IMG/VR virus record: IMGVR_UViG_3300017770_000044
Span: 1-38,426 of that record
Strand: one strand, 5' to 3'
Length of the DNA stretch: 38,426 nucleotides
Origin: a virus
Shown here: positions 1-38,426 of the stretch, piece after piece
How positions within the stretch are numbered: the first letter of the stretch is position 1
Layout of the letters: every line of letters starts with the position of its first letter
The notes under the pieces: model-generated
Databases searched by the model: none
Seen by the model: the letters and a program-made list of their open reading frames with translations, nothing else
What the model was told of the DNA's origin: nothing
Translations under genes and position numbers: made by a program

Positions 1-1
1 C

Positions 2-2059
2 CTGATCGACACCTTCCGCGCCGATAGCTTCGGGAACTCGTCGACCGGTCTCGGGATCCCGAACGTCGACACGTCCCTCGGGGCTCGCCCTCAGTACCTT
101 GCGCCGCTGTCCTTCGAGGAGCGTCGTCAGATCATGAGGTCGAGCGGACTCCTCCGGAGATGCGTCGAGTTGATCCCCGATCTCGCGACTGTCCGAGGGT
201 GGAGAGTCGTCCTCGATGAAGACGAGATGGATCCGGCGGTCGCCCGGGATGCCTGCGCGGACTCCGACGAGGCCCACGACCTCATCGCGAAGATCAGAGC
301 CGCCGACCGACTAGCCCGGATGGACGGCGACGCCTTCGTGTTCGTCGTGACGGATGACGCCGACCCGAACGACGCCGACCCCTTCGCGGCGCCTCTCGAC
401 CTTGACCGGGTGACACGGATCGAGGCGGTTCACGTCCTCGACGCTGAGGAGTGTCGACACCTCGCCGCCGACCCGGACCCTCGATCGGAGGCGTATCGGG
501 ACACGGCGATCTGGCAGATCAGCCTCGCGACTGAGGTCCTCTCGTCGAAGATGCTCGGAGGCCTCGGGGCGACGTTCCGAGTTCATCGGTCGAGGGTCGT
601 CCGGATCCCGGGCGTCCCTGTCTCCCTCCGAGAGCGGATCGACAACGATCACCGGAACGGATCGATGTTGGAGCTATACCGGACGCCGGTCGCGGATGTC
701 GAGAGCCTGAACCGGTCGGCGGCGATCATCGGGTCCCGGTGGGAGCTGCTCAGCTATCGGATGGCGGGCCTCGGGGTTCGGAGAGCAACGAAGCAAGGAT
801 CCGATGCCGCGAGTCTCTCGAAGAGGATCCGGGCGATGGCTCAGGCGGTCTCGACTCTCGGGGTCCTCGTCATGGGATCTGAGGACGAGCTTCAGCGGCT
901 CGGGGCTTCGGGCTCGGGGTACGACGAGGTTCACCAGACCGCCCGCCGATCGGTCTCGTCCGTTGAGGGGATCTCACAGCGCGAACTCTTCGGAGATCAG
1001 CCGGGGGGACTCGGGACGAACGACGAGAACGCAGCCCAGATGAGGGACCGGGTCGCGAGGGCTCACCAGACCTTGATCATCCGTCCCGCTCTCGTCAAGC
1101 TATACGCGATCACGCTCGCGGCGAAGGGTTACCGGGGCGCCTTCGAGGTCGTCTTCGAGCCTCTGAACAGTCCGACCGAGTCGGAACAAGCCGCGACAGA
1201 TCTCCAGAGAGCACAGACCGATCAAACCTATATCGCGACCGGAGTCCTCGACGCCGAAGAGGTGAGGCGCTCCCGGTTCGGGTCGGCGGACTCCTCGATC
1301 CAACTCGACGAGCGAGACGAGGATGAACTCGATCCCGATCTCGTCGAGGCCCTTCGCGATGACGCTGAGAGCTACACCCCACCCGCCGCCGTCAGGGCTG
1401 CGGCTCGGAGGTCCCTTCAAGTGAGATCGGAGAAGCCGCCGAGCCAGCGGGGGATGACCCCGACCGGACTCGCCCGCGCCCGCGACCTCGCGAACGGTCG
1501 ACCCGTATCGGTCGAGACTGTCCGCCGGATGGCTTCGTACTTCGCGAGACATGAAGTCGACAAGGACGGATCGACGTGGAAGTCGAAGGGGAAGGGATGG
1601 CAAGCGTGGAACGGCTGGGGCGGTGACGCCGGTCGGACGTGGGTCGAAGGGATCCTCGCGAAGCTCGAACGAGAAGACGCCGACGCCCCGGCGCCTCCCC
1701 GCGATCGGATCAAGGGCTCGAAGTCGAACCCCGAGGGATCGGCGAGCGGCGCCCGAGGCGGGATCGCTATCTCCGAAGCGACCGAAGAGGCCCTGCGCCG
1801 GAAGGTTGAGGAGCATAACGAAGAACACGGATCCGCCGAGTCGAAGAGGGTCGATCTCGGGAAGCTGAAGGCGGTCTTCAGGCGAGGCGCCGGAGCCTTC
1901 TCCGTGAGTCACCGCCCCGGGATGACCCGGAACCAGTGGGCGCTCGCCCGGGTGAACTCATTCCTGTATCTCGTCCGGAACGGTCGACCCGAGAACGCGA
2001 AGTATATCTCGGACTTCGACCTGCTTCCGAAGGGTCACCCGAAGAGGCCGAAGGAATGA
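2..2059 (+). CDS. Portal protein, DUF1073 family (5' end cut by window)
   Basis: Forms the dodecameric portal ring through which DNA is packaged and to which the neck attaches. The frame is open from base 2, and the in-frame ATG at 134 lies inside the conserved N-terminal part, so the true start is outside; codons at 38396-38426 look like the missing start. The N-terminal sequence (DSFGNSSTGLG, then a Y-L-A-P-L stretch) is typical of DUF1073 portals. After the portal core come two extra modules: one at about bases 1454-1670 (RMASYFARHEVDK, then GWQAWNGWGGDAG) and one at about 1790-2040 (FRRGAGAFSVSHRPGM, then ISDFDLLPKGHPK). As I recall, both recur as appendages of phage head proteins, with no established role. 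The stop overlaps the next start by 4 bases (ATGA). Confidence 0.88.
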   Translation: MIDTFRADSFGNSSTGLGIPNVDTSLGARPQYLAPLSFEERRQIMRSSGLLRRCVELIPDLATVRGWRVVLDEDEMDPAVARDACADSDEAHDLIAKIRAADRLARMDGDAFVFVVTDDADPNDADPFAAPLDLDRVTRIEAVHVLDAEECRHLAADPDPRSEAYRDTAIWQISLATEVLSSKMLGGLGATFRVHRSRVVRIPGVPVSLRERIDNDHRNGSMLELYRTPVADVESLNRSAAIIGSRWELLSYRMAGLGVRRATKQGSDAASLSKRIRAMAQAVSTLGVLVMGSEDELQRLGASGSGYDEVHQTARRSVSSVEGISQRELFGDQPGGLGTNDENAAQMRDRVARAHQTLIIRPALVKLYAITLAAKGYRGAFEVVFEPLNSPTESEQAATDLQRAQTDQTYIATGVLDAEEVRRSRFGSADSSIQLDERDEDELDPDLVEALRDDAESYTPPAAVRAAARRSLQVRSEKPPSQRGMTPTGLARARDLANGRPVSVETVRRMASYFARHEVDKDGSTWKSKGKGWQAWNGWGGDAGRTWVEGILAKLEREDADAPAPPRDRIKGSKSNPEGSASGARGGIAISEATEEALRRKVEEHNEEHGSAESKRVDLGKLKAVFRRGAGAFSVSHRPGMTRNQWALARVNSFLYLVRNGRPENAKYISDFDLLPKGHPKRPKE

Positions 2060-2925
2060 AGACGCCCCGGAACTTCCGACAGATCGCCCGCCGGGGCTAC
2101 CCGTGGCGGATCGAGAAGAGCTTCGAGAGGTTCACTCTCGCGATCGTCCGGAAGGTTCACCGCCGGATCCGCGAACACCTCCGAGACTCCCTCCGGCGCT
2201 ATCGGGGAGCATATCGGGAAGCCGTCCGAACCGAACGGAAGGTCGAGCGAGCCGACGCCGCCGAGCCGACGCCCGAACTCTCGGCGGCGATCCAAGAGTT
2301 CATCCGGACGACGCTCGCCCTGAGCGCCGTCGACTTCGCCCGGGATGTTCTGAACGACGAGAAGGTGAGGGCACGCCTCGCCCGGTTCGCGATGGGGCTC
2401 GGGACCTTCGGGGTCGCTCGGAACCGGGAGGCCCTCGGCGAGATCCTCGGTCCCGCTATCCCACAGATCGCCGTCTCGGACATCATCGGAGAGCCCGAGA
2501 TCGAGGCCTTCATCGGTGAGAACGTCGATCTTATCACGAAGCTGTCCCAAGTCGAGATCGACCGGATGAACCGGGTCGTCTTGAAGTCGGTCCAGACCGG
2601 GATCGATCCGAAGGATCTCGCGGTCATCGTCGAGGACTCGCTCGGGGTCGCCGAGGCCCGCGCCCGCCTCATCGCTCGGGATCAGGTGGCGAAGTTCAAC
2701 TCGCAGGTGAGTCAAGCCACCCAGCAGCGATCCGGGATCATGAGGTACCGATGGGTGACCGCAAGAGACGCCCGGGTTCGAGAGCGACACTCCGAGCTGG
2801 ATCGGAAGATCTTCGAGTGGTCAGATCCCCCGGTAGTCGACGAGCGAACCGGACGGCGAGAGCATCCGGGCGGGGACTATCAATGCCGCTGCGTAGCGAT
2901 CCCGGTCTTCGATGACGACGAATAG
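2056..2925 (+). CDS. Minor head protein, Mu gpF / SPP1 gp7-like
   Basis: A capsid morphogenesis protein that in related phages sits on or near the portal and is needed for head assembly. The ATG at 2056 is chosen because it forms an ATGA overlap with the portal stop; an in-frame start further upstream would lie deep inside the portal gene. The product is 289 residues. The C-terminal 60 residues show the family signature: RYRWVTARDARVRERHSELD, then HPGGDYQCRCVAIP, the usual position for the Cys pair and the W-x-T-x-x-D-x-R-V-R-x-x-H motif. The N-terminal part is helical and basic. Position between portal and protease is the normal one. Confidence 0.88.
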   Translation: MKTPRNFRQIARRGYPWRIEKSFERFTLAIVRKVHRRIREHLRDSLRRYRGAYREAVRTERKVERADAAEPTPELSAAIQEFIRTTLALSAVDFARDVLNDEKVRARLARFAMGLGTFGVARNREALGEILGPAIPQIAVSDIIGEPEIEAFIGENVDLITKLSQVEIDRMNRVVLKSVQTGIDPKDLAVIVEDSLGVAEARARLIARDQVAKFNSQVSQATQQRSGIMRYRWVTARDARVRERHSELDRKIFEWSDPPVVDERTGRREHPGGDYQCRCVAIPVFDDDE

Positions 2926-2946
2926 CGTCGACGCCTGTCTCGGATC

Positions 2947-4077
2947 GTGGTAGCGATCGGTGGGGCCTCCGTGCGAGGCGTAACCCTGATCAAACGACTC
3001 CACGGAGAGCACCCCTTGACCTTCGACCGCCGAGACCGAACGACCGCCGAGACCGACGGTCTCCCCGCCCCGATCAAGCGGGAGGACGGCTCGATGATCG
3101 TATGGGCTCGCGTCGCCGTCCTTGGGGATATGCGATATTCCCACGGGATCGAGCGGGTCGACGCCGAGACCCTCTCCGACCCGAAGGCGATCGAGTCGAT
3201 GAAGCTCCGGCCCGTCGTCTGGGAACACGATCACCCGGAGATCAGCCCCGAGAACGTCAACCGGATCCGGATCGGGACGACCGGGGAAGATATTCGATTC
3301 GATGGCGAAGGCCTGATCGTTCCTCTCGTCATCGACACAGCTCGCGGTCTTCAGGTCGTCCGAGACCTTCGGATCCGAGAGGTGTCGCCCGAGTATACGA
3401 TCGAACGCCTCGACAGTTCCCCGGATGGGGTAAAGATTCAAAGAGGCCGACGCTACTCAGCGCTGGCTGTTACTACTAGAGCCCGAGGGGGACGGCGAGC
3501 CGTTGCCCGAATAGACGGAGATCACGACATGAACCTCGACGAAGTCCTGAAGCTGATCGCCGCCATCCGTGAGACGGAAGCGGCGCCGAACATGACGACC
3601 CGACTCGACGCCGCCGAAGCCGAAGCCGAAGCCGCTCGCGACGACATGGACGACCTGAAGAAGAAGCTGGACGCCATGATGAAAGAGCGCGACGACATGA
3701 AAGAGAAGCTGGACGCCATGATCGAGAAGTACGGCGACATGGAAGAGGAGAAGGAGAAGATGGATCGAGGCGACTCCGAAGAGTTCCTCGCCGCCGTCGC
3801 TCGCCTCGACGCCCTTCGTCAGTACGCCGCCGATCTCGATGTCGACCTGCCTGAGAGCGGAACGACTTCCGACATCCGGGGCGCTATCCTCGCCCGGATC
3901 GACTCCGAACTCGAACTCGAAGATCCGAAGGCGATCGACGCGGTGATCAAGACCGCCGCCGCCGCCGCTCGGGCTTCTAAGCCTTCCGCGATCGACCGTC
4001 TTCGAGTCGACTCGGTTCCCTCCGAGGTCGTCAAGACCTCCACCCCGATCACTGACCGCTACACCTCCAAGATCTGA
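2947..4077 (+). CDS. DUF2213 prohead protease with scaffold tail
   Basis: Likely the serine protease that cuts the inner scaffold and head proteins during capsid maturation. Residues about 20-190 match DUF2213: RPVVWEHDHPEISPENV, a GTTGEDIR segment, REVSPEY and a closing ALAVTTRARGGR. Candidate catalytic residues by analogy with herpesvirus-type prohead proteases are His94 or His96 and Ser147; this assignment is inference. Residues about 212-265 form a very charged, Met/Lys/Asp-rich coiled coil typical of scaffolds. GTG at 2947 has no clear ribosome binding site; the in-frame GTG at 2971, preceded by GGTGGGG, is an equally good start. It lies between the F-like gene and the cement gene, as in many phages. 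Confidence 0.8.
   Translation: MVAIGGASVRGVTLIKRLHGEHPLTFDRRDRTTAETDGLPAPIKREDGSMIVWARVAVLGDMRYSHGIERVDAETLSDPKAIESMKLRPVVWEHDHPEISPENVNRIRIGTTGEDIRFDGEGLIVPLVIDTARGLQVVRDLRIREVSPEYTIERLDSSPDGVKIQRGRRYSALAVTTRARGGRRAVARIDGDHDMNLDEVLKLIAAIRETEAAPNMTTRLDAAEAEAEAARDDMDDLKKKLDAMMKERDDMKEKLDAMIEKYGDMEEEKEKMDRGDSEEFLAAVARLDALRQYAADLDVDLPESGTTSDIRGAILARIDSELELEDPKAIDAVIKTAAAAARASKPSAIDRLRVDSVPSEVVKTSTPITDRYTSKI
3529..4077 (+). CDS. Nested in-frame scaffold protein (internal start of protease gene)
   Basis: An ATG at codon 195 of the protease gene follows GACGGAG at 8 bases distance, a better ribosome binding site than that of the full-length gene. Initiation there would make a 182-residue protein with no protease domain: a short helical start, the charged coiled coil (LKKKLDAMMKERDDMKEKLD and its continuation) and a helical, Ala-rich C terminus. 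Lambda C/Nu3 and Mu I/Z use the same arrangement, in which the short product is the assembly scaffold. The start sits exactly at the boundary between the protease and coiled-coil parts. Translation from it is inferred, not shown. Confidence 0.55.
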   Translation: MNLDEVLKLIAAIRETEAAPNMTTRLDAAEAEAEAARDDMDDLKKKLDAMMKERDDMKEKLDAMIEKYGDMEEEKEKMDRGDSEEFLAAVARLDALRQYAADLDVDLPESGTTSDIRGAILARIDSELELEDPKAIDAVIKTAAAAARASKPSAIDRLRVDSVPSEVVKTSTPITDRYTSKI

Positions 4078-4089
4078 CAGGAGTCCACA

Positions 4090-5232
4090 ATGTCTTTCGC
4101 AACCCGAGCCGGTTCCGTCTCGATCGCCTCTCCCGAGGGTCAGATCGGCGACGTCGCCAGCGTTAACCACCTGACCGATCACGGTTCAGGCGTGAACATC
4201 GCCGGAGCGGTCGCTCAGGTGTCAACCCTCACCGTCGCTTCCTCCGTGAACGGAACGGCCCGCACGATCGAGATCACCGATCCCGACTCAGGCGCGGTCC
4301 TCTCGACAGTGAACTGGACCGAAGGCGCCTCCGATACCGCGAGCGCGTCCGCCCTCCTCGCAGCCCTGAAGGCTGACGGCGTCGCCGGTTCCTTCGCGAC
4401 CTTCACCTCAGCCGCCGCTGTCGTGACCGCTACCGGTCGACAGAAGGGTGAGGCGTTCTCGTTCGCGAACGCTCCCGCGACCGTGACCGTCGCAACCACC
4501 ACAGCCGCCGCTACGACGAGCGAGATCCCCTTCGGTCGCGCCCTCGTCTTCGCCGCCGCTGACCCAGCCTCGATCGCCGAGTTCGGTCCCGGTGTCGGTC
4601 TCGCGAAGTCCGGAGGCGTCCCGCTCTCCTCGGATCTCTTCGACTTCACCTATGAGTCCGGCGCTGTGTGCTTCATCTCGATCAGCCTCCCCGCCCTCGG
4701 CGAGAGCTACTCCCTCCAGCATACGATGGCAACGAACCTCACGACGACGGTCGACGCGATCGTCACGAAGATCAACGATCTGATGCCCGCAAACCGCGTC
4801 CTCGCGTCGAACTCATCCGACGATCTGAAGGTCGATAGCGAGATCGCCGGTCTCGCGTTCGACATGACGATCGGCCTCGGAAGCGAGACGACCGGAGCCG
4901 TCTCGAAGACGTCCTCGACCCAGAAGGGATGGGGCGACATCCTCCTCGGACTGTCCGAGCGTGTCGACTTCACGGAGGGCGAGAAGTACGCCAAGGATCA
5001 GCAGGTGCAATACCTGAAGAAGGGCGAGATGTGGGTCGCGTGGGATACCACTCAGACCACTTCGATCTACGATGCTCAGGTCCTGTACGTCGCGATCGAC
5101 TCCGGGAACGAAGGGAAGGTGTATGTCGAAGCCGACGGCGCGAACCGCTTCCCCGTCCCACTGTCCGCCCTGAAGTTCGTCCGCAAGTCATCGAACGACG
5201 CGGCGATCGCCCTTCTCGCTGTCAATCTCTAA
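4090..5232 (+). CDS. Capsid cement / decoration protein (gp24-like)
   Basis: Probably a structural protein on the outside of the capsid that stabilises the shell. Twelve bases separate it from the scaffold gene, and CAGGAGTCCACA before the ATG is a good ribosome binding site. The 380-residue product is rich in Ala, Thr, Ser and Val, low in Cys and without membrane segments, as expected of a beta-rich surface protein. The start (MSFATRAGSVSIASPEGQIGD) and the end, with KDQQVQYLKKGEMWV and VYVEADG, resemble phage structural cement proteins, which typically open with a short conserved arm. The middle (residues about 45-140) looks like an inserted beta domain. Position directly before the major capsid gene supports the role. 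Confidence 0.68.
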   Translation: MSFATRAGSVSIASPEGQIGDVASVNHLTDHGSGVNIAGAVAQVSTLTVASSVNGTARTIEITDPDSGAVLSTVNWTEGASDTASASALLAALKADGVAGSFATFTSAAAVVTATGRQKGEAFSFANAPATVTVATTTAAATTSEIPFGRALVFAAADPASIAEFGPGVGLAKSGGVPLSSDLFDFTYESGAVCFISISLPALGESYSLQHTMATNLTTTVDAIVTKINDLMPANRVLASNSSDDLKVDSEIAGLAFDMTIGLGSETTGAVSKTSSTQKGWGDILLGLSERVDFTEGEKYAKDQQVQYLKKGEMWVAWDTTQTTSIYDAQVLYVAIDSGNEGKVYVEADGANRFPVPLSALKFVRKSSNDAAIALLAVNL

Positions 5233-5246
5233 ACGGAGCCTGAACC

Positions 5247-6323
5247 ATGTCCATCATCGACCTCACCCGCTCGATCGGGCTGACCGGGGCTCTCCCGGTC
5301 GGTCTCTCGGAAGCGGAGATCCTCGACACCCTCGCTGAGTCTCGGACTCGCTTCCCCGGCGCCCGCCATGATGCCGCGTGGAAGATGCACGCCGATCAGG
5401 CTCGCGAGTTCGCTCGACGCGACTCGAACCTGAACGCCGCCCGCGATCTGAAGTATGTCTTCGAGCAAGTTCTCGAAGAGGTTCGCCCGCCTCTTATGTT
5501 CTCCGAGGCCTTCCCGATCAACACCTCCGTGCCAGCCGGCGCCGAGACGTTCGAGTTCGAGCGCGAACTCGGTCGCGGCAAGCCCGCCCCCTACATGGGC
5601 GGATCGGCTGTGGAGCGAGTCACGACCTCGATCGAGCGTCAAGACTTCCCGATCCGGACCTATGCCGTCGCCATCGAGGGCGACATCTTCAGCGACGCCG
5701 CGAACGCCTTCGCCGGTCGAGCGAACCGAGCACAGCGCGATCTTCGGAAGGCGCTCCAACGGTTCGACGAACTCCTCGACCAGATCAGCTTCACGGGCGA
5801 CATTGCGACCGGCCTCCGGGGCGTTCTCGACGCGAAGTTCGTCGGACGCACCTTCGGCTCCGTCGCGTTCAATGACACCGCCGCCGCCGACGACATCCTC
5901 GATCGTCTTCACGCGATCGCGAACCGTCCCGCGAACCAGTCGAACCAAGCGATCACCGCTGATCGGATGATCATGTCTCCCCGCGTCTTCCACTTCCTCG
6001 CCGGAGCGAAGCGGTCGACAGGCACGGACATGTCGATCCTCGACGCCTTCCTTCAGGACTCGCCGTATATCAACACGAAGGCTCAGATCATCGTCGCGCC
6101 TCGGATGGCGAACCCTGACGGGGACGGTCTCGACGCTGTCGTCGCGTACCGTCGCGATCAGCAGTCGATCCAGCATATCCTCGCACAGGCTCCGACTGTC
6201 CTCCCGACAACTCGACCCGACGCGATCCGTCGCCAGACGATCGTCGTCGCTCGAACGGGCGGCATGGTATCGAACGATCCCGTCGGCGTAGCTGTCGAGA
6301 TGGTGACGCCTCCGAGCGCCTGA
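5247..6323 (+). CDS. Major capsid protein, DUF2184 (HK97 fold)
   Basis: The main shell protein. ATG at 5247 follows ACGGAGCCTGAACC, and the start is 15 bases after the cement stop. The 358-residue length and several segments fit DUF2184 coat proteins: an N-terminal helical part containing FPGARHDAAWKMHADQAREF, a central FDELLDQISFTGD stretch, ADRMIMSPRVFHFLAG, and a C-terminal RRQTIVVARTGGMVSNDP that precedes the final beta strand. No long N-terminal pro-segment is obvious, so the separate scaffold presumably serves assembly. A hairpin follows the stop at 6337-6361. Confidence 0.88.
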   Translation: MSIIDLTRSIGLTGALPVGLSEAEILDTLAESRTRFPGARHDAAWKMHADQAREFARRDSNLNAARDLKYVFEQVLEEVRPPLMFSEAFPINTSVPAGAETFEFERELGRGKPAPYMGGSAVERVTTSIERQDFPIRTYAVAIEGDIFSDAANAFAGRANRAQRDLRKALQRFDELLDQISFTGDIATGLRGVLDAKFVGRTFGSVAFNDTAAADDILDRLHAIANRPANQSNQAITADRMIMSPRVFHFLAGAKRSTGTDMSILDAFLQDSPYINTKAQIIVAPRMANPDGDGLDAVVAYRRDQQSIQHILAQAPTVLPTTRPDAIRRQTIVVARTGGMVSNDPVGVAVEMVTPPSA

Positions 6324-6336
6324 TCTGAACTCACCC

Positions 6337-6361
6337 GGCGCCCTCGATGATCGGGGGCGCC
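6337..6361 (+). terminator. Hairpin after the major capsid gene
   Basis: The inverted repeat GGCGCCC (6337-6343) and GGGCGCC (6355-6361) is perfect over 7 bp, with an 11-base loop, and starts 14 bases after the capsid stop. There is no U-tract, so it may be a partial terminator, an mRNA end-protection element or both. It would let the capsid message be more abundant than downstream neck messages. Confidence 0.4.
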
Positions 6362-6379
6362 TCGTCCACAGGGGGACGT

Positions 6380-6709
6380 ATGCCAACGAAGACACAGTCG
6401 AAGACCTCTCCGAAGTTCATCGCCCCGGCGGCTCCATCGTCGAAGCCGGTCGTCGAGTCCGGCCCGGTCGTCGGGTTCACCTCCGGATCGATCCGCGTCG
6501 AGAACATGACGGGACAGATCCTGTCGTTCGTCTTGAAGATGGCGGACGGCGGCGAAGCGTCGATCACGCTCGGACCGACCGACGATCGCATGAAGGACGA
6601 CGCCCCGATCCCCGCCGACATCCGACTGAACGCCGAGAGCGTCGCCGCCCTTCGGACTCATCACGGGTTCAAGTCCGCCGAAGCTCGCGGACTGATCCGG
6701 GTCGGCTGA
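6380..6709 (+). CDS. Small head-associated protein of unknown function
   Basis: A 109-residue protein between the major capsid and the head-tail connector. The ATG at 6380 is preceded by GGGGGAC; an in-frame start at 6347 would run through the hairpin and is less likely. The first 40 residues are Ser/Pro/Lys-rich and probably disordered; residues about 45-108 contain NMTGQILSFVLKMADGG followed by a PADIRLNAE and HHGFKSAEARGLIRV segment. I recognise this layout only as a common hypothetical protein in this genome position. A capsid accessory or neck role is inferred from position alone. Confidence 0.6.
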   Translation: MPTKTQSKTSPKFIAPAAPSSKPVVESGPVVGFTSGSIRVENMTGQILSFVLKMADGGEASITLGPTDDRMKDDAPIPADIRLNAESVAALRTHHGFKSAEARGLIRVG

Positions 6710-6710
6710 G

Positions 6711-7085
6711 ATGACGGTCGACGAAGTCGTCGCCGTGATCGCCCCGAACTTCGTCGGGGACTCCCGTCTGTCCGGGGCGATCTCGCTCGCCTCCGATCAG
6801 CATAGCCGGAGCGCCCTCGGGGTCCGCTGGGCTGAAGTCATCGCGAACCATGCCTGCCACGTCTTGACGATGTCGGACCGGGCGAACCAAGCCGGAACGA
6901 GCGGGACCGGAGCCGTCGGACCTGTCACGGCGAAGAGCACCGGACCACAGTCGATCACCTATTCCGGACCGAGTCTCTCGGGCGACCTGATGAACATCGT
7001 CGGCGACCTCGCTCAGACGCAGTTCGGTCTCCGGGTGATCGGCCTCACTCAGATCGGCTTTGGGTTCCCCGAGGTGATCCGATGA
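6711..7085 (+). CDS. Head-tail connector, DUF4054 family
   Basis: Likely the adaptor that sits under the portal. The 124-residue product has an N-terminal helix-rich part containing a conserved-looking W-A-E-V-I-A-N-H-A-C-H segment, a flexible GTSGTGAVGPVTAKS loop and a C-terminal DLAQTQFGLRVIGL helix, the place where DUF4054 proteins carry a Y/F-G-x-x-F helix. It starts one base after the preceding stop. Its stop overlaps the next gene by 4 bases. The small size and gene order (capsid, connector, neck proteins, terminator, sheath) agree with the assignment. Confidence 0.7.
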   Translation: MTVDEVVAVIAPNFVGDSRLSGAISLASDQHSRSALGVRWAEVIANHACHVLTMSDRANQAGTSGTGAVGPVTAKSTGPQSITYSGPSLSGDLMNIVGDLAQTQFGLRVIGLTQIGFGFPEVIR

Positions 7086-7594
7086 CGAACGAACTCGTCG
7101 AACGCGAAGACCGCCTCGCCGAAGTTCGGGCCGCCCTGATCTCGATGTCCGCCGAGGTTCTGATCGGCGTTCAGAGGGACGAGGGCTCGAAGGCTTCGGA
7201 GGTCCGGACGGCGGGCGGGTCCCGAGCCGGATCCGCGAACGCGATCACGGTCGCCGAGAAGGCTCAGCGGAACGAGTTCGGGCTCGGAGTCCCGGAGCGT
7301 CCCGCCTTCCGGGCCGCCTTCGACAATAAGACGCAGGCCTTCATCCGAAGGTTGACGATCGATCTCGGGAAGGTCGTCGACGGAGGCCTCTCGATCGATC
7401 AGGCCCTCGACCGGGTCGGAGAGTTGGGGAAGGGCTTCGTGCAGCAGAGCATCACCGATCTGAGAGACCCTCCGAACGCGGAGTCGACGATCGCCGCGAA
7501 GGGCTCAGCCAACCCATTGATCGATACGGGACAACTCCGACAGGCGATCCGCTACCGGGTGATCGCGAACGGCGTCGAAGGGGTGTCCAGATGA
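7082..7594 (+). CDS. Neck / tail completion protein (virion morphogenesis)
   Basis: A 170-residue protein starting in an ATGA overlap. It carries the pattern of tail completion proteins of the HK97 gp10 / Mu gpG type: an N-terminal helix, a short flexible loop rich in Gly/Ala/Ser, then NEFGLGVPERPAFRAAFD and near the end SANPLIDTGQLRQAIRYRV. In these families the E-F-G and P-x-R-P-F motifs and the final D-T-G-x-L/M-x-x-S/A-I-x-Y block are the conserved parts. Such proteins join the filled head to the tail. The exact family cannot be settled by eye. Confidence 0.7.
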   Translation: MTNELVEREDRLAEVRAALISMSAEVLIGVQRDEGSKASEVRTAGGSRAGSANAITVAEKAQRNEFGLGVPERPAFRAAFDNKTQAFIRRLTIDLGKVVDGGLSIDQALDRVGELGKGFVQQSITDLRDPPNAESTIAAKGSANPLIDTGQLRQAIRYRVIANGVEGVSR

Positions 7595-8046
7595 TGTTCC
7601 CCGAGACAGTCCGCCGGGTTCGACTCACTCCGGGAGGGTGGGGAACGGATGGAACATATTCGTGGGGGACTATCCCAGACGAGACGACGGACCCCGCCGC
7701 CTTCGTCGAGATCCTCGCGACGGTGATCCCGCTCTCGGGTGAAGACACGGAGATCCTTCCCGAAGGGTATCGGAACGCCTTCGGGCTGAAGCTCGTCGTC
7801 GACCGTTCGACCGACATCCGGACCGCAAAGGCGAAGAGACACCCCGGGACGATCCCGGCGGGGACCCTCGTCAACCCGGACATGAGCGAGAGCCCTCCCG
7901 ATCTGATCGTCCTTGACGGCGAGTTCTTCGTCGTTCAGTCGGTCACGGACTATCGCTCGACCGCTCCGATCCCGTGTCGTGAGGTCGTGATCCTTCGAGC
8001 CGCTGAGACCGAGTGGCTCTCCGTCCTGTCTCCGGTGACACCGTGA
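7591..8046 (+). CDS. Probable head-closure protein
   Basis: A 151-residue neck-region protein, ATGA-coupled to the previous gene. It is beta-rich, with alternating hydrophobic segments (FVEILATVIPLSG, LKLVVDRST, LDGEFFVVQSV) and an ending EVVILRAAE. Proteins of this size and place usually stop DNA leakage from the portal channel or connect it to the tail terminator. I do not recognise a named domain, so the function rests on gene order between tail completion and terminator-like genes. Confidence 0.55.
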   Translation: MMFPETVRRVRLTPGGWGTDGTYSWGTIPDETTDPAAFVEILATVIPLSGEDTEILPEGYRNAFGLKLVVDRSTDIRTAKAKRHPGTIPAGTLVNPDMSESPPDLIVLDGEFFVVQSVTDYRSTAPIPCREVVILRAAETEWLSVLSPVTP

Positions 8047-8588
8047 TCGGGCGCGACGACATCGAGATCGGTCTCGTCGGGTGGGTTCGAGATGTCCTCT
8101 CGACTGTCCCGAACTTGACCGTCTATCGGGGCGGCTTCCCCGGACCGGTCCCCTCGGCGCCTCGCGTCCGGGTCTCTCTTCTGTCCGACTCCGGGGAGGA
8201 TCAGCCGTCGATCGAGTCGGCGGTCGTCTCGGGTCAGTATCTCGACCGGGTGACTCAGCGCCGAACGGCGACCGCGTCGATCCTCATCACGACCGACGCC
8301 CGAGCCCGCGAACTCGCCGAGACGCTCGAAGCCGCGATCGTCGGACCGGAGTCGGACAACCTCTCGACGGCGTCTTCGATCGCGATCTTGGAGGTCGTCG
8401 GATCGAGTGACGTCACCCGGAGAGCCCCGGGGACTCAGGCTCTCGAACGGGCGGTGTCTCTCGACCTTCGCGTCGGATACCGCCGAACCACCTCGGGACG
8501 TGTTAGCGTTAGAGCAACGTCCGCCGAGATCGATACAACCGTCGCAGACGGGGACTCGACTCGGACCTTCACCATAACCGCGAACTGA
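8043..8588 (+). CDS. Probable tail terminator / neck terminator protein
   Basis: A 181-residue protein starting at GTG 8043, which overlaps the previous stop as GTGA; a GTG at 8013 is possible but would overlap by 34 bases. The sequence begins with a helix (GLVGWVRDVLSTVP), then P-x-P-S-A-P-R-V-R-V-S-L-L, the usual way tail terminators enter their first strands, followed by a second helix (ARELAETLEAAIVG). Terminator proteins cap the finished tail tube and determine where the sheath stops. The gene directly precedes the sheath gene, which supports the call. Confidence 0.6.
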   Translation: MIGRDDIEIGLVGWVRDVLSTVPNLTVYRGGFPGPVPSAPRVRVSLLSDSGEDQPSIESAVVSGQYLDRVTQRRTATASILITTDARARELAETLEAAIVGPESDNLSTASSIAILEVVGSSDVTRRAPGTQALERAVSLDLRVGYRRTTSGRVSVRATSAEIDTTVADGDSTRTFTITAN

Positions 8589-8601
8589 GGGAGATCCCCC
8601 G

Positions 8602-9666
8602 ATGGCGCTCGTCGATAAATATGTGACCCTCACGATCTCACGATCGGCCCTTCCACCCGCTCCGACTGTCCGGACGATCGCCCGCGTGTCGAACGTCGCT
8701 CTGGATGGCTCGGCTCGATCCGAGAGCTTCGAGACTATCGCAGCCGCTCAGGCAGCGTTGACAGCCTCCCGGATCGACCAAGACACCTTCGACGCTATCG
8801 TCGCGATCTTCGCTCAGCGGCCTCGTCCGTCCAAGGTCGAGATCATTCGAGTCGATGTCTCCGGGGGCGAAGGATACAACGACGCCTTGATCGCCGCTGA
8901 AGCCGCCGGGGTGAAGTATAACGGGGTGATCATTGACAGCCGAACCGCCGCCGACATCGTCGCCGCGTCGAACTTCGCTGAGGCTCGCGACGTGATCTTC
9001 ATGTTCCAGAGTTCCCTCGCCGACTGGCTGACAAGTGGCGCCCCCTCTTCCTTCAGCGCGATCACGTCGAACGAGCACACCTTCGGAGTCTATCACTCGA
9101 CCGACACGGTCCAAGCCGACGCCGGGGTGATCGGATCTCGTCTCGCGTATGATCCGAACGCTTCCGCCGCTCCGGGCTTCGGTCCGGTTCGAGGGGTCAC
9201 ACAGTACACGATCACGAGCGCTCAGCGCGACTTCGCTCTCGCGAACGGGATCGGGGTCCTCGAAGAGTATGTCGCCGGAGGGACCGGGAACCTCGGGACG
9301 AATTACACGAACGGGAAGAGCCTCGCCGGGATCCGGATGGACGCTCTCGTGACTGAGTTCTGGCTGAAGCAACGGATCGAAGGAGAAGTCGCCGCCCTTC
9401 TCGTGAACGAAGCCGCCGCCGGTCGCTTCGTCCCTGTCTCGCCTTCGGGCCAGTCTCAGGTCGGCGCTATCCTCCGGGCTACCGGCCAGCGGGGAGTCGC
9501 GATCGGTCGCTTCACCGGCTCCGATGACTTCCCCGAGGGCTTCGTCGTCACGGCTCCGGACATCACGACCGCCGACAAGTCGGCTCAGCGGATCCCGATG
9601 GCGGCGACCTATAACCTCGCGATCCCGGCTCTCGCCGTCTCCATCTCGATCGACCTCACGGAGTGA
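8602..9666 (+). CDS. Tail sheath protein, DUF3383
   Basis: The contractile sheath subunit; its presence defines the phage as a myovirus. ATG at 8602 follows GAGGGAGATCC. The 354-residue protein begins with the DUF3383 start (an I-S-R-x-x-L-P-P stretch), has an alpha/beta domain (VEIIRVDVSGG, GVIIDSRTAADI), and the C-terminal TNGKSLAGIRMDALVTEFWL followed by KQRIEGEVAALLVNEAA and a final PMAATYNLAIPALAVSIS strand. It is short compared with T4 gp18 because this family lacks the outer domains. The tube gene follows after three bases. Confidence 0.9.
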   Translation: MALVDKYVTLTISRSALPPAPTVRTIARVSNVALDGSARSESFETIAAAQAALTASRIDQDTFDAIVAIFAQRPRPSKVEIIRVDVSGGEGYNDALIAAEAAGVKYNGVIIDSRTAADIVAASNFAEARDVIFMFQSSLADWLTSGAPSSFSAITSNEHTFGVYHSTDTVQADAGVIGSRLAYDPNASAAPGFGPVRGVTQYTITSAQRDFALANGIGVLEEYVAGGTGNLGTNYTNGKSLAGIRMDALVTEFWLKQRIEGEVAALLVNEAAAGRFVPVSPSGQSQVGAILRATGQRGVAIGRFTGSDDFPEGFVVTAPDITTADKSAQRIPMAATYNLAIPALAVSISIDLTE

Positions 9667-9669
9667 CCC

Positions 9670-10143
9670 ATGCTTACCTATGCTTACAGCCTAGCCGCCG
9701 TCGACCTGACGATCTCCGGAGTTCTGATCCGGGGCTTCCGGAAGTCCGACAGCATCACGATCAACCCTCGCGGCGCTCAGATCGAAGTTGACACGGAAGG
9801 GATCGACAATCCGATCGCCTATCCGACACTGGAGAAGGCCTTCGACGTGACGATCAACGTCTCGCACGTCTCCCCGGGCCATCGCGACCTTGCGACCCTA
9901 CTCCAGAACCAGTTGACGATCCTCGGCATACGACCCGGGACGACCTTCGCGGTCGTCGGGGGGATCATGCCTCTGATGTCCTTTCAACTCATCGACCGAG
10001 CGACCGGCGACACCTTCGTGGAAGAGGCGGCGATCCTCGCTGGGTACCCTGAGAGCGCCTACGCCTCGACGCCGGGTTCTCGAAGTTACTCGATCGTCCT
10101 TCCGTCGCCGGTCGTCACCCTCGGGACGACGATCCTCGGCTGA
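9670..10143 (+). CDS. Tail tube protein (DUF3277-like)
   Basis: Forms the inner tube through which DNA passes. The 157-residue protein begins with a Y-S-L-A-A-V-D-L-T-I-S-G-V strand, followed by GFRKSDSITINPRGAQIEVD and an ending rich in Val/Leu strands, the pattern of DUF3277-type tube subunits. Size, beta character and position immediately after the sheath agree. Part of the expected G-x-D-G segment is changed to DTEGIDN. Thirty-four bases without a gene follow before the chaperone start. Confidence 0.72.
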   Translation: MLTYAYSLAAVDLTISGVLIRGFRKSDSITINPRGAQIEVDTEGIDNPIAYPTLEKAFDVTINVSHVSPGHRDLATLLQNQLTILGIRPGTTFAVVGGIMPLMSFQLIDRATGDTFVEEAAILAGYPESAYASTPGSRSYSIVLPSPVVTLGTTILG

Positions 10144-10177
10144 ACCTTCCACCGATACCTGACCGCAGGGGGTCACA

Positions 10178-10732
10178 GTGTACCGTTTCCAACTCAGAGA
10201 CAGTTCGGGCGAGCTTCATCAATACGAAGGCGCTCACCTTCGACCGTCAACCTCAGCAGATGTCGCGACGACAATCGAGCGGATCTTCGGCGAGGCCGTG
10301 ATCTCGGGAGGGCTCAGCCTCCTTGAAGTTCTCGCCCCCCTCGTCGGTCGAGACCCCGAGGCGATGACGCCGGAGGCGGTCGCGGGTCTTCTCTTCCGAG
10401 GCGTCTCGGATGGCGGCAAGATCGACACCTCGAAGATCGCGAAGTCGATCTCGGGCCTTCTCGGACATCCGGAGTGGCCCGGGTTGCTTCCGAAGCTCTT
10501 CGACGGCGTGAGTCGGGACGGGGTTCGACTCGTCTCGCCACAGGTCAAGGGTGATCCGTCCCTCGTCGCGTTCGATCGGGCCTATCTCGGGAACTGGGAC
10601 GAGTTGAAGCTCGCCGCCCTGATGATCGTGGTTCGGAACCGTTTCCTGAGTGGCTCTGGGTACTTCGGCGACCCGCTCCAGAGTCTGATCGAGAGTTGGG
10701 TCGACCGAGAGGAGAAGCCCGCGAACGACTGA
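10178..10732 (+). CDS. Tail assembly chaperone, N-terminal frame
   Basis: A 184-residue protein that starts at GTG 10178 after GCAGGGGGTCACA. Position between the tube and tape-measure genes is the place of tail assembly chaperones (lambda gpG/gpGT), which coat the tape measure during tail assembly. The visible sequence is mostly helical, with a middle SLLEVLAPLVGRDPEAMTPE and a last helix FGDPLQSLIESWVDREEK. The stop at 10730-10732 lies within an open frame in the -1 register that continues to 10920. I infer the role from position and this two-frame layout, since the sequence itself shows no signature I can name. Confidence 0.62.
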   Translation: MYRFQLRDSSGELHQYEGAHLRPSTSADVATTIERIFGEAVISGGLSLLEVLAPLVGRDPEAMTPEAVAGLLFRGVSDGGKIDTSKIAKSISGLLGHPEWPGLLPKLFDGVSRDGVRLVSPQVKGDPSLVAFDRAYLGNWDELKLAALMIVVRNRFLSGSGYFGDPLQSLIESWVDREEKPAND

Positions 10733-10920
10733 CCCGATCCGGGGTACGGTGGGAGCTATGGAGGATCGTTCTCGATCCCGCGATCCCGGCGAGTCTCACT
10801 GAGGTGTCGGGGTGGAGTTATGTCGAACTGGTCGAGGCCCACTTCGTTCTCGACGACATCGCGGAGCAACGGCGCAAGATGAAGGAAGAGGCGAAGAGAC
10901 GGAGGGGGAGACATGGCTGA
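10696..10920 (+). CDS. Tail assembly chaperone, second frame (-1 extension)
   Basis: An open frame in the -1 register of the chaperone gene, running to 10920. Its only upstream start is TTG at 10696, within the chaperone, with a poor ribosome binding site. The peptide after that point (VRWELWRIVLDPAIPASLTE, then SYVELVEAHFVLDDIAEQ and a Lys/Arg-rich end) looks like the C-terminal half of two-frame tail chaperones, with a W-x-x-W segment and an acidic helix. It may be made as a -1 frameshift fusion. No canonical X-XXY-YYZ slippery heptamer is visible in the overlap. The stop overlaps the tape measure start by 8 bases. Confidence 0.5.
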   Translation: MGRPRGEARERLTRSGVRWELWRIVLDPAIPASLTEVSGWSYVELVEAHFVLDDIAEQRRKMKEEAKRRRGRHG

Positions 10921-12385
10921 AAAGAACATCATCCGCGATCTTCTGCTCCGGATCGGAGTCGAAGCCGACGAGAAGGAGCTCGAAGACTTCGAGAAGGGTC
11001 TCGCGAAGGCCAGAAACACGATGCTGGCTCTCATTGCCGCCTCGACCGCCGCCGCCGCCGCGATCACCGCGCTAGTCGTCGCGACATCGGAGGAAGTCGA
11101 CGAGGCGGGGAAGCTCGCGGAGTCCCTCGGGCTCTCGGTCGAAGCGATGACCGAGCTCCAGTTCGCCGCCGGACAAGCGGGGATCGACTCCTCGAAGCTC
11201 TCGATCGGCCTGAAGACTCTCGCCCGGAACATGGAGGCCTTCAGCCGAGGATCGGGAGAGGCACAGGAGGCGTTGAAGGGGGTCAACCTCCAAGCCGCCG
11301 ACGGGTCTCTCGTCGAACTCGATGTCGCCGTCGAGCGTATCGCCGACAAGTTCGCGAAGCTCGAAGACCCGGTGAAGAAGGCCGCCTTCGCTCAGAGGAT
11401 CTTCGGTGAGTCCGGAACCTCGATGAACCTCCTCCTGAAGGATGGAGCCGCCGGGGTTCAGGCCCTACGGATGGAAGCCGCCGCCCTCGGGATCACGATC
11501 AGCGGTGAAGCCGCCGAAGCCGCCGCCGATCTGAACGATGAACTAGCCCGGAGCGCCGGAGTCGTCGCGGGTCTCCGTCGCCGGTTCGCGATCGGTCTCG
11601 CCCCAGCCCTCGAAGGGGTCTCCCAGCGGTTCCGAGAGCTAATCGGGGAGAACCAAGAGTTTATCGAGACGAAGGTCGATCAAGCGGTGACACTAACGAC
11701 CGCTGCGGCCCGGATCGCGATCCCGGTCCTCGCCGGGTTGACCGCCGGAGTCATCGCCCTAACTGTCGCGACTGTCCCCCTCGCGACTATCTTCAGCCCG
11801 ATCGTTCTGACGGTCCTCGGGATCACCGCCGCCTTCGTCGCTCTCGTCGCCATCGTCGACGACGTGATCTTAACATTCCAAGGCGGCGACACCGTGATCC
11901 GCCGTGTCGGGATGTCGATCGGTCAGTTCATCGTGGATCTCGTCGATGGGTTCGGGATCGCCCTCGACAGTCTCGGGGAGTTCTTCGACTATGTCGCTGA
12001 GTCGATCTCGTCTGCGATGGAGCCGGTCGTCGAGATCTTCGAGGACATCCTCGGATATATCGCTCAGATCATGGACTTCTCACCGGGCGAGCTTCTGAGC
12101 GACGGTCTCGACTTCATCGGAGGGGGGATCGATAGTGCCGCCGGGTTCGTCGGCGATCTCTTCGGGGGAGGCGATACCGGAGGCGGCTCGGGTGGTGGCA
12201 TGATGAGCGCCGGATCGGAGGCGATGACCCTCGCAGCTAGTCCGGCGGGTGGAGGCTCGACGACGAACGTCGGAGGGATCTCGATCGATGCTCGGGGGAT
12301 GGACCCGGTTCAGGTGGGGCAGGAAGTACGCCGCGCCCTCGATGAGCAAGCCACGCTGGCTTCCGAAGCCTCCGGGGGCGCCTGA
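10913..12385 (+). CDS. Tail tape measure protein
   Basis: Sets tail length and is ejected into the host. The 490-residue protein follows GGAGGGGGAGAC. Residues about 1-230 are helical with Ala-rich stretches and the family-typical LAESLGLSVEAMTELQFAAG block; residues about 255-325 contain two or three very hydrophobic segments (IAIPVLAGLTAGVIALTVA, VLGITAAFVALVAIV) suited to membrane insertion. The C terminus is Gly-rich, then ends in a short conserved-looking GISIDARGMDPVQVGQEVRR segment. At roughly 0.15 nm per residue it predicts a tail near 70 nm, an inference from the general rule. The stop overlaps the next ATG by one base. Confidence 0.88.
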   Translation: MAEKNIIRDLLLRIGVEADEKELEDFEKGLAKARNTMLALIAASTAAAAAITALVVATSEEVDEAGKLAESLGLSVEAMTELQFAAGQAGIDSSKLSIGLKTLARNMEAFSRGSGEAQEALKGVNLQAADGSLVELDVAVERIADKFAKLEDPVKKAAFAQRIFGESGTSMNLLLKDGAAGVQALRMEAAALGITISGEAAEAAADLNDELARSAGVVAGLRRRFAIGLAPALEGVSQRFRELIGENQEFIETKVDQAVTLTTAAARIAIPVLAGLTAGVIALTVATVPLATIFSPIVLTVLGITAAFVALVAIVDDVILTFQGGDTVIRRVGMSIGQFIVDLVDGFGIALDSLGEFFDYVAESISSAMEPVVEIFEDILGYIAQIMDFSPGELLSDGLDFIGGGIDSAAGFVGDLFGGGDTGGGSGGGMMSAGSEAMTLAASPAGGGSTTNVGGISIDARGMDPVQVGQEVRRALDEQATLASEASGGA

Positions 12386-12939
12386 TGAGCTTCGAGATCT
12401 TCCATCCGAACGGGAGGTCGTTCCGGTTCGACGCCACGGCGAGCTACTCGATCCCGACGTCCTCCACTGCGACGAGATACCGCGTCGACAGTTCAGCGAA
12501 CCCGATCGATCACGTCACGAGAGCGCCGAAGACACTCCGGGCGACTGTCTCAGTCACCTATACGCCGCCGAACGGGTCGACCGGTCCAGTCGGGATCGAC
12601 CGAGTTCGAGCGGCTCGGGACTTCCTCGCGACATGCGACGCGACTCCGGTCGAGGTCTTCGCCCCGAGAGAAGGGATCTCCGGTCCGTGGCTTCTCACCG
12701 CTACAGGCTACACCGTGACCCGAGCCGGTCGCGCCCGGTTCGAGTTGTCCTTCGTCGAGTGGAGGACGCTCGAAGTCCAGACGACGACGTTCGCGAGGGT
12801 ATCGGCTCCCCGTCCGGCTTCCTCCGAGGCCGAAGGCGAGGCGGATCGAGGAACACAGTCGACGACCGACGAGGGCGCCCCGGGTCCGACGAGCTTCCTC
12901 GCAGCGGGTCTCGACTTCCTCGGGATCGGGGGGGATTGA
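12385..12939 (+). CDS. Dit-like baseplate/tail protein (N-terminal Dit-like domain)
   Basis: A 184-residue protein right after the tape measure, where contractile systems encode a gp53/LysM or Dit-like protein that links tube, hub and wedge. Residues 1-135 are beta-rich, with an H-V-T-R-A-P-K segment, a Y-T-P-P loop, RVRAARDFLATCDATP and ATGYTVTRAGRARFELSFVE, matching the strand order of the Dit-like N-terminal domain. There is no LysM domain; instead the C terminus is a Ser/Glu/Thr-rich linker ending in a short hydrophobic patch. The start is a TGATG junction with the preceding gene. Confidence 0.65.
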   Translation: MSFEIFHPNGRSFRFDATASYSIPTSSTATRYRVDSSANPIDHVTRAPKTLRATVSVTYTPPNGSTGPVGIDRVRAARDFLATCDATPVEVFAPREGISGPWLLTATGYTVTRAGRARFELSFVEWRTLEVQTTTFARVSAPRPASSEAEGEADRGTQSTTDEGAPGPTSFLAAGLDFLGIGGD

Positions 12940-13295
12940 TGCTGAGACTCGACCTAGATCCGACGCGAGCCGCTTCGGTTCAGTCCTTCACCCTCGACGG
13001 CGTCGAGATCCTCTTCAGGGTCGCATGGAGGCCCTCGGCTCAGTCGTGGTTCGCTTCAGCCGAGACCGCCGAGGGGGTCTCCCTCTTCACGGGTCGAAGG
13101 CTCGCGGCGAAGTCCGTCGTCGACAGTGATCGAACCCTTCCGGGTCATCCGGGCGGCGCCTTCGTCGTCATCGGTCCGGATCCCTATGTCCAAGGGGATC
13201 TGGGTCGCTCGCTCGTCGTCCTATACGGAACCGACGCCGAGATCGAGAGCATCACGACCCGCGATCCGCTCTCCGGGTATACGGTGACACCGTGA
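12939..13295 (+). CDS. Baseplate plug protein, cyanophage Pam3 gp18-like
   Basis: A 118-residue beta-rich protein in a TGATG junction. It shows the Pam3 plug pattern: FTLDGVEILFRVAWRPSAQSW near the start, a GRRLAAKSVV turn and a final GRSLVVLYGTDAEI strand. In Pam3 this protein lies in the centre of a very simple baseplate between hub and tube. The gene lies between the Dit-like and hub genes, as in Pam3-type clusters. The stop overlaps the hub start as GTGA. Confidence 0.7.
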   Translation: MLRLDLDPTRAASVQSFTLDGVEILFRVAWRPSAQSWFASAETAEGVSLFTGRRLAAKSVVDSDRTLPGHPGGAFVVIGPDPYVQGDLGRSLVVLYGTDAEIESITTRDPLSGYTVTP

Positions 13296-14113
13296 CCCAG
13301 TTCGACCGACAGATCCGGACGGAGATCATCACGGGATCGACCCGGACGATCATCGAGGGCGGTCGAGACGCTCTCCGGATGTCCTTCGAGGCCGTCCTGA
13401 CTGAGTCGACGACGGCGAACTCGGGGAAGGTCACGATCTGGAACCTGTCGAACTCGACGGCGAGACTATTCGAGAAGGACGACGCCGAGATCGCGATCTT
13501 CGCCGGGTACCGTCTCGCGGGCGGTCCGGTTCAGGTCTTCCGGGGGTCACTCGCCGCCGACGGCTTCCGGGATGACCGATCGACCGAGACCCGGATCTCG
13601 GCTGCGACGCTCCGGGATGGCGGGACCGCTCTCCGGGATGTCGTGATCTCCCTGAACGTCGCCGGGTCGACGACCTCCGACGCGATCCTCAGACGGCTCG
13701 CGGGGGAGCTTGGAGCGTCGATCGGAACCTTCAGCCCGGGGAGGTCTCGAACCTATCGCCGAGGGTTCTCACACTTCGGACCCGCTCGAAGGGCTCTCCG
13801 GACTCTCGCCCGGGACTCGGCTTCGGTCGTCTCGATCACGGATGGGAGGATGACGGTATACCCTCGGAACGGGGAGCGACGTTCGACCGGGTTCCGGATC
13901 TCATCGCGATCGACCCTCATCACAGCGAAGAGTACGAAGGAAGGCGTCGAGGTCGTCTCGACTCTTCTCCCGTCGATGAGGCCCGGGGATCGGTTCCTCC
14001 TCGACGACGAGGCCCTCGGGGGTGACTATATCGCAGCGAAGGTTAGACACTCAGGGGACACTGAGAGCGGCTCTCCCGACTTCCTGACCACGATCACCGC
14101 GAGACGAACATGA
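13292..14113 (+). CDS. Baseplate hub protein (gpD / gp27-like)
   Basis: Trimeric hub on which spike and wedges assemble. GTG at 13292 overlaps the previous stop as GTGA. The 273-residue protein begins with strands (DALRMSFEAVLTES, NSGKVTIWNLSNST), then AEIAIFAGYRLAGGPVQVFRG, the usual first barrel of hub proteins with its W-N-L-S and Y-x-x-x-x-x-x-F-x-G motifs, and later RRALRTLARDSASVVSI and TEGV-like strands. Position before the spike gene supports the call. Confidence 0.8.
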   Translation: MTQFDRQIRTEIITGSTRTIIEGGRDALRMSFEAVLTESTTANSGKVTIWNLSNSTARLFEKDDAEIAIFAGYRLAGGPVQVFRGSLAADGFRDDRSTETRISAATLRDGGTALRDVVISLNVAGSTTSDAILRRLAGELGASIGTFSPGRSRTYRRGFSHFGPARRALRTLARDSASVVSITDGRMTVYPRNGERRSTGFRISSRSTLITAKSTKEGVEVVSTLLPSMRPGDRFLLDDEALGGDYIAAKVRHSGDTESGSPDFLTTITARRT

Positions 14114-14856
14114 CCCGACCCGCCGCCGGACTCGTCTCAGCCTTCCGTTCGATGGCGGAGGACTCGATCCCCGACGGGGTTCAGGTCGCGATCGACGCTC
14201 GGGTCGTGTCGTATGACCGAACGACTCAGACGGCCTCGGTCCAGCCTGTCGTCCGGGCGGTCTATCAGATCGGGGATCGCGAGGTCGCCGTCGAGCTTCC
14301 GGAGTTGAAGGGGGTCCCGGTTCAGTGGCCCGCGACATCGGGGGCGGCTCTCCATCTCCCTCTCGCGGCGGGCGATCGTGTCCTTCTGATCATCCGAGAC
14401 AGGTCACACGACGAGATCGACCAGAACGGGATCCCGTCCTCCGGGACAGTCGAACCGGACTCAGCTCGACGCTTCAGCCTGTCGGACGCGGTCGCGGTCC
14501 CGGCCCGAGAGGAGGGCGGACTGCCTTCGGAGGCGACGAACGCCTCGGATCCGGTCCTATATATGACCGCCGGGGGGACACTTCGGATCGGAGATGGCGC
14601 CGCGACTCAGGCCCTCGCCCTAGCACAAGAGACCGCCGCCAAGATCCGACGGATCGAGTCCTATCTGAACCAGTCGACGTTCTCGGTCGTCCCTACGGGG
14701 GGCGGGCCTGCGATCGGGGTGACGACGGCCCCGACCCCTTCCCCCTTCGCCGGGGCGACCGGATCTCTCTTCGCGTTAGCGTCCGCCGTCGCCGCCCCCG
14801 AAGCCGCAACCCTGACCGCGAACGTCGCCTCGACTCGCGTCTCGACCGACGGGTGA
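14110..14856 (+). CDS. Baseplate spike protein, gp138 / gpV-like
   Basis: The tail-tip spike that pierces the outer layer of the host. The 248-residue protein is ATGA-coupled to the hub. Residues about 20-130 form an OB-fold typical of the gp138 N-terminal domain: VAIDARVVSYDRTTQTASVQ, then VPVQWPATSGAALHLPLAAG and DRVLLIIRDRSHDEI. After it comes a short beta region with LRIGDGAATQAL, a helix and an Ala/Thr-rich end. No His-x-His tip motif is visible in the last residues, so any metal-binding tip must be formed elsewhere. Confidence 0.8.
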   Translation: MTRPAAGLVSAFRSMAEDSIPDGVQVAIDARVVSYDRTTQTASVQPVVRAVYQIGDREVAVELPELKGVPVQWPATSGAALHLPLAAGDRVLLIIRDRSHDEIDQNGIPSSGTVEPDSARRFSLSDAVAVPAREEGGLPSEATNASDPVLYMTAGGTLRIGDGAATQALALAQETAAKIRRIESYLNQSTFSVVPTGGGPAIGVTTAPTPSPFAGATGSLFALASAVAAPEAATLTANVASTRVSTDG

Positions 14857-14860
14857 TCCG

Positions 14861-15286
14861 ATGCCTGATCTCCGACTGACCTCGACTCTCGACATCGCGA
14901 CCCCGGCGAGCTTCGTCGATGGGGTGGAACTCATCGAGCAACGGATCCGAGTCCGCCTCTCGACCTTCCGGGGCGAGTACCCTCTCGACACGTCCGCCGG
15001 TCTCGACCTCGTCGGGTTCCTTCAGACGATGCCCCCCGACGTCGGTCTCGTCGCCGCTGTCGTCGCTCGGGAGGTCCTCGCCGTCGATGGGGTCGGGTCG
15101 ACTGAGATCACCTCGTCGAAGTTCAACCGGACGACCCAAGAGATCGAGATCAAGGTCGACGCCTTCATCGACACGGAAGCCGAACCGGTCGTGGTCGAGG
15201 TCGAGGCGCGGATCGGTCCGAAGAGTGTCGGGAGCGACCCCGGGAGCTATGTTCTCACAAGATACTCCGGAGGATCCGCCCGATGA
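14861..15286 (+). CDS. Baseplate wedge protein, gp25 / gpW family
   Basis: A 141-residue wedge protein that connects the sheath to the baseplate. It has the family's order of elements: a short N-terminal strand region, the helix VELIEQRIRVRLSTFRGEYP with the E-Y-P-L-D-x-x-x-G-L-D loop, and a C-terminal beta hairpin (EIEIKVDAFIDTEAEPVVVE). The spacing from the spike stop is four bases and the stop overlaps the next start by four. Confidence 0.8.
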   Translation: MPDLRLTSTLDIATPASFVDGVELIEQRIRVRLSTFRGEYPLDTSAGLDLVGFLQTMPPDVGLVAAVVAREVLAVDGVGSTEITSSKFNRTTQEIEIKVDAFIDTEAEPVVVEVEARIGPKSVGSDPGSYVLTRYSGGSAR

Positions 15287-16416
15287 CTCTATATACCCCG
15301 AAGCGAGCCGATCAGATCCTCGACGAACTTCGCGCCGACATCGTCGACCGCGCCGGGTTCGAGATCGACTTCTCGCAGGACGAGGCGCTGGGTCTTCTCA
15401 CCGCCGCGATCGCTTCCGTTCTCGCGGATCAAGACGGGCGCCTCGGGATCCTCGCGGCGAACACGGATCCCGAGACGGCGGTCGATGACGGCCTCGACAA
15501 CCTCGCCCGGATCACGGGAGTCGAACGGAAGGCGGCGACCCGGAGCCGGTACACTGTCCGAGCGGTGTCGAGTGACACGACGAGGATCCTCGCGGCGGGA
15601 TCGATCCTCGAAGGCGGGGGGACGGATGACCTCCAACGGTGGAGCGTCGTCGCCGACACCTCGATCACGACAGCCGAGACGCAGGTCGTCATCGAGGCGG
15701 CGGACGCCGGTCCGATCACGCTCCCGAGTTCAGGGACGACCGATCTCCGGAAGGTGACGCCCGCCCCGAACATCACCGTGAACTATGACCCGACCGACGG
15801 CGACAGCTTCACGATCGGGAACGCGAGACAGACGGACGGAGAGCTGAGAGTGGCTCGACGGTCCCGGCTCGCCTCCCCGGCTTCAGCCTCGGAGCCCGGG
15901 ATCCTGTCGGCGGTCTTCGCGGCGGGGAGCTGGGTCGAGGCGGTCGCGGTCACGGAGTCGACCTCGGGGATCACGGTTCGGATCGTTCCGGAGCCGGTCG
16001 GGAACGACAGAAAGATCGCTGTGGCTTCGGCGATCTTCAAGGCGAAGGCCTTCGGCGTCGCCACCCTCGGGACTGTCTCGGTCACGGTAACGAACCCCGA
16101 CGGGGTGACGACTCACACGGTCCGGTATTCCGTCGGAACGACTCAGGCGGTCGCGGTCGCGGTCGCGGGTCTATCGGTCGCGACCGGGTTCGCCGTCGAT
16201 GACGTGAAGGCTGAGATCACCTCCTCGATCCGGGACCTCTTCTCGAACCTCACCGTCGGTGATCCGGTGTACTTCGTCAAGGCGTCCGCCGCCTTCGGTC
16301 GAGTTCCGGGCGTGATCGGTGGGTCGCTCACACTTGACGGAGGGGCCTCCGATGTCTCGCCGTCCGTCGGGACGACTCTTCTCATCCTGTCGGGTGACGC
16401 GGTGACATTCTCATGA
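15283..16416 (+). CDS. Baseplate J-like protein (gp6/gpJ)
   Basis: Main wedge component that forms the ring of the baseplate. The 377-residue length and the N-terminal TLYTPKRADQILDELRADIV, FSQDEALGLLTAAIASVLAD, then DGLDNLARITGVERKAATRS are the hallmark of baseplate J proteins. The middle is a beta domain (residues about 85-180), followed by the GELRVARRSRLASPA stretch and a C-terminal region with NDRKIAVASAIFKAKAFGVA. It is coupled to both neighbours by four-base overlaps. Confidence 0.88.
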   Translation: MTLYTPKRADQILDELRADIVDRAGFEIDFSQDEALGLLTAAIASVLADQDGRLGILAANTDPETAVDDGLDNLARITGVERKAATRSRYTVRAVSSDTTRILAAGSILEGGGTDDLQRWSVVADTSITTAETQVVIEAADAGPITLPSSGTTDLRKVTPAPNITVNYDPTDGDSFTIGNARQTDGELRVARRSRLASPASASEPGILSAVFAAGSWVEAVAVTESTSGITVRIVPEPVGNDRKIAVASAIFKAKAFGVATLGTVSVTVTNPDGVTTHTVRYSVGTTQAVAVAVAGLSVATGFAVDDVKAEITSSIRDLFSNLTVGDPVYFVKASAAFGRVPGVIGGSLTLDGGASDVSPSVGTTLLILSGDAVTFS

Positions 16417-16994
16417 GCTACCCGTACCGCCCGAGCATCGTCGAAGACCTCGTCGCCCTCGTCCCGGGGGCATGTCGGAAGGGGTTCTGGCTTCATCTTC
16501 TCGGAGCCGTCGGGGACGGTGTCCAGAGGATCGAAGATGAGCAAGCCGCGATCGGTGGGTTCCTCGCTGACCCGCGAGCGTGTTCGGGAGTATGGCTCGA
16601 CCGATGGGGCGCTGTGGTTGACGAGCCTCGGGACGGCCTCGGCGACGTCGAATATCTCGCGATCATCGAAGCGAAGATCGCCGCCCTCACCGCCGGGGGG
16701 ACGGTCGACGGCCTGAACGCAGTGTGGAAGGCGCTCGCCTTCGGGCCTGTCCGGTATCAACTCCGGGAGCGAGTCGCGTCCGATGGGTCGGTCGAGGTAT
16801 ACCTGCAAGCGGAGATCTCTTCGATGCCTTCGACAACCTATCTCCGACGAGCCGGACCGATCCTCGAAGACGCTCTCGCGGCGGGCGTCACGGGTTACGG
16901 TGTCCTGTACCTTGACGGGGGGATCCACTCCCCGCGTCCGGGCGTCTATCCTGATCACACTCACGCCGCGATCATCTCAGGGGATCTTACATGA
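16413..16994 (+). CDS. Baseplate / tail protein I-like (DUF2612-like)
   Basis: A 193-residue protein after baseplate J, where contractile phages encode gpI or a DUF2612 protein joining wedges to fibres. Visible segments fit: ACSGVWLDRWGAVVDEPRDG (the L-D-x-x-G-x-x-x-x-x-x-R-x-G motif), LGDVEYLAIIEAKIAALTAG and a small beta domain containing EVYLQAEISS. The last 25 residues, Pro/His-rich, are unlike the family. It starts in an ATGA overlap and ends with another. Confidence 0.72.
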   Translation: MSYPYRPSIVEDLVALVPGACRKGFWLHLLGAVGDGVQRIEDEQAAIGGFLADPRACSGVWLDRWGAVVDEPRDGLGDVEYLAIIEAKIAALTAGGTVDGLNAVWKALAFGPVRYQLRERVASDGSVEVYLQAEISSMPSTTYLRRAGPILEDALAAGVTGYGVLYLDGGIHSPRPGVYPDHTHAAIISGDLT

Positions 16995-17992
16995 CGAAGC
17001 CGACGACCGTCCCGACCTTCGCGACCTCCGGATCGGCGGTCCGAGTTAGTCCGACCGCCGCGACAGTCCTCGACGGGTGGGAGCCCGGTCAGGCTCTCAC
17101 GGAGGGGGCGCATAACTATTGGTGGAACCTTCAGGGCGAGTGGTTTGCCTATCTCGACGGGACCGACTTCGTCGACGACACTCTCGCCCGCCTGAAGTGG
17201 GACGACGGAACCGAAGACGGTCACGTTCTGATCAACAGCTCCGGAACTGAGATCAACTGGAACGGGTCGAGCTATATCGGGACCGCCTCGATCAGCGACT
17301 CGACCTTCGGCGCCTTCAAGTCGATCCGGGCCTTCATCTGTGGAGCGCCCGCGACCGGAGGCGGCAATGAGGGCCATTGGTACGGATACGACACCGCGAA
17401 CGGGTTCCCCGGTCGATGGGAGGTCGGCGCTATCTCTCGCGGGAAGGACTGGATCACGACCGAGGACATCTTCGCGAACGTCGCCGGTCTCGCGGTTCAG
17501 CCTTCTGACTCGATCACTTATGGCGCCGCGAACTATCTCGTCTTTTCCCGTTCCTCGGGGTCGGATAACTTCGCCTGCTTCCTTCCTCTTCAGGACCTCG
17601 CCCGGTCCTATCAATCGAGCCGCGACACCGTGATCCGGATCGAGCGGATCTTCGCTGAAGTCGGCGCCGGGTTCTCTCACGGGGTCACTCAGATCAAGGT
17701 CGGGCTGGTTCAGGTCGACAAGCCGAGTGGACTCGAAACCGATCCGACGATGTCGATCGTCCAGTCCGTGAACACGGGGACGCCGGTCAACTTCACGACG
17801 ACGTTAACCGCCGGAGGTGGCGGGGGTACCTATGACACCGCCGTGATCTCGACCGGGGCGGCCTATCATGTCGATCTGGATCCGAGTTCCTTCGACTACT
17901 TTGTGATCGTGTTCGGGGTGAAGACGGCGACCGCCGCCGCCGGAGCGTTCCGAAGGATCTTCCTTGACGTTCAGAAGTTCGCTGTGGAGTAA
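16991..17992 (+). CDS. Tail fibre / receptor-binding protein
   Basis: A 333-residue protein with a typical fibre N terminus: PTFATSGSAVRVSPTAA, then GWEPGQALTEGAHNYWWNLQ and GEWFAYLDGTDF, the attachment region seen in fibres of simple baseplates. The rest is beta-rich with many Gly, Ser, Thr and aromatic residues, and no collagen or coiled-coil stretch. The last strand region (FDYFVIVFGVKTATAAAG) suggests a globular head. Host recognition is inferred from the family and from its position at the end of the baseplate genes. Confidence 0.68.
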   Translation: MTKPTTVPTFATSGSAVRVSPTAATVLDGWEPGQALTEGAHNYWWNLQGEWFAYLDGTDFVDDTLARLKWDDGTEDGHVLINSSGTEINWNGSSYIGTASISDSTFGAFKSIRAFICGAPATGGGNEGHWYGYDTANGFPGRWEVGAISRGKDWITTEDIFANVAGLAVQPSDSITYGAANYLVFSRSSGSDNFACFLPLQDLARSYQSSRDTVIRIERIFAEVGAGFSHGVTQIKVGLVQVDKPSGLETDPTMSIVQSVNTGTPVNFTTTLTAGGGGGTYDTAVISTGAAYHVDLDPSSFDYFVIVFGVKTATAAAGAFRRIFLDVQKFAVE

Positions 17993-17995
17993 CAG

Positions 17996-18808
17996 ATGCC
18001 GACATATACATCGACGAACCCCTTCACCCGATCCACTCAGCTGATCGATCTCGCGGCTTCCCTGAACCCGGTCGTGGAGGCACAGCCGACAGATCTCACG
18101 GTCAAACCCTCCCCGGACTCGGGCGGCGTGGATGTCCTCGGGGCTACCCGGGCGGATCTATCCGTGAAGCTCCGTGAGTGGCCCTTCGCACGCACGGCCC
18201 GCTATATTTTCAACCCGGCGAGCGTTGATCTGAGCGCCTCGGAGTCGATCGGGTATACTCTCGGATCCGCGACCGGGACAGTCTCCGGACCGTGGGCGAA
18301 CTTCGCCGCCATGATCGAAGCCCTTCGGGCGAGTATCGCCTCGACGGCCTCGGCGGTCGTGACTGTGTCGACGGAAGATCTCGACGGCGACGGGGTGAAC
18401 GAGACGGTGAAGGTGGTCGGCGTGTCTTCCGTAGGCTATGCCGTCAGGGCGACGATCGCCTCGACGACGACCCTCGTCGCTCGGGCGGACGCTGAGACCC
18501 TGTCGATCGATCTATACGGACGCCGGTTTGACTCGGGATCCGGGATCCCTTCGAGCCGTCCCGACCTTCTCACACGTCGCCGAGGGTGGGCGAACATGAC
18601 GAGCCCCGACGGGAGCGCCGCGAACTTCAGCGTGGGGGTGAAGGGCCTCGACATCTCCGGCTTCAGTGTCGGACCCTTCTCGCATGTTTTCCCCTACGTC
18701 GGGACGGTCGGCGGGGTTACGGGAAGTCCAGCCGACTCAGCCTTCTTGGAGCTTGTATACTCCGCGACCGTCTATCAAGGCGCCCCCGAGGGCTATGTCG
18801 TGACATGA
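17996..18808 (+). CDS. Putative second tail fibre-associated protein
   Basis: A 270-residue protein starting 3 bases after the fibre stop (TAACAG ATG). It is rich in Ser, Thr, Ala and Val with clear beta alternation, has no membrane segment, and carries an Asp/Asn-rich turn (DLDGDGVNETVKV, resembling a calcium-binding loop) at residues about 125-137. I do not recognise the family. The position behind the fibre gene suggests a distal fibre component or fibre chaperone; the former fits its beta-rich composition better. Confidence 0.5.
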   Translation: MPTYTSTNPFTRSTQLIDLAASLNPVVEAQPTDLTVKPSPDSGGVDVLGATRADLSVKLREWPFARTARYIFNPASVDLSASESIGYTLGSATGTVSGPWANFAAMIEALRASIASTASAVVTVSTEDLDGDGVNETVKVVGVSSVGYAVRATIASTTTLVARADAETLSIDLYGRRFDSGSGIPSSRPDLLTRRRGWANMTSPDGSAANFSVGVKGLDISGFSVGPFSHVFPYVGTVGGVTGSPADSAFLELVYSATVYQGAPEGYVVT

Positions 18809-18820
18809 GGAGAGGAACCC

Positions 18821-19411
18821 ATGAAGATCGCCCGCTACGTTCTCCCCTTCGTCCTTCTCGCGGGATGCCTGTCTGGGTGTCCTTGGTCAACATCGGGATC
18901 GACCTCATCGCCCGGATCGTCGATCTCATCCGAGAGAGCCGCGAACGCCGCCGCCTTCGGGATCATGGGAACGGGGACGGCTCTCAGGTGGGCGGTCATA
19001 TTCGACGAGGGCGCGAAGCTGAAGGTGGATCAGTGTCTCGCCTTCGACATCCTCGAAGACGTGACCGACCCCGTCGCCCTCGCCCTTCTCGACTTCGGCG
19101 ACGCGACGCCCGAGGTCGTCGTCGAATGGTGCGCCTGCGCTGAGCGATACGACCTCCAAGCCCTCGACGGTCTTCCCGAAGGCGTGATCGAGTCGATGGC
19201 GGCGGAGATCGAGAAGTTCCATAGGGTCTATGTGATCGGTCCGGAGTCCTGTCGGGTCTCTTCATGGACGACCCCGCTCGTCGAGGCGCTTCCGATCATC
19301 GCCTCCGAGGTGAACGAAGCGATCAAGGGCGAGACGTGTCGAGTCACCGTCCCGGCGATCGTTCGCGGCGAGTGTTCCGAGACAGTCGAGACCGAAGCCG
19401 TCGGAGAGTGA
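18821..19411 (+). CDS. Phage lipoprotein of unknown function
   Basis: A 196-residue protein after AGGAGAGGAACCC. It opens with a signal peptide: a Lys/Arg start, hydrophobic YVLPFVLLAG and lipobox L-A-G-C at Cys16, with a second L-S-G-C at Cys20. A Ser-rich linker and a mostly helical, Asp/Glu-rich domain with further Cys residues (in the EWCACAERY and ETCRVT segments) follow. Lipoproteins at the end of a tail operon are often spanin subunits or superinfection-exclusion proteins; this one is larger than an Rz1-type spanin. The function is not established. Confidence 0.6.
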   Translation: MKIARYVLPFVLLAGCLSGCPWSTSGSTSSPGSSISSERAANAAAFGIMGTGTALRWAVIFDEGAKLKVDQCLAFDILEDVTDPVALALLDFGDATPEVVVEWCACAERYDLQALDGLPEGVIESMAAEIEKFHRVYVIGPESCRVSSWTTPLVEALPIIASEVNEAIKGETCRVTVPAIVRGECSETVETEAVGE

Positions 19412-19412
19412 G

Positions 19413-20093
19413 ATGGATCCGATCAGCCTGATCGAGTCGATCGATCCGGCGAAGCTCCCGGGGTGGCTTTATGCGATCCTGATGATCCTCGCCGTTCTCT
19501 CGAACTTACCCGGGGCGACCCGGGGCGTCGCGTTCCTCTTCGGTATCGCCGACGACATGAGGGATCGACAGCGGGCGGAACTTCTCGACATCGTCGAGGC
19601 TTGGAGCGCCTTCGATGTCGTCCGGACCTCGATCAAGGCGATCGCGTCGACGGGTTCCTTCGACCGGGTGATCCTCTTCCACGCTCAGCGAGAGGTCGAG
19701 GGGTGGGTCGTCTCTTCACGGTTCGAGGTCACGGCTCCGGATGTCGCGAGCGTCTCTTCGCTGTGGGATGGGGTCGCGGTGGACGAGGCATATCCTCGAC
19801 AGGTGATCGATCGAGTCGTTCGGACCGATGACCCGATCACGATCAAGGCGGGCGAACTCGAAGAGGGGAGCCAACTTCGCCTGAGTTATGACCGAGACGG
19901 GATCTCGATGTCGGTCGCGGCCCGGGTCTATCGCCGCCCCGATGACGATCCGACCTCGGTCTGGTTCCTCAGCGCCGGACGGATGAAGCCGGAGCCGGTC
20001 GACTCGCTCGCCCTCGACCGTCTTCGGGTGGAGGTCGCTCGATGTCGGCGGGCGCTTCGGACGCTCGCGGCTCTCCCGATCGCGTCAAGCTAG
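19413..20093 (+). CDS. Membrane-anchored protein of unknown function
   Basis: A 226-residue protein beginning one base after the lipoprotein stop. Residues about 17-46 are hydrophobic (GWLYAILMILAVLSNL, then GVAFLFGIA), giving one long or two short membrane segments; the remainder is soluble, with alternating helices and strands and no motif I can name. It is the last gene of the rightward virion block. It converges with the leftward genes, its 3' end overlapping the small gene on the other strand by 9 bases. A lysis-related or host-envelope role is only a guess from the context. Confidence 0.5.
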   Translation: MDPISLIESIDPAKLPGWLYAILMILAVLSNLPGATRGVAFLFGIADDMRDRQRAELLDIVEAWSAFDVVRTSIKAIASTGSFDRVILFHAQREVEGWVVSSRFEVTAPDVASVSSLWDGVAVDEAYPRQVIDRVVRTDDPITIKAGELEEGSQLRLSYDRDGISMSVAARVYRRPDDDPTSVWFLSAGRMKPEPVDSLALDRLRVEVARCRRALRTLAALPIASS

Positions 20094-20201
20094 GAACCGG
20101 ACGCCCCACAGGACACCGATCACGATCCACGCTCCGGTCGTCAAGACCCGACAGGTCAACACCGCGCCCGAGATGGCGGCGGCGACTGTTTCTTCACTCA
20201 T
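20085..20201 (-). CDS. 38-residue single-helix membrane protein
   Basis: A very short gene on the minus strand. Its ATG lies within the end of the preceding gene (8-base overlap), with GGGAGCGAAAG upstream as ribosome binding site. The peptide starts M-S-E-E and carries a hydrophobic run (TTGAWIVIGVLWGVRFLA) that can span a membrane. Translational coupling and the hydrophobic pattern suggest a real gene, possibly a holin-like or regulatory micropeptide. Its length gives little statistical weight. Confidence 0.4.
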   Translation of the reverse strand: MSEETVAAAISGAVLTCRVLTTGAWIVIGVLWGVRFLA

Positions 20202-20481
20202 CTTTCGCTCCCTCGCGGGCGTCGAGCACCGCGTCGATCGTGCTGATCAGGTCTTCGAGATCCGGTTCGTCGGACCTCCCTCCGTACTCGCTCAGGATCG
20301 TGTCACCGATGACGGACCGAAGCTCTCGGCGTTCGAGGATCCCGAGTTGACCGGGGAACCACGCCCCGCCGTTCTCGCTGACCTCGAAGGCGAGGTGGTC
20401 TTCGTCCTGTGGGTTCCCCTCGTCGTCGAAGGATACGTCGATCCGGTACTGTATACGGAAGGACATCTGAGGCTGTGTCAT
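20194..20481 (-). CDS. Small acidic protein of unknown function
   Basis: A 95-residue, strongly acidic protein downstream of the large terminase on the same strand; start after TCGGAGCGTATCCC. It has an N-terminal beta part (MSFRIQYRIDVSFDDEG) and an acidic C-terminal helix (PDLEDLISTIDAVLDAREG). I do not recognise a family. The composition and its place next to terminase would fit a packaging accessory or a DNA-mimic protein, but neither is supported by a motif. Confidence 0.5.
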   Translation of the reverse strand: MTQPQMSFRIQYRIDVSFDDEGNPQDEDHLAFEVSENGGAWFPGQLGILERRELRSVIGDTILSEYGGRSDEPDLEDLISTIDAVLDAREGAKDE

Positions 20482-20511
20482 GGGATACGCTCCGAGCTTT
20501 CGGGAAGTATA

Positions 20512-22044
20512 TCAGGCGACGCCGATCAGTCGAAGGATCCGATCTGTCTCATCGTCGGCGGACGACCGTCGGAGGTGATCTCGGCTCCAGATCGCCGCCA
20601 TGGAGGTAACATCGACTTGATCGTCATGTTCCCCCGGTTTCCCCGTAAACCTGAGATGCTCTTCGAGCCACTCCGACAGCCACGGCGCGGACTCCGGGAT
20701 CACGACCTCACCGCGATCGGCCTTGTCGGCTGCGATCCTTGCGTCGAGGACCTTCCGATCGGCGACGTTCCGGGGGTCCTGCGTCTCGATCGTCGGAAGC
20801 TCGTCCGACAGATCATCGACTAGGGCGTCGCCGTTCGCTCGACCCTCGACGACGAAGCGATCGTGGTTCCTCCATCTCCGAGCGATGTCCCGGGCGGCCC
20901 TCTTCGCCTCGCGGTAACTCATCCGATCCCGGACGAGGTCGAGGAGGAACATCCGATCACCCATGAAGCCCCAGACCCCGAACACGGCGAAGTCCGAGTC
21001 GGCTCGCTTCCGGAAGGGGAGATCGGCGAAGATGCAGATCGCGTCCCAGTTCTGATCGAGCGGATCGAAGCTCCATCTCTTCGCGAACATCGAACGGACG
21101 AAGATCGATCCGGACATGATGACCGGGGAGCATTGATATAGCGAACTCCACCACGTGGGACTCATCAACTCCCGCGCCTCGTTCAGCCTGTCGAGACTCC
21201 ATCTCTCGGGGTGGAGAGCCTCACCCGCCGCCCGGAGGAACTTCGGACCATATTCCGCCGCCAGCCACGGGTGACGATGCTCGTCCGTCTCGGCGATCGC
21301 CGGGAAGCGGAGGACGATCCAGCGTCCCTTCCGATCGTTGTCAAGGATCCGCCCTCGGAGATCGTCGACGTGCCACGGGGTCAGGGTCAGGAAGATCCCG
21401 CCGCCGTCGGACACTCGCGTGAACGCTGTCGTCTGGAACCAGTCCCAGACGTCGTTCCGTCTCTTCGCCGAGAGGGCCTCCGTCGCGTCCTTGATCGGAT
21501 CGTCGATCCCGAGAAGATGAGCGCCCCGGCCCGTCGTCGCGGTTCCGACGCCCACGGCCTTATACGAAGCCCCGAGCCCGGTCGACCATAGCGCCACCCG
21601 GTCGACGTCGTTCCGGACATAGTCGGTCGCGTGTCTCTTCGCTCGACGCCTCGGGATGATCCCCGGGAAGATCTTCCCGGTCTCCGGAGTTCGGGCGATC
21701 TCTCGGGCGGCTCGACTGTGGTCGACGGCGAGATCCGAGGCATAGCTCGCGAGGATGACTTCGGAGGGGACGCCCCCGGTCGTCGGATGTCGTCCCAGAT
21801 ACCACGTCGGGAAGTGACGGGAGGCGATCTGAGACTTCCCGTGTCGCGGGGGAGCTAGGATCATGATCCGGGGTGACTTCCCCTCTCTGATCCTCTTCGC
21901 GAACAGTTGGAGAGCGAGACAGACTTCGCGATGGAACCACCCGGCCCGATACGCCGGGAAGGTCCGATCGATGAACCGGAGAAGGTCTCGGCGGGACAGT
22001 TCGCGCCGTGCTTCGGTGAGGTATTCGGATCTGTGGTTCGTCAT
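20512..22044 (-). CDS. Terminase large subunit
   Basis: The packaging motor: ATPase and nuclease that cuts and pumps DNA into the prohead. The 510-residue product has Walker A APPRHGKS (64-71), the coupling region around SYASDLA (100-106), Walker B LLGIDDP (178-183) and the C-terminal nuclease with FADLPFRKRADSD (Asp341), VVEGRANG (Glu400) and EHDDQVD (Asp474/475). Length is normal. It is on the minus strand, while the likely small subunit (37267) and the portal are on the plus strand, which is unusual because these genes generally lie together. Confidence 0.93.
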   Translation of the reverse strand: MTNHRSEYLTEARRELSRRDLLRFIDRTFPAYRAGWFHREVCLALQLFAKRIREGKSPRIMILAPPRHGKSQIASRHFPTWYLGRHPTTGGVPSEVILASYASDLAVDHSRAAREIARTPETGKIFPGIIPRRRAKRHATDYVRNDVDRVALWSTGLGASYKAVGVGTATTGRGAHLLGIDDPIKDATEALSAKRRNDVWDWFQTTAFTRVSDGGGIFLTLTPWHVDDLRGRILDNDRKGRWIVLRFPAIAETDEHRHPWLAAEYGPKFLRAAGEALHPERWSLDRLNEARELMSPTWWSSLYQCSPVIMSGSIFVRSMFAKRWSFDPLDQNWDAICIFADLPFRKRADSDFAVFGVWGFMGDRMFLLDLVRDRMSYREAKRAARDIARRWRNHDRFVVEGRANGDALVDDLSDELPTIETQDPRNVADRKVLDARIAADKADRGEVVIPESAPWLSEWLEEHLRFTGKPGEHDDQVDVTSMAAIWSRDHLRRSSADDETDRILRLIGVA

Positions 22045-22111
22045 GCTCTCACCATATCAGACGAGGAAGACCGCCGCCGCGAGAACGCGACGACGGTCTG
22101 AGGTGAGATGA

Positions 22112-22129
22112 GACCGGCGGGAACCGGTC
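22112..22129 (-). terminator. Hairpin between nuclease and terminase genes
   Basis: In the 98 bases between the two leftward genes there is a perfect 6-bp inverted repeat GACCGG/CCGGTC with a 6-base loop. No U-tract follows. It could weaken read-through into the terminase gene; the terminase start itself has GGTGAGAGC as a ribosome binding site. Confidence 0.3.
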
Positions 22130-22142
22130 GGAGGGGTGTAAC

Positions 22143-23306
22143 TCAGGATCGCTTGACGGTCCAGCGGGGACGGGTCTCGGTCCGAGTTCGCTCGTCGAGC
22201 CACTGATCGCGGTTCGCCTTCGCTTCCTGTCCCCTCTTCCCGAATATCACGCCCGCCGCCGAGTTCAGCCAAGTGGATCCGAGCTTCACTTCGAGGGCAG
22301 CCGCCGCCGCTTCGACATCCGGAGGAAGGTCCCCGGCGAGACGCTGAAGGGCGTCGACGAGCGCCCCCGGCTTGATCTGTCGGGAGGTCGACTCGATGAA
22401 GCCGATCCGAGTACCCTCACGATCGACCGGGTCCCGGTCCGCCATGAAGGCCCGCGCCTCGGCTTCGAGGCCCTTCGTCATCTCCCGAGCGGCGACGAAC
22501 CTCCCGAGGATCTCTTCGCCTTCGGCGACATGGTTCGCGGCGGCGGCGCATTGATAGGCGAACGGACATCCGAGACACCTCAGCCCCGGCGAGGGTCGGC
22601 GGGGAGTCATCGAGGCGGCCCGCATCATCGAGGACACGTCCTCAGCCCAGCGTTCGAGAGTCGCGAGACCCTCTTCGTCGAGGGTGATCGTCTTCGTGTA
22701 GACTGTCCGGCGTCGGAGGTTCGCGAGTTCGATCGAGATGGCGCCCGCGTCGTCGGCGAGGCCCGATCTCCAAGCCGCGACCGCCTGCGCTCGCTGCTGA
22801 AGTGGAGGCTCAGGGTCGAGGGTCGAACCGTCGATGGCCCAGCTCGTTTTATAGTCTCGGACGTGGAGGGTCGTCACCTCGAAGCCGTCCTCGTCCTCGA
22901 AGGTCGTCCGGAAGACGAGATCGATCCGGGTCCGGAAGCCGAACGGACCGGCGTCGTCCCACGCGACAGATCGCCACCCGGGATCGAACGCGAACCGATG
23001 CTCAGCGAGAGCGCCCTCGGGGATCGGGTACGCTTCAAGCCACGCCCGAGCGAGTCGGCGACCCGCGAAGACGGAGTCGGCGGGGAGGGGCGGCGTCGCG
23101 TCTTCACCGGATCGACCGGCGCCGAGAAGGGTCTCGACGACCTCGGTCTCGGTCCGGTCGCCTCGGGCGGCGGCTTCGAGGATCTCATGGGCGGCGGTTC
23201 CGGTCGCGAAGACGTCCGGATCAAGGTTGACCCCCCGATCATAGTGATCGAGGGCGGCGAGACAGAAGTCGGTCGCGAGGCGGAGGGTCGTCGGTCTGTG
23301 TGTCAT
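22143..23306 (-). CDS. PD-(D/E)XK nuclease, RecB/Cas4-like with Fe-S cluster cysteines
   Basis: A 387-residue nuclease of the PDDEXK_1 type, probably acting on DNA ends in phage recombination or repair. Visible core: a G-T-A-A-H-E motif (His40), the acidic residue Asp129 in RTRIDLVF and the D-Y-K signature VRDYKTS (Asp151, Lys153), followed by the helix with Q-R-A-Q. Four cysteines in the Cas4/AddB arrangement, Cys15 near the N terminus and Cys244, Cys247, Cys253 in CLGCPFAYQC, predict a 4Fe-4S cluster. No helicase domain is present. The start ATG lies after GGAGTGACCC and 13 bases past a conserved hairpin. Confidence 0.82.
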   Translation of the reverse strand: MTHRPTTLRLATDFCLAALDHYDRGVNLDPDVFATGTAAHEILEAAARGDRTETEVVETLLGAGRSGEDATPPLPADSVFAGRRLARAWLEAYPIPEGALAEHRFAFDPGWRSVAWDDAGPFGFRTRIDLVFRTTFEDEDGFEVTTLHVRDYKTSWAIDGSTLDPEPPLQQRAQAVAAWRSGLADDAGAISIELANLRRRTVYTKTITLDEEGLATLERWAEDVSSMMRAASMTPRRPSPGLRCLGCPFAYQCAAAANHVAEGEEILGRFVAAREMTKGLEAEARAFMADRDPVDREGTRIGFIESTSRQIKPGALVDALQRLAGDLPPDVEAAAAALEVKLGSTWLNSAAGVIFGKRGQEAKANRDQWLDERTRTETRPRWTVKRS

Positions 23307-23319
23307 GGGTCACTCCATG

Positions 23320-23338
23320 GGGAGCCCCGAGGGCTCCC
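23320..23338 (-). repeat. Intergenic hairpin, copy 1 of 3
   Basis: Perfect 8-bp stem GGGAGCCC/GGGCTCCC with a 3-base loop, placed between the stop of the gene at 23365 and the ribosome binding site of the nuclease gene. The identical 19 bases occur at 26675-26693 and a variant at 26267-26286, always in the same position on the same strand. Likely acts in the mRNA, as a processing, stability or attenuation element. Confidence 0.6.
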
Positions 23339-23364
23339 GGTTCGGGTAGGGTTACGAAGAGGGA

Positions 23365-23736
23365 TCAGCGGCTCGGGATCTCGGCGCGATCGTTGAAGCG
23401 GTACACCTTCTGAGAGTGACCGCTGCGAAGACGGATCCGGCCCGCCTCCCGGATGATCCCGGACTCGATCGCGACCTTCCAAGCGCGAGCGATACCCGCC
23501 TGACTGGGGAAGGTCGGAAGCTCGTCGGAGTCCAGCCCCCGAGCCGCGTAGCAGTCCCGCATGAACCCGAGCGGAGTCCTATCTTTCAGGCGGTGCTGGT
23601 TGATCGAGCAACAATATGCGTCGAACGCCGCGTAAATACACTCATCTTTTGTGAGGGTCCCGAATCGGGCGCGGGTGGCGGTCGCGGTGATCGCGAACAT
23701 ACGCAGGATCGTGGTGTCGGTCGTTCGGGTCGTCAT
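23365..23736 (-). CDS. Orphan protein behind a repeated leader (copy C)
   Basis: A 123-residue, basic protein of unknown function. The second half (RAWKVAIESGIIREAGRIRL, then SGHSQKVYRFNDR) looks like a winged-helix DNA-binding unit, in which a helix is followed by a two-stranded wing, similar in layout to the protein encoded at 26703. The gene starts after GGAGCCGATACC, the same ribosome binding site as two other genes of this block, and stands behind a related leader. A regulatory role is inferred. Confidence 0.5.
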   Translation of the reverse strand: MTTRTTDTTILRMFAITATATRARFGTLTKDECIYAAFDAYCCSINQHRLKDRTPLGFMRDCYAARGLDSDELPTFPSQAGIARAWKVAIESGIIREAGRIRLRSGHSQKVYRFNDRAEIPSR

Positions 23737-23830
23737 GGTATCGGCTCCGGATGTTCTCGCCGCCTTCAGTGGCGGACGCAGGTCCAGTAACCCCGCCCGG
23801 GGCTAGTGTCACGGAGTCGGACGCAGAAAG
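23737..23830 (-). promoter_or_regulatory. Repeated leader, copy C (degenerate)
   Basis: This 94-base leader resembles two others at 27024-27128 and 27695-27799. Shared parts, seen from the start codon outward, are the GGAGCCGATACC ribosome binding site, a GCCGCC-loop-GGCGG hairpin, and AGTAACCCC at 23787-23795 (GGGGTTACT on the coding strand). The second arm of this palindrome is damaged, and only AGAAAG at 23825 remains of the 18-bp palindrome. Its distal part touches the 3' end of the phosphoesterase gene. Confidence 0.6.
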
Positions 23831-23831
23831 G

Positions 23832-24947
23832 TCAGATCCGATCCGTGTCCCTGTCCCGGTACTCCGATCGCATAGCTTCGAGGATCGCGAGTCCCCGGTC
23901 GAGATCCCACGCGACCGTCATCCGTCCCGGACCCGACGAGGTCGGATCGATGATCACGAGACAGGACTGGCCGAAGCGCCCCGAGTGAAAACCCTTTTCA
24001 CGGGCGAAGGCGTCGTCGTGTTTATACCCCCGAACCCGGATCGACATCGGACAACGGTCCCGAACCCCGGGAAGCTCTCGACGATGCTCGCCCCACTCGT
24101 GAGTATGACCGGCAACGGCCAGATCGATGTCGGGATCCCACAGGGTCGCCCGGGTTCCTCCGTGGACCGGAGAGTACTGAGACCGACCTCGGAAGTCGTG
24201 ACGGACGACGAAGGTCATCGGGTCGTCGCCATCCTCGAAGACGAAGCGGATCCTCAGTTCGTGTTCGTCATAGTACCGGACCGACGGGGAGCGGGTGATC
24301 TTGAAGTAGTGATCGACCCCTCCGGCGCCGGTCGCCCAGTGATCATGATTCCCCGAGATGACGGCGAGCCAATCCACCCCGGAGTCACACAGGAGCCACT
24401 CGACGAGCTTCCACCCCTCCGAGGCTGTCGTGGGTTGCTTCGAGTATAGCTTCGACAGTCGAGCCCCGATCCAGTGATTCTGATGATCTCCGACCGACAC
24501 CCCGAGAACGCCCTCGGCGGCGGCGACCGCCTGAACCTGATCGTGGAGAAGGTCGAACCGACACCCCGGATCGTCGATATGAACATCGCCGACGAGCCAC
24601 AGGCCGAAGGGCGCCGACGACATCCGACAGACCCGGGTCCGAGACTGGATCCGACCGACGGCCCGCCGTGAGTCCTGAAGTCTCCGGGCGATGAGGTCCT
24701 CGATCTTCTCTTCGAGGTCCTCCCGGATCACGGGTGAGTCATCGAAGGGTTCGAGCGGCGGCGGCTCGATCATCTTCTCGCGATCCATCTCGTCGAGAGT
24801 CCTCCGGATCGTCCATCGGTTCGTCTTGACCCCGGTCCTCTCCGTGATCTCTCGGGCGATCTGGGCGTGACTCAGCCCCGCTGCTCTCCACTTCATGATC
24901 TCCGGTCCGTGTGTGCTCGTCAGGTCTCGGAACGTCCAGCGCTTCAT
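23832..24947 (-). CDS. Calcineurin-type metallophosphoesterase with N-terminal HTH
   Basis: A 371-residue protein with all the metal-binding motifs of the family: G-D-V-H (Asp121, His123), GDHQNHW (153-159), GNHDHW (199-204), and AGHTHEW (279-285). Before them, residues about 22-55 form a helix-turn-helix (LSHAQIAREITERTGVKTNR), as in some phage phosphoesterases. The substrate is unknown; nucleic acid is suggested by the HTH. ATG at 24947 is chosen because GAGGGGGAACC precedes it; a GTG at 25007 would overlap the upstream stop as GTGA and add 20 residues. Confidence 0.8.
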   Translation of the reverse strand: MKRWTFRDLTSTHGPEIMKWRAAGLSHAQIAREITERTGVKTNRWTIRRTLDEMDREKMIEPPPLEPFDDSPVIREDLEEKIEDLIARRLQDSRRAVGRIQSRTRVCRMSSAPFGLWLVGDVHIDDPGCRFDLLHDQVQAVAAAEGVLGVSVGDHQNHWIGARLSKLYSKQPTTASEGWKLVEWLLCDSGVDWLAVISGNHDHWATGAGGVDHYFKITRSPSVRYYDEHELRIRFVFEDGDDPMTFVVRHDFRGRSQYSPVHGGTRATLWDPDIDLAVAGHTHEWGEHRRELPGVRDRCPMSIRVRGYKHDDAFAREKGFHSGRFGQSCLVIIDPTSSGPGRMTVAWDLDRGLAILEAMRSEYRDRDTDRI

Positions 24948-25003
24948 CGGTTCCCCCTCGGTTCTGTGGAAGGCGTAACCGATGAAGGCGCGGATCGATC
25001 GGA

Positions 25004-25873
25004 TCACTCTTCGCGAGCGTCGAGGACAGGACCCGAGATCGTTCGGAAGCTCTCGCCCTCATCGATCGCGGGATACCGGACGGACTCGGCGAGCTTCAGG
25101 ATCTCGCCCCGGGACTGAAGGACGCGGGCGACATGATCCTGCGCCGAGTCGATGAGGCTCGCAACGACGACCGGGAACCGTGTCCCCTTCGTCGGGTTCG
25201 TCTTCGTCGTGACGGTGAGACGGATCCGAAGTCCCCACGGAGGGACATCCGAGGGATCGATCCCGAAGGCTCGGGCCGCCCGGTCGAGGTCCTCCCGGAG
25301 TCCGAGCAGGGATCGATACGTGTGAATCCCCCCGGACTCGAAGAGGACGAGAGGCGTCGGCGCCTTCCCCTCGGCGGGGGTCCCTGTCCAGTCGAGGCGA
25401 CCGACGAGGCGGGACATCGTCCGACACTCCAACGGGATCGATCGTCCGTTCCGTTCGCGAGCCCTCTGAGGACAGGCGTCGAAAAGACAACGGAAGGCGA
25501 CCCGCTTCCCCTCCCGGTCACTCCATCGGAGAGCCGATCGACCGTCGCCGACACAGGCGGGACGGCGGTCCCTCGGCGAGAGCCCTCGGATCTTATACGC
25601 GACGAGACCCTGCCGAAGGGCTCCGGCTTCGGGGTCGTCCCAGCTCGGAGCCTCCAAGATCAGCGACACCGATCGACGCTTCGACGGGTCGCTTCGATTG
25701 AAGAACTCGAAGTCGGGGTGACCCCTTCGGATCTTCCCGTCGCTGACCATCTCCATCAAGTGGAAGCGATCCTTCTCGACCGGGGCGCCTCTCGGACCCT
25801 TGATCCCGATCTGAAGGCGAGCCCCGATCGGTCGGACTCCCGTCACCCCTTCGATCCCTGTCGTGTAGGTCAT
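25004..25873 (-). CDS. Gp3-like protein (recombination directionality factor family)
   Basis: A 289-residue protein whose layout resembles the Gp3-like family: GVRPIGARLQIGIKGP, then P-V-E-K-D-R-F-H-L, a long beta region, RPACVGDGRSALRW, a cysteine segment (FRCLFDACPQ and IPLECR) and GGIHTYRSLLGLREDLDRAA. The family is named after the phiC31 gp3 directionality factor, but many members occur in phages without integrase and their role there is not known; they are often annotated as metal-binding. No integrase is present here. It overlaps the upstream gene by 4 bases. Confidence 0.55.
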   Translation of the reverse strand: MTYTTGIEGVTGVRPIGARLQIGIKGPRGAPVEKDRFHLMEMVSDGKIRRGHPDFEFFNRSDPSKRRSVSLILEAPSWDDPEAGALRQGLVAYKIRGLSPRDRRPACVGDGRSALRWSDREGKRVAFRCLFDACPQRARERNGRSIPLECRTMSRLVGRLDWTGTPAEGKAPTPLVLFESGGIHTYRSLLGLREDLDRAARAFGIDPSDVPPWGLRIRLTVTTKTNPTKGTRFPVVVASLIDSAQDHVARVLQSRGEILKLAESVRYPAIDEGESFRTISGPVLDAREE

Positions 25874-26253
25874 GCCCGCCCCCTACCACAGACGAACCGT
25901 GTCGCGTTCTCTTCGAGTCTGTCCATCGCCTTCTCCAGCCTCGACTGTCGACCGGGCGCCGCCATCACGAGACGCCGGACCCACAGGAACACGTCCGTGG
26001 ACGGATCGACCCATCCGCTCTTCCCCGGGTGAACGATGACCCGACCCAGATCGAAGGGACCGCCGAACGTCGTCGGGGCGTCGATGAAGGCTCGGAGCTT
26101 GACCGGGCTCAGGCGACCCCGTCGAGCTTCGTCCGTGAACTGTCCCGGGCTCGATCCCGGGATGATCTCGAAGGTCACTCCCTCCCGATCGAAGATGTCG
26201 ATCACCCCGATCCACTCTCTCAGGCTCCTCGCCTCTTCTGTCGTGCTGCTCAT
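25870..26253 (-). CDS. Orphan protein upstream of the Gp3-like gene
   Basis: A 127-residue protein whose stop overlaps the Gp3-like start as ATGA, suggesting coupled expression. ATG at 26253 follows GGAGGATGAG. Middle segments (FEIIPGSSPGQFTDEARRGR, FGGPFDLGRVIVHPGKSGW) look like a compact alpha/beta fold; the C terminus is a charged helix and RRLV-type region. I do not recognise a family. Confidence 0.5.
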   Translation of the reverse strand: MSSTTEEARSLREWIGVIDIFDREGVTFEIIPGSSPGQFTDEARRGRLSPVKLRAFIDAPTTFGGPFDLGRVIVHPGKSGWVDPSTDVFLWVRRLVMAAPGRQSRLEKAMDRLEENATRFVCGRGRA

Positions 26254-26266
26254 CTCATCCTCCAAG

Positions 26267-26286
26267 GGGAGCCGCTCGGGGCTCCC
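26267..26286 (-). repeat. Intergenic hairpin, copy 2 of 3 (variant loop)
   Basis: Seven-bp stem GGGAGCC/GGCTCCC with a six-base loop, between the stop at 26296 and the ribosome binding site of the gene starting at 26253. The arms match copies 1 and 3, while the loop differs, which is what one expects if the stem is what is conserved. Confidence 0.55.
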
Positions 26287-26295
26287 GGTTCAGGC

Positions 26296-26661
26296 TCAGC
26301 CGAAGGTAAGTCCGACACTGATCGCCTCTTCGATCCAACTCTCGAAGGCTTCCCAGATCTGATCGGCGTCGTCCGAGGTGATCGGGCGCTCGCCGTGATC
26401 ACTATAGGCTGTCCCGGTGATCTCCCCGATCTCGGTCGTCACCTCAGTGTGGAACTTGAAGGATCCCCAATACTCGGAGAGAACCCGCTGGCTCGTCACG
26501 TCCACGCCGACCTTGATCTCGAACTCGAACTCGGTCCCGGCCTCGTCCTTCGCCTCGGTCCAGATGAGGACCCGATGACCAGTTCGATCGAAGTCGACTG
26601 AGGCCGTGTCGGTCTCGAAGTGGAAGGTGGTCGGCGTCTCTGTCTCTGTCTTCGTGTTCAT
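26296..26661 (-). CDS. Small acidic orphan protein
   Basis: A 121-residue acidic protein; ATG at 26661 follows GGAGGATGAG, the same ribosome binding site as its downstream neighbour. The sequence alternates short strands (TFHFETDTASVDF, EFEFEIKVGVDVTS, FKFHTEVTT) and ends in an acidic helix (DADQIWEAFESWIEEAISVG). I do not recognise the family. Its strongly acidic beta-strand composition would suit an inhibitor of a host DNA-binding protein, but no motif proves this. Confidence 0.5.
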   Translation of the reverse strand: MNTKTETETPTTFHFETDTASVDFDRTGHRVLIWTEAKDEAGTEFEFEIKVGVDVTSQRVLSEYWGSFKFHTEVTTEIGEITGTAYSDHGERPITSDDADQIWEAFESWIEEAISVGLTFG

Positions 26662-26674
26662 CTCATCCTCCAAG

Positions 26675-26693
26675 GGGAGCCCCGAGGGCTCCC
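26675..26693 (-). repeat. Intergenic hairpin, copy 3 of 3
   Basis: Identical in 19 bases to copy 1 (8-bp stem, loop of 3). It lies between the stop of the gene at 26703 and the ribosome binding site of the gene starting at 26661. Confidence 0.6.
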
Positions 26694-26702
26694 GGTCCAA
26701 GT

Positions 26703-27023
26703 TCAGCAGCCGATCCCCATGGCGCAGGCGATGTCGTGTCCGTTACCCCTTCGGCTCAGGGCGGTCTGTGCGACGACTTCGTCGAACCCGTTCGTCTCGA
26801 AGTTCATCACCCAGAGCCGGCTGTCGTACTGTCCCCGGGTTCGTCGGATGCCCTCGAAGTCATCCTCGCAGAAGACAAAGCCCCGGCGGGACATCGCCCG
26901 GAGAGCCTTCCGGACGGCCTTCAGATCGAGCCCGGTCCGGTCGGCGATCTCGGAGGTCGTCGCGGACTGCTCACGGCTCAGGGTGGAGAGGACGATGGCG
27001 GTCTGAGTTGCGTTCTGTGTCAT
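26703..27023 (-). CDS. Small winged-helix protein behind repeated leader B
   Basis: A 106-residue protein. Residues about 24-53 (ATTSEIADRTGLDLKAVRKA, LRAMSRRGFV) form a clear winged helix-turn-helix, followed by a wing region with FEGIRRTRGQYDSRLWVM. The ATG at 27023 after GGAGCCGATACC is chosen because the leader in front of it is conserved in other copies; an upstream in-frame start would read through that leader. It may bind the palindromes found in its own leader, which would make it a self-regulating repressor; this is inference. Confidence 0.6.
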   Translation of the reverse strand: MTQNATQTAIVLSTLSREQSATTSEIADRTGLDLKAVRKALRAMSRRGFVFCEDDFEGIRRTRGQYDSRLWVMNFETNGFDEVVAQTALSRRGNGHDIACAMGIGC

Positions 27024-27128
27024 GGTATCGGCTCCAGTGTTCGCGCCGCCTTGAGTGGCGGACGCTAGTCCAGTAACCCCGCCCGGGGTCACTGGGTAGG
27101 GTCGGATCGCAGAAAGATCGATCTTTCT
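27024..27128 (-). promoter_or_regulatory. Repeated leader, copy B
   Basis: Leader of the winged-helix gene. From the start codon outward: ribosome binding site GGAGCCGATACC, GCCGCC-loop-GGCGG hairpin, the inverted repeat CAGTAACCCC/GGGGTCACTG (27071-27094, one mismatch) and the perfect palindrome AGAAAGATCGATCTTTCT at 27111-27128. The palindrome starts 88 bases from the A of the gene's start codon, exactly as in copy A. Confidence 0.7.
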
Positions 27129-27145
27129 GAGGTCCCGGTTCGGGT

Positions 27146-27694
27146 TCAGTCTCGGATCATCTCGGCGAACGCCTTCTGGCTGACCTTCGTCCCGTCGACA
27201 TAGATCAGCGCGGGCCACTGGTTGAAGAGCTTCCCCTTCGACGAGACGTTCAGGATCCGCTTCTGTGTGATGAGGACAGTCGAGCCGCCGACCATGCCGA
27301 ACACCTCGAACCCGCCTGCGCCCTGAAGTCGGAGGGTGAAGGCCTCGTCGAGATCGCCGACCTTCGAGAGAACCTTCGCGACGATAGCGTCGATCGTGTC
27401 GCTCGCGAACCGGTCCGCAGCCTTCGCGACCTTCGCGTGGTCGAGGCGAGCGTCGAGGCGCTGGATGTCCGTAAAGCTACGATGGCCCTGCGAGTCGAGG
27501 AACGGCGCGATCGCCTTGAAGGCTCCGAAGTTCCGACGACAGCGACGAGCCTTCGAGACGTGACCCCGAGTCTTCCCGAAGAGATGGATCAGGCGGTCAA
27601 GCTGAGACTGAACGCTCGCAGCGTAGTCTTCCTGAAGGGCGGTCCGGACAGTCTCGAAGAGGGCGGCGACTCGGGTCTCAGTGAAGTGGCTCAT
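27146..27694 (-). CDS. Orphan protein behind repeated leader A
   Basis: A 182-residue, basic protein of unknown function, first gene of the leftward block. The ATG at 27694 follows GGAGCCGATACC in the conserved leader. Residues about 1-110 are helical and rich in Arg/Lys (GHVSKARRCRRNFGAFKAI); residues about 118-182 form a beta domain (FEVFGMVGGSTVLITQKRIL, NVSSKGKLFNQWPALIYVDG). The end resembles a fold I have seen only in unnamed phage proteins. As first gene it may be an early regulator or a host-takeover factor. Confidence 0.5.
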   Translation of the reverse strand: MSHFTETRVAALFETVRTALQEDYAASVQSQLDRLIHLFGKTRGHVSKARRCRRNFGAFKAIAPFLDSQGHRSFTDIQRLDARLDHAKVAKAADRFASDTIDAIVAKVLSKVGDLDEAFTLRLQGAGGFEVFGMVGGSTVLITQKRILNVSSKGKLFNQWPALIYVDGTKVSQKAFAEMIRD

Positions 27695-27799
27695 GGTATC
27701 GGCTCCAGTGTTGGCGCCGCCTTCAGTGGCGGACACCAGACAAGTAACCCCGCGAGGGGTTACTGGGTAGGGACTAAATGAAGAAAGATCGATCTTTCT
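27695..27799 (-). promoter_or_regulatory. Repeated leader, copy A, in divergent region
   Basis: Leader of the first leftward gene. It has the GGAGCCGATACC ribosome binding site, the GCCGCC-loop-GGCGG hairpin, a perfect inverted repeat with arms AGTAACCCC/GGGGTTACT at 27743-27764 (4-base loop) and the perfect palindrome AGAAAGATCGATCTTTCT at 27782-27799. The region between the divergent genes (27695-27883) contains no coding sequence I can support. The central palindrome could be an operator for both directions. Confidence 0.7.
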
Positions 27800-27853
27800 C
27801 AGTACCCTATACGCGAGGACGGCCTCGACGAAGTTCTCGACGGTGACCCCGGC

Positions 27854-27864
27854 GAGGGTTACCC
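27854..27864 (+). promoter_or_regulatory. GAGGGTTACCC element before the rightward block
   Basis: The element ends 20 bases before the start codon of the gene at 27884, with AGGAGGTGA in between. The same 11 bases occur at 33865-33875 before the RuvC-like gene, and GAGGGTTACC on the minus strand at 33424-33433 before the small gene there. GGGGTTACT forms occur in the three leaders. It is also half of a near-palindrome with GGTGACCC at 27842. Possibly a promoter core or operator. Confidence 0.45.
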
Positions 27865-27883
27865 ACCGGCAGGAGGTGAAGAC

Positions 27884-28162
27884 ATGGGAGTGGAACGACA
27901 GACTCAGCCCGAGTTGACGGAGTATCTCGCGAAGATGTCGATCAAGGCGATCCGCCATCGTCTCGGCTGTGGATACTCGGTCGCGGCCCGTATTCATCGA
28001 GGAAGCGTCCCGCACTGTCGGATCGCTGAGGTGATCGACATGATCGACGAGTACCTCACGATCTCGCCCTCGGTCGTCGCGGCGCTGAAGGTCGACGCGA
28101 TGAGACGGGTCCTCGATGACGTGACCGACTTCGAGCCCGAAGCCGTTCGCGTCGTCCTATGA
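27884..28162 (+). CDS. Small helical protein, probable regulator
   Basis: A 92-residue protein with an excellent ribosome binding site (AGGAGGTGA, 4 bases before the ATG). Residues about 10-60 (ELTEYLAKMSIKAIRHRLGC, GYSVAARIHRGSVPHCRIAE) resemble a compact helix-turn-helix of the Cro or CII type, with a basic recognition helix, but the match is not clear. It is the first rightward gene opposite the leftward leader, the usual place for a phage switch regulator. Its stop overlaps the helicase start as ATGA. Confidence 0.55.
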   Translation: MGVERQTQPELTEYLAKMSIKAIRHRLGCGYSVAARIHRGSVPHCRIAEVIDMIDEYLTISPSVVAALKVDAMRRVLDDVTDFEPEAVRVVL

Positions 28163-29736
28163 TCTGGAACCTCTTCGAGTTCCCCCCGAGACGATGGCAA
28201 GCCGAAGCGGTCCCCCTCGCGATGGAGGCGATCCGTCGAGGCGAGGCGGGGATCGTTCAGGCCTGCACCGGGGCGGGGAAGTCCGTCTTCACGGCGGCGA
28301 TCTGTGGGACAGTTCTCCGAACGCTCCGGCCCGGGTGGGTCGTCGTCGTGGCGGTTCCGTCCGAGGCCCTCGTCGCTCAGACCGCCGCCGCCCTCCGGAA
28401 GCCTCTCGGCGAGACGCAGGTCGGGGAGTGGTACGGTCGACGGAAGTCGAAGGACGCTCCGATCGTCGTCGTGTGCTATGACTCGCTGAGGACCTTCGTC
28501 GATGCTCTCGCGGTCGACGGTCGACGGGTCGCCCTATACCTCGCCGACGAGGTTCACCGATCGAGCGTCGACTCGGTCCTCGATGTCGTCTCGGAGATGG
28601 AGCCCGCGACACGTCTCGGACTCACCGCGACCCCGTTCCGTTCCGTCGAGGGTGAGGCCCTCCGGGGGTGGGACTCCGTGATCTATCGGTACACGATCGA
28701 TCAGGCGATCGCCGACGGCGTCCTCGTTCCGTTCCGTCCGATCCTGTGGGACGGTCCCGAAGACACGTCCGCGACTCACGCCTCGATCGACATGATCAAG
28801 GCTCACGCCCCCGAGGGTCCCGGAGTTGTCTCGGCGACGACGATCGAGGACGCGATCGAGACGGCGGAGATCCTCACGGCTCACGGGATCCCGTCCGAGC
28901 CTGTCCACTCACGGATGTCTCGGAAGGCGGTCGCCGCGACCCTCGACCGGCTTCAGTCCGGAGAGCTTCGGGCCGTCGTCCATGTCGCCCTTCTCGTCGA
29001 GGGGGTCGATCTCCCGTGGCTTCGGTGGCTGTGCATGAGGCGACCCCGGTCGGCGGCGGTCGGGATCGTTCAGGAAGTCGGGAGGGTACTCCGGACGATG
29101 TCGCAGCCGGACGCCTTCGGCTCGAAGCGGGAAGCCGTGATCCTACTTCCTCACGCGACCCCGATCCTCCGGTCGATGGCTCGCGAGGCTGATCTCGATC
29201 CGGTCGCCGCCGCGAAGGCCCTCCGGGAGAAGATGGAGGAGGAGGTGGATCCGGTCGAGCGCGCCGAGACTGATCCGACTGTCCGCCTCGCTCGATCGGT
29301 CGGGGACGTCCGGGGATACGTCGAGGAACTCTTCGAGGCCGTCGCCCGTCTTCACCAGATCGATCGATGGGACATCTCGGAGGATCAGAGACAGCGAGCC
29401 CCGAGCGTCCGACAACTTCAGGACCTCACACGGATCACGGAGGACCGGCGTCGATGGGGTGGGAGGTATCTCCCCGAGCGACATCGGGAAGCGGTCGCCG
29501 CCTTGATCGAGGTTCCGGAAGTCCTGACGATGGGAACGGCGTCCGACCTGTCTCACCTTCTCCGAGGTCTCCGTCGAGAGTCGGGTCGGAGATACCGGGC
29601 CGCCGAGGCGAAGGGTCTCCCGAAGGCGAAGAGGTTCTGGAAGGGTGTCACTGAGGAAGGGCTTCCGGATGTCCCGGAGGCGCTGATCGAAGCCGCCGAT
29701 CATGTTCGGCGGGCGAAGAGGGGGAGGGGTGCGTGA
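28159..29736 (+). CDS. SF2 DNA helicase (UvsW/RAD25/ResIII-like)
   Basis: A 525-residue ATP-dependent helicase or translocase. Motifs in order: N-terminal Q-like PRRWQAEAV (10-18), Walker A CTGAGKS (36-42), motif Ia VPSEALVAQ, Walker B ADEVH (129-133), motif III LTATPF (155-160), motif V LLVEGVDLPW and motif VI QEVGRVLRT. The C-terminal 150 residues are helical and charged. In T4 the analogous UvsW remodels branched DNA and replication forks. Starts in an ATGA overlap and ends within the methyltransferase starts (GTGA at 29733). Confidence 0.88.
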   Translation: MIWNLFEFPPRRWQAEAVPLAMEAIRRGEAGIVQACTGAGKSVFTAAICGTVLRTLRPGWVVVVAVPSEALVAQTAAALRKPLGETQVGEWYGRRKSKDAPIVVVCYDSLRTFVDALAVDGRRVALYLADEVHRSSVDSVLDVVSEMEPATRLGLTATPFRSVEGEALRGWDSVIYRYTIDQAIADGVLVPFRPILWDGPEDTSATHASIDMIKAHAPEGPGVVSATTIEDAIETAEILTAHGIPSEPVHSRMSRKAVAATLDRLQSGELRAVVHVALLVEGVDLPWLRWLCMRRPRSAAVGIVQEVGRVLRTMSQPDAFGSKREAVILLPHATPILRSMAREADLDPVAAAKALREKMEEEVDPVERAETDPTVRLARSVGDVRGYVEELFEAVARLHQIDRWDISEDQRQRAPSVRQLQDLTRITEDRRRWGGRYLPERHREAVAALIEVPEVLTMGTASDLSHLLRGLRRESGRRYRAAEAKGLPKAKRFWKGVTEEGLPDVPEALIEAADHVRRAKRGRGA

Positions 29737-30649
29737 GTTGGCACTATTTGCAGGAGGGGGTGGTGGTATCATGGGAGGGAAGCTCCTCGGATGGCGTACC
29801 GTCTGCGCTGTGGAGTCTGCTCCCTTCGCCCGGAGGATCCTCCTCGCTCGACAGCGAGACGGACATCTCGACCGCTTCCCGATCTGGGATGACGTCCGAA
29901 CCTTCGACGGTCATCCGTGGAGGGGTTCCGTCGATGTCGTCTCAGGCGGGTTCCCCTGTCAGGATATCAGCAGCGCCGGAAGGAAGGAAGGGATCACCGG
30001 AGCCCGATCTGGCCTGTGGGGGGAGATGGCGCGGATCGTTCGCGAGGTGGGACCCCGCTTCGTCTTCGTGGAGAACTCCCCAGCGCTCACTTCTCGGGGG
30101 CTCGGAGTCGTTCTCGGAGACTTGGCCTCGATGGGGTTTGATGCGAGGTGGGGCGTGCTTGGAGCGCGTCACGTTGGAGCCCCCCACAAGCGCGATCGGA
30201 TCTGGGTCGTGGCTTGCCACCCCGGCCGCGACCGCGAACCAGCTATGCCCCTCCATGCGGAAGTGGCCGGGGTGTCGGGCATGGTGGCCAACGCCTATGG
30301 CGGCGCACGGATCGAGCGGGCTCTCGGGGACCTCGGATGTCCGGATCCTTCGTCGACTCGTCGACGCGGGACAGTTGACCTATCGCGAGAGCCTCGCCCT
30401 AAGTCATGGGGCGGTCCATCGGGAGTTCGTGAACGGATCGTGGAGAGCCGATCAACTGAAGGAACACGTCGAGAGACACGGGAGGAAGTTCTCAGGCGCG
30501 GGTCGTGGTGGGAGCATGAACCCGGAGTTCGTCGAGTGGCTGATGGGGTGGCCGATCGGGTGGACCGACTTCGAGCCCTTGGCAATGGACAAGTTCCGGC
30601 GGTGGCTGCGCTCGCTTGGAGCCTACTAACCGCCGGGTGGAATGACTAA
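29729..30649 (+). CDS. DNA C5-cytosine methyltransferase
   Basis: Transfers a methyl group to C5 of cytosine in a specific sequence, usually for protection of phage DNA from restriction. Counted from GTG 29729 (306 residues): motif I ELALFAGGGGG (3-13), motif IV GGFPCQDIS with catalytic Cys77, motif VI FVENSP (Glu115), motif VIII HKRDRIW (153-159), and motif X ALGNGQVPAVAAL near the end after RVADGVADRVDR. The segment between motif VIII and motif X has weaker codon bias in this frame. GTG 29729 is a poor start (GGAGG immediately adjacent); TTG 29738 is possible. A second frame overlaps almost the whole gene. Confidence 0.87.
   Translation: MRELALFAGGGGGIMGGKLLGWRTVCAVESAPFARRILLARQRDGHLDRFPIWDDVRTFDGHPWRGSVDVVSGGFPCQDISSAGRKEGITGARSGLWGEMARIVREVGPRFVFVENSPALTSRGLGVVLGDLASMGFDARWGVLGARHVGAPHKRDRIWVVACHPGRDREPAMPLHAEVAGVSGMVANAYGGARIERALGDLGCPDPSSTRRRGTVDLSREPRPKSWGGPSGVRERIVESRSTEGTRRETREEVLRRGSWWEHEPGVRRVADGVADRVDRLRALGNGQVPAVAALAWSLLTAGWND
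29733..30629 (+). CDS. Overlapping frame of methyltransferase gene (MSWHYLQ-type protein)
   Basis: A 298-residue open frame, +1 to the methyltransferase frame. GTG 29733 has the better initiation context of the two: GGAGG five bases upstream and a GTGA overlap with the helicase stop, this phage's favourite junction. The protein opens VSWHYLQEG, includes SSSWRTPQRSLL, SFSETWPRWGLMRGG and WWPTPMAA, and ends in MNPEFVEWLMGWPIGWTD. From memory, such proteins are often annotated as hypothetical beside C5 methyltransferases. In bases 30339-30539 my hand count gives G or C at 48 of 67 third positions in this frame, against 31 of 67 in the methyltransferase frame. Confidence 0.55.
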   Translation: MSWHYLQEGVVVSWEGSSSDGVPSALWSLLPSPGGSSSLDSETDISTASRSGMTSEPSTVIRGGVPSMSSQAGSPVRISAAPEGRKGSPEPDLACGGRWRGSFARWDPASSSWRTPQRSLLGGSESFSETWPRWGLMRGGACLERVTLEPPTSAIGSGSWLATPAATANQLCPSMRKWPGCRAWWPTPMAAHGSSGLSGTSDVRILRRLVDAGQLTYRESLALSHGAVHREFVNGSWRADQLKEHVERHGRKFSGAGRGGSMNPEFVEWLMGWPIGWTDFEPLAMDKFRRWLRSLGAY

Positions 30650-30665
30650 CGAAGAGGAGGATGAG

Positions 30666-31181
30666 ATGAGCAAAGAGGCGAGACTGAGAGGGGAAGCGGC
30701 GCTGGAAGCATGGAGCGCGAAGGTCCGGGAGTCACGGAAGGCGAGGGGGGTCGAGAGGAGAAACAACCGCCCGAAGTGGTCGGACGATGTTCGCCCGAGT
30801 TGGGGTCTCTATGTCGTGACCGAGGCCCTCCCGGTCGACATGGTTCACGATGACCTGATCGAGTGGCTTCAGAGTTGGAAGGGGATCACGATCAGGGACG
30901 GGAAGTGTCACCCGGCGCCGAAGATGATCCGGAGGGTCGCGGCGATGAACTCCGGGGACCGCTGGCTGTGGTTCCGGAAGGGTCGAGCGATCCAGATGGC
31001 GGTCGCCCGAGGGACGATCGAAGTCACCGAAGCCGGAAGGGTGATCGCTCTCGATCTGGGTTACCTTCTGAACGACTCGGACAAGGGTCGAAACATGGGT
31101 GAGATCCGGATGAGCTTCGTCGACAGTTGGACCCAGCGCCTCACCGAAGCGGCCCTCGTCGCCGGGATCCCAGTGGAGTAA
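30666..31181 (+). CDS. Orphan protein before the DUF927 gene
   Basis: A 171-residue, basic protein. ATG 30666 is chosen for GGAGG five bases upstream; an in-frame ATG at 30642 overlaps the methyltransferase stop and would add eight acidic residues. The sequence has a charged N-terminal helix, then PSWGLYVVTEALPVDMVHDD, LIEWLQSWKGITIRDGKCHP, a basic middle and a hydrophobic YLLND helix. No motif is recognised. It lies between methyltransferase and replication genes, so a DNA-related role is plausible. Confidence 0.5.
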   Translation: MSKEARLRGEAALEAWSAKVRESRKARGVERRNNRPKWSDDVRPSWGLYVVTEALPVDMVHDDLIEWLQSWKGITIRDGKCHPAPKMIRRVAAMNSGDRWLWFRKGRAIQMAVARGTIEVTEAGRVIALDLGYLLNDSDKGRNMGEIRMSFVDSWTQRLTEAALVAGIPVE

Positions 31182-31184
31182 CAG

Positions 31185-33164
31185 ATGAACTCAGCGGAGA
31201 AGTTCGCACGGGTCGCCGAGGAGGCGTCCCGGGCTTCAGACTATGACGCCGCCCGAGCGGTCGTCCGGGGATACCTGTCGTCATGGCACAGCGATGTCCG
31301 ACACCTCGCGGATCCTCGGGTCGCCCTTCAGGTCGACACCGCGATCGCCATCCTCGGAGCCGTGAAGGGCTGCGGGGCTCTCGCGAAGTCCATCTCGACC
31401 GCTATCGAGAAGGCTCGGGAGGCTCGTCCGAAGATCGTCGAGTTGGAGGCCGAAGCGGTTCGCCTCGTCCACTTCGTCGGGGAGAAGGCGCCGGGACCGG
31501 TCGGGGATCTGATCATGCCTCGGGGCTTCGTCATCACTCCGGAAGGGATCGGCGGTCCCGCGAAGGCGGACTCGGACGATCGTCCCCTCATCGCCTCGCG
31601 TCCGGTCTATATCGCCGCGATCGTTCGAGCGATCGAGGGCGGAGAGTACCACGCCGATCTCGTGTGGCGATCCCCGGCGGGGACGTGGGAGGTCGGGACC
31701 TATCCTCGGCGAGTCCTCTCGGACTCCCGATCGATCGTGAAGCTCGCGGGCGACGGTGTCCCGGTCGACAGTGGAACGGCTTCCGGTCTCGTCCGATACC
31801 TGTCCGCCTTCGAGCGGGCGAACGATGAGGCCCTGCCGATCGAGCGAGCGGCGTCCGTCATGGGGTGGCAAGGCCCCATGGGTCGGTTCGGGTTCCTGTG
31901 GGGATCGACTTCGATCGGGGCTCCGGGTCGGGGGGTCCGTCTCATCGTCGAGGGCGGGAAGCAAGAGATCGCCGACAGCTTCAGCGCCTCGGGATCGCTT
32001 CACGCTTGGGAGCGCCTGATCTGGGACCCGATCCAGTCTCACCCGAGATCGGTCCTCGCGGTCTATGCCTCGATCGCTCCGGTCATCCTCGGGATCGTGA
32101 ACGCCGCCCCGGGGTTCGTCGTCGACATCGCCGGGACCTCGACGGGCGGGAAGACGACCGCCCTCCAAGTCGCCGCGAGTGTCTGGGGCGACCCGGCTCG
32201 ACTGATCGGATCGTGGTCCGATACTCGGGCGAGCATTGAGCACGCGGGATCGATGTCCTGTCACCTCCCGACCTTCCTCGACGATACGAAGGAAGCCCGA
32301 GACAACCCCTCGAAGGTGATCGAGGTCGTGTATCAGATCACCGGAACCCGCTCGAAGCGACGAGCGACCCCGGACGGACTTCGACGCACGGCGAGCTTCC
32401 GGACTGTCCTGATCTCCACAGGCGAGATGCCGATCACCTCACACGGGACCGACACGGGAGCCGCCGCCCGCGTCCTCCCTCTTCATGGGTGGCCACTCTC
32501 CGGACCGGACGCCCGGAGCCTCGCCGAACAACTGAAGATCGCGAGCTTGGAGAACTTCGGACATCTCGGGCCGAGGGTGATCGAGTGGCTCGTCGCGAAC
32601 CGATCGTCGTGGTCGATCATCCGGGAGGGGTGGAACGCTACCCGGGAGGAGTTCGCCGAACGAGCCGCCGAACGAGTGACCGGAAGGGCGAAGGCGTTCG
32701 CGGGAAGGGCGGCGCCCTATGTCGCGACCCTTCACACGGTCGCTCAGATCCTCGCTCGGGCTCTGAACTATCCGGTGAACGACGAGGCCCTCGGGGTTCT
32801 TGAACGGGAGGCGATGAGCGGGGCGAGGGTAGCTGAGAGACATCTTCAGGCCCTGCGGGACCTCTTCGGATGGCTCGCGACTCGCTCGACGGCCCGAGAT
32901 GGCTCCGAGGACCGTGTCGCCCATGAGGTCATATATCGGTGGGATCCGGTCTCGAAGGACGGTCCCGACGTCATCGCCCGAAGTCTCCGTCGATGGCTTC
33001 AGGGCGAGGGATACCAGCTCGACATCATCGAGGACTGGGCTCGCGAAGGCTTGATCGTGACGAACGGGGGCCGCCGGACTCACCCGGTCCGGTTTGCCTC
33101 TTCAGGGTCTCGCCCGTCCTGCTACCGGTTCACCCCGGAAGCCGTGAAGATCGCCGAGGCCTAG
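31185..33164 (+). CDS. DUF927 primase/helicase-like ATPase
   Basis: A 659-residue protein, likely the phage replicative or primase-associated helicase. Its middle has the DUF927 pattern: Walker A GTSTGGKTT (317-325) followed by ALQVAASVWGDP, then WSDTRASIEHAG, a Walker B-like LPTFLDDTKEA, YQITGTRSKRRATPDGLRRT and a VLISTGEMPI sensor segment. The N-terminal 130 residues carry helices with no recognised primase motif; the C terminus is a winged-helix-like region. Good ribosome binding site (GTGGAGTAACAG). It stands immediately before the origin-like region, as expected for a replication gene. The stop overlaps that of the minus-strand gene. Confidence 0.85.
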   Translation: MNSAEKFARVAEEASRASDYDAARAVVRGYLSSWHSDVRHLADPRVALQVDTAIAILGAVKGCGALAKSISTAIEKAREARPKIVELEAEAVRLVHFVGEKAPGPVGDLIMPRGFVITPEGIGGPAKADSDDRPLIASRPVYIAAIVRAIEGGEYHADLVWRSPAGTWEVGTYPRRVLSDSRSIVKLAGDGVPVDSGTASGLVRYLSAFERANDEALPIERAASVMGWQGPMGRFGFLWGSTSIGAPGRGVRLIVEGGKQEIADSFSASGSLHAWERLIWDPIQSHPRSVLAVYASIAPVILGIVNAAPGFVVDIAGTSTGGKTTALQVAASVWGDPARLIGSWSDTRASIEHAGSMSCHLPTFLDDTKEARDNPSKVIEVVYQITGTRSKRRATPDGLRRTASFRTVLISTGEMPITSHGTDTGAAARVLPLHGWPLSGPDARSLAEQLKIASLENFGHLGPRVIEWLVANRSSWSIIREGWNATREEFAERAAERVTGRAKAFAGRAAPYVATLHTVAQILARALNYPVNDEALGVLEREAMSGARVAERHLQALRDLFGWLATRSTARDGSEDRVAHEVIYRWDPVSKDGPDVIARSLRRWLQGEGYQLDIIEDWAREGLIVTNGGRRTHPVRFASSGSRPSCYRFTPEAVKIAEA

Positions 33165-33400
33165 CGCCACTCACCGCCGATCCGGGTGGGAAACCCGTCT
33201 TGGAACGTGAGACACTTCCACCCCGTCGAGGCGAGAGCCTCCTCGGGCGTCGCCCCGACGATGACCCGCGCCCGATACGTCGCCGCCGGGTTCAGAATGA
33301 CCCAGCGCCCGTCCGACAGTCTTCGGAGGGTCGCTCGGGTCTTCGTATGCCTCCACACGACGACCCCGTCGATCCGAACCTTCCGCCATCGCTCGACCAT
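33161..33400 (-). CDS. Small basic protein, lone minus-strand gene
   Basis: A 79-residue, Arg-rich protein with GGAGGTGA six bases before the ATG. It has a beta-rich pattern (VRIDGVVVWRHTKTRATLRR, LSDGRWVILNPA) and ends EALASTGWKC with F-P-T-R-I-G-G. Its stop codon overlaps that of the DUF927 gene through the palindromic CTAG. GAGGGTTACC lies 24 bases upstream. I do not recognise the family. Being transcribed from the origin-like region towards the DUF927 gene, it could modulate replication; this is inference. Confidence 0.55.
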   Translation of the reverse strand: MVERWRKVRIDGVVVWRHTKTRATLRRLSDGRWVILNPAATYRARVIVGATPEEALASTGWKCLTFQDGFPTRIGGEWR

Positions 33401-33423
33401 GGGATCACCTCCGACCGCCGATC

Positions 33424-33433
33424 GGTAACCCTC
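33424..33433 (-). promoter_or_regulatory. GAGGGTTACC element before the minus-strand gene
   Basis: Ten bases shared with the elements at 27854-27864 and 33865-33875, again about 20-24 bases before a start codon and just before the ribosome binding site. Orientation matches the direction of the gene. Confidence 0.45.
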
Positions 33434-33503
33434 GAAGCCTGTCAGGACGACACCGATCCGCCCTGACGGCGAGAGTCGACGTCCGACGGGGATCGTCCGA
33501 ACC

Positions 33504-33826
33504 CTGTCAGGGTGTCAGTATTCACCCCCAAAGCGGTACTGACAGCGAGACCGCCCGAGGGACCGACCTTCTCCCCCGTTGTCAGTATAGACTGAGAAGA
33601 TCTCTCACTTCAAAGTATGACTGAGGACCCCTCCCCCGATCATCCGTTCAGGGGGGGGTGTGGTGGAGGGTCTAAAGAGGCGCGACACCTTCCGCCAGTA
33701 CTGACAAAGGGCGAGACAGGGGGAAGGACCGGGGCTCTCGCTGTCAGTAGTCCCGGCGCCCCGAATACTGACACGCTGACACCCTCGGCGCGATCACCTT
33801 CGGAGGCTCGCTCTCGCTGTCAGTAG
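33504..33826. repeat. TGTCAGTA iteron array, candidate origin or operator region
   Basis: Seven exact copies of TGTCAGTA: forward at 33513, 33580, 33742, 33818 and reverse (TACTGACA) at 33537, 33699, 33766. Partial TGTCAG copies lie at 33440, 33505 and, reversed, 33776. Two pairs are inverted with exactly 16 bases between them (33513-33544 and 33742-33773). The 17-mer GCTCTCGCTGTCAGTAG occurs twice (33734-33750, 33810-33826). A lower-GC stretch is at about 33585-33625 and a C-run/G-run hairpin at 33631-33658. This fits an origin with initiator sites or a large operator. No gene is supported in 33401-33895. Confidence 0.6.
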
Positions 33827-33864
33827 CAGAAAACGACCCGACGGGGTGGCGGGATCGCCCCGGG

Positions 33865-33875
33865 GAGGGTTACCC
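33865..33875 (+). promoter_or_regulatory. GAGGGTTACCC element before the RuvC-like gene
   Basis: The same 11 bases as at 27854-27864, ending 21 bases before the GTG start at 33896, with GGGAGGTGA in between. Confidence 0.45.
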
Positions 33876-33895
33876 TTCTCTCGGGAGGTGAGATC

Positions 33896-34561
33896 GTGAA
33901 ACACTTCAAGGTTCAACAGTGGACGGAACCCGGTCGGCTCTTCGTCGGCATTGACCCCGGACCGAGGGCGGGCGCCGCCGCCGTCATCGAGTCGGAGCCC
34001 GGAGGCGGCTTCGACCTTCGGTTCGCGATGACATGGAAGGCGAGAAGGTCAGGGGGTCACCGGATCCGGGCCTTCATTATGCACGCAGAAGGGGAGGTCG
34101 TCGATCACACCTTGACCGACTCCCCATTCGAGGTCTTCCGACGACTCGCCGGGGGTCTCGATCCCCTGTGGGGAGATCGGTCGGTTCAGCCCTTCACGAC
34201 GGCGGCGGTCGAGGGCCTCTTCGCGATCCGCACTAACGGCCTGATCCCTCTCGCCGAAGACGCGGGGGGATGGGTCGCCGTCCTCGGGCTACTGACCCAC
34301 GGCGACATCCTTCGCCCGGGGTACTCGAAGTGGGTCCCCGCCGTCTCCCGGATGACGACGAGCGCCGGGAAGGCCACGATCGACGAAGGCCTCGCGGACT
34401 GCCTTCACGGAAGGCCCTCGAAGGTCCGGTCGAGCATCATCGAGTGGGATCTCTTCTGGGACAGTTGGAAGGGAACATGGACCGCCGACGAACATCTCGT
34501 CGACGCGATCGGTCTCGCTCTCTTCGCTTCACCCGGGAAGCTCGTCGAGGTGTGTCGATGA
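33896..34561 (+). CDS. RuvC-like Holliday junction resolvase (RNase H fold)
   Basis: A 221-residue nuclease probably resolving branched DNA before packaging. GTG at 33896 follows GGGAGGTGAGATC. It has the RuvC pattern: first strand FVGIDPGPRAGAAAV with Asp20, the middle acidic residue in TTAAVEGLF (Glu106), and the C-terminal TADEHLVDAIGLALFA with Glu199, His200 and Asp203. The SAGKATIDEGLADCL segment is the usual basic helix region. Length is somewhat above RuvC because of an insertion at residues about 40-95. Confidence 0.75.
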   Translation: MKHFKVQQWTEPGRLFVGIDPGPRAGAAAVIESEPGGGFDLRFAMTWKARRSGGHRIRAFIMHAEGEVVDHTLTDSPFEVFRRLAGGLDPLWGDRSVQPFTTAAVEGLFAIRTNGLIPLAEDAGGWVAVLGLLTHGDILRPGYSKWVPAVSRMTTSAGKATIDEGLADCLHGRPSKVRSSIIEWDLFWDSWKGTWTADEHLVDAIGLALFASPGKLVEVCR

Positions 34562-34737
34562 CCGCCGATCACTTCGCCCTCTTCCTCTTCGTCGTGTGCA
34601 TCCTGATCGGGGTCGCGTATGTCGACCCGGCTCAGGTCCCCCTCTCGGCGCTCGCCGGGATGGCGGTCCTCCTCTTCGGGATCGCGGTCGTCGCCGTCGT
34701 CGCTCTCGTTCAGGTCGCCCGGGACGTGAACCGATGA
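34558..34737 (+). CDS. Small two-helix membrane protein, holin candidate
   Basis: A 59-residue protein that starts in an ATGA overlap with the RuvC-like gene. Residues about 6-22 (FALFLFVVCILIGVAYV) and 30-54 (LSALAGMAVLLFGIAVVAVV) are hydrophobic, separated by a short polar loop; the end is basic (ARDVNR). This two-helix hairpin and size fit class II holins, which would pair with the amidase about 3 kb downstream in the same orientation. It is not next to the endolysin, so the assignment is open. Confidence 0.5.
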   Translation: MTADHFALFLFVVCILIGVAYVDPAQVPLSALAGMAVLLFGIAVVAVVALVQVARDVNR

Positions 34738-36290
34738 TCGGGGCGCCCCCACGGGTTCACCTCGGGGACTGTCTCGACCTGATGAGGTCACTCCCCGAGA
34801 ACTCCGTCGACTCGATCGTGTGCGATCCGCCCTACGGCCTGAGCCCGGACGGTCGCTCTCGAACGTGGGACGAACTCGCCGCCCTTCGCGCCGAGGGTCG
34901 AGGTCCTCGCGGCGGCTTCATGGGTCAACACTGGGACGCAGGCGTGCCCGGGGTGTCGTGGGCTCGGGAGTGTCTTCGAGTTCTGAAGCCCGGGGGACAC
35001 TTGATCGCGTTCGCGTCGACCCGGACGGTCCATCGGCTCGCCGTCGCCATCGAGGACGCCGGACTGCAGATCCGCGATCAGGTCGGCTGGGTCTATTGGA
35101 GCGGGTTCCCCAAGTCCCGATCCGTCTCGATGGACATCGACCGCCGGGACGCCGCCGAGGCTCAGCATCTCCGGCGGCTCCGGTTCACCGCGTGGATCAG
35201 GTCGACAGGCCTCACCGCTCGACAGATCAACGAAGCGACGAACACGGCGATGGGTGGCCACTACACGACCGAAGCCACACAGCCCGCGATCATGACGAGG
35301 GAACACCTCGACGCGGTTCGTCACCTTCTCCCCGAGAGCCCTCCTCGATGGGTCGAAGAGGAGGTCGCGATCCGTTCGGTCGAGTCCGAGAACGCGAAGA
35401 GGCGCGAAGTCATCGGGAGCCGGAGCGCCGGGATCAGTCTTCCGGGCGAGGGTCCTCGTCACACGATCGGAGGCTCGGGGACTGTCTCGGTCGACATCAC
35501 CCTCGGACACACAGCCGACGCTCGAAGGTGGGACGGATGGGGGTCGGCGCTGAAGCCCGCGATCGAGCCTGCGGTCTTCGCTCGGAAGGCTCCCGACAGA
35601 TCCCTCGTCGACTCCGTCCTTCGATGGGAGGTCGGTCCCCTGAACGTCGACGCCTGTCGGTTCCTCCCGGGCGATCCGGGGTGGATAGGTCCGAACGATG
35701 ACACCGATCGACGTCGCCCGAGCGCCGGAGGTGAGAACGGCCTGCGAGGATCTTCGACCTTCAAGATCCGCGAACGCCGAGTCGAGGATCAAGCCGTGAT
35801 CGCCGGACGCTTCCCCGCGAACTTATACCACTGTCCGAAGCCGTCGAGGCGCGAACGCGAACGGGGGACCGCTGGCCTCCCGACCCGGACCGGAGCCGAA
35901 GCGGTTCAGAGGAGGGAAGGGACCGCTGGCCTCGACAATCCGAGAGCCGGAGCCGGTCGGACCGCGTCGGAGGTGAGGAACTTCCACCCGACCGTGAAGC
36001 CTGTCCGGCTGATGAGATGGCTCGGGCGCCTCGTCACTCCTCCGGGCGGACTCATCCTTGATCCGTTCTGTGGCTCGGGGACGATGGGGATCGCAGCGAG
36101 CTTGGAGGGCTTCCGGTATCTCGGCGCCGAGATGTCTCCCGAGTATCATCGGATCGCCGAGGCCCGGATCCGTCACGCCGTCGAGCGCCCTCGGGCGTGG
36201 AGGGACACGGAGCCCGGACCGCCGATCGACATTCCGAAGCCGGTCGCCATCGACCCGGCTCAGATCTCACTCTTCGGGGGGACGACATGA
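34734..36290 (+). CDS. DNA N6-adenine or N4-cytosine methyltransferase (beta-type motif order)
   Basis: A 518-residue methyltransferase. Motif IV DPPY is at 31-34 and motif I DPFCGSG at 443-449, so the catalytic motif precedes the AdoMet motif, as in the beta group. The start HLGDCLDLMRSLPENSVDSI is the common N-terminal pattern. A long insert (about 110-430) must contain the target recognition domain; it has the DGWGSALKPAIEPAVFARKA block common in phage enzymes. DPPY does not by itself separate N6-A from N4-C. ATG 34734 overlaps the previous stop. Confidence 0.87.
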   Translation: MIGAPPRVHLGDCLDLMRSLPENSVDSIVCDPPYGLSPDGRSRTWDELAALRAEGRGPRGGFMGQHWDAGVPGVSWARECLRVLKPGGHLIAFASTRTVHRLAVAIEDAGLQIRDQVGWVYWSGFPKSRSVSMDIDRRDAAEAQHLRRLRFTAWIRSTGLTARQINEATNTAMGGHYTTEATQPAIMTREHLDAVRHLLPESPPRWVEEEVAIRSVESENAKRREVIGSRSAGISLPGEGPRHTIGGSGTVSVDITLGHTADARRWDGWGSALKPAIEPAVFARKAPDRSLVDSVLRWEVGPLNVDACRFLPGDPGWIGPNDDTDRRRPSAGGENGLRGSSTFKIRERRVEDQAVIAGRFPANLYHCPKPSRRERERGTAGLPTRTGAEAVQRREGTAGLDNPRAGAGRTASEVRNFHPTVKPVRLMRWLGRLVTPPGGLILDPFCGSGTMGIAASLEGFRYLGAEMSPEYHRIAEARIRHAVERPRAWRDTEPGPPIDIPKPVAIDPAQISLFGGTT

Positions 36291-36619
36291 AGACGATCGA
36301 GGAGCGCCGGGTGGCCCGGTATGTTCTGAACCTGACAGGGACGCGGGCGCTCATTCTCGACGCTCTCGCCCTGTCACCTCATCCGATGACGCTCGCCGAG
36401 ATCCGGTTCGCGATCTCGGCTGTGGAGAAGCCGACGACGAGCAAGATCGGAACGGACCTCCACGCCCTCCGGGTCCGTGGGGCGATCATCGCCACGGCCT
36501 CGGACAACCGAACGAACGAGTACACGATCAGCCGTCCCGCGAAGCTCGCGATCGACGGCGGACGCTATGACAAGGTGATGAAGGCCGTCCGAGAAGCGGT
36601 CTGGGAGTTGTACCGATGA
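36287..36619 (+). CDS. Small winged-helix-like protein
   Basis: A 110-residue basic protein starting in an ATGA overlap with the methyltransferase stop. Residues about 20-85 (ALILDALALSPHPMTLAEIR, TTSKIGTDLHALRVRGAIIA, and a wing ending YTIS) form a typical winged helix. It may regulate transcription or serve the methyltransferase; no partner is proven. Its stop overlaps the next gene by 4 bases. Confidence 0.6.
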   Translation: MKTIEERRVARYVLNLTGTRALILDALALSPHPMTLAEIRFAISAVEKPTTSKIGTDLHALRVRGAIIATASDNRTNEYTISRPAKLAIDGGRYDKVMKAVREAVWELYR

Positions 36620-36972
36620 ACGTCGAGACCGAAGCCGAATATCTTCAGATCGTCGCGAGCATGAAGCCGACAGGGTGGATCGTGGTCTGGGGACTACTTC
36701 AGACCGATCGCCCTGTCCGGCGCCGAGACCTTCTCCGAGGGATCGAGAGACAGGTCGCAGCCTTCGAGCGTGATCCCGACGAGGCGGTTCGAGGTGTTCT
36801 CCGTCGTCTTCACCGGGCGGGGCTCGTCAAGTACTCCCGACGCCCCGGCGCTCCGGCTGGCAAGGGCCACAGGGGAGCATGGAAGCTGAGCCCGGAGGCG
36901 CGATCGGCGTTCCGGAAGTCCGGGGATCCGGATAGGGTGATCAGGGCTTGGAGATCTCTCGTCAAGCCTTGA
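36616..36972 (+). CDS. Second small winged-helix-like protein
   Basis: A 118-residue basic protein. Helices at PTGWIVVWGLLQTD, VRRRDLLRGIERQVA and AVRGVLRRLHRAGLVKYSRR give a winged-helix pattern, with a Lys/Arg-rich wing (PAGKGHRGAWKLSPEARSAF). It may be a distant duplicate of the upstream gene, as the helix order is the same, but the sequences are too divergent for me to be sure. Confidence 0.55.
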   Translation: MNVETEAEYLQIVASMKPTGWIVVWGLLQTDRPVRRRDLLRGIERQVAAFERDPDEAVRGVLRRLHRAGLVKYSRRPGAPAGKGHRGAWKLSPEARSAFRKSGDPDRVIRAWRSLVKP

Positions 36973-36986
36973 CCGGAGGCGTCGAC

Positions 36987-37274
36987 ATGATGACCGATAG
37001 CTGGACGATCGTTGTCACCGTAGGCTTCGAGGGCGAGCGGTGGACCGCGACCCGTCCCGACGAGATCCTCGACCTTCCGAGCTTCGACAGTCCCGAGGAT
37101 GTGATCGAGGCGATCCGCGAGGAGGGCTTCGACGAAGAGACGATCCGGGTCGGGGTGGTTACTCCCTTCGGGGATGTGATGATCGTCGACGGTTGCTTCG
37201 TCTCGGACTACACCCTGAGAGCGGTCGCCAACATCGCGAAGTGGGACAGCATCGCCCGGGGGATCGATGAGTAA
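36987..37274 (+). CDS. Small acidic protein before terminase small subunit
   Basis: A 95-residue acidic protein with GGAGG seven bases before the ATG; a second ATG follows directly. It is an alpha/beta mixture (WTIVVTVGFEGERW, SPEDVIEAIREEGFDEETIR, DVMIVDGCFVSDYTLR). I do not recognise the family. Its stop overlaps the small terminase start by 8 bases, which suggests coupled translation. Confidence 0.5.
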   Translation: MMTDSWTIVVTVGFEGERWTATRPDEILDLPSFDSPEDVIEAIREEGFDEETIRVGVVTPFGDVMIVDGCFVSDYTLRAVANIAKWDSIARGIDE

Positions 37275-37737
37275 ACGAAGGAAGACGCCCGCCGACATCG
37301 AGACGACGGTCGATCGGATCGTCGACTTGATCCTCGTCGGGAAGACGAACCGACAGATCTCCGAGGCCCTCGACCTCTCGCCCGAGGCGGTCCGGAAGTA
37401 CCGGAAGCGCCCGGACTACATGACCCAGCTTGCCGAACGCCGCCGCGAGCTTCGTCGGTCCGCTGACCTGATGATCATCTCAGCGACACGTCAAGCGGTC
37501 GAGACCCTGACCGGAGTCCTCGATCGTCACTCTTCGGGGGAGTACGTGAAGGACGCCGACGCGATCCGAGCGGCGACGGTGATCCTCGACATCTCGTTCG
37601 GCGGTAAGCTCGACGCCGACATCGAGGCGCCGACACTGTCCGGAGCGATGTCCGCGATCTCAATCGAAGACCTCGAACGGATCGTCGCTCTCGATGACGC
37701 TCGCGACGGGAACCGCCCCGGGGGGATCGATGCCTGA
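37267..37737 (+). CDS. Probable terminase small subunit
   Basis: A 156-residue protein with an N-terminal helix-turn-helix (IVDLILVGKTNRQISEALDL, SPEAVRKYRKRPDY), a long middle helix (LAERRRELRRSADLMIISAT) and a C-terminal oligomerisation-like part. This order is typical of small terminases that recognise the packaging site. It is separate from the large subunit, which lies at 22 kb on the other strand. It is followed by amidase and, if the ends join, the portal. A generic HTH regulator is the alternative. Confidence 0.68.
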   Translation: MSKRRKTPADIETTVDRIVDLILVGKTNRQISEALDLSPEAVRKYRKRPDYMTQLAERRRELRRSADLMIISATRQAVETLTGVLDRHSSGEYVKDADAIRAATVILDISFGGKLDADIEAPTLSGAMSAISIEDLERIVALDDARDGNRPGGIDA

Positions 37738-38392
37738 AGTCGTCGCGATCGATTACGGCCACAGCGGGATCGTCGGGGGTCAGTACGTGACAGCCGGGAA
37801 GCAGTACCGGTTCACGGACTCGAACCCGACGCTGTGGGTCGGTGAGGGACTGATCAACCGGGCGATCGCCGCGAAGGTCTTCGCCAAGTTGATCCGAAGA
37901 GGCGTCCGGGTCTTCGACTGCGTCGCCCTTCGAGAGTGGACTCGACCCCCGTCCGAACTCGAACTCGAACAGCGGGACACGGCCCTGAGTGATCGGGTTG
38001 CCTATGCCAACGAACTGTGGACGGCGTACCGTGCCCCCTTCGTCTCGATTCACTCGAACGCGATCGGCTCGAAGGCTTCCGGGCCGTCCCTCCCCGCCCG
38101 AGGCGCCTCGGTCTTCACCTCTCCCGGCTCGACTCGATCGGACCGGCTCGCGGCTCGATTCTATGACGCCCTCAGAACGGTTCCGGGTCAACCTCTCCAA
38201 GTTCGGAAGGGTGACTGGAGCGACGGCGACGAAGATCACGAGGCGCGATTTTATGTTCTAACGAAGACGAAGGGGACGGCGGTCCTGTGCGAGTTCGGGT
38301 TCTTTACGAACCGACAGGACGCCGAGATCCTTCTGAGTCAACCGGGACAGGACGCGATCGCTCGCGTCTATGCCCGCGCCCTGACGGAGTGA
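37730..38392 (+). CDS. N-acetylmuramoyl-L-alanine amidase (Amidase_3) endolysin
   Basis: Cuts the bond between N-acetylmuramic acid and L-alanine in peptidoglycan, for lysis or, less likely, for entry. The 220-residue protein starts with VVAIDYGHSG (His11), has Glu39 in VGEGLINRAIAAKV, FVSIHSNA (His108) and VLCEFGFFTN (Glu188), the zinc ligands and catalytic glutamate of Amidase_3. IDYGHSG replaces the common D-P-G-H-G-G. There is no signal peptide and no cell-wall-binding domain. ATG 37730 follows GGGGGGATCG and overlaps the preceding stop by 8 bases. Confidence 0.88.
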   Translation: MPEVVAIDYGHSGIVGGQYVTAGKQYRFTDSNPTLWVGEGLINRAIAAKVFAKLIRRGVRVFDCVALREWTRPPSELELEQRDTALSDRVAYANELWTAYRAPFVSIHSNAIGSKASGPSLPARGASVFTSPGSTRSDRLAARFYDALRTVPGQPLQVRKGDWSDGDEDHEARFYVLTKTKGTAVLCEFGFFTNRQDAEILLSQPGQDAIARVYARALTE

Positions 38393-38395
38393 CCC

Positions 38396-38426
38396 ATGAG
38401 CCTATTCGATGACGCCCTCGACGTCC
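38396..38426 (+). CDS. Probable first codons of the portal gene (cut by window end)
   Basis: Three bases after the amidase stop, ATG begins a frame reading MSLFDDALDV up to the last base. The portal frame at the left end begins L-I-D-T-F-R-A-D, which continues well from this. Joined with a 2-base overlap (the terminal CC equals the first CC), the frame is kept; joined end to end it is off by one base. This suggests one split gene and a circular map, with a trimming error or a missing base at the join. Confidence 0.5.
   Translation, partial: MSLFDDALDV

Follow-up and report, generated by a model that had tools for sequence, protein, structure and literature searches.

The window, i.e. the whole stretch of 38,426 nucleotides of viral DNA analysed here (IMG/VR record IMGVR_UViG_3300017770_000044), contains a locus that most likely encodes one two-subunit C5-cytosine methyltransferase from two overlapping reading frames. 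Frame A would encode alpha, the catalytic subunit, and frame B, located in +1 of frame A, would encode beta, the subunit providing target recognition and motif IX. That motif IX is missing from alpha and present in beta, that alpha is unconstrained between motifs VIII and X, and that rare relatives carry motif X in beta is shown by computation, while the translation of frame B, the physical association of the two products, the need for both of them, the enzymatic activity, the target-recognition role of beta and a protective role of the enzyme are all inferred.

Frame A (29729..30649, + strand) has a GTG start that is homologous to MNELALFAGAGGG, and an in-frame ATG is present upstream, at 29702. 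Frame B (29733..30629, + strand), which also has a GTG start, potentially encodes a putative beta of 298 aa comprising an N-terminal region of unknown role, a putative target-recognition region and motif IX. The Shine-Dalgarno-like sequence GGGGGAGGGG (29720..29729, + strand), whose role is inferred, includes GGAGG at 29723-29727, which is 5 nt ahead of GTG 29733 and 1 nt ahead of GTG 29729. The claim of the initial annotation that GTG 29733 has the better ribosome binding site was upheld by this spacing. The frame B start also overlaps, within GTGA (29733..29736, + strand), the TGA stop of an upstream helicase ORF (28159-29736), and frame B is inferred to be translationally coupled to the termination of that ORF.

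Other regions of the window bear genes typical of a contractile-tail phage (134-22041), including those for portal, head protease, tail sheath, tape measure and baseplate wedge proteins, with the terminase on the minus strand. A second methyltransferase gene, of the N6/N4 type (PF01555), is located at 34596-36290; its two conserved parts are separated by ~300 residues, and a 293-aa ORF (34820-35701) lies in its +2 frame. None of the scanned neighbours of the frame A/B gene was recognisable as coding for a restriction enzyme, and in this respect the gene looks like a phage orphan methylase.

Sequence computation showed that frame B is a real, ancient and conserved gene under its own selection, its translation being inferred. 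The initial annotation had described two long frames open over the same stretch, and this held, far beyond chance. When the codons of frame A were shuffled synonymously so as to preserve its protein, frame B of the window stayed open in 0.9% of 1000 shuffles, and in the homologues it was free of stops in 0.5% on average. The similarity of frame B to that of the window was above every shuffle in 77/77 loci. A search of viral contigs with frame B yielded 230 relatives, and in the best 80 of them frame B was open and in +1 of a frame-A relative. A second search was performed with frame A alone, so that loci were not chosen by frame B. Frame B was present in 80/80 of these viral loci, always in +1, and in 79 of them it ran uninterrupted to its natural end. 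The single locus with an internal stop, at ~53% of the frame B length, was L130, where decay, a sequencing error or a shorter beta is possible. Among bacterial and archaeal genomes, 80 further loci were obtained by profile search, all of which had frame B on frame A in +1. Over motifs I-VIII, frame B was open in 158/158 loci (5.5% expected), and the other alternative (third) frame was open in 0/158. No standalone frame B without an overlapping frame A was found among the analysed 80 genome loci, phage and plasmid records. Frame B matched phrog_1008 (E 6.4e-26), named DNA methyltransferase in PHROGs, and had no match in Pfam or PADLOC.

The start codon of beta is protected through the codon choice of alpha and is under strong selection. 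Most homologues begin ATGAATGAG, in which the alpha start is followed, 4 nt further on, by the beta ATG. This ATG requires that Asn-2 of alpha be encoded by AAT, because AAC breaks it. The Asn-2 codon was AAT in 125/125 homologues, while Asn codons elsewhere in these alphas comprised 170 AAT versus 438 AAC (28% AAT).

The share of each frame in the coding load changes along the gene, as indicated by the codon-position divergence measured in 35 independent homologue pairs over three segments. In motifs I-VIII, divergence at alpha positions 1/2/3 was 0.103/0.049/0.241, and the A-type pattern was found in 35/35 pairs. Between motifs VIII and IX, it was 0.517/0.303/0.296 (B3 0.517, B1 0.303, B2 0.296), peaking at the third position of beta, with a B-type pattern in 33/35 pairs. 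From motif IX to the end the values were 0.180/0.075/0.182, balanced between the frames. Conditional randomisation was then applied, in which one protein was fixed, the transition/transversion pattern was kept and stops were forbidden in the other frame. The constraint on B given A reached z = 9.2 (I-VIII), 3.6 (VIII-IX) and 5.0 (IX-end), and that on A given B z = 11.7, 0.0 and 6.4, respectively. These results demonstrated that the amino acids of beta are constrained in all three segments beyond what frame A dictates. An apparent frame A constraint in the target-recognition region (z 8.5 in the first conditional test) was gone (z 0.0) once stop codons were controlled, so that the alpha residues between motifs VIII and X matter only for keeping the frame open to motif X.

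Within motifs I-VIII, the strongest beta constraint was found in the SETWPRWG block. The conserved beta block SETWPRWGLMRGGAC (30114..30158, + strand) overlaps the part of alpha that lies between motifs VI and VIII; in this stretch the third positions of alpha diverge less (0.119) than the first positions (0.149), and columns P132, W134, G135, M137 and G140 of A3 are invariant. From a hand count of third-position G or C over 30339-30539, the initial annotation had proposed that, between motifs VIII and X, coding is primarily in frame B. The count was confirmed (48/67 in frame B, 31/66 in frame A) and so was the proposal, given the 33/35 pairs and the absence of any amino-acid constraint on frame A. 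The same annotation had stated that it would be refuted by a frame B interrupted by stops in close homologues, or unconstrained while frame A is constrained throughout. This check was run and did not refute it, frame B being uninterrupted in 79/80 frame-A-selected loci and constrained in every segment.

Frame A matches PF00145 (E 1.2e-27) over residues 13-177 only, and phrog_363 (E 1.9e-64). Its single chain bears motifs I, IV (PCQ), VI (ENx), VIII and X, i.e. I-VIII and X overall. Motif IV, GGFPCQD, with the catalytic Cys77 (numbered from GTG 29729), is at 29945..29965, motif VI, FVENS, at 30065..30079 and motif VIII, GAPHKRDRIW, at 30176..30205, all on the + strand. Motif IX and a target-recognition region are missing from this chain, motif IX being found in frame B, and motif IX is absent from alpha in all aligned homologues of the window alpha's type. 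The alpha profile aligns to M.HhaI 15-179, i.e. motifs I-VIII only. The AF2 model of alpha is folded up to residue 171, with pLDDT <50 for residues 172-291, and its best matches in a structure search were M.HaeIII (1dct) and M.HhaI (1fjx). The window alpha is ~29-49% identical to the alphas of named phages. A few alphas carry internal stops (L036, L038 and L162).

On the + strand, beta motif IX, SMNPEFVEWLMGWPIGWTD, occupies 30513..30569 and alpha motif X, DRLRALGNGQVPAV, occupies 30563..30604, the latter overlapping the C-terminal PLAMDKFRRWLRS of beta (30576-30614). The frame B end MNPEFVEWLMGWPIGWTD had been noted in the initial annotation, which missed that MNPEFVEWLMGWPIGWTD is motif IX, absent from frame A. 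Across 61 sequences, the beta end contains the near-invariant residues LNPxWVEWLMGWPxGWTD. The motifs were identified by comparison with single-frame relatives of the Gordonia phage CheeseTouch type, which bear RLSAAFAEWMMGLPxGWVTDPxIGISRxxQLKAIGNGVCPQQ in frame A and whose single chain matches PF00145 over 1-316 of 324. The beta end aligned to columns 11-34 of this template, corresponding to motif IX (hhalign P 97.5%, E 8.7e-12), and the alpha end to columns 29-57, corresponding to motif X (profile alignment, E 1.1e-9). According to these alignments, motif IX comes from beta and motif X from alpha, and the DNA encoding them overlaps.

The putative target-recognition region of frame B (30206..30512, + strand) has repeated W/L-x-TPxA elements. 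The AF2 model of beta alone was poor (mean pLDDT 55.9). A PDB fold search with this model gave no match, but such a search is meaningless on a model of that quality, and no significant hit emerged from a profile search of the PDB with beta. The poor model might be that of an obligate subunit, but it could equally be that of a disordered protein. Since beta alone was not confidently modelled, the assignment of its variable, WPTP-rich part to target recognition rests on position and evolution and not on structure. The variable region is thus inferred to be the target-recognition domain, its fold not being shown.

Natural variants of the gene were also found. In L003, L022 and L240, alpha is only ~170-183 residues long, stopping just past motif VIII, with many stops beyond in the alpha frame, and beta carries both motifs IX and X. 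Beta of the C72C1 type has an open frame from around alpha codon 56 onwards and stops just past motif IX in 50/62 cases; the codon-position pattern also passes to frame B between motifs VIII and IX. Motif IX in +1 together with motif X in alpha was seen in named phages and plasmids, among them Salmonella S9-5, Acinetobacter ABMM1, Leptospira p2, Stenotrophomonas S72, Pseudomonas PS-1, Klebsiella BUCT711, Microcystis Mel-JY01, Lacticaseibacillus R23.9, Mycobacterium Spikelee and Paenibacillus Diva. Database annotation differs from record to record: the inspected E. coli record has alpha only, a P. aeruginosa plasmid record has beta only, labelled hypothetical protein, and Paenibacillus phage records have both.

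More distant C5 methylases, from Enterobacteriaceae genomes (L394-L410) and E. coli PT62 (L390:58-1044), show the same overlap relation, their +1 frame bearing WPTP elements and the motif IX QLNPAHSRWLMGLPxEW. In L248, of the CheeseTouch type, and its relatives L257-L298, motifs IX and X are in frame A, yet a very long +1 frame is open over motifs I-VIII and the target-recognition region, where the codon-position signal is mixed. These might represent a third arrangement. Insertions were observed at two loci. In L021 (3660-4150), ~490 nt containing a short ORF are inserted within motif IX of the alpha/beta gene, and both frames resume afterwards; no Rfam intron match was found for this insertion, which is possibly a mobile intron. 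In L047 (690-1070), an insertion with an HNH-endonuclease-like ORF (CARCGG...HRHHLDNDTTNNRKTNLAILCARCH) is located between motifs IX and X, and this locus, considered as a variant with motif X in beta, was dropped for that reason. The two insertions are at about the same place, which suggests a homing site.

In the favoured two-subunit reading, alpha would carry the AdoMet-binding and catalytic motifs I-VIII together with the C-terminal motif X, and beta the target-recognition region and motif IX. One ribosome-binding region would serve both genes, with beta coupled to the termination of the upstream helicase ORF. The two products would assemble into an active enzyme, which is inferred to protect the phage genome, probably through methylation. 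Points that weigh against this reading are the poor model of beta alone, the published placing of the M.EcoHK31I target-recognition domain in the larger subunit, the stop inside frame B of L130 and the internal stops of a few alphas.

Among the meanings proposed in the initial annotation, that of two proteins from one gene, or a partner protein, is supported by the evidence. A shifted fusion is not fully excluded. In its elaborated form, which we regard as very unlikely, a single polypeptide would be made by programmed frameshifting, with ribosomes following alpha through motif VIII, frame B over the target-recognition part and motif IX, and alpha again for motif X. The coding load does switch frame at exactly those points, and in L003, L022 and L240 a single shift past motif VIII would yield a complete single-chain enzyme. 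However, the window type needs two shifts, and frameshifting leaves unexplained the selected start codon of B and its constrained N-terminal half (z 9.2). Such a fusion is not needed, given that frame B has a conserved start of its own and that the N-terminal half of its product is constrained.

It is also very unlikely that B is translated but has a separate job, as a regulator, anti-restriction protein or decoy, while alpha methylates alone. The lack of a Pfam match, a PADLOC match or a confident fold for beta would be compatible with this. Against it, the aligned alphas have no motif IX, whereas beta has it, together with motif X in some phages. As alpha is devoid of motif IX and its VIII-X stretch is unconstrained and predicted to be disordered, alpha alone would have no target-recognition part. 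The decoy proposed in the initial annotation found no support. Finally, frame B could be untranslated, its openness and similarity resulting from frame A and base composition, since long open frames are common in the G+C-rich window. This explanation is refuted at the level of sequence evolution and all but excluded: synonymous shuffles break B, its similarity exceeds that of all shuffles in each of the 77 loci, and B-specific constraint is found in every segment.

Returning to the two-subunit reading, a bolder version, judged moderately more likely than not, is that two-subunit enzymes of this kind, with the specificity subunit in +1 of the catalytic gene, make up a large class among the C5 methyltransferases of phages and prophages, from Pseudomonadota, Bacillota, Actinomycetota, cyanobacterial and other hosts. 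Databases would then usually hold one frame, and the target-recognition sequence of the annotated frame would be meaningless. M.EcoHK31I would be one described example of something common, and its target-recognition domain would belong to beta and not, as published, to the larger subunit; a biochemical oddity would become a widespread design. The many annotated phage C5 methylases that seemingly lack a target-recognition domain would be explained and their missing specificity subunit supplied; the annotated frame expressed alone is predicted to fail. Annotations usually omit the second gene, which was found in nearly all of the related methylase genes examined in phages and prophages. The same-strand overlap is very long (~300 codons) and kept across deep divergence, with a measurable hand-over of coding load, which makes this gene a good system for the study of two proteins sharing one DNA.

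In the literature searched, from which most subscription journals were outside, no report of an overlapping beta gene in phages was found, while the split enzymes M.AquI and M.EcoHK31I were. Paenibacillus larvae phage Diva has a comparable gene, g50, located in +1 inside the methyltransferase gene g49 and ending in the same motif IX; it is annotated merely as 'g49 internal gene', hypothetical, and starts further downstream than the window beta. Like the single-chain enzymes M.HhaI and M.HaeIII, to which it is related by the alignment and model matches described above, the window alpha has the catalytic motifs in one chain, but motif IX and the target-recognition region of the window are in a different reading frame. 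M.AquI (CYCGRG) is split before motif IX, its alpha having motifs I-VIII and its beta IX-X (PMC3404938). This division is met in the relatives L003, L022 and L240; unlike M.AquI, the window has motif X in alpha and an almost complete overlap of the two genes.

The closest parallel is M.EcoHK31I (YGGCCR), a two-polypeptide enzyme in which the larger chain has motifs I-VIII and X and the smaller has motif IX alone (PMC3404938), the same distribution as in the window. Its smaller polypeptide is reportedly read from a different frame within the gene of the larger one (Lee, Kam and Shaw 1995), and the window shares this nested organisation. The window beta differs in beginning 4 nt after the alpha start and in spanning nearly the whole gene. 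The predicted target-recognition domain of M.EcoHK31I was assigned to the larger subunit (PMC3404938); in the window, unlike that assignment, the VIII-IX constraint lies in frame B and the target-recognition region maps to beta. By analogy of motif layout alone, both products may be needed for methylation, as are both polypeptides of M.EcoHK31I in vitro, and the window locus may thus work like M.EcoHK31I in an extended form.

Follow-up and report, generated by a model that had tools for sequence, protein, structure and literature searches.

A mirror-symmetric iteron array beside a DUF927 helicase gene as a candidate SaPI/PICI-type replication origin of a tailed phage

Introduction

What is the function of a dense cluster of one short word, repeated in both orientations beside a helicase gene of a tailed phage? 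The window, the stretch of 38,426 bases that was analysed, is the whole virus record of such a phage, with portal, major head protein, tail sheath and terminase genes present. A preliminary description of this DNA had proposed the cluster as a candidate replication origin, had recognised no Rep-type initiator and had concluded that the binding protein would be new. Origins made of iterons are known from mobile elements: the SaPI initiator Rep recognises iterons in an origin that lies immediately 3′ of the rep gene (PMC7581432), PICI origins always contain two iteron sets around an AT-rich region, and a PICI rep-ori drives plasmid maintenance (PMC6092414). The array, its surroundings, its neighbouring helicase and comparable loci were therefore analysed together.

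Results

The array lies in 33401–33895, the largest gap between likely genes on visual inspection of the ORF list, which agrees with its earlier description as the only large non-coding region. On one side, a small convergent ORF of no known family (79 aa; 33161–33400, minus strand) separates the array from the helicase gene, and on the other, the next gene (33896–34561, plus strand) encodes a weakly RuvC-like protein, a resolvase candidate that matched PHROG 159 at E = 0.0096 only. Measured from the stop codon of the helicase gene, the array spans +340 to +660. A tRNA search of the record found none, an Rfam search of the record was empty, and neither a tyrosine integrase nor a serine recombinase was found in the record. 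Protein scans with the helicase and the RuvC-like protein found no relative carrying the array region, and the sole near-identical contig, found via the head protein (L007, 13.4 kb, from another sample; 99.98% identical over the 12.6 kb compared), covers window positions 3755–16321 only and not the array region.

The 8-mer TGTCAGTA has exactly seven copies in the 38.4-kb record, all of them inside 33513–33825, against an expectation of 0.11 and a maximum of 2 in dinucleotide shuffles of the whole window. The earlier claim of seven sites in both orientations within 313 bases is thus exact, and the genome-wide count against expectation that accompanied it as a proposed check revealed zero exact copies outside the array. 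Moreover, no other non-trivial 8-mer of the window shows such strong local clustering; with one mismatch allowed, nine more scattered sites were found in the window, close to the roughly six expected by chance. The exact matches are located at 33513–33520 (+), 33537–33544 (−), 33580–33587 (+, the left inner iteron), 33699–33706 (−, the right inner iteron), 33742–33749 (+), 33766–33773 (−) and 33818–33825 (+). The last of these lies outside the exact core and is mirrored only by a degenerate site, CGTCAGGG, at 33461–33468 (−). In addition, two outer TGTCAG half-sites stand in tandem with the 33513 and 33766 sites, at 33505–33510 (+) and 33776–33781 (−; start 33774 on the 8-mer grid), respectively. 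The two inverted pairs with a 16-bp spacer noted before are both real, as is the 17-bp repeat GCTCTCGCTGTCAGTAG, which occurs twice (33734 and 33810). A literature search for the 8-mer found nothing relevant among the papers listed.

The preliminary description had not noticed that the layout is an exact mirror. The start pairs 33513/33766, 33537/33742 and 33580/33699, plus the half-site pair 33505/33774, each sum to 67279, so that four pairs, one of them made of TGTCAG half-sites, lie on exactly one dyad centre at about 33643, giving the layout +[8]+[24]−[43]+[119]−[43]+[24]−[8]−. Four exact mirror pairs were obtained in 0 of 20,000 random placements of nine oriented sites, and the pair formed by the degenerate 33461 (−) site and the 33818 (+) site falls on the same centre as the core sites. 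Furthermore, the arms of the array form a diverged interrupted inverted repeat (33463–33823; 33463–33523/33763–33823 at 74% and 33537–33587/33699–33749 at 73%), which is 69–74% complementary, and a blastn comparison between the two strands of the window aligned 126 nt at 69% across these arms.

The lower-GC stretch described inside the array was confirmed. Its best 40-mer, 33579–33618 between the innermost sites, is the most AT-rich part of the array and a candidate melting site; its AT content of 65% is equalled by only 0.008% of genome 40-mers, which puts it among the few most AT-rich, and AT over the full 111-bp centre is only about 42%. The C/G-run hairpin reported in the same region is present as sequence, but its stability is no better than that of shuffles (z = −0.14), and it was rejected as a significant element. 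GC skew, another of the proposed checks, has no turning point at the array, which neither supports nor refutes an origin.

The gene upstream of the array encodes a DUF927 helicase (659 aa; 31185–33164, plus strand), which by its sequence belongs to the SaPI Rep/Cch family of self-loading helicases and is a candidate origin-binding, self-loading initiator. The protein matched Pfam DUF927 (E = 1.3e-40) and the PHROG 'DNA primase/helicase' (E = 1.9e-82), and phmmer related it to PDB entries 8tch ('Pathogenicity island protein', 7e-29) and 5dgk ('Active helicase', 2.4e-8), with the Walker A motif GTSTGGKTT and other motif positions conserved. A profile of 12 DUF927 proteins without a SaPI-like member aligned to residues 25 to 553 of PT1028 Rep, C-terminal region included; PT1028 Rep aligns almost identically with 8tch, and the C-terminal region aligns within the DUF927 family. 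A single-sequence AlphaFold model of the helicase (pLDDT 37) was too poor for use. The earlier statement that no Rep-type initiator is present is therefore wrong, as the adjacent protein has homology to both SaPI Rep (8tch) and Cch (5dgk), and the conclusion that a new protein binds the sites is not supported. By analogy with these proteins, it would be the natural candidate to bind the array, and the small proteins previously put forward for band shifts are not first candidates.

The occurrence of arrays at other helicase genes was evaluated in a blind test of 41 other DUF927 genes from phages, plasmids and genomes of the phylum of locus L014 (Alphaproteobacteria in its record title), in which an array was defined as a 7-mer occurring at least five times between −100 and +500 bp around the stop codon and exceeding all 40 dinucleotide shuffles. 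Such a repeated 7-mer array was found at the 3′ end of 25 of the 40 testable genes and was absent by this test from 15, while the controls scored 2/35 in upstream windows, 0/41 inside genes and 1/30 downstream of dnaB. Among other helicase families, the same test was positive for 4/15 D5_N genes and 7/26 DUF3987 genes. The iteron words differ among the DUF927 loci (AGGTGAA, GGTAACC, GGCAACA, GGGGACA, TGGGACA, GAAGACA and others); variation of the word within a constant helicase family fits each helicase having its own specificity. Neighbouring opposite-strand sites in the surveyed arrays cluster at about 20–24, 41–44 and 49–55 bp, and the site spacing has a helical period near 10.25. Mirror symmetry reached p<0.05 in only about 9 of the 25 arrays. 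The SaPI-like PT1028 has the layout +[9]+[11]+[24]−[43]+[9]+[97]−[43]+.

The TGTCAGTA sites with their exact dyad and AT-rich centre, the family of the adjacent helicase and the arrays recurring 3′ of DUF927 genes were all observed here. Mirrored sites around an AT-rich spot, with the gene of a self-loading helicase alongside, most likely constitute a replication origin, and a SaPI-like helicase combined with arrays of varying word and recurring short spacings points to a known kind of origin in a tailed phage. Therefore, we consider it very probable that the array serves the phage as a replication origin of the SaPI/PICI type, with the DUF927 helicase as its putative initiator. The original proposal of a candidate origin is well supported by the homology of the helicase to a known initiator, the recurrent 3′ arrays and the AT-rich centre. 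Counting against this reading, the array starts about 340 bp past the helicase stop codon, beyond the small convergent ORF and farther than in most relatives, and 15 of the 40 DUF927 loci had no array in the blind test.

Scanning viral and genome contigs for the DNA pattern also revealed TGTCAGTA clusters at the 3′ ends of primase/helicase genes outside the DUF927 family, namely PriCT_2 and VapE-like genes (L003/L004), a D5_N/DUF5906 gene (L005), a Prim-Pol/DUF3987 gene beside an actin-like gene (L016) and an AAA_25 gene, whose array consists mostly of the variant TGTCAGTG (L027). In L003–L005, the sites have the orientation opposite to that in the window, and the 23–24 and 43 bp steps are kept. 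Comparison of the DUF927 C-terminal region with the C-termini of the other helicase families by hhalign detected no homology; a shared DNA-binding domain is therefore not claimed. One word beside helicases whose C-termini lack detectable homology speaks for binding of the sites by a different initiator, a small phage protein or a host protein, which is compatible with the array being the phage's SaPI/PICI-type origin. We regard this as unlikely, as these loci were chosen by searching for TGTCAGTA, DUF927 replicons keep the helicase family while the iteron word varies freely, and SaPI Rep and Cch2 bind their own iterons (PMC7581432). Since the loci were selected by the word itself and iteron words vary in such replicons, the sharing of TGTCAGTA by several helicase families may be a coincidence within a limited vocabulary.

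A genome-wide search for a three-site pattern yielded 19 loci, many of which are other kinds of repeats. As support, these loci were set aside except for L016 and, less clearly, L026; they include dispersed Isoptericola/Puerhibacterium repeats and sites near recombinase genes. In the Isoptericola and Puerhibacterium loci (L015, L017, L023, L024, L025), repeated modules occur at several places, made of TGTCAGTAC...GCGCA sites whose orientation alternates, at spacings of 34/28/34 bp. In Phocaeicola (L012, 3708–3790), five TGTCAGTA sites directly follow a tyrosine-recombinase-like gene and precede a long ORF resembling an outer-membrane receptor, a possible invertible control region. In the Anaerolineae contig L016 (2062–5541), the Prim-Pol/DUF3987 gene, the iteron array and the actin-like gene adjoin one another, resembling a plasmid or phage module for replication and segregation.

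For the region as such, the main rival to an origin is a cooperative operator, on which a phage repressor or activator would occupy the mirrored sites, loop the DNA and control divergent promoters of the 33161–33400 (−) ORF and the 33896 (+) gene. Mirror-symmetric operators exist, the ORFs on either side of the array are transcribed divergently, a promoter-like match (33584–33613, minus strand) lies within the array, and a wHTH protein is encoded at 26703–27218. However, with zero sites elsewhere in the genome, this explanation needs a single-target regulator with 7–10 sites; similar arrays follow DUF927 genes on their 3′ side in unrelated replicons, irrespective of what is encoded next, and an operator has no need of an AT-rich centre. 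An operator is thus improbable. Mirrored sites can also mark element ends, and two TGTCAGTA arrays in low-GC prophage-like sequences lie not at a helicase gene but near a tRNA-like sequence identified by eye (L006, 6623–6700) or overlapping an integrase gene at its 3′ end (L018, 3780–3985), but integrase or transposase binding sites, as attP arms or element ends, are very unlikely here because no tyrosine integrase, serine recombinase or tRNA was found in the record, and the position and layout of the array track the DUF927 helicase family.

Other features of the record were also recorded. A 117-nt repeat is present in three copies (23734–23850, 27020–27136 and 27691–27807; 61–85% identical to the middle copy), each of which ends at a likely minus-strand start codon and contains an inverted repeat, for example GTAACCCC...GGGGTTAC; it is a candidate shared promoter, operator or leader. 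The word GGGTTACC has five copies in the window versus 0.35 expected, and those at 27856 (+), 33424 (−) and 33867 (+) lie about 24–29 nt upstream of the likely starts 27884 (+), 33400 (−) and 33896 (+). At the end of the record, an ORF with an ATG at 38396 runs off the sequence (38396–38426). It may supply the N-terminus that the portal gene lacks at the start of the record (1–133), with the two out of frame by one base if joined directly, and the sequence may be a permuted genome that is nearly complete.

Discussion

By analogy with what the literature describes for SaPI Rep, Cch and Cch2, initiation at the array would depend on the DUF927 protein acting as a self-loading, MCM-like helicase. 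Its C-terminal domain would bind the TGTCAGTA iterons in their two mirror-image sets, and two hexamers might then assemble face to face on these sets. The AT-rich stretch between the innermost sites would melt, and each hexamer could load on one strand, leading to bidirectional unwinding.

A broader reading is that, in phages, plasmids and islands, several self-loading helicase families (DUF927, D5, VapE-like and Prim-Pol/DUF3987) have one common origin layout, located on the 3′ side of the helicase gene. Iterons would flank a melting site as mirrored sets placed on a helical grid; the spacings, about 9, 24, 43 and 100 bp, would recur, and the iteron word would change. We put this forward tentatively, with somewhat more doubt than confidence. 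If it is true, it would allow sequence-based origin prediction in many mobile elements that are still uncharacterised. A recurring geometry with a variable word makes such origins predictable and testable. For the present phage, a candidate origin and initiator are assigned.

Several known systems resemble the array in part. The minimal replicon of the archaeal plasmid pRN1 requires 166 bp downstream of its replication operon (PMC4234260), but the helicase families of pRN1 and of the alpha/crr system of satellite phage P4 differ from the DUF927 family of the phage. Attachment sites with integrase arm sites differ in that no tyrosine or serine integrase was found in the record. Closer are SCCmec Cch and Cch2, which, like the system proposed here by analogy, combine a self-loading helicase and a C-terminal DNA-binding domain with a putative iteron origin downstream (PMC7581432). 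Cch is itself a DUF927 protein (PDB 5dgk), whereas Cch2 is in the D5/Primase_Cterm helicase family and its putative origin has only three 5-nt direct iterons (PMC7581432).

The closest counterparts are the SaPI/PICI origins, such as those of SaPIbov1 Rep and EcCICFT073 pri-rep-ori (PMC7581432, PMC6092414). The phage differs from these in its iteron, TGTCAGTA, and its exact dyad, in a high-GC genome whose AT-rich stretch is modest, in the absence of a recognised primase gene beside the array, and in the approximately 340 bp and small convergent ORF that separate the helicase gene from the array. Nor does it resemble a PICI satellite as a whole, being full-size, with its own capsid and tail genes and no integrase found in the record. 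In common with these origins, a predicted DUF927-family helicase is encoded beside the array, the array lies 3′ of the helicase gene with the intervening ORF as the deviation, and multiple short iterons form two sets with an AT-rich stretch (33579–33618) between them; moreover, the spacings are nearly the same as in PT1028 (24, 43, ~100 and 43). This kind of origin is already known from staphylococcal pathogenicity islands, and what is new here is its probable carrier, a full-size tailed phage.
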